Part shown: positions 1-42,599 of the stretch, one piece after another
Layout: each line of letters starts with the position of its first letter
How positions within the stretch are numbered: position 1 is the stretch's first letter
Source: a virus
Virus record (IMG/VR): IMGVR_UViG_3300031722_000534
Coordinates: 1-42,599 of that record
DNA length: 42,599 nt
Reading direction: 5' to 3' (one strand)
Position numbers and translations under genes: made by a program
Notes under the pieces: generated by a model
What the model saw: the letters and a program-made list of their open reading frames with translations, nothing else
Databases searched by the model: none
What the model was told of the DNA's origin: nothing

Positions 1-83
1 TGTTTCATCTTTCCGGACTTGCTAGTGCAACATCCGAAAGGACATTCCAACTTGTCTCTACGACTATGTCCGTATGCCTTCAT
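1..83 (-). CDS. Small Cys-containing phage protein, N-terminal part only
   Basis: The reading frame starts at an ATG at 83, eight bases after an AGGAG ribosome binding site, and runs out of the window. The visible N-terminus reads MKAYGHSRRDKLECPFGCC. The basic residues followed by a CPFGCC cluster suggest a small zinc-binding phage protein, loosely like the two SCSC proteins found elsewhere in the window. A sigma70-type promoter lies just upstream (115-142). Function is unknown; the C-terminus cannot be judged. Confidence 0.6.
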   Translation of the reverse strand, partial: MKAYGHSRRDKLECPFGCCTSKSGKMK

Positions 84-114
84 TTGTTGCGCTCCTGCGT
101 TACATCATAAAGTA

Positions 115-142
115 ATTATACAGTCTTTCTGCAAAAAGTCAA
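115..142 (-). promoter_or_regulatory. sigma70-type promoter
   Basis: On the minus strand there is TTGACT (137-142), a 16-nt spacer and TATAAT (115-120). It points at the small gene that starts at 83. The same TGTATAAT end and AGACTG spacer end recur at 15000 and 16859. Confidence 0.75.
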
Positions 143-149
143 CCAGTAT

Positions 150-446
150 TTACAGCGGGATACGAACTTGTTTGATGATCTTGCGATACGACTCGTCCAT
201 CGATGAGATCATCAAGAACGTTTCATAATCCGTCGAATCGCCGTTTTCATCATCGCCAAACGTAATGCCCTTCAACGCTGGAAATGCCTTTTCAATTTGC
301 ATAAAGGAATAGTTGATTGGTTCAGACAGAGTCTGAACAAGTGCTTCGTCGTCATACACTGCTCGCGCAATGCGACCAATCGCAATCTTGTCTTCGTCTG
401 TCAATGCTTCGAGAGCAGCAGCAAGTCCCGTGGAAGCTTCTTTCAT
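150..446 (-). CDS. Small acidic hypothetical protein
   Basis: A 98-residue protein if it starts at the ATG at 446, which follows AGGAG by six bases; an upstream in-frame ATG at 473 has no such site. It is acidic, predicted mostly helical, with a stretch DDENGDSTDYE near residue 72. No family recognised. It lies directly downstream of its own sigma70-type promoter (481-508), so it is expressed separately from the chemoreceptor gene that ends at 511. Confidence 0.7.
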   Translation of the reverse strand: MKEASTGLAAALEALTDEDKIAIGRIARAVYDDEALVQTLSEPINYSFMQIEKAFPALKGITFGDDENGDSTDYETFLMISSMDESYRKIIKQVRIPL

Positions 447-480
447 TTGTTTCTCCTGTAATGCGTTATCCAATAAAGCG

Positions 481-508
481 ATTATACGCTGATTACAGGG
501 AAAGTCAA
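481..508 (-). promoter_or_regulatory. sigma70-type promoter
   Basis: Minus-strand TTGACT (503-508), 16-nt spacer and TATAAT (481-486), in the gap just after the stop codon of the chemoreceptor gene and about 35 nt before the next start codon. Confidence 0.75.
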
Positions 509-510
509 GC

Positions 511-2115
511 TCAATTTGTCTTAAATTTGTCTAAAGTTTCGGTCATTCTGTTAGAAACAGAGTTCAACTCAGTTGTGATGTTGTTGGCGATGTCCATCTG
601 GTTCGCTGCGCTTTCTGCAGAGATCGCAAGCGACTCCATGCTCAATGCAATGTCTTGTGACGCTGTTGATTGCTCTGAAATCATATCTGCAACCTCATCT
701 GCACCTGCTGACACATTGCCCATCAGCCCGTCAATCTCTAACAACCCGCTTCGTAGTTGTTTCATGTTTTCATTACATTGGTGAATAGCTTTCTCGCTAA
801 CATCCATTGTTGACAGAACCAATTCTGATTCAACATTGAGTTTAGCGGTGGTTTCTTTAATCAATTTTACTGTGTCGCTAGACTTGTTTGCTAGCTTGCG
901 CACTTCGTCTGCGACCACTGCAAAGCCACGACCGTGATCGCCAGCATGGGCAGCTTCGATGGCCGCGTTCAACGCCAGCAAATTTGTTAATCCTGCAACA
1001 TCAGCTACCATTGCAACTAGCTCATCAATTTGTTTCACATCATTTACGAATGTCTTAGTGCTGACCACCGTAGCCGAGATTGTTTTCGACGTTTCGTCTA
1101 ACGCAACAGACAACGAGTTAAGGTCTGCTACTCCCTTTGTTGTCTGCTCAGTTGCTGAGATTGATGCTACTTTAGTTTTTGCAGCATGACTAGATACTTC
1201 GCTAATCGAGACTGAAATTTCTTCAACGGCCGCTGCAACGTTGCTAGTCACGTCTTGTTGTGATCGTATCTGCGAATTTGTTCGAGTAACTACTTCGCCT
1301 AAGCTGCCTGCAGACGAAGTCATATTGCCTGCTTCGTGTTTAAAATTTACGAACATAGACAGCAACAATTCTAAGAAATCGTTAAATGCACTGGCGATAT
1401 TTGCTAGCTCGTCGTTCGCCGACGTGTCAAGACGAACTGTTAAATCGCCGTTACCTGTTGACAAATCTTTTACTGTCTCAGCAAATTTCTGCATACGAAC
1501 CGTCATCACCCGTTTGATTACAAACGCTAAGACTGCTGACAGTATGATAATGCCAACGATGCCAGCAATAATGATTGCTATAATCATGTCGTGTGCAGTT
1601 GATAACATTTCGTCTGCTGCCGCATAATCTATGCCAACGAAGATGCCACCCGCTGCACCATTCTCTAACGATACTGGTATATAGGTTGCTCTGTGTAACT
1701 TGTTGAATAATGTGATAGAGCCAGAATAGATTTTTCCAGAAGCTAATGATTTAGCTGCTGCTGATTCTGGGTCAAGAAATGTACCGACTGCTCTGGTCCC
1801 GTCGTCTTTCTTGAGGTTCGTGGCAGTACGAACGAATTTGCCATCCTTCTGAACAAAATAGGTAGCAACGATTTTTGTGTTGTTTGTGAACGAGTCAATT
1901 ATGCTGCTGTCCGCAAACGAGTCTGTTGTTAGTCCAACAGTTGATTGCATGTTCTTTAATACTAAGACTAACTGGTGACTCTGTGTGTCTAACGCTTTGT
2001 TGGTCATCTCTAAAATCATAAATGACTTGATGAATACAACGATTAACGCAATAACAACAAATGCAGTGATGCTGGACCAGATTAGTAATTTCGACGAGAT
2101 TGTAGTAGGCTTCAT
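511..2115 (-). CDS. Methyl-accepting chemotaxis protein (phage-encoded chemoreceptor)
   Basis: A full 534-residue chemoreceptor. Visible order: short cytoplasmic tail, transmembrane helix about 9-31, a periplasmic sensor region about 35-172 of Cache type, second transmembrane helix about 177-202, HAMP region about 203-258 and a long helical signalling domain to the end. The kinase-binding hairpin tip is intact at about 374-409, with [13 protein letters not shown] and [15 protein letters not shown]. Small departures from the usual tip are GLTN in place of the common QTN and AAHAGD in place of AARAGE. Receptors of this family trimerise and control CheA through CheW, setting flagellar rotation. 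A late-type ATAAATA box lies at 2141-2148. No CheW, CheA or CheR gene is in the window, so it would have to use the host's pathway. The ligand cannot be told from sequence. Confidence 0.95.
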
Positions 2116-2140
2116 GGGGTGTCCTGTTTAGTTTGCACTA

Positions 2141-2148
2141 TATTTATC
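2141..2148 (-). promoter_or_regulatory. T4-like late promoter box
   Basis: Minus-strand GATAAATA, 26 nt upstream of the chemoreceptor start. T4 late promoters use TATAAATA as their only core element; this spacing fits a short leader. Confidence 0.55.
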
Positions 2149-2166
2149 ACAGGTGAGCTACTGGTG

Positions 2167-2604
2167 TTACTTTAATTCATCGATGCCACGATTCGCTAAC
2201 TTATCGGCGCGTTCGTTGCCTACGTTACCGTTGTGGCCGCGAACCCATTTCCATTCTATCTGATGCTTCTGCGCTAGCTCGTCTAGCTGCTTCCACAGCT
2301 CAACGTTCTTGACTGGACTGCCAGCAGCGGTTCTCCATCCTTTACGCTTCCATCCGTGGATCCATTCTGAGATCCCCTTCTGCACGTATTGTGAGTCTGT
2401 GTGGATCTGGACCACACTCGGCGACACTAACGTTTCTATAGCACGGATCACAGCGGTCAATTCCATTTGGTTGTTGGTGGTATGTCGCTCACCCCCACAT
2501 AGCTCGATGTCTTTACCGTCAGCAGAAATGAATGCTCCCCATCCTCCTGGACCAGGGTTACCTCTACAAGCGCCATCTGCATATATGCTAACGATATTTT
2601 CCAA
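2167..2604 (-). CDS. rnhA: Ribonuclease HI
   Basis: A 145-residue type-1 RNase H that lines up with the E. coli enzyme almost residue for residue. Catalytic acids are D10 (YADGACRGN), E48 (NNQMELTAV), D70 (HTDSQYV) and D134 (ERADKLAN), with the conserved H124 in RGHNGNVGN. It cuts RNA in RNA-DNA hybrids, so it likely removes lagging-strand primers as T4 rnh does, although T4 itself uses an unrelated fold. The start is TTG at 2604, preceded by GGAG at a six-base spacing. It sits between the chemoreceptor gene and the first tRNA. Confidence 0.96.
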
Positions 2605-2623
2605 GTGATACTCCTAAGTTGTT

Positions 2624-2700
2624 TGGTCGGGGTGACAGGATTTGAACCTGCATCCTCCTGGCGTCTGCAAGGCCGTCTACCGGATTGACTTTACACCCCG
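2624..2700 (-). tRNA. tRNA, isotype uncertain (Cys GCA or Ala TGC)
   Basis: Encoded CCA, A73, a perfect 7-bp acceptor and a good T-arm are present. The anticodon arm is poor: only three central pairs form if the loop is read as GCA (Cys), and fewer if read as TGC (Ala). It has an extra base between acceptor and D-arm. It may be a decaying gene; a clean Cys tRNA exists at 7672. Confidence 0.55.
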
Positions 2701-2776
2701 ATATTCTGAATAGGATCTTTTCACAGAATTATGTCTGATTATGATCCGACTACCCGTCTCAGACTGTTTGAAACTT

Positions 2777-2856
2777 TGGTGCCCACGGTGGGGATCGAAC
2801 CCACACATTAATACGGTCTGAACGTACCTCCTCTGCCTATTTTGGGATACGTGGGC
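2777..2856 (-). tRNA. tRNA-Leu(CAG), short variable loop
   Basis: Encoded CCA, A73, perfect acceptor and T-arm; anticodon at 2818-2820 in a 7-nt loop with U33. The variable region is only 6 nt although bacterial Leu tRNAs normally have a long arm. The D-loop, AAAATAGGCAGA, resembles those of the Leu(CAA) and Leu(GAG) genes. Confidence 0.75.
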
Positions 2857-2875
2857 ATTGTGCTACTGCGCATAA

Positions 2876-2915
2876 GTCTTGGAACACCCTTCAGGGGGCT
2901 GAACTCAATAGGCTT
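2876..2915 (-). repeat. Leu-tRNA trailer motif, copy 1
   Basis: On the plus strand TCTTGGAA and ACTCAATAGGC flank a short GC-rich hairpin. Related copies lie at 3828-3864 and 8658-8694. Each sits 14-30 nt beyond the 3' end (minus strand) of a Leu tRNA. Confidence 0.5.
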
Positions 2916-2928
2916 GATGCTATAAATT

Positions 2929-3007
2929 TGGTACCCGACCTCGGATTCGAACCGAGAACCAACGGATTTTAAATCCATTCGCACTACCAATTAGCGTACG
3001 AGGGCGT
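2929..3007 (-). tRNA. tRNA-Leu(TAA), mispaired acceptor
   Basis: Encoded CCA, A73, good T-arm and anticodon arm (anticodon 2969-2971). The variable region is 5 nt. Positions 5-7 of the acceptor do not pair with 66-68, so only the outer four pairs form. The 3' half closely matches the Leu(CAA) gene at 3893, suggesting recombination between tRNA genes. Function is doubtful. Confidence 0.55.
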
Positions 3008-3012
3008 TGTCT

Positions 3013-3654
3013 CTACAACTTCTTAACACAAACCACTCTCCCGGCTCTCCAACCTTCCGGAACAGGATCATTCTTTAAAATCTTCTTACTTTCAATTTCA
3101 TTCGTTATCCACATTTTTCCGAATTGCGAATTCTTCACGCCTTGCTGTGTATTCGCCCCTCCGATTTTAAGTTTTGATGCTTCTGAATGTTTCCTTCCAG
3201 CAAATTGATAATACTTTATTTTTCCGAGCAAATGGCTTTGTTTTAATGTTTCGGAACTGATCCTATTTACTTTATCGTTTATTTCAGGATTTTCTTTTCG
3301 TATCTTACTAGTGGCTTTACCACCCTTCGATGATCGACGCTGCTTCTGCTCGGACGAAATGGTGCTATTTATATAGTCAAACCCGCCGAACCCCCCTCGT
3401 CGTAAGTTATATGTATCTTCACGAGCCAAAAATTCTTCTGTTACCACTTCTTTCTCGCGGGCAAACATAGCAGTCGAATTCTCAAACTGCTCAAGTATAA
3501 CCCTCGTGAAATTCTCGATGCCATATTTCTTAATCGCCGAGTTAATTACTTTTCCGGAGCCCATATATCCATCATCTAACTTCTTAGTCTTATGGACACC
3601 TACGTAGATCTTGCCATTCACAGTGTTTGTTACTTGATAAAGTATATAGAACAT
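3013..3654 (-). CDS. GIY-YIG homing endonuclease
   Basis: A 213-residue protein with an N-terminal GIY-YIG nuclease domain (about 2-95): YILYQVTN, then KIYVGVHKTKK and the GYMGSGK-x-x-x-x-AIKKYGIENF block typical of Seg-type endonucleases. Near 153-165 is a GRKHSEASKLKIG segment like the NUMOD3 DNA-binding module. Such free-standing enzymes in T4 (Seg family) cut intronless relatives and spread their own locus. It sits between tRNA genes, matching the habit of these elements to live in phage tRNA clusters. An ATAAATA box (3673-3680) is 18 nt upstream. Confidence 0.93.
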   Translation of the reverse strand: MFYILYQVTNTVNGKIYVGVHKTKKLDDGYMGSGKVINSAIKKYGIENFTRVILEQFENSTAMFAREKEVVTEEFLAREDTYNLRRGGFGGFDYINSTISSEQKQRRSSKGGKATSKIRKENPEINDKVNRISSETLKQSHLLGKIKYYQFAGRKHSEASKLKIGGANTQQGVKNSQFGKMWITNEIESKKILKNDPVPEGWRAGRVVCVKKL

Positions 3655-3672
3655 CTTTGTCTCCTATACACT

Positions 3673-3680
3673 TATTTATG
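3673..3680 (-). promoter_or_regulatory. T4-like late promoter box
   Basis: Minus-strand CATAAATA, 18 nt before the endonuclease start codon. Confidence 0.45.
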
Positions 3681-3704
3681 ACTGATATAAATTGTGTAGC
3701 AATT

Positions 3705-3775
3705 ACTGGACTCGAACCAGTATTGAACAGTATGTAACACTGTCGGCTGACCTCTCACACCAACCGGGCGTTGTT
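3705..3775 (-). pseudogene. Degenerate tRNA-Val(TAC)-like sequence
   Basis: A perfect T-arm (3705-3721) and a perfect anticodon arm with TAC at 3734-3736 are present. There is no encoded CCA and no matching acceptor stem, and the D-arm is irregular. An intact Val(TAC) lies at 9912, so this looks like a decayed copy. Confidence 0.55.
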
Positions 3776-3827
3776 TATTTGCTTGTTCTCCCCTCACGCA
3801 CTCTTACTCTTGGGAGACTTGACTATG

Positions 3828-3864
3828 TCTTGGAAGGCCGAAGCGCGATCCGCCTACTCAATAA
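3828..3864 (-). repeat. Leu-tRNA trailer motif, copy 2
   Basis: TCTTGGAA followed by a GC-rich hairpin and ACTCAATAAG on the plus strand, 29 nt beyond the 3' end of the Leu(CAA) gene. Confidence 0.45.
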
Positions 3865-3892
3865 GTTGTCCCGCTAAGGAACAAGCAAAACT

Positions 3893-3970
3893 TGGTACCC
3901 TACCTCGGATTCGAACCGAGACGTTAACAGTTTTTGAAACTGCCTCCTCTACCTATTGGGATAGTAGGGC
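3893..3970 (-). tRNA. tRNA-Leu(CAA), short variable loop
   Basis: Complete cloverleaf with encoded CCA and A73; all acceptor pairs form. Anticodon 3934-3936. The variable region is 6 nt, class-I length. Nearly identical outside the anticodon arm to Leu(GAG) at 8198. Confidence 0.85.
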
Positions 3971-3978
3971 GTAAATCG

Positions 3979-4386
3979 TTAAATAGAAGTCTTACTAGCT
4001 TTACTGGACTTCTTTGTAGTTGTTTTTTCTTTCTCGTATACCGAGCAAATCTCCGAAGAGATAATGTCAGCTACAGTAATTCTGTCACGCATCGAAACTA
4101 TTGTATCGTTCGACCATTGGCTAGTCGGAGTCTCTCGCATATACAACGTGCCGAATCCTTTATCGCAATCTGCGAACTTAACTCCGTAGTACATGCGGGC
4201 TTCAGATTTTGATTCTTTGAGGAATCGACGACCGATCATCACAGTGTAACCATCCGACAACCTAGTAACTGTTTCAGCGTAAGCCCACCATTCGTTCGTT
4301 TGATCTTCGTTATTGGCAATGAACACCGCTGCATTCGCAGTCATCGCTACACTCATGCAAACACTAAACGCCAGCTTTTTCAACAT
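3979..4386 (-). CDS. Exported (periplasmic) hypothetical protein
   Basis: A 135-residue protein with a clear Sec signal peptide: MLKK, a hydrophobic stretch and an ANA-A cleavage site after about residue 19. The mature part has two cysteines (FADCDKG, SEICSVY) that could form a disulphide, and a Lys/Ser/Thr-rich tail. The start follows GGAG by seven bases. It has its own sigma70-type promoter (4407-4435), which fits early expression of a host-envelope factor, for example one altering the periplasm or blocking superinfection. No family recognised. Confidence 0.85.
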   Translation of the reverse strand: MLKKLAFSVCMSVAMTANAAVFIANNEDQTNEWWAYAETVTRLSDGYTVMIGRRFLKESKSEARMYYGVKFADCDKGFGTLYMRETPTSQWSNDTIVSMRDRITVADIISSEICSVYEKEKTTTKKSSKASKTSI

Positions 4387-4406
4387 TAGTTATTCTCCAA
4401 AAATAT

Positions 4407-4435
4407 ATTGTACTGTTAAATGTTCAATCAGTCAA
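4407..4435 (-). promoter_or_regulatory. sigma70-type promoter
   Basis: Minus-strand TTGACT (4430-4435), 17-nt spacer, TACAAT (4407-4412), about 20 nt upstream of the exported-protein start. Confidence 0.7.
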
Positions 4436-4454
4436 CTAATGTGGTAACATGAAA

Positions 4455-4625
4455 TTATTTTAACGCCGCTAGATCAGCCTTCATTCGCTTGATCCGTGTT
4501 GTGAGCGTTGGCACACTGACTTCTGTCGCAGAGTGAGATTTCTTGGTGATAGCAGTGAGTAATTCAGCTTCGGATTCTTTGATCTGCTCGATCAGTCGAG
4601 CTCTTTTCTTGTCTACTTTACTCAT
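4455..4625 (-). CDS. Small coiled-coil protein
   Basis: A 56-residue Lys/Glu-rich protein, MSKVDKKRARLIEQ..., starting at the ATG at 4625 after AGGAGG. The longer frame to 4703 overlaps a tRNA and has no ribosome site, so I rejected it. Heptad-like spacing suggests a helical hairpin. Function unknown. Confidence 0.75.
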   Translation of the reverse strand: MSKVDKKRARLIEQIKESEAELLTAITKKSHSATEVSVPTLTTRIKRMKADLAALK

Positions 4626-4643
4626 ACTGCCTCCTGTTATGTT

Positions 4644-4717
4644 TGGTACCCGATGATGGAATCGAACCATCGTTACTGGTTTATCGAACCAGGGCTCTCC
4701 CATTGAGCTAACCGGGC
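4644..4717 (-). tRNA. tRNA-Ile(GAT), C33
   Basis: Encoded CCA, A73, full acceptor. The anticodon stem is a perfect 5 bp, which fixes the loop as TCGATAA: anticodon GAT at 4683-4685 but C instead of the near-universal U33. A conventional Ile(GAT) is at 13217. Confidence 0.7.
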
Positions 4718-4816
4718 ATTTCGGTAATCGTATTAGGTCCAGTCAACGCGACATAAATGTCTTTTCTCCTTAGTCAGCATTTGTGCTAAGTAGGGTCAAC
4801 GGTCTTCTACGATGTT

Positions 4817-4893
4817 TGGTACGCCGCCAGGGTAACGATCCCTGTCCTACCGGTTAAAAGCCGGTTGCTTGCCACCATTAGAGCTTGCGACGT
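4817..4893 (-). tRNA. tRNA-Lys(TTT) with inverted T-loop
   Basis: Encoded CCA, A73 and complete stems; anticodon 4856-4858. The T-loop reads ATCGTTA, so positions 54 and 58 are A and U rather than U and A. It is a close relative of Lys(CTT) at 10253. Confidence 0.85.
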
Positions 4894-4994
4894 ATAAATT
4901 CTTGCACCTTCTGTTTCTCGGATGGCGCGTCCTCAGAGTGGTTAGATTAACACTCAAGTCTTCGGCTTATACTCGGTCGCAGACTTACTGCTGT

Positions 4995-5070
4995 TGGTGT
5001 CCCCAACGGGATTCGAACCCGTATCTCCACCTTGAGAGGGTAGCGACCTGAACCATTAGTCGATGGGGAA
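4995..5070 (-). tRNA. tRNA-Glu(CTC)
   Basis: Encoded CCA, good T- and anticodon arms; anticodon 5034-5036. The first acceptor pair is U1-C72, unpaired. Closely related to Glu(TTC) at 10421. Confidence 0.85.
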
Positions 5071-5176
5071 TCTGTGCTGCTTATCCCGCCCTGTCTCCAG
5101 ATATTACTTCCCACTTTCGCTTGCGCCTTAGTGGTACGGTTCACAGTTGCCTGCGATTATCTGCCGGGATAAATCT

Positions 5177-5251
5177 TGGTCGATACGAACGGAATCGAAC
5201 CGCCTTCTGACGCCTTATGAGGACGTTGCATTACCCTAATGCTACGTATCG
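5177..5251 (-). tRNA. tRNA-Met(CAT), elongator or Ile2
   Basis: Encoded CCA, perfect acceptor, anticodon CAT at 5217-5219. Nothing marks it as an initiator; it could be elongator Met or an AUA-reading Ile tRNA after lysidine modification. Confidence 0.85.
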
Positions 5252-5257
5252 AAATTG

Positions 5258-5331
5258 TGGTAGGCCCGGAGAGAATCGAACTCTCGTAGATTGGTTAAAA
5301 GCCAACTATTCTTCCATTGAATTACGAGCCC
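5258..5331 (-). tRNA. tRNA-Lys(TTT), normal T-loop
   Basis: Encoded CCA, full acceptor with normal TTCGATT T-loop; anticodon 5297-5299. A second Lys(TTT), unrelated in acceptor sequence to the inverted-T-loop gene at 4817. Confidence 0.88.
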
Positions 5332-5547
5332 ATTGTGTTCTTTGGGCAATGCCTTATCTAAGCACCACCACGTCTAGCTTACCTAGCAGCATCTCGTTCA
5401 ACTTATCATGTGCATTTACGAGCAACTCTATGTAGCACAGATGACTTAACCCAGTCCTTCTCGGAATCAGTTATACCGATTGCAAACTGATAAGCAGAGC
5501 CCCTTCCCTTGGGGTATAGGCACGAATCCACGTGCGTCGGATAATTC

Positions 5548-5600
5548 TGGTGGACTATTAGGGAATCGAACCCTGGTGGCGACCAATGTTTCTTACTGCC
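5548..5600 (-). pseudogene. Truncated tRNA 3' half
   Basis: Encoded CCA, a 7-nt acceptor strand and a T-arm are present, but no anticodon arm, D-arm or matching acceptor 5' strand follows. Confidence 0.5.
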
Positions 5601-5746
5601 CCGCAAATATGCAGATTAGAGTTTTTAGTTATGCATAACCTCAAACTCGGGGTCGAGACGCCTTCATAAACCATTTAGCCCTTCTGCATCTACTTTAATG
5701 TCGCTGCCGTTAGCACCGCAGTTCACTGATCTGATGCAATAAAGTA

Positions 5747-5775
5747 ATTATACTGCCTATTGTAGTAAAAGTCAA
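5747..5775 (-). promoter_or_regulatory. sigma70-type promoter inside the tRNA array
   Basis: Minus-strand TTGACT (5770-5775), 17-nt spacer, TATAAT (5747-5752). It would restart transcription for the distal tRNAs below 5.7 kb. Confidence 0.75.
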
Positions 5776-5784
5776 GAACTATTT

Positions 5785-5860
5785 TGGTGCTCCCTCCAGG
5801 CCTCGAACCTGGTCCTCATCATTACGAGTGATGCGTACCACCGGGGAATACTTAGAGAGC
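5785..5860 (-). tRNA. tRNA-Thr(CGT)
   Basis: Encoded CCA, complete acceptor with one G-U, anticodon 5824-5826 in a perfect stem. Confidence 0.88.
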
Positions 5861-5866
5861 GTTGTT

Positions 5867-5938
5867 TGGCACCCCGTAACCGAGTCGAACGGTTCATTAG
5901 CGTTTAGAAGACGCCGAGCTGATTCCCTCAGACGGGGC
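5867..5938 (-). tRNA. tRNA-Arg(TCT), compact D-arm
   Basis: Encoded CCA, G73, full acceptor, anticodon 5906-5908. Only 16 nt separate acceptor and anticodon stem, giving a 72-nt tRNA. Same architecture as Arg(GCG) and Arg(ACG). Confidence 0.85.
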
Positions 5939-6172
5939 AAAAATTCTGTCACTGTGCCTAGTGTAGCACTGTCACACACCGCGGTGTGTGCAGGACGTGA
6001 CATCCTGTTTGGTCGTAACTGAGACTATCAGACACCCGGATGCGTTGGGTGAGCCGCACGTCCAATTGTAACCCTATTAGCAGGGGTTTTTCCGAAGGTC
6101 GAAATTACTAAATCCCCCATTTTGTCTTAAGGTCAGTTAGGTCTGACCTAATCGCTCACTACAGCGAATCCT

Positions 6173-6247
6173 TGGTGCGGGTGACAGGAATCGAACCTGC
6201 TTATTTTGGGTGGAAGCCAAACATGCAACCATTAACATCTCACACGC
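6173..6247 (-). tRNA. tRNA-Gly(TCC)
   Basis: Encoded CCA, A73, anticodon 6212-6214. One U-C mismatch at acceptor pair 4-69. Confidence 0.82.
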
Positions 6248-6279
6248 ATTATATGGTCCCTGTGTTGCTAGGGAGAAAG

Positions 6280-6350
6280 TGGCGCCCCGGATAGGATTCG
6301 AACCTACAAAACTGTGCTTCGAAGGCACTGTCCCGTCCATCGGCCGAGGC
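6280..6350 (-). tRNA. tRNA-Arg(TCG), strongly reduced D-arm
   Basis: Encoded CCA, G73, full acceptor and T-arm, anticodon 6320-6322. Only 14 nt lie between acceptor and anticodon stem, so the D-arm is at most 3 bp with a 5-nt loop; total 71 nt. Confidence 0.78.
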
Positions 6351-6425
6351 GTAAATCTAGCTGTTTCGATCACGACATTTTGGCTCTAATTGCCTGGTGT
6401 GGGACGATTCAAACAGCAAAAATAT

Positions 6426-6501
6426 TGGAGCGGCTGAAGGGATTCGAACCCTCGACATCTTGCTTGGCAAGCAAGTGCTCTACCAGCTGAGCTACGGCCG
6501 C
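6426..6501 (-). tRNA. tRNA-Gly(GCC)
   Basis: Encoded CCA with U73 as in bacterial Gly tRNAs, perfect anticodon arm (6466-6468), one C-A mismatch in the acceptor. Confidence 0.9.
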
Positions 6502-6700
6502 GCTGTATGCTAGGATAGCGTCACTCTAATTGTGACGATATTGATCTAGCCCTACGAAATTCTTACTCTGCTGTCCGTCTCAGCTCTAGTCCGGAGTTGG
6601 ACTCCCTTCATAGTCCCATGCTTGATGCCTAAGGGAGTTTCTATGTCAGTCCCAGTTTAACGCTGGTTCGGTTTTGTACGGATAATGGGTTGCTACTGAA

Positions 6701-6814
6701 TCAATAATTCACGTCTTCAACAAACTGACCTGGATACATCTTTTCCAGAATCAAGCTGACGAAGTACGGTATTGCCGGAACAACTACAAACATCACTAAG
6801 TAAAATAATTTCAT
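6701..6814 (-). CDS. Single-pass membrane microprotein 1
   Basis: A 37-residue protein, MKLFYLVMFVVVPAIPYFVS followed by a short acidic tail ending VEDVNY. One transmembrane helix fills residues 2-22. The start follows AGAGGA. It is the last of three tandem, similarly built microprotein genes separated by 9-12 nt, so they are probably translated from one message. Function unknown; such proteins often modify host membrane complexes. Confidence 0.75.
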   Translation of the reverse strand: MKLFYLVMFVVVPAIPYFVSLILEKMYPGQFVEDVNY

Positions 6815-6823
6815 ATCATCCTC

Positions 6824-6943
6824 TTAGCGGTAATCAGTTACGAATGATTCTTCGTGGAACAAGTCCTTCGCAAGCCACAGCGCAATCAGTTGTGGAACTA
6901 GCGGGAGTACGATACAGATCGAAACGGCTATAAATGTCATCAT
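6824..6943 (-). CDS. Single-pass membrane microprotein 2
   Basis: A 39-residue protein beginning MMTFIAVSICIVLPLVPQLI with a charged tail ending FVTDYR. Start at 6943 after GGAG. The TM-then-acidic layout and final DYR match microprotein 3, indicating duplication. Confidence 0.78.
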   Translation of the reverse strand: MMTFIAVSICIVLPLVPQLIALWLAKDLFHEESFVTDYR

Positions 6944-6955
6944 TTCTAGGTCTCC

Positions 6956-7078
6956 TTATCGATAATCGTAATCAAATTCTTCTACTGCGTCGTCTTTGGA
7001 ACCCGCAATAAAAGCTGCGATTGCCGTCGGCAAAATTACAAGAGCTACTATTGTTACTATGGTCATCATCGTCATCAT
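6956..7078 (-). CDS. Single-pass membrane microprotein 3
   Basis: A 40-residue protein, MMTMMTIVTIVALVILPTAI then AAFIAGSKDDAVEEFDYDYR. Start at 7078 after AAAGGAG. One helix of about 20 residues; tail strongly acidic. First gene of the three-gene set. Confidence 0.78.
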   Translation of the reverse strand: MMTMMTIVTIVALVILPTAIAAFIAGSKDDAVEEFDYDYR

Positions 7079-7105
7079 TTTTACTTCTCCTTTGTATAAG
7101 TCTTT

Positions 7106-7129
7106 ATTATACATATACTTATGTCAAAA
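7106..7129 (-). promoter_or_regulatory. Possible promoter for the microprotein set
   Basis: A TATAAT (7106-7111) lies 28 nt before the first microprotein start. A TTGACA is only 10 nt upstream, too close for a standard -35, so the -35 element is uncertain. Confidence 0.35.
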
Positions 7130-7225
7130 GTCTGTAACAAACGCATGGCCTACTGTTGGATATTTGTAAGACAAGCTGCATATCTGTTACATTAGAACTA
7201 AGAATAATGCTATGATGCTATAATT

Positions 7226-7300
7226 TGGTGCCCCTGTCCAGACTTGCACTGAACTGTCCGGCTTACAAGACCGGCACATCGCTATCTATGCTTCAAGGGC
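7226..7300 (-). tRNA. tRNA-Thr(TGT)
   Basis: Encoded CCA, A73, good stems, anticodon 7265-7267. T-loop TGCAAGT has G55 in place of the usual U55. Confidence 0.85.
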
Positions 7301-7307
7301 AAAACTT

Positions 7308-7379
7308 TGGCACCCCGGAGCAGAGTCGAACTGCTGATCGAACCTTCGCAGGGTTCAAGCTAGATCCCCTAGCCGGGAT
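7308..7379 (-). tRNA. tRNA-Arg(GCG), compact D-arm
   Basis: Encoded CCA, G73, anticodon 7347-7349 in a perfect stem; 16-nt D region as in Arg(TCT). Confidence 0.87.
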
Positions 7380-7506
7380 AAATGAGACAGGATACGCATT
7401 GGTTTCTATATAAAAGAATTTTGGAGTTGCTGTAGGTATCCTAAACTACGATGACAGCTCATAGACTTAACCATGAATTATGGGTTTCAAGACCACTGTC
7501 AAAATC

Positions 7507-7582
7507 TGGTGCCGTCGGTTGGTAACGATCCAACATGCTCCTGTGTTTCAAGCAGGCGCTAATCCATTTCAGCTACAACGGC
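7507..7582 (-). tRNA. tRNA-Phe(GAA) with inverted T-loop
   Basis: Encoded CCA, A73, complete acceptor, anticodon 7547-7549. T-loop ATCGTTA (A54/U58). Stem pair 31-39 is C-A. Confidence 0.82.
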
Positions 7583-7588
7583 AAAACT

Positions 7589-7663
7589 TGGTCGGTATGG
7601 CAGGACTCGAACCTGCATCGTCTTCGCCCCGAACGAAGTGATCAACCTTTGACCCACATACCG
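7589..7663 (-). tRNA. tRNA-Pro(CGG)
   Basis: Encoded CCA, perfect acceptor, T- and anticodon arms; anticodon 7629-7631. Confidence 0.9.
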
Positions 7664-7671
7664 AGAATATT

Positions 7672-7746
7672 TGGAAGGAAGTCGCAGAGTCAAACTGCGT
7701 TAAGACTGGTTTGCAATCAGTCGCCTAGCCGTCCGGCCCACTCCCC
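7672..7746 (-). tRNA. tRNA-Cys(GCA)
   Basis: Encoded CCA with U73, the Cys identity base. Anticodon 7712-7714 in loop TTGCAAA; acceptor formed with G-U pairs. Confidence 0.88.
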
Positions 7747-7751
7747 ATTAC

Positions 7752-8147
7752 TTATTTTGATGCTGCTATCGGCTGCACTATATTCGCCGATGGTACTTTC
7801 TTAGCATTTGCTGTGGTTAATTTAGCAATGATTAAGCTAAACCCTGATGCAACTTCAGTGTCAGTGCCATATACTTTGCACACCGTGCCATCTGCTGCTT
7901 TGAAGTAACTAGCATCATACAGATTGAATTTATTCGGAGTAACAATCAATCCCGAGATTTGCACGCCGACATATTCTGTCGACACTGCGTCGATCAAAGC
8001 TACAATTTTTGCTATCGTAGCATCTAAATTCTTTGTGGTATTCAGATTCGAAGGGACCTTAAATTTGATGAATTCGTTTCCAGTAGCCTTAGATGTCTTT
8101 GGCTTCGGTAACTTTACACCTTCATTGATAAATTGTGTTGATTTCAT
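7752..8147 (-). CDS. Hypothetical protein with capsid-targeting-like leader
   Basis: A 131-residue protein starting MKSTQFINEGVKLPKPK, after AGGA. The leader resembles T4 internal-protein targeting peptides (MKTYQEFIAE in IPIII), which are cut by the prohead protease after an I/L-x-E. Here INE-G would be the site. The rest is a small alpha/beta protein without recognised family. An ATAAATA box at 8170-8177 supports late expression. I infer a head-packaged protein, not proven. Confidence 0.8.
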   Translation of the reverse strand: MKSTQFINEGVKLPKPKTSKATGNEFIKFKVPSNLNTTKNLDATIAKIVALIDAVSTEYVGVQISGLIVTPNKFNLYDASYFKAADGTVCKVYGTDTEVASGFSLIIAKLTTANAKKVPSANIVQPIAASK

Positions 8148-8169
8148 TTCTAATCCTCAGCTAGTGTAT

Positions 8170-8177
8170 TATTTATC
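8170..8177 (-). promoter_or_regulatory. T4-like late promoter box
   Basis: Minus-strand GATAAATA, 22 nt upstream of the gene starting at 8147. Confidence 0.5.
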
Positions 8178-8197
8178 ATGCTGCACTAGATATGTTT

Positions 8198-8275
8198 TGG
8201 TACCCTACCTCGGATTCGAACCGAGACGTTACAACGTTCTCAACGTTGCTCCTCTACCTATTGGGATAGTAGGGC
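8198..8275 (-). tRNA. tRNA-Leu(GAG), short variable loop
   Basis: Encoded CCA, A73; acceptor, T-arm, D-arm and variable loop match Leu(CAA) at 3893. Anticodon 8239-8241; variable region 6 nt. Confidence 0.87.
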
Positions 8276-8285
8276 GTATTGTTTA

Positions 8286-8546
8286 TTATCGTTTACTGTA
8301 AATTGCGACGTGAATCGTGTCGCCTTCTTCTTCAACGTCAAGTCTAATATTGTCGCCCATCTGCTCGATGTCCTCAAGCTCATTCATTAATGATTCTGAG
8401 GTTCGGCTAATGTTTGGACTCTTAATAGAAAAATATATGTTGCCGTCTTCTAGATCAACATGACTATTGCCTAAATATCGTTTCACTACATTGGAGACAT
8501 TGCTGCCTGCGAGCGTTGATTCAGTGATAAATTCAGTCGACTTCAT
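8286..8546 (-). CDS. Small hypothetical protein with capsid-targeting-like leader
   Basis: An 86-residue protein starting MKSTEFITESTLAGSN at 8546; the frame extends further upstream without a convincing ribosome site, while this ATG follows AAGGAAC and an ATAAATA box (8567-8574). The leader matches that of the 131-residue neighbour. The C-terminal two thirds are acidic (DIEQMGDNIRLDVEEEGD). Probably a second small late protein destined for the head. Confidence 0.78.
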   Translation of the reverse strand: MKSTEFITESTLAGSNVSNVVKRYLGNSHVDLEDGNIYFSIKSPNISRTSESLMNELEDIEQMGDNIRLDVEEEGDTIHVAIYSKR

Positions 8547-8566
8547 AAGAATGTTCCTTAAAACAA

Positions 8567-8574
8567 TATTTATC
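8567..8574 (-). promoter_or_regulatory. T4-like late promoter box
   Basis: Minus-strand GATAAATA, 20 nt upstream of the start at 8546. Confidence 0.5.
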
Positions 8575-8657
8575 TTAACCAATGAGCCTATGTCTGCAGG
8601 TCCCTCCTCCTAGAAGAGCCGATAGCAGTTTGCCGCTCACTACACCATGTTGCACGG

Positions 8658-8694
8658 TCTTGGAACGCCTCGCCCGCCACAGACTCAATAGGCC
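8658..8694 (-). repeat. Leu-tRNA trailer motif, copy 3
   Basis: TCTTGGAA, GC-rich hairpin, ACTCAATAGGC on the plus strand, 19 nt beyond the Leu(TAG) 3' end. Confidence 0.5.
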
Positions 8695-8712
8695 TAGTGT
8701 ATTACTTAAATT

Positions 8713-8789
8713 TGGTGGGAGATAAGAGACTCGAACTCTTAACATCATGCTCCTAAGGCATGCGCGTCTACCAATTGCGCCAATCTCCC
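8713..8789 (-). tRNA. tRNA-Leu(TAG), short variable loop
   Basis: Encoded CCA, A73, perfect acceptor. The D-arm (GGCGCAATTGGTAGACGC) is a classic bacterial Leu D-arm, and the anticodon is 8753-8755, yet the variable region is just 5 nt. Confidence 0.87.
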
Positions 8790-8881
8790 GTATCTTTGTT
8801 TCTAATGGCTTTCGCTCGTTGCTACCGGGTCATGACTCCGATGTTGCAAAGGGTAATTACTCCCTGATTGTCATATCGATA

Positions 8882-8935
8882 AAAGGATTCGAACCTTCTC
8901 CTGGTCCCGCTCTACCCATTAAGCTACTCGGGGCG
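8882..8935 (-). pseudogene. tRNA remnant without anticodon arm
   Basis: A T-arm and a D-arm plus acceptor 5' strand are recognisable, but the space for the anticodon arm is missing and the acceptor strands do not pair. Confidence 0.45.
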
Positions 8936-8937
8936 AT

Positions 8938-8962
8938 ACCCCAAGGGTGGACTCGAACCACC
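8938..8962 (-). pseudogene. tRNA 3' fragment (T-arm only)
   Basis: A perfect T-arm (8946-8962) with 7 nt of possible acceptor; no CCA and no following anticodon or D-arm. Confidence 0.4.
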
Positions 8963-9014
8963 GCCTAGACCTGTGCAACCATACACTAATCAAAGTTCTC
9001 TCACTTGCGAAACC

Positions 9015-9110
9015 TGGAGCCGATGCGCAGATTCGAACTGCCCGTGGTATGTAAGGATCACCCGCATACCTGTTATGGATTCTTACCAGCACCTACTGGG
9101 ATTCATCGGC
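9015..9110 (-). tRNA. tRNA-like element, isotype unresolved
   Basis: Encoded CCA, U73, a perfect 7-bp acceptor and a T-arm. The 61 nt between them are too long for class I. GTAAG/CTTAC could be an anticodon stem closing a 26-nt loop, but no U33-anticodon reading fits. It may carry an insertion or be defunct. Confidence 0.45.
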
Positions 9111-9117
9111 AAAACTT

Positions 9118-9189
9118 TGGCACCCCGTGAACGAGTCGAACGTTCCTTCAAAGCTTCGTAGGCTTCGAGCTAATTCCCTTAGACGGGGC
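9118..9189 (-). tRNA. tRNA-Arg(ACG), compact D-arm
   Basis: Encoded CCA, G73, perfect acceptor, anticodon 9157-9159. A34 would need deamination to inosine to read three codons. 16-nt D region. Confidence 0.88.
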
Positions 9190-9195
9190 ATTGTT

Positions 9196-9287
9196 TGGCG
9201 GAGAGCTAGGGAATCGAACCCTACGGCCGGCTATTAACCGACCTACAGTTTAGCAAACTGCTGCCTTTGCCACACAGCCCGCTCTCC
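9196..9287 (-). tRNA. tRNA-Ser(GCT)
   Basis: Class-II tRNA: encoded CCA, G73, 21-nt variable arm (9224-9244), anticodon 9252-9254. Confidence 0.9.
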
Positions 9288-9296
9288 ATATTCTTT

Positions 9297-9461
9297 CTAA
9301 ATCGTGTACGTTCTATTGAGCCACTCACTAGTAATTGCACTTCGTCGAGCTTTCTCTTCAAATTCTTTATTGGCTGCGTCTAATCGCGCCATCATCTCGT
9401 CAACAAACTCTGGTGTTACTACAAACTCGTCCATCAATTTTAACAACTCTTCTATTGTCAT
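9297..9461 (-). CDS. Small helical hypothetical protein
   Basis: A 54-residue protein, MTIEELLKLMDEFVVTPEFV..., rich in charged helix. Its ATG overlaps the stop of the preceding 56-residue gene (ATGA), so the two are translationally coupled. Encoded within the tRNA array between Ser(GCT) and a broken tRNA. Function unknown. Confidence 0.72.
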   Translation of the reverse strand: MTIEELLKLMDEFVVTPEFVDEMMARLDAANKEFEEKARRSAITSEWLNRTYTI

Positions 9462-9628
9462 TGCTGTTTACCTGCTGAACGAAACGCATCTTTCCATCCT
9501 GCATAATATGTTGAAGGAATACCATCAGCGTTACGATTAATAACATATCCGCCGGCTTCCATAAACTCAATGCATTCGGTCGGAAGTAATCGTACTGGCT
9601 TATTCAATTCTTGTTCAGTGTATTCCAT
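9458..9628 (-). CDS. Small hypothetical protein
   Basis: A 56-residue protein, MEYTEQELNKPVRLLPTECI and so on, containing GGYVINRNADGIPSTYYAGWKD further on. The start at 9628 is six bases after AGGAG. Residues 27-48 look like a compact aromatic-rich fold. Coupled to the next gene through an ATGA overlap. No family recognised. Confidence 0.75.
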   Translation of the reverse strand: MEYTEQELNKPVRLLPTECIEFMEAGGYVINRNADGIPSTYYAGWKDAFRSAGKQQ

Positions 9629-9643
9629 CATCAACTCCTAAAT

Positions 9644-9705
9644 TGGTGCCCATGGAAGGATTCGAACCCCCGACCGTCCGGTTAAATACCGGCTGCTCTA
9701 ATCTT
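9644..9705 (-). pseudogene. Broken tRNA-Lys-like 3' part
   Basis: Encoded CCA, acceptor strand, T-arm and an anticodon stem with TTT but A33 in the loop. The sequence after the anticodon arm diverges and no acceptor 5' strand follows. Confidence 0.5.
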
Positions 9706-9830
9706 CCCTATCGTTGACTTAGGCTACTCGATATCACTTCGCCATCATCTGTCAAGTTCCGACCAAGATGTACCAACTAGCTTTGTTGGCATGAACCTTG
9801 CTACCTCTGAGCTACACAGACTTTGAAACT

Positions 9831-9904
9831 TGGTGCGGGCACCCGGATTTGAACCGGGACTCAAAGTGTGGCGCACTTAGTGACTGCCGTTATCGTATGC
9901 CCGC
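9831..9904 (-). tRNA. tRNA with GCC anticodon (Gly-type), C33
   Basis: Encoded CCA, A73 (unlike U73 of the other Gly genes), perfect acceptor. Loop GCGCCAC gives anticodon GCC at 9870-9872 with C33. D-arm weak (3 bp). Confidence 0.6.
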
Positions 9905-9911
9905 ATATTAT

Positions 9912-9986
9912 TGGTAGTCGGTGAGGGTTTCGAACCCCCGACATCCAGCTTGTAAGGCTAGCGTTCTACCCCTGAACTAACCGACC
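9912..9986 (-). tRNA. tRNA-Val(TAC)
   Basis: Encoded CCA, A73, complete stems, anticodon 9952-9954. Confidence 0.9.
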
Positions 9987-9993
9987 ATATATC

Positions 9994-10001
9994 TATTTAT
10001 A
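9994..10001 (-). promoter_or_regulatory. T4-like late promoter box in tRNA array
   Basis: Exact TATAAATA on the minus strand between Phe(GAA) and Val(TAC), oriented to transcribe Val and onward. Confidence 0.5.
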
Positions 10002-10009
10002 CTAAACTG

Positions 10010-10085
10010 TGGTGCCCCCATACGGAATCGAACCGTCTCCTCGCGCTCTTCAGGCGCACGTACAGACCACTTATACCATGGAGGC
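10010..10085 (-). tRNA. tRNA-Phe(GAA)
   Basis: Encoded CCA, A73, acceptor complete, normal T-loop; anticodon 10049-10051, G37. Confidence 0.85.
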
Positions 10086-10101
10086 ATTGAAACTTAAATT
10101 T

Positions 10102-10177
10102 TGGTCTCCGTGTTCAGATTTGAACTGAAATCGCCTGGCTCCAGACCAGCTATGCTACCGGGTTGCACCACACAGAG
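10102..10177 (-). tRNA. tRNA-Pro(TGG), C33
   Basis: Encoded CCA, C1-G72 start as in bacterial Pro tRNAs, Pro-like D-arm. Loop TCTGGAG: anticodon TGG (10141-10143) with C33. Confidence 0.75.
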
Positions 10178-10180
10178 ATA

Positions 10181-10250
10181 TTCTATTACGAGCGGGAAGT
10201 TAGAGATCGTCTTTCGAGGATACATCTAACCATTAGCCCCACCGTTAAAA
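10181..10250 (-). pseudogene. Possible tRNA remnant
   Basis: A D-arm-like segment (GGCTAATGGTTAGA on the minus strand) followed by a hairpin, but no T-arm or CCA. Weak. Confidence 0.3.
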
Positions 10251-10252
10251 CT

Positions 10253-10329
10253 TGGTACGCCGCCAGGGTAACGATCCCTGTCCTTCCGGGTAAGAGCCGG
10301 ATGCTTTCCACCATTAGAGCTTGCGACGT
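10253..10329 (-). tRNA. tRNA-Lys(CTT) with inverted T-loop
   Basis: Encoded CCA, A73, anticodon 10292-10294. Shares acceptor, T-arm and D-arm with the TTT gene at 4817; T-loop ATCGTTA. Confidence 0.87.
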
Positions 10330-10340
10330 ATTGTAAAACT

Positions 10341-10412
10341 TGGAGCGGGCGAAGATGTTCGAAATCTCCTGTTCCAGCTTGGAAGGCTAGACGTTCTCCA
10401 CTGACCACCCGC
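10341..10412 (-). tRNA. tRNA-Gly(TCC), second copy
   Basis: Encoded CCA, U73, anticodon 10381-10383; compact 72-nt tRNA. Differs from Gly(TCC) at 6173. Confidence 0.87.
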
Positions 10413-10420
10413 ATAAAACT

Positions 10421-10494
10421 TGGTATCCCCGACGGGAGTTGAACCCGCATTCTCACCTTGAAAGGGTGGCGACCTACCATTAGTCGACAGAGAT
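10421..10494 (-). tRNA. tRNA-Glu(TTC)
   Basis: Encoded CCA, full acceptor with two G-U, anticodon 10460-10462. Confidence 0.88.
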
Positions 10495-10502
10495 ATATAA
10501 CT

Positions 10503-10576
10503 TGGAGTCGCGTACGGGACTCAAACCCGTCTCATCAGCTTGAAGGGCTGAGAATCTCCCCGAAATTCAACGCGAC
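10503..10576 (-). tRNA. tRNA with TTC anticodon, C33, U73
   Basis: Encoded CCA, perfect acceptor. Stem-defined loop CCTTCAA gives TTC at 10542-10544 with C33. U73 and overall layout resemble Gly(TCC) at 10341, whose loop is CTTCCAA, so isotype is uncertain (Glu by anticodon, Gly by scaffold). Confidence 0.6.
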
Positions 10577-10585
10577 ATAAAACTG

Positions 10586-10659
10586 TGGCACCCCGCCAGG
10601 GAATCGAACCCCGTCCAGGAGATTTGGAATCACCTGTGCTACCGGAACACTTGCGAGGC
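10586..10659 (-). tRNA. tRNA-Trp(CCA)
   Basis: Encoded CCA, G73 (Trp identity), complete acceptor, anticodon 10625-10627. Confidence 0.86.
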
Positions 10660-10730
10660 ACTGCGCTAGCAACATGTCTTACCTTTCACCTCCATACGGC
10701 AGGTCTAGTAAGGGGAGCTAGCTTAAAACT

Positions 10731-10800
10731 TGGCGCTCCAATACAGAATCGAACTGCATTACCTTCGGCTTCGCTGCCTCCGGTAAAACCACTTTAGAGC
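10731..10800 (-). tRNA. tRNA-like element lacking a D-arm
   Basis: Encoded CCA, G73, perfect 7-bp acceptor and T-arm. Only 35 nt lie between them; they form one long arm (TTACC/GGTAA enclosing GGC/GCC) and leave no D-arm. No valid anticodon loop can be read. Confidence 0.5.
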
Positions 10801-10805
10801 AAAAC

Positions 10806-10879
10806 TGGTTGCGGCCGAGGGTAACGCTCCCTCTCCCATCACAGGTTATGAGCCTGGAGTCTAGCTATTAGAAGCCGCT
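10806..10879 (-). tRNA. tRNA-Met(CAT), initiator-like, inverted T-loop
   Basis: Encoded CCA, A73, mismatched first pair A1-A72, loop CTCATAA as in bacterial initiators, anticodon 10848-10850. T-loop AGCGTTA. Variable region 7 nt. Confidence 0.72.
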
Positions 10880-10885
10880 ATATCT

Positions 10886-10964
10886 TGGTTGCGGAGGCAG
10901 GATTCGCACCTACGATCTCTGGCTTATGAGGCCGGCGGGGACGACTGGACTCCCCTACTCCGCG
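10886..10964 (-). tRNA. Initiator tRNA-fMet(CAT)
   Basis: C1-A72 mismatch, the formyl-methionine initiator signature, with encoded CCA and the ending CGCAACCA. Anticodon 10926-10928 in loop CTCATAA over a GGC/GCC stem top. Confidence 0.82.
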
Positions 10965-10979
10965 ACTGATCTTAAATTT

Positions 10980-11056
10980 TGGTGGGCAAGTAGGGAATCG
11001 GACCCTCTAAATCTGCTATGTCAAAGCAGCCTGAAAACCATTTCAGCGTCATGCCT
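10980..11056 (-). tRNA. tRNA-Val(GAC)
   Basis: Encoded CCA, perfect anticodon arm (11020-11022). Acceptor pairs 1-72 and 6-67 are mismatched, so activity is less certain. Confidence 0.68.
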
Positions 11057-11068
11057 ATTGTAACTGTT

Positions 11069-11143
11069 TGGTGGGCGCACTTGGGATTGAACCAAGGACC
11101 TGAGGATTATGAGCCCTCTACTCTACCACTGAGTTATACGCCC
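11069..11143 (-). tRNA. tRNA-Met(CAT), elongator or Ile2
   Basis: Encoded CCA, fully paired acceptor starting G1-C72, anticodon 11109-11111. Not an initiator by its first pair. Confidence 0.88.
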
Positions 11144-11150
11144 ATATCCG

Positions 11151-11411
11151 TTAACTCCAACGTAACACAAACAACGTGTAATCCTCATCGTTCGCAAATG
11201 TCAGCTTAAATGTTTTATACTGATTAGGCCGATACTCTAAACTCGCATTGTGCTGCGTAAGTTCTAAAGTCAATGCGTTGACTAGACTAGTCCAACCCGG
11301 CGAAGAACCTACAGTATGTTTCTTCCAGCAATAACTGTAAAAGTTTCCCCAAGCAGTATCTTGTTTGGGTTTTAAGGTGTTGATGTTACTAATCTCTTCG
11401 CAAACAACCAT
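11151..11411 (-). CDS. Hypothetical protein
   Basis: An 86-residue protein starting MVVCEEISNINTLKPK. It has an aromatic-rich middle (WGNFYSYCWKKH) and ends DYTLFVLRWS. No family recognised. The ribosome site is weak (GAAAG, seven bases before ATG). It is flanked by tRNAs Met(CAT) and Pro(TGG), is not a tRNA shadow, and has ordinary codon use. Confidence 0.65.
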   Translation of the reverse strand: MVVCEEISNINTLKPKQDTAWGNFYSYCWKKHTVGSSPGWTSLVNALTLELTQHNASLEYRPNQYKTFKLTFANDEDYTLFVLRWS

Positions 11412-11505
11412 GTTAGCTTTCTATATTGGTTCCCTGTGTAGTGGTTGCAACTACTGCCCATACCCCTCAACGGGGACGCTCGTCTCGTCGAGCTGCCAGG
11501 AAATC

Positions 11506-11580
11506 TGGTCGGGATGGTGTGAATCGAACACACGACGTCCTGTTCCCAAAACAGGCGACATACCACTTGCCTACACCCCG
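11506..11580 (-). tRNA. tRNA-Pro(TGG), normal U33
   Basis: Encoded CCA, C1-G72, perfect T- and anticodon arms; anticodon 11546-11548. Confidence 0.9.
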
Positions 11581-11603
11581 TAATTCTTTCTACTGCTAAA
11601 CTG

Positions 11604-11681
11604 TGGTCGGGGCGGCTGGATTCGAACCAGCGGTCTCCTGGTCCCAAACCAGGCGCAATAACCAGGCTATGCAACGCCCCG
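11604..11681 (-). tRNA. tRNA-Pro(TGG), third copy
   Basis: Encoded CCA, perfect acceptor, T- and anticodon arms; anticodon 11644-11646. D-arm much like bacterial Pro tRNA. Confidence 0.92.
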
Positions 11682-11711
11682 AAGTTATCTTTTCTTACAC
11701 TTACGAATTCT

Positions 11712-11827
11712 TGGTGCGGGAAACGGGACTCGAACCCGTATAGCCAAAGCCGAGAGATTTTGTTGAGCACCCGCGTTAGCAGATGCTCCGTGAAAGTCTC
11801 TTGTGTATACCATTCCACCACTCCCGC
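11712..11827 (-). tRNA. Leu tRNA with 32-nt insertion in the anticodon loop
   Basis: Encoded CCA, A73, good acceptor and T-arm, a Leu-type D-arm and a 13-nt class-II variable arm (11740-11752). The anticodon stem AGAGA/TCTCT (11753-11757 with 11797-11801) closes a 39-nt loop instead of 7. Removing 32 nt would leave CTTAAAA, anticodon TAA, or CAA with a shifted boundary. The insertion contains a 5-bp hairpin (GAGCA/TGCTC). It is far too short for a group I intron. Confidence 0.75.
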
Positions 11828-11846
11828 ATACTTTCTACTGCTTTAC

Positions 11847-11854
11847 TATTTATA
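11847..11854 (-). promoter_or_regulatory. T4-like late promoter box in tRNA array
   Basis: Exact TATAAATA on the minus strand, 20 nt upstream of the insertion-bearing Leu tRNA. Confidence 0.5.
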
Positions 11855-11890
11855 CAGTTTAACAGGCGTGCTGTTAAAAAGCAACTGTTT

Positions 11891-11964
11891 TGGCGAGAAG
11901 AGAAGGAATCGAACCCTCGTCCGAGCGTTTGGAGTGCCCTATTCTACCACTGAACTATCAACTC
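11891..11964 (-). tRNA. tRNA-Trp(CCA), second copy
   Basis: Encoded CCA, G73, loop CTCCAAA with anticodon 11930-11932. Acceptor pairs 4-69 and 5-68 are U-U mismatches. Confidence 0.78.
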
Positions 11965-11969
11965 ATATT

Positions 11970-12009
11970 CGGTTGTGGGGAGTGACCCCACGTTCCCTTG
12001 ACAGGGCAA
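11970..12009 (-). pseudogene. tRNA-Asp-like fragment
   Basis: A T-arm-like hairpin and an anticodon loop CTGTCAA (GTC) remain, but there is no CCA, and D-arm and acceptor 5' strand are replaced by the next tRNA. Confidence 0.4.
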
Positions 12010-12012
12010 ACT

Positions 12013-12086
12013 TGGCGACCTGTGGGGGACTCGAACCCCCTTCTACGGATAGACAATCCGCGATAATACCCTTATATGAACAGGCC
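12013..12086 (-). tRNA. tRNA-Asp(GTC), U37
   Basis: Encoded CCA, G73 (Asp identity), complete acceptor; anticodon 12052-12054. Position 37 is U, where a purine is expected. Confidence 0.8.
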
Positions 12087-12103
12087 GTGCTCTTTGCTTA
12101 TTC

Positions 12104-12177
12104 TGGGGGGAAGCCGGGAATCGAACCCTGGTCCCTCGATTCACAGTCGAGGATTCTACCACTGAAATAACAACCCC
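12104..12177 (-). tRNA. tRNA-His(GTG)
   Basis: Encoded CCA with C73 and a G available at -1, the His signature. Perfect anticodon arm, anticodon 12142-12144. Acceptor has two U-U mismatches. Confidence 0.85.
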
Positions 12178-12307
12178 ATTGAAAACCTTTTACATTTGGT
12201 CCTGCACCTATTCTGACTCACACGCCGGTTTAACTTAAGGCATGACCTTAGACAACCACGTTCTTTTATCATTTTGCTACAGGGCCGAATCTGTTACATT
12301 GAAAACC

Positions 12308-12402
12308 TTTTGCTCCATTGGCTGGATTCGAACCAGCAAGACCTTTCGGAAGACGCATTAACAGTGCGTTGCAGTACCAATTATGCTTACAATGGAGCAA
12401 AA
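12308..12402 (-). tRNA. Class-II tRNA scaffold with Asn GTT anticodon, extended acceptor
   Basis: T-arm, anticodon arm (GTT, 12360-12362), D-arm and a 15-nt variable arm (12338-12352) are all formed. The acceptor continues into a perfect 13-bp helix, TTTTGCTCCATTG with CAATGGAGCAAAA. No CCA is encoded. Normal Asn tRNAs are class I, and two follow immediately. Confidence 0.65.
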
Positions 12403-12427
12403 GACTTTCGTCTCTTGCTTAAAACTT

Positions 12428-12505
12428 TGGCTCCGAGAACTGGAATCGGACCAGTCTAATCGTGATTAACAGTCACGCGGTTGCCACCATGGCGCCTCTC
12501 TCGGA
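12428..12505 (-). tRNA. tRNA-Asn(GTT)
   Basis: Encoded CCA, G73, perfect acceptor and anticodon arms; anticodon 12468-12470. T-loop TCCGATT has C55. Confidence 0.88.
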
Positions 12506-12515
12506 ATTAAAACTT

Positions 12516-12591
12516 TGGCTGGCTAACTTGGGCTCGAACCAAGGACCTGATGATTAACAGTCATCTGCTCTACCAACTGAGCTATAAGCCA
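12516..12591 (-). tRNA. tRNA-Asn(GTT), second copy
   Basis: Encoded CCA, G73, anticodon 12556-12558; one U-U mismatch in the acceptor. Confidence 0.88.
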
Positions 12592-12601
12592 CCTGAACTA
12601 C

Positions 12602-12922
12602 TTAATACTTTGTGTTCAAAACTGCCATCAACGCCTTAACAGTTTTGCCGTCGACTCCTGGAAATTCACGTTTCAATATTGCCGGAACGCTCGTTTCCTC
12701 TGGATCCCATTGACCTTCGAGACCGTAGCAAGAACAATGTCCACCGTTTACTTCGTACAGTTTACCTTCTTTGCGGAACAACACGAATGCTGAACCGCTG
12801 TAGTCGGCTTCCTCATACCAAGCTAACAGCACCTTTATTCCTTTTACTTCATCTTTCGATATCTGAAAATCACGTACCATATCATCAACGTTAGACCAAT
12901 CACCACGATATACATTTTCCAT
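12602..12922 (-). CDS. Conserved phage protein of unknown function (GGHCSCYGLEGQW motif)
   Basis: A 106-residue protein starting after AAGGAG. The centre has VLFRKEGKLYEVNGGHCSCY followed by GLEGQWDPEE, a motif I recognise from many phage hypothetical proteins; the paired cysteines and histidine suggest metal binding. The C-terminus is helical. Function is not known. It separates the Asn and Thr tRNAs. Confidence 0.85.
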   Translation of the reverse strand: MENVYRGDWSNVDDMVRDFQISKDEVKGIKVLLAWYEEADYSGSAFVLFRKEGKLYEVNGGHCSCYGLEGQWDPEETSVPAILKREFPGVDGKTVKALMAVLNTKY

Positions 12923-13000
12923 TTTGTTTCTCCTTAGGTTAGTACAGCATAGTATGTCGCCTAGGATATCTCAACGGTCGTGCATATTTACAACAAAATC

Positions 13001-13075
13001 TGGTGCCCGGGGACGGACTCGAACCGTCATATCGTCTATACCAAAGACGTGTAATTGCCTCTATACTACACGGGC
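13001..13075 (-). tRNA. tRNA-Thr(GGT)
   Basis: Encoded CCA, perfect T- and anticodon arms, anticodon 13040-13042; one acceptor mismatch. Confidence 0.88.
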
Positions 13076-13080
13076 GAAAC

Positions 13081-13155
13081 TGGCAGGGATGCAGGGAATC
13101 GAACCCCGGAACTGACGTTCAAAGCGTCATATGTCTACCACTCCATCACATCCCA
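13081..13155 (-). tRNA. tRNA-Gln(TTG)
   Basis: Encoded CCA, G73, perfect anticodon arm, anticodon 13120-13122. First pair U1-U72 is open, consistent with the weak 1-72 pair favoured by GlnRS. Confidence 0.88.
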
Positions 13156-13216
13156 ACTGAAACTATGCAAGAAGTGGACACCTTTTCATCAGTGACTCAG
13201 TATCTTGCTTTAAACT

Positions 13217-13291
13217 TGGTACCCGAAGACAGAATTGAACTGTCGACCCATGCCTTATCAAGACATCGCTCTACCACTGAGCTACCCGGGC
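13217..13291 (-). tRNA. tRNA-Ile(GAT)
   Basis: Encoded CCA, A73, complete stems, U33, anticodon 13257-13259. Confidence 0.9.
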
Positions 13292-13348
13292 ATAACAGCA
13301 ACACAAGTGGCCGTCGCACTGGCCGGCTCAGTATCATGTTGCTAAATT

Positions 13349-13420
13349 TGGTGGACCAGCGGGGTAACGATCCCCGAGCAAGACATTGCAAGTGTCCTTC
13401 GCGCCCCATGCGCCAAGCCC
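13349..13420 (-). tRNA. tRNA-Ala(TGC) with inverted T-loop
   Basis: Encoded CCA, A73, anticodon 13388-13390, G3-U70 pair (Ala identity) present. T-loop ATCGTTA. Confidence 0.82.
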
Positions 13421-13428
13421 AATGTTTT

Positions 13429-13503
13429 TGGAGCTCTCTGTCGGACTCGAACCGACTTAAACTGCTTTACAGGAGCAGGCTTCACCATCAAAGTTTAGAG
13501 AGC
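13429..13503 (-). tRNA. tRNA-Thr(TGT), C33
   Basis: Encoded CCA, U73, perfect acceptor, T- and anticodon stems. Loop CCTGTAA: TGT at 13469-13471 with C33. A normal Thr(TGT) is at 7226. Confidence 0.72.
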
Positions 13504-13731
13504 ATAAATTTTTGTAGCGTTGCGAAACCGTCTGCAACTTTAATTATCTTAGCTTCTCGCGCCATGGACGCTTACGCTTGGGTCGTCACTACGAATTCTT
13601 TCTGGAGTTACCTTTCTTTCTCCAAGCTTAGATCATCGGACAGTTCCTCGGAGTTACAACGAGCGTTGAATCCACTAAGCGGGGCAAATCTTAATAGCTA
13701 AGAGCAACTTTGTGCCAGCTAAACACAACTT

Positions 13732-13807
13732 TGGTGGACCCGGTCGGAATCGAACCGACATCAGAAACATTGCAAGTGTTTCTCGCTCCCTTAGTACATG
13801 CGAGCCC
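13732..13807 (-). tRNA. tRNA-Ala(TGC)
   Basis: Encoded CCA, A73, perfect T- and anticodon arms, anticodon 13772-13774, G3-U70 pair. Confidence 0.9.
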
Positions 13808-13815
13808 AAAGTTAG

Positions 13816-13998
13816 TTAATCGTAGTAATTGCCAACTGGAGCAACTGCTACGTCTTCTGCGCCTTTATTCAGCGCAATTTTTTGTTCATGACGGAAAGCA
13901 CGTTCGTCTTTCTTTATCAGTTCATGTCCTGACTTAGTGTGCTTGCCTCTAGTGCATTGCCCACATGAGCAAGACTTCGGAGTTTGCTTTTGTGCCAT
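13816..13998 (-). CDS. Small SCSC zinc-type protein 1
   Basis: A 60-residue basic protein, MAQKQTPKSCSCGQCTRGKH..., with a CSC-x-x-C cluster and histidines (KHTKSGHE) that could bind zinc, then ERAFRHEQKIALNKGAED. It is paralogous to the 60-residue protein at 18003-18185. The start follows AGGAGAATGAC. Similar small proteins are common in T4-like phages; function unknown. Confidence 0.85.
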   Translation of the reverse strand: MAQKQTPKSCSCGQCTRGKHTKSGHELIKKDERAFRHEQKIALNKGAEDVAVAPVGNYYD

Positions 13999-14015
13999 GT
14001 CATTCTCCTATTGTT

Positions 14016-14101
14016 TGGTGCGGCGCCCTGGTAACGATCCAGACTGGCCCGAAGGCATCAGTTTTACAGACTGCGAGGCCTCCTTAGCCTCCTACCACCG
14101 C
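14016..14101 (-). tRNA. tRNA-Tyr(GTA) with inverted T-loop, copy 1
   Basis: Class II: encoded CCA, A73, 14-nt variable arm (14044-14057), anticodon 14065-14067. T-loop ATCGTTA. Confidence 0.82.
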
Positions 14102-14157
14102 GTTGTTAGTTGCACAGCAATTTCTATAGACGCCGCTGCGCTGGGCGCCATTGTTCT

Positions 14158-14244
14158 TGGTGGGGTATCCTGGTAACGATCCAGGCTGGTCGCATTGACA
14201 CGGGATTTACAGTCCCGGCCGCCTCCTTAACGGTCTACTACCCC
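14158..14244 (-). tRNA. tRNA-Tyr(GTA) with inverted T-loop, copy 2
   Basis: Class II: encoded CCA, A73, 15-nt variable arm (14186-14200), perfect anticodon arm (14208-14210). T-loop ATCGTTA. Confidence 0.87.
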
Positions 14245-14253
14245 AAATGCTGT

Positions 14254-14310
14254 TATCGTTGCGCGCTATTGTTGTAGGCTCGAAGCCTTCTATCGTTGCA
14301 CGCTATTGTT
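14254..14310. repeat. Direct repeat pair of 20 nt
   Basis: TATCGTTGCGCGCTATTGTT at 14254-14273 returns at 14291-14310 with one change. A small hairpin (GGCTCGAAGCC) lies between. It sits upstream of the second Tyr tRNA in the direction of transcription. Confidence 0.7.
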
Positions 14311-14324
14311 ACAGCGAAAACTTA

Positions 14325-14469
14325 AAGTCATATAAAATGTTTCGGGCGCTTGCATCCCGAATCACCTTGTCCTAAACTACTGTAGTGATAGTCTCCGTGG
14401 CCTTTGGAGTAGTTCCACCAGGTCGCCCAAGGTATATGTTTCTCCTACACTAAACATTTTATATCACTT
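14325..14469 (-). ncRNA. Structured RNA with pseudoknot, terminal helix of 17 bp
   Basis: Arms 14325-14342 and 14452-14469 pair over 17 of 18 positions. Inside, GGGCG/CGCCC (14344-14348 with 14424-14428), ATCAC/GTGAT (14361-14365 with 14385-14389), and two interleaved helices, CTCC/GGAG (14393-14396 with 14406-14409) and GTGG/CCAC (14397-14400 with 14415-14418), form an H-type pseudoknot. A G-U pair next to the inner helix fits the minus strand. No known family recognised. Confidence 0.6.
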
Positions 14470-14474
14470 CAAAA

Positions 14475-14680
14475 TTTGCTTTCTGGTATTGGCTGGGTTT
14501 GCACAAGCAGCCTGTGGTAAGCAGGACTATGTCTCGTATCTTGCAGTTACTTAAGGAACCACCCTCTTCACCACAAGTCTTACCGAGGATAAAACGCTGC
14601 GATAAGCAAGCTAGCCTTTAAGAGCTAGCTACAAACGACAAGTCGGAATCGGTCACCGACGAGCAATACCAGGAAGCAAA
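14475..14680. ncRNA. Structured RNA candidate, 17-bp terminal helix
   Basis: Arms 14475-14491 and 14664-14680 pair with a single wobble. Internal hairpins: AGCTAGC/GCTAGCT (14609-14615 with 14624-14630) and GTCGG/CCGAC (14642-14646 with 14656-14660). No protein frame. The strand is set only by context (minus), since the one wobble favours plus. Confidence 0.55.
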
Positions 14681-14697
14681 CTTCCTTAAATGTCTAA

Positions 14698-14804
14698 AAC
14701 ACAGGAGAGATTCGAACTCTCAAGGCTCCAATTAGCAGATGGTGCTCACCACATCGACGGAATCGGACCGTCCTCACTTTTCGGGATTAGCTCCCTAGCT
14801 TTTC
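14698..14804 (-). pseudogene. Degenerate tRNA-like sequence with two T-arms
   Basis: Two T-arm hairpins (14705-14721 and 14756-14772) lie 34 nt apart. A 7-bp acceptor can form around both, but there is no CCA and no readable anticodon. It may be two fused tRNA remnants. Confidence 0.4.
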
Positions 14805-14817
14805 TGTATCTAAAACA

Positions 14818-14948
14818 TTTTGCTCGAACAGTTGGAGTTGAACCAACATTGGCCGGACTCGTTAGGCACATTCGACGAAGCATTCTCCGCCTGTAGTGAA
14901 TCACGCTATTGCCCTGATCGCGAAAACAGGGCTCATGTTCGAGCAAAA
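14818..14948 (-). ncRNA. tRNA-like RNA with 13-bp extended acceptor
   Basis: TTTTGCTCGAACA (14818-14830) pairs perfectly with 14936-14948. Next to it is a true T-arm (14831-14847). The 88-nt interior has a CCCTG/CAGGG hairpin but no readable anticodon arm. Shares its TTTTGCTC/GAGCAAAA outer helix and lack of CCA with the element at 12308. Confidence 0.55.
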
Positions 14949-14999
14949 CGTTCTAATTGTTAACGAGCTTGTTGCGTGTTGCGTTACATCATGTAGTAC

Positions 15000-15027
15000 A
15001 TTATACAGTCTTTTACGGCTTTGTCAA
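15000..15027 (-). promoter_or_regulatory. sigma70-type promoter for the distal RNA island
   Basis: Minus-strand TTGACA (15022-15027), 16-nt spacer, TATAAT (15000-15005). Transcription would start near 14993 and run into the tRNA-like element. Confidence 0.82.
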
Positions 15028-15029
15028 CC

Positions 15030-15344
15030 ATTTTCTACAACTTTTACAACAAATTCGCTTACGTGGGACAGACTAGACTTTCACTAGTTACACCTGATTA
15101 GGATGTGCATCACAAGTAATCACCTTGTGCCGACGCAGACCTTTCATCTGACGCCCCAATCCCCGTAAGCAAACTTCAAATACGCTTTCATCGAGAGTCT
15201 AGCGGTGGCCCAACTAGATTAGCTTTAACCTAAGCGCCCTCTCCGTGAAAGCATACTTTCGAAATAGTGTGCTAACAGGCGCTACGACTTTCACGTAACT
15301 TAGAAAACCAATTTCGATATTGGTTGAGCCAATCAGCTGAAGCT
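15030..15344. other. Non-coding stretch with hairpins
   Basis: No protein gene supported. Hairpins include CACAAG/CTTGTG near 15111-15130, an 8-bp CGTGAAAG/CTTTCACG pair near 15245-15295 and AACCAAT/ATTGGTT near 15307-15326. Probably more structured RNA or tRNA leader sequence. Confidence 0.4.
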
Positions 15345-15431
15345 TGGCGGAGAGGACAGGAATCGAACCTGCACACCCTTTCGGGTCACTCTGTTTTCGA
15401 GGCAGGGGCCTTACCATTCGGCCACCTCTCC
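15345..15431 (-). tRNA. tRNA-Ser(CGA)
   Basis: Class II: encoded CCA, G73, 17-nt variable arm, GGCCGAATGGTAAGGC D-arm like bacterial Ser. Anticodon 15397-15399; two end pairs of the anticodon stem are C-A. Confidence 0.87.
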
Positions 15432-15446
15432 ATAATCATCAATTCT

Positions 15447-15521
15447 TGGCGGGCTGGACGGGGATCGAACCCGCTTAGTCCTCATAGACAGTGAGGTACA
15501 TTGCCATAATGTTACCAACCC
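15447..15521 (-). tRNA. tRNA-Asp(GTC), U37
   Basis: Encoded CCA, G73, complete stems, anticodon 15487-15489. Position 37 is U as in the Asp gene at 12013. Confidence 0.83.
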
Positions 15522-15527
15522 AATATT

Positions 15528-15622
15528 TGGCGGAGATAGTGAGACTCGAACTCACACACCTGGTTCCCCAGGCCCTCGGTTTTCAAGACCGCTGCCGCTA
15601 GGCCGACTCGGCTTACATCTCC
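15528..15622 (-). tRNA. tRNA-Ser(TGA)
   Basis: Class II: encoded CCA, G73, 20-nt variable arm, anticodon 15583-15585. Confidence 0.9.
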
Positions 15623-16377
15623 AAATTCTTTACATTCCAAAATGCTCTCGGTTGCAGTGCGCACCGCATTGAAAGCAAGATGGAATGTAAGCTCTGCATC
15701 ACACAATCGTTTTCACACAAACCCAAGGGCTTGAACCTCGCTCCTACCGCCATGGGAGGCGCCGCCATATCCGACGATCTGTATTACTCAAACTGCACTA
15801 GCAAAGCTATGACCACGAATGATCAGTTCGCTAACATCTAATTGTTCCTTGACGTCTCACGACGTGAACCAGCAATGTTTTCGGGTAGAAAGCCCGGCAT
15901 CGCTGTATGTTGCTGTGAGTTTGCGTATGCCTACGCATGACACAGTCTAGTCGCCCTCTCCTCATGCTAAAGTCCTATCTTCTCACCGCTTCGTCCAGGT
16001 TGCCCTAGTTACTGCGACGATAGTTTGAACTTTGCGCGTATCAATGAGAACCGCTGACATTCCGATCAGCTTCCAACATTTCAAAACACAATGTCTGCGG
16101 CATCACAGCCCTTATCAACTCATTGTGTTTTGAAATGTTGCCCTACCCTGTAAGCAATATGCCAACAGCGGGATCAACATTTCTACTGCTTTTAATCTCA
16201 TATTATATGCGACTCAGTATCAGTGGCCGCGATCAGAATTTAGGTAACGCATCGCTTAGGTGTAGACCATAACGGTCTCCTCGCTTTCTATTAGTTTCTC
16301 TATTGGCCATCGGAGGCCGGGTTAACTCTAATTTGCACGGTAACTTACTATCTGTTATCGTGCGGCTCTTTGTTAAG
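15623..16377. other. Non-coding, hairpin-rich stretch
   Basis: No supported protein gene in 755 nt. Besides the 20-bp hairpin listed separately, there are TGCGTA/TACGCA near 15924-15939, AGACC/GGTCT near 16264-16278 and GCACGGTAAC/GTTATCGTGC near 16336-16364. A tRNA-like T-arm occurs near 15724-15740. Best read as several small structured RNAs. Confidence 0.5.
16074..16140. ncRNA. Perfect 20-bp hairpin RNA
   Basis: 16074-16093 and 16121-16140 are exact inverted repeats around a 27-nt loop. There is no U-run, so it is not an intrinsic terminator. In RNA it would be an RNase III-type duplex. Confidence 0.6.
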
Positions 16378-16449
16378 GTCAGTGTATGGAGTTGAACCAT
16401 CTTTCAGCGTTTTCCGACGCTGCGCAAAACCGTTTAGCGTTCTACCGAC
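16378..16449 (-). ncRNA. tRNA-like element with 8-nt anticodon loop
   Basis: Acceptor, D-arm, T-arm and a perfect CAGCG/CGCTG anticodon stem form, but the loop is 8 nt (TCGGAAAA, containing GGA of Ser) and no CCA is encoded. Variable region 3 nt. Confidence 0.5.
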
Positions 16450-16575
16450 ATTGTATTACAAAAAGGGGCCGACCTATGCGTTTAGTCGGTGTTGTGTCTT
16501 TCAGCGCATTGCCATGGGTGACTAGCACCAACTTGGTTACAGACATAATTCCTACTAATCACTCTTACGAATGAT

Positions 16576-16680
16576 GATATCGAAGTGCTTTGCTGTCGTA
16601 GCGTTGCCTACGTGCACCTTCTTTACCTCTGTATCGAAACAGACACCAGCTTAAATTCTGGAGTAAAGCACTTTGATATC
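16576..16680. ncRNA. Structured RNA candidate, 16-bp terminal helix
   Basis: 16576-16591 pairs with 16665-16680 with one wobble (plus-strand sense). The 73-nt interior includes GTAGC...GCCTAC-type pairings. It is the first long helix after the 16859 promoter in the minus direction. Confidence 0.5.
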
Positions 16681-16858
16681 CCTTGATTTTTCGCTCCACA
16701 AAAGAAGCTACCATCCTAAGGTCCGCCCTTTTAAGTAAGTTTAGCGTCTTTTACTACCGGCTACGTTCCGGATCATCGACGTACTACTTGCTACCTTAAA
16801 CACGCATCCTCAAATTTACATTCTCCTTTGCGTTCTTTGTTTAACTGCTAAGTGTTAA

Positions 16859-16886
16859 ATTATACAGTCTTTTGCATCGTTGTCAA
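16859..16886 (-). promoter_or_regulatory. sigma70-type promoter of the RNA island
   Basis: Minus-strand TTGACA (16881-16886), 16-nt spacer, TATAAT (16859-16864). Nearly the same as the promoter at 15000. Transcription runs into the structured-RNA/tRNA island. Confidence 0.85.
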
Positions 16887-16961
16887 GTCCTATTTGCATC
16901 TTTTTACAACTATCTTACCAAAAAACTTGACCTTTTGCTTGGACTTCCTAACTAAAACACT

Positions 16962-16990
16962 ATTGTACTGCCTTTATTCCTTGTTGTCAA
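16962..16990 (-). promoter_or_regulatory. sigma70-type promoter, tandem upstream copy
   Basis: Minus-strand TTGACA (16985-16990), 17-nt spacer, TACAAT (16962-16967), about 100 nt upstream of the previous promoter. Confidence 0.8.
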
Positions 16991-17028
16991 CACCTTTTTG
17001 CATATTTCTGCAACTTTCTTCGGAACAA

Positions 17029-17059
17029 CAAAAAGCCCCGGATTTTAATGTCCAGGGCT
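17029..17059 (-). terminator. Intrinsic terminator
   Basis: On the minus strand AGCCCTGGA, an 8-nt loop and TCCGGGGCT are followed by TTTTTG. It would stop transcripts coming from the ppGpp hydrolase side just before the 16985 promoter. Confidence 0.85.
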
Positions 17060-17090
17060 TGTAAATTTCTTACTGTAGGTTGTGTTATTG

Positions 17091-17186
17091 CTAACTATTC
17101 CAACCCTCCCTGAACTGCTGTCTTGCTTTATTCTCATAATTCCCGCGATCTGAGCCAATAAAACTAATCTGCGACCACAAAGGCAT
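17091..17186 (-). CDS. Possible microprotein
   Basis: A 31-residue frame, MPLWSQISFIGSDRGNYENK then ARQQFREGWNS, starting seven bases after AGG. It lies between a promoter (17291) and a terminator (17059), as a short transcription unit should. The charged, RNA-binding-like tail argues for coding, but length makes this uncertain. Confidence 0.4.
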   Translation of the reverse strand: MPLWSQISFIGSDRGNYENKARQQFREGWNS

Positions 17187-17290
17187 CACGAGACCTAAGC
17201 TTGTGGCTAGTGTCGGATGTTGTTCGCGGCAGGAAGTTCGTATCGTGTTCATTTGCGTTTAGTTATCTCTTAAAATTGTTACTTGTTCTA

Positions 17291-17319
17291 AGTATAGCAG
17301 TATTTAGTACCGCTGTCAA
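17291..17319 (-). promoter_or_regulatory. sigma70-type promoter
   Basis: Minus-strand TTGACA (17314-17319), 17-nt spacer, TATACT (17291-17296). With the terminator at 17029 it would make a roughly 250-nt RNA. Confidence 0.78.
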
Positions 17320-17384
17320 GTGCTTTGTAATTTTATTTATGCCAAAACAAAAAAACTATGCTTTTAGGCTGATTTTGACGTCTT

Positions 17385-17924
17385 TTAGGCTGTGACCAGC
17401 TTCTGCGCTAAGTCCTTAGCCTTTATTGCGTAGCATTCTGCGATGATGTCGTTTACCATCAGCGTGTGGGTCTTTGTCAGCTTACGCGCTGTGAGCAGGT
17501 GCTGCATGATTTCCAACGTATCGTCAACCATCTTCATTGTCGGTTGATCGGAGATGTTGTGCATCCGATCCGCCAACTTCAGGATCAGTGCGTAGCTGCT
17601 CATCCCTACCATCTTCTTCTTCTGGTATGCCTTTTTACCGATGAGCGTAATTTCCTTCTCGTCGTTTGTGAGTTCGTATACGATGCTAGCCACCATCGGA
17701 CCGAATCGATCCGCAAGTTCTGCAAACGTAGTGTTGGTATCTTCCAGCGTGTCGTGTAAGTATGCCGCTGCTAGCAACTCTTCTAGATGCTTTGAAATTT
17801 TGTAGCGGGCGACGATGTAGCTAACGCTGACCGGGTGGGTCAAGTATGCATCGCCGGATCCTTTACGGACCTGGCCTAAGTGTTTTTCTTTAGCAAAATC
17901 AAAAGCATCTATGATTAGTCTCAT
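17385..17924 (-). CDS. MESH1/SpoT-type HD hydrolase (ppGpp hydrolase)
   Basis: A 179-residue stand-alone HD domain of the RelA/SpoT hydrolase kind. Metal-binding residues are visible: H30 (AYLTHPVSV), H57-D58 (AYLHDTLEDT), with E61-D62 behind them, and D119 in KLADRMHN. The RKGSGDAYLTHP start matches the substrate-side loop of SpoT-HD and MESH1 proteins. Such enzymes remove pyrophosphate from ppGpp (or reduce NADPH phosphate in animal MESH1). In a phage it would lower alarmone levels and keep the host growing. It is monocistronic: own promoter (17961-17989) and a downstream terminator. Confidence 0.88.
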   Translation of the reverse strand: MRLIIDAFDFAKEKHLGQVRKGSGDAYLTHPVSVSYIVARYKISKHLEELLAAAYLHDTLEDTNTTFAELADRFGPMVASIVYELTNDEKEITLIGKKAYQKKKMVGMSSYALILKLADRMHNISDQPTMKMVDDTLEIMQHLLTARKLTKTHTLMVNDIIAECYAIKAKDLAQKLVTA

Positions 17925-17960
17925 TACTTACTCCTTTTAAACTGCTCTTCCTATGTTGTA

Positions 17961-17989
17961 ACTATACGCTCATCCAAAGGAAAAAGCAA
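17961..17989 (-). promoter_or_regulatory. sigma70-type promoter
   Basis: Minus-strand TTGCTT (17984-17989), 17-nt spacer, TATAGT (17961-17966), about 37 nt before the HD hydrolase start. Confidence 0.65.
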
Positions 17990-18002
17990 GCCTAATGGTA
18001 GA

Positions 18003-18185
18003 TTATCCGAGCCGATCGCCGCGTCCTGCAGGTGAAATATCCTCGCTACCTGCGTTCAGCAACCTCTTCATCTTGTGGCGGAACGCCCGTTCGTTAGATT
18101 TCATCCGGACTTTTCCGGGATGACTTGATTTGCTGTATTGACACTGTGAGCAAGAGCAGCTCTTTGGTGTTTCTTTCTGACTCAT
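18003..18185 (-). CDS. Small SCSC zinc-type protein 2
   Basis: A 60-residue paralogue of the protein at 13816: MSQKETPKSCSCSQCQYSKS, later NERAFRHKMKRLLNAGSEDI. CSC-x-x-C and a conserved RAFRH segment are shared. The start follows AGAGAGGACCTAAT. Probably zinc-binding; function unknown. Confidence 0.85.
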   Translation of the reverse strand: MSQKETPKSCSCSQCQYSKSSHPGKVRMKSNERAFRHKMKRLLNAGSEDISPAGRGDRLG

Positions 18186-18269
18186 ATTAGGTCCTCTCTA
18201 GTATTTACTGTCAAAAGTGAAATTATCTCGAATTCTGGTAAATACACTTATATACTGGAGCATAATACT

Positions 18270-18728
18270 ATGAATGTTGACGACATCTTGAGACTTTTAA
18301 CAAACACCACAGCGTTGAACAATTTTATCCTTCTTGGATTCATTTTTTGCTTTGCGATCTTCTTTATGCTTGAAAGTCGTAATCCGAAATCAACAGTGAG
18401 CTGGCCAGATCTTTTAGTTGATCAAAAGACCGGCAAGCTGTCGTTAGCAAAATTTGGTCAGTTTTGGGGCATTGCAGTGTCGACGTGGGTCGTGATCTTC
18501 TTAGCCCAATCCGAGACAGCTTACGGCATCTTCCCGATGGTCTTCCCGATGTATCTAGCCTTCATTGGTGGCACATGGTCTTATAATGCTTGGTTGAAGT
18601 CAAAACAGTTTGGTGGCACCACAACAACTACTACCGAATTGTCGTCTTCTACTACAACTACTGATAACGCAACTAAGGTAGAAACACCTGCATCCGAAGA
18701 TGCAGGTGACAAGGGTGATACAAAATAA
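18270..18728 (+). CDS. Multi-pass membrane protein (holin-like possibility)
   Basis: The only plus-strand gene with good support. 152 residues: hydrophobic helices at about 18-35 and 68-85, a third weaker one about 88-105, then a Thr/Ser-rich and acidic tail (TTTTTTELSSSTTTT...). The start follows CTGGAGC. The layout, two or three helices and a charged tail, suits a holin or another inner-membrane effector, but I do not recognise the family. It converges with the 131-residue gene, six nt apart. Confidence 0.82.
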   Translation: MNVDDILRLLTNTTALNNFILLGFIFCFAIFFMLESRNPKSTVSWPDLLVDQKTGKLSLAKFGQFWGIAVSTWVVIFLAQSETAYGIFPMVFPMYLAFIGGTWSYNAWLKSKQFGGTTTTTTELSSSTTTTDNATKVETPASEDAGDKGDTK

Positions 18729-18734
18729 CAGAAA

Positions 18735-19130
18735 TTAGGCTACTTGAAGCAGCGTGCTCAGCGTCAACTCACGTGGGGTCAGTGACTCATTCACATATTT
18801 GGCGTTGAGCAAGTTCAAGTATGCCTGGGTGAATCCACCCATGACATCCGCCATCGACTGGAACTTGTCGAGGTTGAACGTTTCACCGACCTGCTTCTCA
18901 GCCCAAGACAACCCGTCCTTCTTGTTGAAGTTTTCGTCATCGCGGCAAATCGAGAACTTCACGTTGACTGTACGACGACCATAATCCATCGTAAACACTA
19001 AGGTGACGCCACCGAGATTGCTGTAGCCGACGCCTTGTTTGAATAATACGACTGGGCGAATGTAACGGCAGACCTTGATGACTGCGTCATTTGCAACAGA
19101 TGATTTCTGAATTGCTGTAGTTTGGTTCAT
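18735..19130 (-). CDS. Hypothetical protein
   Basis: A 131-residue protein. Segment SNLGGVTLVFTMDYGRRTVN followed by VKFSICRDDENFNKKDGL suggests a beta-rich domain, followed by helices. No family recognised. The stop lies next to the stop of the plus-strand membrane protein; no terminator hairpin is obvious between them. Confidence 0.8.
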   Translation of the reverse strand: MNQTTAIQKSSVANDAVIKVCRYIRPVVLFKQGVGYSNLGGVTLVFTMDYGRRTVNVKFSICRDDENFNKKDGLSWAEKQVGETFNLDKFQSMADVMGGFTQAYLNLLNAKYVNESLTPRELTLSTLLQVA

Positions 19131-19246
19131 TTCGTTTCTTCCTATCTAAGGTTAAATACTAGGCAGAGTTACCTAGCACCAATTACGCTTCACGTAAAAC
19201 ACTATAATATAGTCAGAGCTCGAAATGAGCAATTATTTTGGTAAGG

Positions 19247-19993
19247 TCAGTGGTTTTTAGGGCGAGTTGCGTCTACAATCGCAAGCGCGGTAGGGGTAAG
19301 GGGCGATTTAAGGAATCTCGACACCTTCTTGCTGGCATCTTTGAGCCCAGCGTCGAAGTCCTCAACTGGCCCTTCAACTAGGTCGTCTTCTTCGGCGATC
19401 GGACGATTGTGGGTCGGCACGTTATTCTCTACGTAGGCGAAATTAGTGCCGAACAACATCGCGTAATAAGTTGCTGATTTCATTGATGATTCGTGGGCTG
19501 CGTCAAAATACGGTTTGGTTACTGGGCGAGTATCTCTAGGGTCAGTGGCGAATTTTCTTCTATTCTCAATTCTAGACGATGCTACCGAATGGTCCACACC
19601 AACAAACACCATAAACGTACTGTATCCTGATTCTTCAAGCTCGTTCTTCAACTCTTGGATGCGCTCTGGTTCTCGTCCAGTAGTATTAATGGTTAGTCCG
19701 AGCATATTACGACGCATCATAGATTGTCGAGCTTGCTCTGTTTTTCGTACAGCCTCGTAATCAGCGTCAGTTATAGTTTTAAGTCGATCTAACGCATTCC
19801 TGGATTTGAACAGATAATACAACGTGTCGTCGATGTCCATCAGCTTCAACCCAGCAGCATTTAATCCTAATGCTGAGATCACATGGTTCTTTCCGGCGCC
19901 CGGTGGGCCCGCCATAAACACTGCCTTGAATATTCCTGGGTCGTTGATGCCTTCTTCTAGCTGAGTTGGTTGGGCGAATTCTCTTAGTTTCAT
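19247..19993 (-). CDS. P-loop kinase (zeta-toxin/polynucleotide-kinase-like) with targeting leader
   Basis: A 248-residue protein. After a leader MKLREFAQPTQLEEG it has a Walker A motif GPPGAGKN (29-36) and DIDDT (53-57), followed by QSMMRRNMLGLTINTTGREP, the layout of zeta-toxin-like and kinase P-loop proteins. N36 replaces the usual S/T. LEE-G in the leader could be a prohead protease site, suggesting a packaged enzyme. ATAAATA (19998-20005) is only 5 nt upstream of the ATG, leaving little room for a leader. Substrate unknown. Confidence 0.8.
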   Translation of the reverse strand: MKLREFAQPTQLEEGINDPGIFKAVFMAGPPGAGKNHVISALGLNAAGLKLMDIDDTLYYLFKSRNALDRLKTITDADYEAVRKTEQARQSMMRRNMLGLTINTTGREPERIQELKNELEESGYSTFMVFVGVDHSVASSRIENRRKFATDPRDTRPVTKPYFDAAHESSMKSATYYAMLFGTNFAYVENNVPTHNRPIAEEDDLVEGPVEDFDAGLKDASKKVSRFLKSPLTPTALAIVDATRPKNH

Positions 19994-19997
19994 GAAG

Positions 19998-20005
19998 TAT
20001 TTATG
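19998..20005 (-). promoter_or_regulatory. T4-like late promoter box, very close to start codon
   Basis: Minus-strand CATAAATA with only 4 nt before ATG. The same spacing recurs at 22572-22579. Confidence 0.4.
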
Positions 20006-20019
20006 CTAGAGTGTAACGT

Positions 20020-20766
20020 CTAGTCTTTACAGAAATAAAAATCACGGTCAAGCCATGGCAGCACAATGTCTTCTTGGCGTAAATGTCCGTGAGCGTTGAT
20101 TGACGCCATCAAAGAATCATGGAGCAGCCCTTTGTCAGCTAGGTCATACCATCGTGTAGTAGTTGGATCCATCGGAGCAATGTCTGTCTTATACACCGCC
20201 ATATGAATCCAAGGGTCGTTCGGTGCCTTATACATATATGAGTCACGGCAGTCGAACCCGTTCACTGCCAACATGTAGATCAGATTGCAAACGGTGTAAG
20301 AATAAAAGCATCTATCATACACACGATTCACTAGACGGTTATATTGGTAATTCGATGTTTGCGGGAGCATCAACGCTAGCATACCATTCTCAGACATTTG
20401 TGAGTTCCAGCTCCTCAGCGTAGCTAACGGATTCACTGCATATTGGAATGCATCGTGACACCAGAGTAGATCAATAGACCTCGGGATCAAACGATCTTCA
20501 AAATTGCCCTGGATAACCTGCACGTTTTTTGGCAGATTGTTGAGTTTGCTGACATCGCGGTCCACAGCGTAGCAGACATAGTTGTACGGTAAGGGCGGGT
20601 CATCTCTAGTTTCTGCGGTTGCCCACCATTCAATGTCTAACCCTTCGCCAGCGCCCATGTCAGCAATGACAGTTAGACTGTCCATAAATCCGTCATACGT
20701 CGATATTAAATCTAACACACGCATCGAATGCTCGTGACTAGCGTATTTGTCTTTAAATAAGTCCAT
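20020..20766 (-). CDS. SAM-dependent methyltransferase (class I fold)
   Basis: A 248-residue protein with motif I ADMGAGEGLD, an acidic strand end in YAVDRDVSKL, NFEDRLIP, and DLLWCHDAFQYAVNP as the motif IV region, followed by NGMLALMLPQ. This order is that of class I small-molecule or protein methyltransferases. No DNA-methylase catalytic motif (DPPY/NPPY) is seen, so DNA is not an obvious substrate. It overlaps the upstream 89-residue gene by one base. Confidence 0.85.
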   Translation of the reverse strand: MDLFKDKYASHEHSMRVLDLISTYDGFMDSLTVIADMGAGEGLDIEWWATAETRDDPPLPYNYVCYAVDRDVSKLNNLPKNVQVIQGNFEDRLIPRSIDLLWCHDAFQYAVNPLATLRSWNSQMSENGMLALMLPQTSNYQYNRLVNRVYDRCFYSYTVCNLIYMLAVNGFDCRDSYMYKAPNDPWIHMAVYKTDIAPMDPTTTRWYDLADKGLLHDSLMASINAHGHLRQEDIVLPWLDRDFYFCKD

Positions 20767-21035
20767 TAGTTCCCATTCTTTAGTAATTCGAACGTTAGCC
20801 TATCCTTAAATATTCGAAGGTGTTCCTCAAATATCCCAATGCGATAGAGTAACTCCTTCTTGTCTACTGACGATAGAGTTAACCCCTCAAGCAAAAACTT
20901 AGCTAGTTCTGCTACGGCTTCCTTCTCTATCTCAATGTCAACTGCGGCCGCGAATTGAGTCTTGGCGCTGTAGTGCACCTTCTTATACTGTTGCCAGTCG
21001 TTAAGTAGAGTAACAGCTTTGTCTTCGAGATTCAT
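20766..21035 (-). CDS. Small helical hypothetical protein
   Basis: An 89-residue all-helical protein with alternating charged and hydrophobic residues (EKEAVAELAKFLLEGL, EEHLRIFKDRLTFELL). Overlaps the genes on both sides by a few bases, so it is translated in the same operon as the methyltransferase. Function unknown. Confidence 0.75.
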   Translation of the reverse strand: MNLEDKAVTLLNDWQQYKKVHYSAKTQFAAAVDIEIEKEAVAELAKFLLEGLTLSSVDKKELLYRIGIFEEHLRIFKDRLTFELLKNGN

Positions 21036-22567
21036 TTACGCTCTCTTGGCGCAGACACTGCATTGCTTGATTTCTTTGCTCGTCCTACTGTTCCCGGTGG
21101 ACGGATTGACGAATGGCCACTAATGATCTGATCAACTTTTTCTTCGGTGTCGTCGACGGTACTAGCTGCTGGGCCGGAACTGGCTGGTTCTACATCCGGT
21201 GTTACACCAGACGACAATACCTTAAATGTGAAGTTGCCTTTGTTGCCAGAACTAAAATAATTTTTGTAGGGAGAAAACTGAACTCCAGCAACTAACTTGG
21301 ATGGATAGACTGACCTAAACTGATTTAGAACAAACTCTGTTCCGTTGTTCTTAGCAGTGGTATAGATTTGTATTAGAGCGCTGCTGTTAAGAATGTCTGT
21401 AGCAGCATCACTAAAATTAGTGTTTTCGTTGATGTAATCCGCTACTGCGTAGGCTATACCGGCTAGCATATTGTAATAAGGAACCAACCGAGTTTTATCA
21501 GCACCAGATGCTCTATCGTCGTAGATAGGTTGCAAGGTCTTAGATAGTTTGACTTTGCTGTCAGTCTTTAGCTTGCGCACTATGTCTGCATCTTTACCAG
21601 ATATCAAATCAAACTGTTCTGCTAATGCTAACGGGCCTTCCGCATAACCCTTAGTCTTCACAGTCCTAATAATCTCGATGATGTCCGAATACTTTTCACG
21701 TAGGATCGTATTGCCGGATATCTCTAAATCGTCGATAGCCTCGATAAGATTTCCTACGCTAGCTTGAGCGCCTAGCTGTCCTTTAGTGCTAATCTTTATT
21801 TGCCGACCAGCCGGACTGATTAGTAGGCTGTCGTAGAGCCCGACATTTTTACCTGAACCGAACGTGATCGTTGCGCCTTTTACCCCAGACTTTCCGAAGA
21901 AGGTTGTTATTGCGTCGTTGGCATTGCCGGTAGTCAATCCATTTATCACAGCGATAGGTTGAAGGATTTCGCAGAAATAATCTCGGAATCCCTCAAAACT
22001 TAGATCGGGGTAACTCGAGATGTCGATTGATATCGGTAGCGGCTGACCTTTGCTGATGCCGTTAGTGAGATGAGTTAACGGATGGGTTGTTCCAAATTTA
22101 GCAACCACCTGATCTAGTATCGATTCAGGAGTTTGCTCTACCATGTTGGTTAGAATGTCTTGCGGTAATAACCCAGATGCCATTTTTGTTGCGCTTGCTT
22201 TGTTGTATTTGAATCCGTTAGGCAAGCCGCTGTTGGGCCAAAAATTAGCAGTGAAGATCGAGTTGATATTCGCAAAATACCGACCATATAATACGATCTT
22301 GTTGTTAGAGTCTTTGAAAGTTACTATCCCGAATGCCAGCATCTTAGCATTAGTGTTGTTAGTGAACTCGATTGAAGTATTAGTTCGTTGTTCAATGTCA
22401 GCGATCTGGTCTTTGAGACCTCGGTGATCGTCAAACTTTCCTTCGGACGGATAAAAATTCAAACCAACAAAGGTCATTAAATCACCTTTGTCGTTTTTGA
22501 ATGATTCGCCAGGTTTACGATTGGCTAAGCCGACTGACTCGGTCAGTAGATTGATAATTTCTCGCAT
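21032..22567 (-). CDS. Large phage protein with targeting-like leader and possible nuclease motif
   Basis: A 511-residue protein starting MREIINLLTESVGLANRKPG. LTE-S fits an I/L-x-E processing site. Around the middle, DSLLISPAGRQIKISTKGQL followed by GAQASVGNL looks like the D...S-x-K arrangement of some PD-(D/E)xK nucleases, with the GA-x-AS segment also seen in such proteins; this is only suggestive. The tail (from about 460) is low-complexity and Ser/Pro-rich. Likely a virion or injected protein. Confidence 0.7.
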   Translation of the reverse strand: MREIINLLTESVGLANRKPGESFKNDKGDLMTFVGLNFYPSEGKFDDHRGLKDQIADIEQRTNTSIEFTNNTNAKMLAFGIVTFKDSNNKIVLYGRYFANINSIFTANFWPNSGLPNGFKYNKASATKMASGLLPQDILTNMVEQTPESILDQVVAKFGTTHPLTHLTNGISKGQPLPISIDISSYPDLSFEGFRDYFCEILQPIAVINGLTTGNANDAITTFFGKSGVKGATITFGSGKNVGLYDSLLISPAGRQIKISTKGQLGAQASVGNLIEAIDDLEISGNTILREKYSDIIEIIRTVKTKGYAEGPLALAEQFDLISGKDADIVRKLKTDSKVKLSKTLQPIYDDRASGADKTRLVPYYNMLAGIAYAVADYINENTNFSDAATDILNSSALIQIYTTAKNNGTEFVLNQFRSVYPSKLVAGVQFSPYKNYFSSGNKGNFTFKVLSSGVTPDVEPASSGPAASTVDDTEEKVDQIISGHSSIRPPGTVGRAKKSSNAVSAPRERK

Positions 22568-22571
22568 ATCG

Positions 22572-22579
22572 TATTTATG
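22572..22579 (-). promoter_or_regulatory. T4-like late promoter box close to start codon
   Basis: Minus-strand CATAAATA, 4 nt upstream of the ATG at 22567, as for the kinase gene. Confidence 0.4.
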
Positions 22580-22582
22580 CGG

Positions 22583-22999
22583 CTACAGGGTTACGTCCTC
22601 CATACCTGCTGTTCTAAGTCGGACAATGTGACCAAGCATATAACTTTTCTGGTCTAACCCCTTGAAGATACCAGTAAACCGATTACGGATCAGAGCTACT
22701 TCGTTGATTAGTGATTCGTAATCAACGACCTCGTCTTCACCATCGGAATATTTTTCAGCGTCCCTAGACGTCAACGCCCTGTTGTAATGCTCGAGATATT
22801 TTTGAAAATGCTTTCTCTTGATCTTCCGTAGCTGAAGTTCCATATGCCTCAGGACCGCTTCAATCTCTTGTAGTTGGTTGAACCTATGTTCAGTGATGCC
22901 CGGTAATGCCGATATATTCTTCTCGACATTACCGTGAATTGTGACATCGTATTTTGCCTGCTGTAGTTCATTGTCAAAATACTCAATGAACTTAGGCAA
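22583..22999 (-). CDS. uvsY: UvsY-like recombination mediator
   Basis: A 138-residue basic, helical protein whose length and pattern (middle block of Lys/Arg-rich helix LQLRKIKRKHFQKYLEHYNR, late GIFKGLDQKSYMLGHIVRLR) fit T4-type UvsY, which loads UvsX onto gp32-coated single-stranded DNA. Location next to uvsX and gp32 supports this. The start appears to be TTG (22997-22999) with no clear ribosome site, so the exact start is uncertain. Confidence 0.78.
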   Translation of the reverse strand: MPKFIEYFDNELQQAKYDVTIHGNVEKNISALPGITEHRFNQLQEIEAVLRHMELQLRKIKRKHFQKYLEHYNRALTSRDAEKYSDGEDEVVDYESLINEVALIRNRFTGIFKGLDQKSYMLGHIVRLRTAGMEDVTL

Positions 23000-23034
23000 A
23001 GTGCCAATGTCAGCAACTACTTAACTATACCAGC

Positions 23035-23259
23035 TCATTGTTCCTCGTCGTAATCGTCAGGGTCAGTATCATCCTCAACAACGTATTCTTTCATAGCACG
23101 GGTCAGAACAGTGTCTGTGGATCCGAACTCTTTAAGATCGTCGTCGCTGAGCATGTCGACCAACAACCCCATCAGGTTGTCAGCTGCTTCCTGACGATCC
23201 TTTGATGGGATATATTGTTTGAGGATTAAGTAGGCTTCTGATAAAACTTCTATGTTCAT
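23035..23259 (-). CDS. Conserved small acidic protein of uvsX region
   Basis: A 74-residue protein, MNIEVLSEAYLILKQYIPSK then DRQEAADNLMGLL, ending in an acidic tail DDTDPDDYDEEQ. I recognise this pattern as a small protein that accompanies uvsX/uvsY in marine T4-like phages. Starts after AAAGGAC. Possibly modulates recombination proteins; function unproven. Confidence 0.82.
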   Translation of the reverse strand: MNIEVLSEAYLILKQYIPSKDRQEAADNLMGLLVDMLSDDDLKEFGSTDTVLTRAMKEYVVEDDTDPDDYDEEQ

Positions 23260-23293
23260 GATAATTGTCCTTTAACGTCTATTACTTATCAGA

Positions 23294-24394
23294 TTATTCT
23301 TCAGCTGTTACATTACCTTCGTCAGACTCGACTTCTGCTGCGGTAGCAGTTAAATCGATTCCAGACAACTTCGACGGGTTCTCCATCAAATCCGCCATAA
23401 TTAAGTCTAAGCAATTATTTTCGTTGCTCTCAAACTTTTTGCGGAATTGCTTGATTGTCTTGCCGTCGTTGAAAGTGTAGATATAGCTGTTACCTTCTTT
23501 CTTCAACAATCCGCGTGTTTCAAACATGTCAAATAACCCCGAATATGGGCTCATACCCGTCGTATAAGGGATCTTGACTTGGACTGATTCGAACGGTTTG
23601 TTGTATCGCGTTTTCATTACCTTACATGCTGCGCGAATACCGTTTACTGTTGTCGTCTTGTTACCGTCTAAGTCTTCCTTCAGCTTCAGCTTGCGCATCG
23701 CTACAACGATAGACGATGCGTAGATGAAGCCTTGACCACCGCTAATCTTGTCGTCTGGATCAAACATGTCTTGTGATGCGTAGGTGTGATTCGTACAGAC
23801 CATACCAACGTTATAGGCGCCGAGCATGTTGACAGAGTTACGCACCAATGAGGTCAACGCCTTTGGCTTACGTCCCATGTCACCCTTCATATCACCTGCT
23901 TCGAACTGGTTTACGTCTGTTGGCGTAAGCAACATGCCTAAGCTGTCCACAACGAACATGATCTTCGGACGAGTTGCTTCATCCATCGACTTGTACTCTT
24001 TCATAAATTCCGAAATCGTCTTGGCTACGTCGTCGATCATACAAAGGCTCAGCTTCATCAGCTTGTCTTCGCTAGTATCAACACCTAATGCCTTCATCCA
24101 CTTTTCGTCAAGTGCGTTTTCTGAGTCGATTAAGATCGGAAAAATTCCTTGGTCTTGACAATGCTTAACGATGTTGCCTGAACAGATATAGGATTTACCC
24201 GAACCTGATTCGCCAGCAAACACTGTTACCTTACCTAACGGTATTCCTTTGAAGAAATCGCCGCTGATTAGGTAGTTCAATGCGTGATTTCCTGTACTAA
24301 CCCAATCTGTTGGGTCATTAAATCCTACTCCTAGTCCTTCAATAGACTTAGTGATGCTTTTTCGAAACTTGCTGATGTCAAATGGCCTGGCCAT
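23294..24394 (-). CDS. uvsX: UvsX RecA-like recombinase
   Basis: A 366-residue RecA-family strand-exchange protein. Walker A GESGSGKS at 61-68, Walker B ending at D150 (KIMFVVDSLGML), and the DNA-binding loop region GMVCTNHTYASQDMFDPDD leading to KISGGQGFIYAS. It forms filaments on single-stranded DNA for T4-type recombination-dependent replication and repair, with UvsY and gp32 encoded alongside. The ATG lies in the last codons of the radical SAM gene (17-base overlap), which implies coupled translation. C-terminus acidic, as in other UvsX proteins. Confidence 0.95.
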   Translation of the reverse strand: MARPFDISKFRKSITKSIEGLGVGFNDPTDWVSTGNHALNYLISGDFFKGIPLGKVTVFAGESGSGKSYICSGNIVKHCQDQGIFPILIDSENALDEKWMKALGVDTSEDKLMKLSLCMIDDVAKTISEFMKEYKSMDEATRPKIMFVVDSLGMLLTPTDVNQFEAGDMKGDMGRKPKALTSLVRNSVNMLGAYNVGMVCTNHTYASQDMFDPDDKISGGQGFIYASSIVVAMRKLKLKEDLDGNKTTTVNGIRAACKVMKTRYNKPFESVQVKIPYTTGMSPYSGLFDMFETRGLLKKEGNSYIYTFNDGKTIKQFRKKFESNENNCLDLIMADLMENPSKLSGIDLTATAAEVESDEGNVTAEE

Positions 24395-25442
24395 AATATT
24401 CTTCCTTTAAAATTGGGTAATGCTCAATGAAACTGATACTACGAAGCTTGTCGGCTTGCTCGATGTGTGATCTAAGGTCAGCTGACGTTTCTTCTATTTC
24501 AGTTACCATAAATTCTGCTAGATTCCTAGCATACTCAAACCTCGAATTCATCAGTAACTCTTTTCCGTAACGAGTTAGAAAGTTGTTCTTCTCTACCCGT
24601 AATATGTCTGGACGGCCCACGATCGCGCCGTTAAACATTATGCTGTTGCTATTTGCAAAATCTAAAATGTTGTCCAAATCCAGTATTGACAGTGATGTCA
24701 ATGCTCCCCACAGCCTAACTACTAATGATGGATATTGCTTGGCTAATTCTTTATAGTAGTTTACTGTAGCACAAAACTTCGGCCATCTAATAGGAAAACG
24801 GCAATATTCAAACACATCGCCAGTACCGTCCATACTAAGATACAAATCAATACGCTGTCCATTCTTTAGCAATCGCTCAAGGCTACGAATCTTTGCAGAT
24901 CCGTTCGTGTAAACTCTAAGCAGTGACAACGAAAACTGGTCAATGTCGTGTTCTAAGAAATGTTGAATACCTTTGCTGATTGCTGGCTCGCCGCCGGTTA
25001 AGTCGATCTCGATGATACGCCTGTTGTCGATATTTTGATCAGACAGATGAGACAACCCAGAATAATTAGTGATTGGTATGTTGAGCAACTTCGAGTAATA
25101 TGTGCTCAGCTCTGGCCCACAAGTTTGGCAGGCCGCATTGCACACAGTATCTACCTCAAAGTTGATCCTGAGGTAATCGGGTTGAATCTTCACTAATTCC
25201 TCGTGCCGGTTGTTACTGTCCTGCCGACGACTAATAACTCCAGATTCTTCGGCACTCCGGCAGCGTAGACATTCTGCTGGCCATTCATCTGCTGAAAACT
25301 GCTGGCGGATTCTAGCTAACCAGTCACTATGTTCCATTTCTTCCACAGTTCGAAATCTTGGTTGCTGCACCATAAAACAACATTTGTTGAAGTCGTTAGT
25401 AGAGTTGAATTTCAAAAAGTGATCTATTCTGCTGCAGAACAT
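24378..25442 (-). CDS. Twitch-domain radical SAM protein B
   Basis: A 354-residue radical SAM enzyme. The 4Fe-4S motif CNAACQTC uses C101, C105 and C108; GGEP at 150-153 binds SAM; YTNGS and SMDGTG follow. An N-terminal pair CC (21-22) and CLRC (58-61) is typical of twitch/SPASM-like radical SAM proteins that hold an extra cluster site. Members act mostly on peptides or carbohydrates; this substrate is unknown. Its ATG overlaps the stop of radical SAM A (TAATG), so they are coupled. Confidence 0.88.
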   Translation of the reverse strand: MFCSRIDHFLKFNSTNDFNKCCFMVQQPRFRTVEEMEHSDWLARIRQQFSADEWPAECLRCRSAEESGVISRRQDSNNRHEELVKIQPDYLRINFEVDTVCNAACQTCGPELSTYYSKLLNIPITNYSGLSHLSDQNIDNRRIIEIDLTGGEPAISKGIQHFLEHDIDQFSLSLLRVYTNGSAKIRSLERLLKNGQRIDLYLSMDGTGDVFEYCRFPIRWPKFCATVNYYKELAKQYPSLVVRLWGALTSLSILDLDNILDFANSNSIMFNGAIVGRPDILRVEKNNFLTRYGKELLMNSRFEYARNLAEFMVTEIEETSADLRSHIEQADKLRSISFIEHYPILKEEYYGQAI

Positions 25443-26488
25443 TAGATCTGCACTCCGTACTCAGCATAGTAATCGTTAAATCGCATTCCTAGAGTTTTGT
25501 CAGATTTAACGACATGAGCCGTAAATTCAGCAGTTACATCTAGTTCTTCAGATGCAATGATTGGCCATATTTTTGCTACTTCGCTAAGCGACGAACTCAG
25601 TAACTGGTGTTTAGCTGCTCGAGTAAGAACATTGTTGTTCTGTACCCTCCACTCTGACGGCTGTTCGATTAGGTTAGCTTTTAACTCAACATCGATTGAG
25701 GCACAATAGTCTATAGCAGCAGGCAACGACAACACCGATAAAGAGCTAATCACCATATTTGCGTAGAGAATAAACAGATCTGGATATTTATCCCGAAGAG
25801 ACAAATAATGTTGCATTGTGTTTGTAAATTTTCCCCACTTGATAGGATATCGATTGTATTCGAACAACCTATCTGTTCCATCCATACTCATAGTCACCCG
25901 GACTCGAATGCCTTTATCTAGCATCGGTTCTAAGTTCGTTAGTATGCGAGATCCGTTTGTGTTTAACCCAACTTCTTGCAGATTTGGAAACTCAAAAATA
26001 TCGTGCGTAAGAAATCGAGAAACATTCAGGCTTACGGCTGGTTCGCCACCCATGATGTCCATAACCCCCACCCTAGTCTTATCTATTTCTGGAGGAAAGG
26101 AAGTTATACTTGCTGATGCTGGGAACTTATACAATTTTGCAATAAGAGAACTATGGCTAGCATTGCAGTGTTGACACGCTGCGTTGCATATAGTGTCGAA
26201 ACTAATGTCGACGGTTAAGAAATCGGTGTGCCTCTCAATATTCGGTAGGGCATAAAAATTTACTCTTTCTCGAAGACTCGACAGATGATTTTCTTCTCGA
26301 TATCGGCATTCAGCACATTCATTCGGCCAGATGTCTGCTTCGAATTTATCTGATAGGGTAGCATACCAGACACTACTGCGCATCGTTGATTCAGACTGAA
26401 ATCTTGGTGCACCTTGCATTGCACAGCAAGGATACATTGTTCCATCGTTTTCAATTCTTAGGCTGTTAGTAAATCTTGTGCAGATCAT
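25442..26488 (-). CDS. Twitch-domain radical SAM protein A
   Basis: A 348-residue paralogue of protein B. I start it at 26488 (MICTRFTNSL) because that ATG follows GGAG by five bases; the frame extends seven codons further upstream. CNAACQHC uses C101, C105, C108, exactly the same positions as in B; GGEP is 147-150, then LNTNGSR and SMDGTD. N-terminal CC and CAEC pairs as in B. The two lie between gp32 and uvsX and are probably one complex or act in sequence. Confidence 0.88.
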   Translation of the reverse strand: MICTRFTNSLRIENDGTMYPCCAMQGAPRFQSESTMRSSVWYATLSDKFEADIWPNECAECRYREENHLSSLRERVNFYALPNIERHTDFLTVDISFDTICNAACQHCNASHSSLIAKLYKFPASASITSFPPEIDKTRVGVMDIMGGEPAVSLNVSRFLTHDIFEFPNLQEVGLNTNGSRILTNLEPMLDKGIRVRVTMSMDGTDRLFEYNRYPIKWGKFTNTMQHYLSLRDKYPDLFILYANMVISSLSVLSLPAAIDYCASIDVELKANLIEQPSEWRVQNNNVLTRAAKHQLLSSSLSEVAKIWPIIASEELDVTAEFTAHVVKSDKTLGMRFNDYYAEYGVQI

Positions 26489-26549
26489 AATTGCTCCGTA
26501 TAGAACCATGACACAGGCTATTGACCTGTGTCATGTACGTTACATCGTA

Positions 26550-27587
26550 TTACGAAGCTTTTTGACGATTGCGGATCATCGCTAAGATGTCTTCCGCTCT
26601 ACTTCCGCCAGCAGCTGGCGTAGCGATTGGAGCCGAAGCTGTCGGAGTGTCATCGTCACCAATGTCTTCCGGGTCTGCAACTGGCGTTGGGGCCGGAGTT
26701 GCCTTCGGTGCTGGAGCAGGTGCTGCCTTAGGCGCTGCGGCAGGAGCCGAGGTACCCTTATCATCACTGTCCTTCTTGTCGCCGTCCATTTGGAACCCTG
26801 CTGGGCGGAAATGCTTGCCCCACTTTTCTGGATCGTATGCTTGACCGTCGACTGACGCTTCAAACATTTCCTTCATGATAACCAAGTCCTCTGCGGATGG
26901 TTTCTTCGGGAGTGCGTCGGCTAGATTCTGCAGACCGAATTTTTCAATCGCTTCTGCTTCATCTACTGTGAGGGATGTTTCCTTACGCGACCAGGTGCTG
27001 GTGCTGTAATCTGCGTAGCCACCTTTGCTGGTCTTCTTGACGTTGAAGTCAAGACCGTTTTGGTAATCCGTCGGCAAGTTTTCCAATTCTGGATCCATCA
27101 GTGCTGCCTTAACCAGATTGAAAATCTGTGGGCTGATGATGAAACGGCGAATTGGGCTATCTGGCACCTTGTCTTCCTTCATCGGATTTTCGCGAACGAA
27201 ACCTTGCATGATGTAGGACTTTTTCTTCCAATACTTGCGACCCATTTCCTCGAGGGACTTGTCTTTGAACCACGGACGTACTTCGTTGAGGATTGGGCAT
27301 AGACCCATTTCTGGCCACATTTCAATACACGGTACCTGAACGATACACGGCTTGCTTTCTGGTTGACCTTTGATGCCTGAGAATGGGAGTTTGATCATCG
27401 CCTTTTCTACCCAGAAAAAGTTGTTCTCTGGATTTGCGTCTGGGATGAGTCGAATGCGAGCTGTGTCGCCTTCATTGATTGACCAGTGTGGATAGACTGT
27501 ACCGTCTCCGAATGAACCACTGCCACCGGTTTTCTTGTCTTCTTGTGCTTTGAGCTTTGCTCGGATATCTGCTAATGACATTGCCAT
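26550..27587 (-). CDS. 32: Single-stranded DNA-binding protein gp32
   Basis: A 345-residue gp32-type protein. An N-terminal arm (MAMSLADIRAKLKAQEDKKT) for cooperativity is followed by the OB-fold core with WSINEGDTARIRLIPD, FFWVEKAMIKLPF, a Cys cluster (SKPCIVQVPC, GLCPIL) in the zinc region, RKYWKKKSYIMQGFV, and an Ala/Pro-rich linker leading to an acidic stretch DPEDIGDDDT. Unusually, the extreme C-terminus is not acidic but RAEDILAMIRNRQKAS. It protects ssDNA and recruits UvsY and replication proteins. Start after AAGGAG. Confidence 0.92.
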   Translation of the reverse strand: MAMSLADIRAKLKAQEDKKTGGSGSFGDGTVYPHWSINEGDTARIRLIPDANPENNFFWVEKAMIKLPFSGIKGQPESKPCIVQVPCIEMWPEMGLCPILNEVRPWFKDKSLEEMGRKYWKKKSYIMQGFVRENPMKEDKVPDSPIRRFIISPQIFNLVKAALMDPELENLPTDYQNGLDFNVKKTSKGGYADYSTSTWSRKETSLTVDEAEAIEKFGLQNLADALPKKPSAEDLVIMKEMFEASVDGQAYDPEKWGKHFRPAGFQMDGDKKDSDDKGTSAPAAAPKAAPAPAPKATPAPTPVADPEDIGDDDTPTASAPIATPAAGGSRAEDILAMIRNRQKAS

Positions 27588-27691
27588 GATGATTTTCTCC
27601 TTGATGAAATATAAAGATGGTCTTTGGTGCTGCTTCCATGATGTTGCGCTTTGATACCAGTAACTGCACCATGCAACTACTGTAACATAGT

Positions 27692-27699
27692 TATTTATG
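27692..27699 (-). promoter_or_regulatory. T4-like late promoter box upstream of gene 32
   Basis: Minus-strand CATAAATA about 105 nt before the gp32 start, giving a long leader in which autogenous control could act as in T4. Confidence 0.45.
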
Positions 27700-27829
27700 C
27701 CAACTCAACGTATTTGACTACTTTTTCTGCCGTTTTTAGCGGGTCAATTTCACCAAAATATTTTGTGCTGCAACAGGCATAACGTTGCACCACTCAATAA
27801 GTATAGCTGGTCGGTGGTGGCAGAATACA

Positions 27830-28168
27830 CTATTTCGGTAAGATGTCTTTTAGAGATGGGATGGCTGCTATAAGACCGAGCACTGCGGCAACGATCCATC
27901 CCCACAATTCTTTCCTGCCTCGACTACTGCCATCTTGGATGTCGAGTCGTTCTTTTACGATCAGCAACTCATCGCGGGTTATGAACTTTTTATCTCGTTC
28001 GATCGTAGCCTTTTCTTGCGATTCTAATGCCTCACTGATCACCTTTTCTAAGGATAGAAATCGTTCATTGTATTTCTGATCGTTTGCTTCTTGAAGAGCA
28101 AGTAGGTGAGCCAGCACTAGATCGGCGGTCCATTTGCTGCAATTCGCACATTCGTCAGGTCTAGGCAT
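27830..28168 (-). CDS. Small membrane-anchored coiled-coil protein
   Basis: A 112-residue protein: N-terminal CANC pair (8-11), a long charged helix (about 30-80) and a C-terminal transmembrane helix (ELWGWIVAAVLGLIAAIPSL). Tail-anchored coiled coils of this shape are common in phages, some as lysis accessory proteins, but the role is open. Start after CGGAGA. Confidence 0.82.
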   Translation of the reverse strand: MPRPDECANCSKWTADLVLAHLLALQEANDQKYNERFLSLEKVISEALESQEKATIERDKKFITRDELLIVKERLDIQDGSSRGRKELWGWIVAAVLGLIAAIPSLKDILPK

Positions 28169-28302
28169 TATACATCTCCGTATCTATACAGTTATTTACG
28201 GTAGAACAGCAAAATATTATTGCACGTGATGTTGAATAGTACGTCGTAAGAATAGGCACCGAAGTGCCTATCTTATGCTACGCTTCCCATCTCACGGAAA
28301 TC

Positions 28303-28935
28303 TTATCTTCGGTAGTTAGAACTGTCGCCGCCAAACGAATCAGAATAGGCTGACCCGTTTACACGGGATTGTTTAGCACGTTCGCCCGGAGTGTTCATGA
28401 ATCGTTCTCTTGGATCGTATGACATTGATTGTTGTGATGTAGACGATGGCTGTAGAGTATCGCTCGGAACGCTTGCTGGTATATCCACCTTCACCTCCAT
28501 ACTTGGAGCCATATGCTGGTGTTTTGCAGACAAATTAGAATAAGGAATTACTTTCACTCCTAATAAGCTAGCTAACTTCTCAGCTGCCATCAGTATGCTT
28601 TTGGCTTTTTCTGGGTTCGGGTGATTGTATAAATCATTGGATGTCCCGACATCAACAGTAAGAAACAGCCAGGCAACATCACTGTCGTGCATAGGTTCAG
28701 CAGATACCGAATACGATACTCCTGTTGCTCCGAGCTGGTCTAATGGAATCATGCCTAGCCTCGGATATTTGTCGTACTGATTTAGTTCTCTTACTTTTTG
28801 AAACGGCACTCCTAACTTTTGCATGTAGGTTGGCAGATAGTTAAACACTTTCTGCTGCAACTGCCGAAGTGTTAGACTACCCTCAGCTTCCGAGATCATG
28901 TCAGCATATTTACGAAAAAAGTTAGATTCGGACAT
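28303..28935 (-). CDS. Putative head-associated protein
   Basis: A 210-residue protein starting MSESNFFRKYADMISEAEGS. The FFRKY...I-x-E-A segment also occurs inside the neighbouring 391-residue protein (TDFFRKYSTIVTEAE), and ISEA fits the prohead protease consensus. The C-terminal 60 residues are Ser/Gln-rich and disordered. No enzymatic motif. Two nt downstream of the next gene. Confidence 0.8.
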   Translation of the reverse strand: MSESNFFRKYADMISEAEGSLTLRQLQQKVFNYLPTYMQKLGVPFQKVRELNQYDKYPRLGMIPLDQLGATGVSYSVSAEPMHDSDVAWLFLTVDVGTSNDLYNHPNPEKAKSILMAAEKLASLLGVKVIPYSNLSAKHQHMAPSMEVKVDIPASVPSDTLQPSSTSQQSMSYDPRERFMNTPGERAKQSRVNGSAYSDSFGGDSSNYRR

Positions 28936-28936
28936 A

Positions 28937-30112
28937 TTACTTATTCTTAACCCAACGACGTGCTGGTGCTGATTCTGCTATAGGAGCAAATGATTCTTCT
29001 ACGTCTTCCCCGTCTGGATCATAGCCGTCTAACGCACCAGCAAGTACCGCCTTAATCGCTCGGATCTGATCATCGTATGTTTGTGGCAAGAAATATGCGC
29101 CATCGTCTACGTCATCGTATGCATCACTGCCATCATACCAGGTGTTGTCGATTGCTTCAGCTTCTTCGTCGGTCATCTTTCGTCCGGTTTTCGCCTGCGC
29201 TAGGATCTCTTGTTCTAGTTGATTAGCAATCGGAGTGTATTTTGCTGCTACTGCTTGCCAGGCTGGATCTTCAAGCCATTCTGGAAATTCGTATGATATG
29301 CTACCTTCATCATCACACAAGTCTGTAAACAAATTCAGCATCAGTATGTCGTCGAAGTTGCTGCCTTCTCTGGTGAGGTATTCGTTGAGCTGAACTGATT
29401 CAGTTAGGCCCTTATCTGCCTTAGCTTTCTTAGCACCTTTGTCAGCATCCTTCTTGTCTAACTTAGAGAAGTCGAATTTCTTACCCTTCTCAGCATCCTT
29501 TTGGGTCTTGCCGTCTTTACCTTTTACGGCGTCAGCTTTCTTGACGTCCGGATCTTCGTCGTCGTCTACAGACTCGTCAACTTTTTCCTTAGCTACCTTC
29601 TTGGCACCTTTGTCTTCGGCACTCTTATCGGCTTTGTCAAAGCTCCACTTTTTCTTACCTTCGGCGTCTTTCTGCGTCTTGCCGTCTTTGCCTTTTACTT
29701 TGTCGGCTTTTGCGACGTCTGGATCTTCGTCGTCATCACCGTAGGATTCTTTAACGTCTTTCTTATCCTTTAGCCAAGGTGGAAGATTCTTTTTCTTCGC
29801 ATCCTTCTTCGTCTCTAGGCCGTCATCTTCTTCGTCGGAATTTGTATCGTCGTCGTCGTCTTCACGATCGGCAGCTGATTCTGCTTCGGTCACGATAGTC
29901 GAATATTTGCGGAAGAAGTCAGTTGCTGTTTCTTTAACGTTGGCTGGTTTCTTAGCAGCCTCTTTCTTGTCGGCTTCGCGCTGTTTCTTCTTGGCGATGT
30001 ATTCTTTATCTGACTGCTCAGTATCAGCAGCTCGTGCCTTCTTAGACATCTTAGCTGGCTCTGCCTTATCCTCAAACAGAGGCTGTAATTTCTTGAAAAA
30101 ATCTGATGACAT
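28937..30112 (-). CDS. Large acidic/basic repeat protein, putative head core
   Basis: A 391-residue protein starting MSSDFFKKLQPLFEDKAEPA. Residues about 85-240 are extremely charged with two near copies of a DDDEDPDV-K-A-D-x-VKGKDGKTQKDAE unit separated by about 50 residues. Such Lys/Asp/Glu-rich composition resembles internal scaffold or core proteins. The last third is a folded acidic domain. The first ten residues match those of the 234-residue neighbour. Late box 30138-30145. Confidence 0.82.
   Translation of the reverse strand: MSSDFFKKLQPLFEDKAEPAKMSKKARAADTEQSDKEYIAKKKQREADKKEAAKKPANVKETATDFFRKYSTIVTEAESAADREDDDDDTNSDEEDDGLETKKDAKKKNLPPWLKDKKDVKESYGDDDEDPDVAKADKVKGKDGKTQKDAEGKKKWSFDKADKSAEDKGAKKVAKEKVDESVDDDEDPDVKKADAVKGKDGKTQKDAEKGKKFDFSKLDKKDADKGAKKAKADKGLTESVQLNEYLTREGSNFDDILMLNLFTDLCDDEGSISYEFPEWLEDPAWQAVAAKYTPIANQLEQEILAQAKTGRKMTDEEAEAIDNTWYDGSDAYDDVDDGAYFLPQTYDDQIRAIKAVLAGALDGYDPDGEDVEESFAPIAESAPARRWVKNK
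29460..29740 (-). repeat. Internal coding duplication in the core-type gene
   Basis: Two near-identical segments encode EDPDV-KAD-KGKDGKTQKDAE. On the DNA they give the matching strings around 29500-29560 and 29675-29735. Confidence 0.65.
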
Positions 30113-30137
30113 GTTAAATCCTTAAAAGTGTTATTGT

Positions 30138-30145
30138 TATTTATC
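30138..30145 (-). promoter_or_regulatory. T4-like late promoter box
   Basis: Minus-strand GATAAATA, 25 nt before the start at 30112. Confidence 0.55.
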
Positions 30146-30151
30146 GACTAC

Positions 30152-30856
30152 TTAGCTTTTTGATCTCATTGCTAAACGGTGGTTGCGTTGTAGTTTTGCG
30201 AACGAATCTTCTACCTCTTGATCAAACGGGTTGTCTTCTCCAGTATCGTGAATTGACGGGTCGGCACTATGCTCGTCCCATTTGTCAGACGCATTCTGGA
30301 AGTTACTGATGCGCTTGTCGGAAGTTCGTTTTACAGTCATCGGAGATAGCTCAGTGACTACTTCTTCGTCTAAGCCAAAATCGTCATTCGATTCAGACGA
30401 AGCATTTTCTTCATTAGTAGTAAAAGGTTCTACCCGTTCACCATTCAGATACCAACGTTGAGATCCATCTGCTCCGATATATGCCGGACCATCTTCTCGA
30501 TGGAGTCTGCCATTCAGATACCAAAGTTGAGAACCATCTGCTCTGACGATTGCTGGACCATCTTCTCGATGTTGTTTATCATTTAGATACCAATACCGAG
30601 ATCCATCTGTTCTAATGACTGCTGGGCCATCTTCCCGATGAAGTCTGTCATTCAGAAACCACTCTTTGGTTCCATCTGCATAAGTCTTTATTACTGGCTG
30701 TTGGTTATTCGATTCCTTTAAGAATTCAGCATACTTCTGAGCCATAGCAGCTTCACCTTCTAGCACTGGTTCAGCAGCCTCGGGTTCTTCCTGCTTAGGT
30801 GCTTCTGCACTCTCGAAGAGCGGTTGTAGCTTCTTGAAAAAATCTGATGCTGACAT
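30152..30856 (-). CDS. HREDGPA tandem-repeat protein
   Basis: A 234-residue protein starting MSASDFFKKLQPLFESAEAP, sharing the leader of the 391-residue neighbour. Residues 61-143 hold 3.5 repeats of exactly 23 residues, each DG-x-x-x-W-Y/F-LN-x-x-x-HREDGPA, a MORN-like beta-hairpin pattern seen in phage and giant-virus proteins. The C-terminus is charged (NPFDQEVEDSFAKLQRNH). The leader suggests incorporation into the head; the repeats may bind a partner. Start after AAGGAGC. Confidence 0.82.
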   Translation of the reverse strand: MSASDFFKKLQPLFESAEAPKQEEPEAAEPVLEGEAAMAQKYAEFLKESNNQQPVIKTYADGTKEWFLNDRLHREDGPAVIRTDGSRYWYLNDKQHREDGPAIVRADGSQLWYLNGRLHREDGPAYIGADGSQRWYLNGERVEPFTTNEENASSESNDDFGLDEEVVTELSPMTVKRTSDKRISNFQNASDKWDEHSADPSIHDTGEDNPFDQEVEDSFAKLQRNHRLAMRSKS

Positions 30857-30866
30857 ATGTTGCTCC

Positions 30867-32600
30867 TTATTTTAGCCCAGCTAGTCGACGAATGTCAGCT
30901 AGCGTTGCGTTTTCTTCTACAGTTGTTTGACTAGTAGCTTTGTTGGGGTTATACAACGACTTAACTTTTTTGCCATTAATCGTCTTGATTCTGTACAGTT
31001 TTGCGGTAGAATTGCCTGATTCTTGCGCCTTTTGAAGCGCTTTCTTGGCTAAATCTAACGACGTACCCGTATATAAGCAAATTGGTTCTGTTTTTGACTC
31101 TACACGGTAAGATACGGTATTTGCATCATCTTCGTGGATAACAGACTCTTGAGCCGGTGCAGGAGGAGCGTTCGGATCAACTGGTTCGACTGGCGGCGCG
31201 TTAGGATCTACTGGTGCTGGTTCTGCAGGCGGAGGCGCTGCCGGCTCTTCAGGTTCTTCTTCTGGAGCACCGTGCTCTAACGATTGCTCAATTTTTTGCC
31301 CGATGTCTGGTACGTTCTTTTGCAGCCAGTCAAACACGATCGGACGAATATCAACCTCGTCGTTGATGTCAGCAATCTTATAAATCTCCGACATCAGACT
31401 GTTCAGGTCAATAGTCGTGCCTGAGAAGATCGACTGTAACGCTGCGCCTGAATCTATGCCGTCAAGCCCACCCGCCATGAGCGGCTCTTTCATAAGCGAC
31501 ATTAGCTCTTCAAGCTTGGCATCATTTAGCGAATCGTTACCATCTTCCATAAGACCATCTAAGCTCTCAGAGAATTCGTCCATCTGCGTTTGTAGCACTG
31601 GTGACATTTGTTCTTTTTCCTTCGCGGCTTTGTGAGCTGCATAAACGTACGGGAGAGCTTCTTCTAGTCTTGGGTCGAAATTGTTCGTCACAAACTTCGA
31701 TTTTACTTCTTCGAGATCAACCGACGAATCATCACCGTGGCTTGGTTCCCAGCTCTCTTTATACGTGGTGTAACTTCTGTGGTGGGACAATGACCCGAGG
31801 ATTCTCTTCACTTCGTGGAATCGATCAACGGCGGCTTTTGCCATCTCATTCGCTTCGTCATTCTCGAACATCTTATTGCGCGATGCTCGAACAAACGTTT
31901 TGATCTTGCTCATCTCGTTCGACAGCTCAAGTAAATGCTGGCCAAACTCGTCGCCTACAGAACCTTCGTTGGCAACGTGCCTCGCCAATGCTCGGCAGCA
32001 GCTTAGGTGGTTCGTAGGAGCTAAGAAACGCTGGGATTTTGCATCTTCGATATAGACTGATTGGATCTTACGAGTGCGTGCCCCATTCTTAGTATCGTCG
32101 ATTGCGCCGTTGTGGCGAATAGTGAGGCGGACGCCGGGAGCGATTGGTTCGTAGCTAGTCTTGGTGGTACCAAACAATCTGCTTTCTGTTACAGATGCGT
32201 CCGGAGTTTTGCCGATAGAATCAACTGTGGCCATCTTCTTGATGTCCTTAGGATCTAGTCGATCTTTGCTGATGTCTTTAGGGATAAATCCTAGGAGGTT
32301 TCGTTTTGCAAACATACGCATGTCACGTAAGAAATCGTACCATTCGTCTTTTTGGACAGTGTTTAGTTCAGCACTGATGTTCATACCGTACGATATTTTT
32401 AGATTCTCTTCGTCGGCGATACTGATCGTAACGTTACCGAAGTTCGTACCATTCTCATCAAGATAGTTGAAATTGAAGAAACGTGCGTCTTCTGGTCGTT
32501 GTGTTTCTTTTGCCTCTGCATCATTCACCCCCACGTTAGTGAATCGTGCGCAAATCTTTTCAAATAATTCTTCTGCAACTGAGGTAATTACTATAGCCAT
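30867..32600 (-). CDS. Conserved T4-like phage protein of the terminase region
   Basis: A 577-residue protein if started at the ATG at 32600 (MAIVITSVAEELFEK); an in-frame TTG lies 12 nt upstream. Residues about 75-215 hold a pattern I recall from other large marine T4-like phages: EWYDFLRDMRMFAKRN, a TKTSYEPI stretch, LTIRHNG, NGARTRKIQSVYIED. The latter part has a Pro/Ala/Glu-rich linker (about 455-490) and ends NATLADIRRLAGLK. The DIRRL-x-GL tail recurs in two neighbours. Function unknown, likely virion-associated. Confidence 0.82.
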   Translation of the reverse strand: MAIVITSVAEELFEKICARFTNVGVNDAEAKETQRPEDARFFNFNYLDENGTNFGNVTISIADEENLKISYGMNISAELNTVQKDEWYDFLRDMRMFAKRNLLGFIPKDISKDRLDPKDIKKMATVDSIGKTPDASVTESRLFGTTKTSYEPIAPGVRLTIRHNGAIDDTKNGARTRKIQSVYIEDAKSQRFLAPTNHLSCCRALARHVANEGSVGDEFGQHLLELSNEMSKIKTFVRASRNKMFENDEANEMAKAAVDRFHEVKRILGSLSHHRSYTTYKESWEPSHGDDSSVDLEEVKSKFVTNNFDPRLEEALPYVYAAHKAAKEKEQMSPVLQTQMDEFSESLDGLMEDGNDSLNDAKLEELMSLMKEPLMAGGLDGIDSGAALQSIFSGTTIDLNSLMSEIYKIADINDEVDIRPIVFDWLQKNVPDIGQKIEQSLEHGAPEEEPEEPAAPPPAEPAPVDPNAPPVEPVDPNAPPAPAQESVIHEDDANTVSYRVESKTEPICLYTGTSLDLAKKALQKAQESGNSTAKLYRIKTINGKKVKSLYNPNKATSQTTVEENATLADIRRLAGLK

Positions 32601-32623
32601 GGTTATATCCAATCTGTATTAGT

Positions 32624-32631
32624 TATTTATC
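32624..32631 (-). promoter_or_regulatory. T4-like late promoter box
   Basis: Minus-strand GATAAATA, 23 nt before the ATG at 32600. Confidence 0.55.
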
Positions 32632-32642
32632 AGATACTACGA

Positions 32643-34196
32643 TTAGCACATTACGAATGGGAGGGGGAGATCCCACTCTGGTTCTACGCTGCGCATTTGA
32701 CTGTCGATCCCAGCATCATAGTTCTGTAATGCTTGCATGATACGCGTCACTAATAGCATCGCTGCAACTAAGTCGTCGTTATCGCCTTGTCTTGCATTGT
32801 AGGTATTGCCTGCTGCAACGAACGTTTTCAATTCGCTTATCAAGTTTTTACTGTGTAACGTGAATCGATTGTTCTCAATCAGTTGTTTGAATTTTGCGCA
32901 AGCCGCAAGCTTTGATGAGTTAGACGTGAAGAATCCTTTGCGATACTTCTTATTTCTACCCGACTCTGATATGAACACGCCACGAATGTTTTCCTCGCCG
33001 ACCTCGTTGATCGCAACCAACGATGCTTCGCCGATCCCGTTGTTTTCTACCGAATAGTAAATGTCGTGCTCACTACCAGTGATCTCATACAGGTAGTCGA
33101 TGATGTTCTTCATAATTCGAATCTGCTGCTGGATAGGAGTCTTATTGTGTTGCCATTCGCCTACCTGTTCAAATGACGGTAGCTCAATGATTTGCATGGC
33201 CGCATAGTCACCGCCTGTGCCTAGACTAGGGTCTAATGCTACGATATACATATTGCCTTTGGTCGGCTTCTTGTACCATCGTACCTGACCTTGCTTCTCA
33301 ACTGGCTCAGAGCCTTTGAGGGTCGCTAGGTACATGCTGCTGATAAGAGTTTCTTCATATACGATCGGCTTACATTCATGCTCACGCAAGAATCGTTCTG
33401 CACCAATACGTCCACGTTCTTCCGATGCCCACTTTTCGTCTCGATCCGGGTGTTGATTCCAAATCGCAGTGTATGCTCTAAATCCGTTACGGCCGACTTC
33501 TTGCTCGTTACCGTATTCGTCAGTTGTCTTGTTTGCCTCTAGCCAGATGTTCCAGAACTGATCATCGTCTGAGTTAGGTGTTGACGTGATGATTGCTTTA
33601 CCGCCTGTAGACAGGGTAGGAGACATCGAAGTCCAGAATTCTTTCGCAATGGTGTTACGCACAAACGAGAACTCATCGCAATACAAAAGCGTAATAGACA
33701 GACCTCGACCAGTGTTTTCTGTCGTTGCTGACGATATGATACGTGATCCGTTATCGAAGGATAGGCTACCTTTGTTGTAGTCTACTGCGCCAGCACGAAT
33801 GTGATTCGGACAGGCTTCATACGCATAGCGAATACGCTGCATAATTTCTTGAGAGCCTGTGAACTTGTGCGCTGCTACTAGAATCGTTGAATCTGGAACA
33901 AACATCGCGTACCATAGAAGGTATCCTGCTGCTGTTGTTGTCTTGCCTAACTGTCGACCAAGTAGGTTGATACTGAATCTGTATTTGTGATACGATTGAG
34001 CTAGTTCACGTTGGTAATCAAACGGTGCATATTGAATACGTCCCTTCGTCGGGTGCTGAATGAAGAAAAAGTGATCTAGGAAATACTCCGGGCCATCGAC
34101 TGGATCAGAACATCTCGCTATCTCTCTAGCCTGGGTCGGAGTGTAAGTCTCTACCTTGTGGGGTGATTTGACTAGGACGTTATCGTTGAATGCCAT
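32643..34196 (-). CDS. 17: Terminase large subunit gp17
   Basis: A complete 517-residue packaging motor. ATPase half: Walker A GRQLGKTT (80-87), Walker B LLYCDE (170-175), coupling motif ITSTPNSDDDQF (203-214). Nuclease half: D322 in VALDPSLG, E384 in YYSVENNGIG and D474/D475 in GDNDDLVAA, the RNase H-fold triad. It pumps DNA into the prohead and cuts concatemers. The start ATG overlaps the stop of the upstream ATPase paralogue (TAATG). A gp16-like gene lies 6.7 kb upstream rather than adjacent as in T4. Confidence 0.97.
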   Translation of the reverse strand: MAFNDNVLVKSPHKVETYTPTQAREIARCSDPVDGPEYFLDHFFFIQHPTKGRIQYAPFDYQRELAQSYHKYRFSINLLGRQLGKTTTAAGYLLWYAMFVPDSTILVAAHKFTGSQEIMQRIRYAYEACPNHIRAGAVDYNKGSLSFDNGSRIISSATTENTGRGLSITLLYCDEFSFVRNTIAKEFWTSMSPTLSTGGKAIITSTPNSDDDQFWNIWLEANKTTDEYGNEQEVGRNGFRAYTAIWNQHPDRDEKWASEERGRIGAERFLREHECKPIVYEETLISSMYLATLKGSEPVEKQGQVRWYKKPTKGNMYIVALDPSLGTGGDYAAMQIIELPSFEQVGEWQHNKTPIQQQIRIMKNIIDYLYEITGSEHDIYYSVENNGIGEASLVAINEVGEENIRGVFISESGRNKKYRKGFFTSNSSKLAACAKFKQLIENNRFTLHSKNLISELKTFVAAGNTYNARQGDNDDLVAAMLLVTRIMQALQNYDAGIDSQMRSVEPEWDLPLPFVMC

Positions 34197-34969
34197 TATG
34201 CGTCAGCCGGTTCGGCTACCTTATTTAGATATTCTCTGCTGAACGCTTCACGGCCTATGACTTTCGTCATATCCTTTTCCCACGATTCGTCTAGGTCTAA
34301 ATTAACTCTCCAATCTGCTGCAAATGGCGACATAGCATTCGTTTTGTTGTTAGCGTCTTCCCATAAGGTGTTGAACACGTTTTCGCTAGAGCTCAACGAG
34401 GAAGCAATCACTACCTTGCCGAAGAAACTAAGTGCAGGCCAAACTGAAGCTATAAATTCTGCCGCAACATCAGATCGTACATACGCAAATTCGTCTATCA
34501 TCAACAACGATATCGACATACCTCTGCCGGTGTTGGCGCTTACTACGCTAGACATAATCCTCGAGCCGTTGTGGAAATGGACATACGTTTTTATCTGGCT
34601 AAAAGTATCACAACGTAAGAACTCTGGTAAATTCGCTAAGGCGAAATATAGACGCTGCATCATATCTTTCCCAATGGCGTTTTTCGCTGCCGCAAAAACT
34701 ATCGTACTGTCATCGCAAAATAGAGCCATCCATAGAGCGTATCCTGTCATCAAAGTTGTTTTGCCTAGCTGTCTAGATAGCAGATTGATTGACTGTTGGT
34801 TGCTGTGGATGTTATGCAAAAAGTCTAGGTGGTATTGCTGCATTTGCATCAACTGCGGGCCTGACACTGGGTGCTGGATCATAAAATAATTCGTCAAGAA
34901 GTATTCTGGACCAGTTACTGGATCAGCGCATTTTCGAAACTCTTGTATCTGTTCTATTGTGTATTCCAT
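34196..34969 (-). CDS. Terminase ATPase-domain paralogue (no nuclease domain)
   Basis: A 257-residue protein started at 34969 (MEYTIEQIQEFRKC, after AGGAAAAAT). It aligns with gp17 from YTPTQAREIARCSDPV to the end of the ATPase domain and then stops. Walker A SRQLGKTT (65-72) and Walker B MIDE (157-160) are intact. The coupling motif STPNSDDDQF of gp17 is ASSLSSSENVF here, losing Thr-Pro-Asn. There is no nuclease half. It is translationally coupled to full gp17. It may be an accessory or regulatory motor subunit, or a decaying duplicate. Confidence 0.9.
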   Translation of the reverse strand: MEYTIEQIQEFRKCADPVTGPEYFLTNYFMIQHPVSGPQLMQMQQYHLDFLHNIHSNQQSINLLSRQLGKTTLMTGYALWMALFCDDSTIVFAAAKNAIGKDMMQRLYFALANLPEFLRCDTFSQIKTYVHFHNGSRIMSSVVSANTGRGMSISLLMIDEFAYVRSDVAAEFIASVWPALSFFGKVVIASSLSSSENVFNTLWEDANNKTNAMSPFAADWRVNLDLDESWEKDMTKVIGREAFSREYLNKVAEPADA

Positions 34970-35044
34970 ATTTTTCCTATACTGGACTGTACGGATTTTT
35001 CTTAGTGTCGTATCCGTCATCCTCTGGGTAAACTGGGTAATCCA

Positions 35045-36079
35045 TCAATAATCTCCGTATCCGCCGCCCGAGCTATATTCGCTTGGCGGTTCAGTCCTAG
35101 AAACTTTCTTAATCCATTTCATACCGTTGAACTGATATACTGAGTGATGATAGGCTGATGTGTTACTACCTTCTTCGTCTGCATCTTCAATACTTTCAAA
35201 CGGCATGTCGTCCCCGTTCTCAGTAGTAACTACAGGGTCATCATATTTGTCATACACTATCGCTAAGGCAATGTCGCCAGCCTTAGCATTTGTTGGCATA
35301 TGTGAATGATAGTTTGTTTCGTCGACTATTTCTTCCTTAATCGGCAGCCCCGACAGTCTGCGAATATCATCTACTTCACTGCCTTCCATTATGCTCGGGT
35401 AGTTGGTATCAGCATCAGTGAAGTCCATTGCATCGCCAACGAACTCGGGGCAATAGCTTCCGTATTGAGCTTTGATATAATACACCGCAATGCAGTTGCT
35501 ACCGTTGTAAGCAGTGCCAATCATAAATCCGTTAACTGAATCTTCATCATAATCGCTTGAGCTATCAGCAGCTCGTTCAAATTGCTCGTAGTCAATCTTT
35601 TGAAAGGTACAGACTGGTTTCTTAGCCTTCTTGGCCTCGTCTAAGTCAGGCCCGATTTCTGATATATCTGGATCAACGCTGTCACCCATCATATGCTTAT
35701 GTTCGTGGTCGCTTTGGTTCTTCGGATCAGGTTGCCCATCTTTCCCTGGACGAACAACACGTTCCTGTATCAATTCTGTTAGGTCATAGTCACCGTCTAA
35801 GAAACCGAGCCAGTCCTCTACGTATTCTGTATCTAACCATTTTGCGATAGCTCGGAGGTTAGTGGCTTGCGTTACGACCGCGCCGTCGGTGGCAACCCAT
35901 TGAATCGGAGTTTTGTTGACGTCACAGCGATATGAGTAGCTGCCACCGTTGACCGAGATTGGCTGAGGCAGTGCCTTTAAGGCTGCTACTGATGCTGGGT
36001 CGTTAGTCCCTTCTACTGACCTATCATCATATGGATTTCTGAACCAGCCCTCTGGCAAAAATTGTTTCAGTGATTTCAT
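35045..36079 (-). CDS. Putative internal virion protein
   Basis: A 344-residue acidic protein starting MKSLKQFLPEGWFRN; the leader resembles capsid-targeting peptides, LPE-G being a possible cleavage point. Residues about 150-235 (KPVCTFQKIDYEQFERAADS ... YNGSNCIAVYYIKAQYGS) look like a small folded domain, and GSEVDDIRRLSGLP carries the DIRRL-x-GL motif shared with neighbours. C-terminus rich in Gly/Ser/Tyr. Stop overlaps the start of the 1420-residue gene's end by 4 nt. Confidence 0.8.
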   Translation of the reverse strand: MKSLKQFLPEGWFRNPYDDRSVEGTNDPASVAALKALPQPISVNGGSYSYRCDVNKTPIQWVATDGAVVTQATNLRAIAKWLDTEYVEDWLGFLDGDYDLTELIQERVVRPGKDGQPDPKNQSDHEHKHMMGDSVDPDISEIGPDLDEAKKAKKPVCTFQKIDYEQFERAADSSSDYDEDSVNGFMIGTAYNGSNCIAVYYIKAQYGSYCPEFVGDAMDFTDADTNYPSIMEGSEVDDIRRLSGLPIKEEIVDETNYHSHMPTNAKAGDIALAIVYDKYDDPVVTTENGDDMPFESIEDADEEGSNTSAYHHSVYQFNGMKWIKKVSRTEPPSEYSSGGGYGDY

Positions 36080-39000
36080 TTCTTGAAGCCTTTCTTCATA
36101 TCGTCATACTGGCGAGTTAGTCGTTTAGCTTCCTCAACTACGTTGCCTGCCGTATAAGCACGGCGACCTGGCTCGTTGCCTGAAGTTCGGATCGTACTAT
36201 CTAACCCTGTCTGAACTACTGGATCTGGCTCATTAGCGTATTCACATTCGTCAACTTCATCATACGCATCTGTACCTTCAATCGCTGCGTCTACTTCAGA
36301 TTCGATGTCGTCGGCTACGTCGGAGTAATCAGGCTCGCATTCATCATCGGCTTGGATAGAGTCGATTGCTGCCATCATCGACGGAATGCCAACTGGTTGT
36401 GCGGTGATCGTAGGCGTTGCAGACATACCGCTCAATCTACGCAACACCGACATCACGTCTTCTTCGCCGTCGGCTTGGACGCTGAGGATAACGTTTTCCT
36501 TCAGCGCCTTACGAGCTTCCTCTTTCGTTTTCTTGTATTGAGCTTTGAACTCTGCGTCAGACAATCCGCCTTGCTTTTCAGACTTGAGGTCTTGTTGCAA
36601 TGCTTTGACCTTGCCTTCTTTGACTGGCTTCTTCGATTCAAACATTTCTGGTTCTGCTGCTAGCTGGTCAATGTTTGCGCGATCCGGGACTACCTTTGTC
36701 TTAGGCTTAGCACCAATACGAACTTCTTCGCCGTCAATGCCTTGAATAAATCCGCCAACTGCGTTGATAACCACCCGTGCTGTTGCTCTACCAATAACCA
36801 CTAGTTCGTTGTTGTCGAAGAAGAAGTCTAACCCTTCGTCAAGACCGAGATTAGATAGTTTTTCAATGATGCGAGCCTGTTCGGCTTCAGTCATTTCAAC
36901 TAGCACATCTTCATCACCAATATTTTGTGTTGGATCAAAACTGTCTTCGCCGAGTTCGTCGTCTTCGTGGAATGCTACTTTACCTGATTGTGATCTCCAT
37001 GCTAGTTCGTCACCATGCTGATTACGAACTTCATCTGCGAACGGATTTACTTTTGGACGACCATCGTCGACTCGAGCCTTAGCTGCGGCCCATTCTTTGT
37101 CTTGAGCTGCCAATTTAGCTTTGCGAAGTGCTAACGCTGCATTATCCATCTCGGCTTCATCAAGATCTTCTTCGCCGATAATCGGTTCACCCTTGTCGCC
37201 ATATCCGCCGGCGCCACGTATTAACGCATCAGCAGCAAATTTGTTAGATGCTGGCTCATCAGCACCGTATTCTGAATCGCTATCTAATCCTGATCCATCA
37301 CCTTGCTTCAGCTTGTTTTCGATCCATTCTAACGGATCACCATCACGTGCCTTAGCGACGCCGTATGGCATTTCACCATTGTTGCAGAAGTGGTCAAACA
37401 ATTCATTGTATAGTTCGCTCGAATCGTCTAGTTCACCAGTTTCTTTGTATTGCTTGGCTTCGTATGGATACTTGTCAAAGATGTCTTGAATTTCTGGGTC
37501 AAGCAAATCAGCATCTTCAGTAACGCTTTGCGCTCCATTGTCTAACTCAGAGTGCAGTTTGTTAGACACCCAGTCGTATGGGTCACCATCACGCGACTTA
37601 GCAACGCCGTATGGCATTTCACCGTTGTTGAGATAGTGGTCGTACAATGCATCAAACAAGTTGTCGTCTAACTCACTACCCATGTCGAAGTTTGTAGCTT
37701 CGTGTGGGAATCTACGGAGGATCTTTGCTACGCTTGGGCTAGCGCGGAAGCGAACGCCTTCGATGATAAATGTTTGCTTGGTCATAATTTTTCCTTCAGT
37801 GGTCGTTTTCTTAGCTTGACCTTCTAACTTCTTGACTAATGCTGCTGCCTTCAGTGTTTCTTTTGTCTCGTGGCCATTCTTCGTAATCGACTTAGACAGC
37901 GCCTTCTTAGCTTGAGCTAACTTAGGATCTGCTGATTCTGGCAGTTTGCCTTTAGGGCCGGCCATGTGCTCCCGTTTAACTCGAGTAATCTTAGCCTTAG
38001 TGTGATACGCGCCTTTAGTTAGTGCTTCCTTACGAATCTTTGCATCTTCTAACGAATTCAGGGTGCCACCATCATGCACCCAGCCGCCTGGCTTAGTATA
38101 ATCATTTGACTGACGCCATACTTGATAGGTATAATCTTTATCGACTGGATTGCCTAATGTGTAATTTTCGGCGCCGTGCATTCCTTCTTCCACTGCTGGT
38201 TTCGCTGCTGGCTTCGCTGCTGGTTTGACCTCGGTGGCGCGGATCACCTTAACATTCTTCAACCCTCTTTCTTCAGCACGGATCTTAGCGACATATTTAG
38301 CGTGGGCAGCATCTTCAACAGCGTCAATCGTAAATGTCCCGCCAAAGGTAGTGCTTGGTCGATCACCGTCGTAACGAATCAACACCTTGAATTTCCTACT
38401 GCCTGCGCTCTCGTTCATAGTTTTTCCTTTATTCTCCACAGATTCGCAACGTTCGTTGTATCGATCTCGTTTGCCCATTTCGAACTCGTCTTCCCACCGA
38501 TCTGCCTCGATCGAATCTTGTGGGAATGGATTCTTTGGTTCTGGCTCTTTACGCAACGAACGGCTGAAATATCCCATACCCAAGGTATATGGATCTTCTG
38601 TTGTGCCTTCAGCTTCTGTTACTGCTGCAACTGGTTCGGATGCAGCATCAGTAATCTTGAATACTGCTGCAAAGTGCGAACTGTTTTTAAGGCTAGCACC
38701 ACCGTTAAATGCTGCCCAATGGTCATACGAGTCAACTAACTGTGCTTCTAGGCCGGCTTTAGCTAACTCACCTGCTATCCTAGCTGCCCACTTGTCTTCA
38801 TCCATTCCGTTGCGGTAGTAGTAACCCTTGCGGAAGATATAGTTTCCTTCTTTATCCTTCGATATCTGGTCTGCCCAAACTGCATTCTTGATTTTAGAGG
38901 CTAGCGAAGGTGCTTTGGCTTCTACAACATTGTCAACGCTGTCAGTTAGGTTGCCGTATTGCATCTTGTTGATTGCTTTTTCAACACCTCTGTGTCTCTT

Positions 39001-40338
39001 ACTTGAACTAGCAGATGCTGGGTAATCTGGGTCTATTTTTTTCTTACGTGTTTCGATCCGATCTCGGGCCTTGTCAATCTTGCTGCGATGAACAGACGCA
39101 CCGCTCTTCGTGTATCTGCGATCTTTGTACCAGCCACTGATTTTTTCTTGGTCTGCTGCGACTTTAGGGTCAGCGTCGAGCTCTTTTCCGTGGGCTGCTC
39201 TAGCCTTAGCATCTTGGCGAGCTTTCTGCACGTAGCTACCTAAAGTAGCACCAGAAATTTCGTCGATTTGCTCATCTTCGTTCATTTCGGTTGCGTCTGG
39301 TCCAGCTGGTTTGTTGTAGACTGAGCCAACTTCGCCGTCCCACTCACCAACATCACGCCCGCCTAAGGTAGCTGCTCCGATGTCTCGATCACCACGGAAT
39401 CCGCATCCTGGGTGCGCTTTGCGGCAGGCTGCTTTCCAACCATGCCACGACGTATATTCTTTCTCGCCCATGTGGTTCGTTGCTTCGTCTATGTTTTCGT
39501 CGGGATTATATAACCCTATGATGTTTTTTGCGGATATAAACGCCGAGCCTTGCGCGTCGATATTACCACCTAGATTGCTGTACGACACAGTAGCACCAAG
39601 GCCGTGACGAGGATGTGGTGTTGACATATAGTCAGTTAGTACAATGCCGACGCCTATACGGCCCGACGGCTTACGAAACTCTATTTTTTTGCCTGATTGC
39701 AAACTAGTCAATGGTTGATCAGCAGCTTCATCTGTAACCATCGGGGCTGGATCGTCGAGATCGTATGGATCTTCGTTCCATTCATCTTCTGGATTGATCA
39801 CTGCTTCGCCTAAGTCTCCGAACTCACGCTCTAGGTCTTCGTCGTAGTCTGGATCACGTGGATCACGCAACTTGTTAATCTGCTGCTTTCGTTTATAATC
39901 CCGTTCAGCATACAGTTCGCTATCAGGCTCAGAATCAGAGTGGTCATAGCCTTCGTCGATATCATCGTCGTTACCAAAGTATCGTTGAATCCGTGGATCA
40001 TTCTCGTCGACTAGTTTCAGTCTAGAAGGGTGAATGTTCCATCCACGACCATGCCTGTCGCCAATCCAAACTCTGCGGTCATGCGGATCGCCACGCATCT
40101 TAAAGATCTCGCCTGAGCCATCTTGGGTGTCGATGACGTAGCATCCGCTGTAAAGGCTCATAGATTCTTCGTCATTTTCGTCGTATTCGTCGTCTGAATA
40201 AGATTCGTCGAGAGATTCAGTTAGCTTCTTCTTACCCGACGGCAAAGTTTTAGCTGCCTTCTTATCTGTAGTTTTTGTTGTTGGAGTTGTTACCTCAGTA
40301 GATTCTAAGGCTGCTAATTTTGCGAGGATGTCTTTCAT
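36076..40338 (-). CDS. Giant acidic multi-segment protein (putative head-core polyprotein)
   Basis: A 1420-residue protein, start MKDILAKLAALESTE after AAAGG. It looks like beads joined by disordered, Asp/Glu-rich linkers containing many L/I-x-E sites. Recognisable beads: DTQDGSGEIFKMRGDPHDRR ... GRGWNIHPSRL near residue 65-105; DYTYQVWRQSNDYTKPGGWV near 710; two copies of a domain with L-x-NNGEMPYGVAK-x-RDGDP around 865-985; and VLRRLSGM near 1305. No enzyme motif seen. I infer a scaffold or injected polyprotein trimmed by the prohead protease. Confidence 0.82.
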   Translation of the reverse strand: MKDILAKLAALESTEVTTPTTKTTDKKAAKTLPSGKKKLTESLDESYSDDEYDENDEESMSLYSGCYVIDTQDGSGEIFKMRGDPHDRRVWIGDRHGRGWNIHPSRLKLVDENDPRIQRYFGNDDDIDEGYDHSDSEPDSELYAERDYKRKQQINKLRDPRDPDYDEDLEREFGDLGEAVINPEDEWNEDPYDLDDPAPMVTDEAADQPLTSLQSGKKIEFRKPSGRIGVGIVLTDYMSTPHPRHGLGATVSYSNLGGNIDAQGSAFISAKNIIGLYNPDENIDEATNHMGEKEYTSWHGWKAACRKAHPGCGFRGDRDIGAATLGGRDVGEWDGEVGSVYNKPAGPDATEMNEDEQIDEISGATLGSYVQKARQDAKARAAHGKELDADPKVAADQEKISGWYKDRRYTKSGASVHRSKIDKARDRIETRKKKIDPDYPASASSSKRHRGVEKAINKMQYGNLTDSVDNVVEAKAPSLASKIKNAVWADQISKDKEGNYIFRKGYYYRNGMDEDKWAARIAGELAKAGLEAQLVDSYDHWAAFNGGASLKNSSHFAAVFKITDAASEPVAAVTEAEGTTEDPYTLGMGYFSRSLRKEPEPKNPFPQDSIEADRWEDEFEMGKRDRYNERCESVENKGKTMNESAGSRKFKVLIRYDGDRPSTTFGGTFTIDAVEDAAHAKYVAKIRAEERGLKNVKVIRATEVKPAAKPAAKPAVEEGMHGAENYTLGNPVDKDYTYQVWRQSNDYTKPGGWVHDGGTLNSLEDAKIRKEALTKGAYHTKAKITRVKREHMAGPKGKLPESADPKLAQAKKALSKSITKNGHETKETLKAAALVKKLEGQAKKTTTEGKIMTKQTFIIEGVRFRASPSVAKILRRFPHEATNFDMGSELDDNLFDALYDHYLNNGEMPYGVAKSRDGDPYDWVSNKLHSELDNGAQSVTEDADLLDPEIQDIFDKYPYEAKQYKETGELDDSSELYNELFDHFCNNGEMPYGVAKARDGDPLEWIENKLKQGDGSGLDSDSEYGADEPASNKFAADALIRGAGGYGDKGEPIIGEEDLDEAEMDNAALALRKAKLAAQDKEWAAAKARVDDGRPKVNPFADEVRNQHGDELAWRSQSGKVAFHEDDELGEDSFDPTQNIGDEDVLVEMTEAEQARIIEKLSNLGLDEGLDFFFDNNELVVIGRATARVVINAVGGFIQGIDGEEVRIGAKPKTKVVPDRANIDQLAAEPEMFESKKPVKEGKVKALQQDLKSEKQGGLSDAEFKAQYKKTKEEARKALKENVILSVQADGEEDVMSVLRRLSGMSATPTITAQPVGIPSMMAAIDSIQADDECEPDYSDVADDIESEVDAAIEGTDAYDEVDECEYANEPDPVVQTGLDSTIRTSGNEPGRRAYTAGNVVEEAKRLTRQYDDMKKGFKK

Positions 40339-40910
40339 TTTGTGATACCTTTCATCGGGCTAACGTTATTCTGTGGTGCGTCATTCATCGACTTAGCTGC
40401 TGGCTCTACCTTTGCTGCGAATTCTTGTTTGCGTGACTCGAGCTCTTTCATCATGCTCTCGATACGTTTCGTGCCGACCTGAGGTTGCCCACTTTCAGTA
40501 GTCTCAATCTCAGTATTCAGCAGTGCTTCTTTCTTCTTCGGAGGATTGAGCTCTGCATCAATCTCGTCATCGCGACGAAGTTCTTCCGGTTGATTAGCTG
40601 GAATTACTACAATGTCGCCTAGCGAGATTCGACCTTGCGACCCTAAAACAGAACGAATCTGGTCGTCAGTGCAAGGATATTTCAAAGCAACAGTAATCAA
40701 GAATACGTCACAGGCACCGTGTTGCGGGAAGTCAAAGTTTCGTGAAGTAATAGGCAAGTGCTTAGGCTTGCTAATTCTGCTAACGCCAAATGACGATAAC
40801 GCATGTTCTACGCGGTCTAACATCTCACTGCTCACCTCAGGGGTTGCTAGCTTGATTTTGAATTCGTATTCTTTTTCTTCGTTTAAGATGTATTCTACCA
40901 ATGATTTCAT
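40335..40910 (-). CDS. Hypothetical protein with targeting-like leader
   Basis: A 191-residue protein starting MKSLVEYILNEEKEYEFKIK. ILNE-E could be a prohead protease site. The first 110 residues form an alpha/beta domain (LATPEVSSEMLDRVEHALSS, then FGVSRISKPKHLPITSRNFD), the rest is a charged helical tail. ATAAATA at 40934-40941 lies 23 nt upstream. Ends 4 nt into the next gene, so it is coupled to the giant protein. Confidence 0.8.
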   Translation of the reverse strand: MKSLVEYILNEEKEYEFKIKLATPEVSSEMLDRVEHALSSFGVSRISKPKHLPITSRNFDFPQHGACDVFLITVALKYPCTDDQIRSVLGSQGRISLGDIVVIPANQPEELRRDDEIDAELNPPKKKEALLNTEIETTESGQPQVGTKRIESMMKELESRKQEFAAKVEPAAKSMNDAPQNNVSPMKGITK

Positions 40911-40932
40911 AACGCAATTCCTCTATATTTAG

Positions 40933-41448
40933 TTATTTATCCGAATCTTTGGATTGATTCAAAATTGACTTCAGCAAATCGTTACGGCTCATCACTACGC
41001 CTTCTCCTTCGATAGGATCAGCTGCTGAGCCGCCGGCTGGGGTCACTTTCTGCACGTTCTGATCCAGTCTAGCCTTTTTCAGCTGAAGGTCAACCATTTT
41101 GAGCTTCTTGTCCATCTTTGCCATCTTGGCGGTCACTGCGTGGCCTAGCATCGCGCTGGCTGACTGAAGGATCGGTCCAGAGAATCTCGCTTCAACGTTC
41201 ATCGCGAGATCCATTAGGTTCGTGAAGCTATCGGTCGCTAGCTTGGCTAGATCATCCATCTCGGCGTCGCTTGCTACAAGATCATTGACGGTAGGCAACG
41301 CTGCGTCAATCTTGTCGATTGCGCGATTCGTCTCGGCTATCACGAGCTGGTTCTGCGATATCTCTTCATAGGTCTCGTCATTGTCTTGGCCATCGGTGAT
41401 TGTTGGCCCAGGTGGTAGGTTGAATAGATCTTCTAATTTCTTGGTCAT
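40933..41448 (-). CDS. 16: Terminase small subunit gp16-like
   Basis: A 171-residue protein started at 41448 (MTKKLEDLFNLPPG) after GGAAG; the frame extends further upstream without a site. The layout fits T4 gp16: disordered acidic N-terminus, a central helical coiled-coil segment (ARFSGPILQSASAMLGHAVT then AKMAKMDKKLKMVDLQLKKA) and a flexible C-terminus. gp16 rings recognise DNA ends and stimulate gp17. The call is from architecture and neighbourhood, so moderate. Confidence 0.68.
   Translation of the reverse strand: MTKKLEDLFNLPPGPTITDGQDNDETYEEISQNQLVIAETNRAIDKIDAALPTVNDLVASDAEMDDLAKLATDSFTNLMDLAMNVEARFSGPILQSASAMLGHAVTAKMAKMDKKLKMVDLQLKKARLDQNVQKVTPAGGSAADPIEGEGVVMSRNDLLKSILNQSKDSDK
40934..40941 (-). 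promoter_or_regulatory. T4-like late promoter box
   Basis: Minus-strand GATAAATA, 23 nt before the start at 40910; it overlaps the 3' end of the gp16-like gene. Confidence 0.55.
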
Positions 41449-41449
41449 G

Positions 41450-41887
41450 TTATTTCTTCCTTTTGTTGCCAGCAAATAAATCGTGTTCAGTAACGATCCT
41501 GAACTGGATGTTCTTGGCTGCGCAAAATGCTCGGGCTGCTTGCCACTTCGCCATATTGATTGCTACCTTAGCCTTGTCTAGCCCGCTGCGGGCAGTCTCG
41601 AAGGTCGCCTCCTTTGATGGCTTGATCTCGATCAACTCAACGTGATTTTCACCATTCGCATCTTGATACACAATGAAGAAGTCAGGCACGTAGGTCGTGT
41701 TTTTGCCGCTGAGAGGGTTACGGTACGGGATACGAATAGCCTCTGACGCCCATTGTGTTACACTAGGATGGTTATCGCAGAAGGTCATAAAAGCAAACTC
41801 CCATGAGCTACGATAAGTCGGTGAATGTGTTCCGGCGTATTTTTCCGGATGCTTCATCGTAAATTTACCCTGGGCGTATTTTGCCAT
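41450..41887 (-). CDS. 4: Head completion nuclease-like protein gp4
   Basis: A 145-residue protein matching T4 gp4 (gp50): FTMKHPEKYAGTHSPTYRSS then WEFAFMTFCD, WASEAIRIPY, YVPDFFIVY and VELIEIKPSKEA, then AKWQAARAFCAAKNIQFRIV and TEHDLF. PDF...EIKP is the PD-(D/E)xK signature of the TnsA-like fold. It finishes heads before tail joining. The gene lies just upstream of the gp16-like gene in one transcription unit. Confidence 0.93.
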   Translation of the reverse strand: MAKYAQGKFTMKHPEKYAGTHSPTYRSSWEFAFMTFCDNHPSVTQWASEAIRIPYRNPLSGKNTTYVPDFFIVYQDANGENHVELIEIKPSKEATFETARSGLDKAKVAINMAKWQAARAFCAAKNIQFRIVTEHDLFAGNKRKK

Positions 41888-41889
41888 CG

Positions 41890-42252
41890 TTACACCAGCA
41901 ATGTTCGGGTGATGTATTTGCTAGGCTTTGGTGCGTTGGTCAATCCCAGCAACGATGTTCCGATACGATTAAGGTTTAAGAACATGACTAAGTAGCTGTT
42001 AAGATCGCCCTTCGGCAATGCAACGAACTGAGTAAGGACTGCCATCGGATCTAAGTTCTGTGCTTTTGCAGTATAGATAAGAGCACCAGCTAATGCTTTT
42101 GCTGACCCTTTTGTTTGCGTGATAGATTCAAAAAATCCGAGGATAGCTTCGTCAACATCTTGAGAGATGTTGATGTTTGGCTTCAAAAAATTATTGAAGT
42201 AGTCAGTTGTAATGTCTGTTGGTAACGAAGGTAAGTTGTTTATTTGTGTCAT
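41890..42252 (-). CDS. Conserved T4-like structural-region protein
   Basis: A 120-residue helical protein, LPSLPTDITTDYFNNFLKPN ... ALAGALIYTAKAQNLDPMAV ... YLVMFLNLNRIGTSLLGL. I recognise this pattern from cyanophage and pelagiphage genomes next to gp4 and baseplate genes, where it is annotated only as conserved. Two nt separate it from gp4. Function unknown. Confidence 0.85.
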   Translation of the reverse strand: MTQINNLPSLPTDITTDYFNNFLKPNINISQDVDEAILGFFESITQTKGSAKALAGALIYTAKAQNLDPMAVLTQFVALPKGDLNSYLVMFLNLNRIGTSLLGLTNAPKPSKYITRTLLV

Positions 42253-42258
42253 AAGATT

Positions 42259-42599
42259 TTATTGGTTAGACGCAGCGTCTATACCTTCCATAGAGGTCGT
42301 GTTTACCGCTCGAGTTTCACCGTTCGCTACTATTGCCGATGATGAGCTAGATAGATTCGAAGGCATAATCCCTTTAACGCCAGTCGACAAAGCTTTAGTT
42401 AATCCAGAAGTAACACCGTCGATTGCGCTAGTGATGCCAGATACTGCATTAGTAAGCCCGGTGCCGATAGAAGATAACGAATTAGATAGTCCAGGAATAC
42501 CAGTACTACCCGGGCTCGAAGTTGACCCATAGGCAGAGTATGGTCCACTGGATCCAGTCACACCAGTCTCGAGATCATTGATCCCGACGGCTCTCGACG
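42259..42599 (-). CDS. C-terminal end of a structural protein, cut by window edge
   Basis: An open frame enters from the right edge and ends at 42259. The visible 113 residues are Ser/Gly/Ala-rich and low in complexity (SSPGSTGIPGLSNSLSSIGT, GITSAIDGVTSGL), like tails or linkers of baseplate and fibre proteins. The domain that would identify it lies outside the window. Confidence 0.7.
   Translation of the reverse strand, partial: SRAVGINDLETGVTGSSGPYSAYGSTSSPGSTGIPGLSNSLSSIGTGLTNAVSGITSAIDGVTSGLTKALSTGVKGIMPSNLSSSSSAIVANGETRAVNTTSMEGIDAASNQ

Follow-up and report, generated by a model that had tools for sequence, protein, structure and literature searches.

Methyl-accepting chemotaxis proteins (MCPs) form a known family of receptors. 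The E. coli receptors Tsr and Tar (36H class) combine a sensor that is a four-helix bundle with a HAMP domain and a signalling hairpin. Other receptors have Cache sensors, of which the Cache_3 type is a minor group (201 + 330 cellular MCPs, compared to 4908 with dCache_1 and 1534 with sCache_2; PMC4822843). The sCache_3_3 sensors of Oscillibacter ruminantium (PDB entry 8py0) and Asticcacaulis benevestitus (8py1) are each described in the title of the entry as a complex with formate. In an independent study, an sCache_3_3 chemoreceptor domain from gut bacteria was found to bind formate (PMC12415202). Phage-borne members of the family are almost undescribed in the literature searched: no report of a phage chemoreceptor was found, the coverage of the search being incomplete. 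In the annotated phage collection, only one MCP is credible. It is labelled 'hypothetical protein' and belongs to the Vibrio phages Yong XC31, XC32 and MS31. Vibrio phage vB_VmeM-Yong XC31 is a cultured jumbo phage of 290 kb and carries a complete MCP (QAX96201.1). A paper on a related phage, which includes a comparison with XC31, leaves chemotaxis unmentioned (PMC7765460).

The stretch of DNA analysed here (the window, 42,599 nucleotides) is an entire virus record (positions 1–42599). All features of the window described below are located on its minus strand. The frame at 511–2115 is unbroken, starts with ATG, has no internal stops and encodes a phage-borne MCP of 534 residues. Transmembrane helix 1 (aa 11–29, 2029–2085, hydropathy 2.78) is followed by a periplasmic sensor of the sCache_3_3 type (aa 33–172, 1600–2019), transmembrane helix 2 (aa 178–196, 1528–1584, hydropathy 3.17), a HAMP domain (aa 202–249, 1369–1512) and the MCP signalling domain (aa 341–496, 628–1095). 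All Pfam domains pass the curated cut-offs: MCPsignal matches aa 341–496 (1.5e-31, 110 bits, cut-off 34.6), sCache_3_3 aa 69–172 (1e-18, 68 bits, cut-off 28.8) and HAMP aa 202–249 (2e-7). The sensor is also matched by Cache_3-Cache_2 (5e-23). The protein thus has the typical MCP layout, with a periplasmic sensor between two transmembrane helices and a HAMP domain behind them. Bacterial receptors and core signalling units are the closest solved structures, both by sequence and by predicted fold. The gene product is a complete chemoreceptor, and this identity is firm. The sequence-only reading had described a complete MCP with sensor, HAMP and CheA/CheW-binding tip; since Pfam, hydropathy and structure matches agree, this description is accurate.

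Taken alone, the sensor matches 8py0 (9e-14) and 8py1 (3e-11) by sequence. AlphaFold left the sensor unmodelled in the full-length protein and a model was obtained from a sensor-only alignment (pLDDT 74, pTM 0.70). The top fold matches of this model are again 8py0 and 8py1 (Foldseek TM 0.72 and 0.65, respectively). The window sensor is therefore of the sCache_3_3 type and nearest in structure to two formate-bound receptors. It shares with them the single-Cache fold, the transmembrane MCP layout and the motif RT-x-T...DG-x-R-x-VGT. In the window protein this motif comprises aa 96–112 (1780–1830) and, judged from the alignments, is a possible ligand pocket. In contrast to the two bacterial receptors, the window protein is encoded by a phage, its sensor is only about 26–32% identical to theirs and its ligand binding is a prediction. 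Based on the structure matches, the common motif and the formate binding reported for gut bacteria (PMC12415202), the leading candidate for the ligand is formate or another small carboxylate like it.

The virus is identified by its terminase large subunit (32643–34196). Environmental phage contigs have terminases that are up to 66% identical to it, PA5oct/MIJ3-type Pseudomonas jumbo phages 51.5% and both Agrobacterium phage Atu_ph07 and Sinorhizobium phage Phosso 49%. UvsX, head-closure and further genes also match sibling phages. The previous label 'T4-like' holds in the broad sense of a T4-type terminase and UvsX. More exactly, the virus belongs to the jumbo myoviruses within the wider T4 superfamily, with a T4-type terminase, UvsX and a late promoter of the TATAAATA type. 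The sheath family PF04984 gave no information, since a myovirus was among the genomes without a match to it. An array of 43 tRNA genes (2777–15622) adjoins the RNase HI and MCP genes. Within these 13 kb specificities are repeated, e.g. three tRNA-Asn and four tRNA-Pro, and in sibling phages tRNAs are likewise present beyond the terminase region. Directly upstream of the terminase gene, the frame at 34196–35020 encodes a 274-residue paralogue of the ATPase half of the terminase (41% identical) without the nuclease half. Matches to this paralogue were obtained in 80 of 80 sibling loci, some or all of which may be matches to the terminase proper. Further genes of the window include a P-loop kinase resembling Zeta-toxin (19247–19993, Pfam 3e-10) and a pair of adjacent radical-SAM-type genes (24378–26509).

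The start codon of the MCP gene is preceded by a probable Shine-Dalgarno sequence AGGA (2122–2125) and, at a distance of 25 nt from the start codon, by the box GATAAATAT (2140–2148), which is of the late type [G/C]ATAAATA common to the head genes. A scan for TATAAATA with one mismatch is by itself chance-like, a reading that is overturned by strand and position. In the window, NATAAATA has 15 copies on the coding strand and none on the other strand. Eight of these copies, against about 0.6 expected, are found no further than 30 nt upstream of a gene start (binomial P 6e-8), among them those of head-region genes and the copy GATAAATA of the MCP gene at 2141–2148. The longer form NATAAATAA, mostly as GATAAATAA or CATAAATAA, occurs in 80 sibling loci 110 times on the terminase strand and three times on the other strand. 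As the MCP copy reads GATAAATAT, its final base differs from the commonest form in the clade. The late-type promoter box noticed before is thus corroborated by its strand bias, its start-proximal placement and the 110:3 bias in siblings.

The immediate upstream neighbour is an RNase HI gene (2167–2604), assigned by Pfam and by its viral relatives, which lies on the same strand at a spacing of 51 nt. Its nearest viral relatives are found on large contigs; a related terminase is present on three of these (292, 355 and 358 kb). The 292-kb contig lacks an MCP, and its RNase HI gene is preceded by tRNA genes of the same orientation. Downstream of the MCP gene, a small orphan gene (150–446) is located behind TTGACT-N16-TATAAT and probably forms its own transcription unit. 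Codon usage and GC content of the MCP gene are inside the range spanned by the other phage genes. Four lines of evidence, namely the late-type box, the phage-range codon usage and GC content, the phage-type RNase HI neighbour and the lack of a close bacterial match in the tip scan and the relatives search, indicate that the MCP gene genuinely belongs to the phage locus, in agreement with the earlier claim of a chemoreceptor encoded by a phage. An assembly chimera, in which the end of a phage contig was joined to bacterial DNA, is extremely unlikely. The MCP gene does lie within 2.2 kb of one end of the contig, and the junction is not spanned by a second contig. A bacterial insert would not be expected to have a phage late-type box 25 nt upstream, phage-range codon usage, no close bacterial match and a 51-nt spacing to a phage-type RNase HI gene on the same strand, which is itself tRNA-adjacent in another jumbo contig.

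The origin of the gene was sought by a search against MCP families and a tree. The families sCache_3_3, HAMP and MCPsignal were assigned, whereas the donor was not traced: the best relatives, from plasmids and viral contigs, share about 30% identity with it, in the signalling half only, and the window MCP forms a long branch. No close relative was found in a single-protein scan of viral contigs, and no close bacterial sequence in the prokaryote tip scan and the relatives search. An MCP is also absent from 33 sibling contigs, all of which are fragments. Some database matches were rejected as phage MCPs. The match in Pseudomonas phage Y13 (OQ572414.1, a GenBank 'phage' marked UNVERIFIED) lies in a record that resembles a bacterial chromosome over the 13-kb stretch examined, with genes such as those for an ABC transporter and a LysR regulator. 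Listeria, E. coli and Salmonella 'phage' matches belong to records that are unannotated or bacterial. The lack of a relative in the sibling contigs and the long branch would suit a passenger, i.e. a captured bacterial gene without present benefit that has persisted by chance in a variable region where the tRNA array ends. A passenger in decay would not be expected to have an intact frame of 534 codons, adapted codon usage, a phage promoter box and a conserved sensor motif, and this explanation is considered quite improbable.

The window MCP is not unique, since other large phages carry MCPs. Like the window protein, that of XC31 is a complete MCP, but it has a dCache_1 sensor and a canonical tip with QTN and R and falls into a separate clade. 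Further MCPs are encoded in IMG/VR on contigs of 89, 250, 257, 394 and 437 kb. Phage identity is backed by terminase or tail genes for XC31 and the contigs of 89, 250 and 257 kb; for those of 394 and 437 kb it relies on their IMG/VR classification and on neighbouring genes, a few of which weakly match phage families. A single clade of phage MCPs was rejected (p-AU 2e-5) in a tree that has long branches and from which the MCP of the 89-kb contig (L007) was left out. Seven MCP-bearing virus records contain no CheW-domain protein, CheA included, whereas control genomes gave matches. Hence any output must go via the host kinase. The sensor motif is present wholly or partly in the Cache_3 sensors of the phage contigs L007, L038 and L073. 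Of the 6 phage MCPs in the set examined, 4 have Cache_3 sensors, compared to 2 of the 49 other MCPs; the Fisher P is 0.0006 and rises to 0.004 if the window is excluded. This comparison includes few phages and is biased by a search seeded with a Cache_3 protein. Because of this seed, the over-representation is only a lead. The MCP of L007 (9561–11498), a contig with T4-type tail genes, has QTK at its tip instead of the near-invariant QTN, and the tip of L073 carries NAQIEAA and EIG. It is conceivable, though rather doubtful, that huge phages repeatedly captured MCPs with a preference for Cache_3 (formate-type) sensors and evolved altered tips that seize host swimming late in infection.

Compared to Tsr, the N arm of the window hairpin is longer by 14 residues (two heptads) and the C arm by a similar amount. 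The arms are thus symmetric and are presumably those of the 40H class. The strict methylation-site consensus has no match in the window MCP, which has one relaxed site (aa 294–303) and, in the C arm, an EQ pair. Although most tip residues are shared with Tsr and Tar, the protein differs from these by its Cache sensor, its longer arms, the absence of the C-terminal NWETF pentapeptide and two tip residues. The hairpin tip (aa 370–409, 889–1008) keeps 28 of 30 strongly conserved columns and the exceptions are Q376L (codon 988–990) and R390H (codon 946–948). Of 54 aligned relatives, 53 have Q at position 376 and 52 have R at position 390. The alignment confirms both changes reported in the sequence-only reading (GLTN for QTN and H for R). 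The combination of L and H occurs in only four stretches in 84,980 prokaryote species genomes, all from Spirochaetota. The pair is therefore very rare, yet present in cellular receptors. The Spirochaetota MCPs L177, L178 and L180 (LTN...H tips) share both substitutions with the window MCP but are otherwise not among its close relatives in the family and are located elsewhere in the tree. Judged from the alignment, coupling is probably altered, not necessarily abolished.

These tip changes may also be read as those of a protein that enters host trimers and jams the array. L376 and H390 would then block or lock kinase control in a dominant-negative manner and lead to smooth swimming or non-response. 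Both changes are at near-invariant positions, of which 390 aligns with Tsr R388, a trimer contact. Furthermore, the L and H combination is nearly absent from bacteria and some other phage MCPs likewise have exceptional residues at conserved positions of the tip (L007 has QTK, L073 has Q385 and G406). On the other hand, H390 and the pair of L and H are natural in Spirochaetota receptors, the phage MCPs of L037, L038 and XC31 have canonical or near-canonical tips and a jammer would have no need of an intact sensor. The intact sensor favours an added sense and the tip changes favour a jammer, which overall is judged unlikely. The MCP fold could also serve in the membrane for something other than chemotaxis, e.g. 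in superinfection exclusion, as a cue for lysis timing or as a structural part, which would agree with expression apparently timed with the late genes. However, such a role needs no CheA/CheW-binding tip, which is largely kept here, and is very unlikely.

The explanation that is favoured, with a little better than even confidence, is that of a real chemoreceptor of a jumbo myovirus which joins the host arrays late. The MCP would be expressed from the late-type box late in infection, be inserted into the host inner membrane and form dimers and then mixed trimers with host receptors. Coupling would occur via the host's own CheW and CheA, as no CheW domain was found in the phage records examined. 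The array would gain an input for formate or small carboxylates, or its set point would shift, and infected cells would swim differently ahead of lysis. This explanation is favoured by the full domain set, the receptor structure matches, the formate-type sensor, the symmetric arms, the late-type box and the phage-range codons. Additionally, it is favoured by the non-monophyletic recurrence of MCPs in large phages, with neither CheW nor CheA in seven records. It is weakened by the absence of the strict methylation consensus, by L376 and H390 at near-invariant positions and by the 33 fragmentary sibling contigs without the MCP.

An enrichment of viromes in 'motility and chemotaxis' genes was once reported and later attributed to cellular contamination (PMC3877843). 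An intact MCP in a phage locus, behind the late-type promoter of the phage itself, together with the MCPs of Vibrio phages and of large contigs, reopens this question and provides specific, testable genes for it. As an intact sensor protein is apparently switched on late, the virus may alter the swimming of infected cells. If the receptor is functional, the phage would be able to rewire where infected cells swim.
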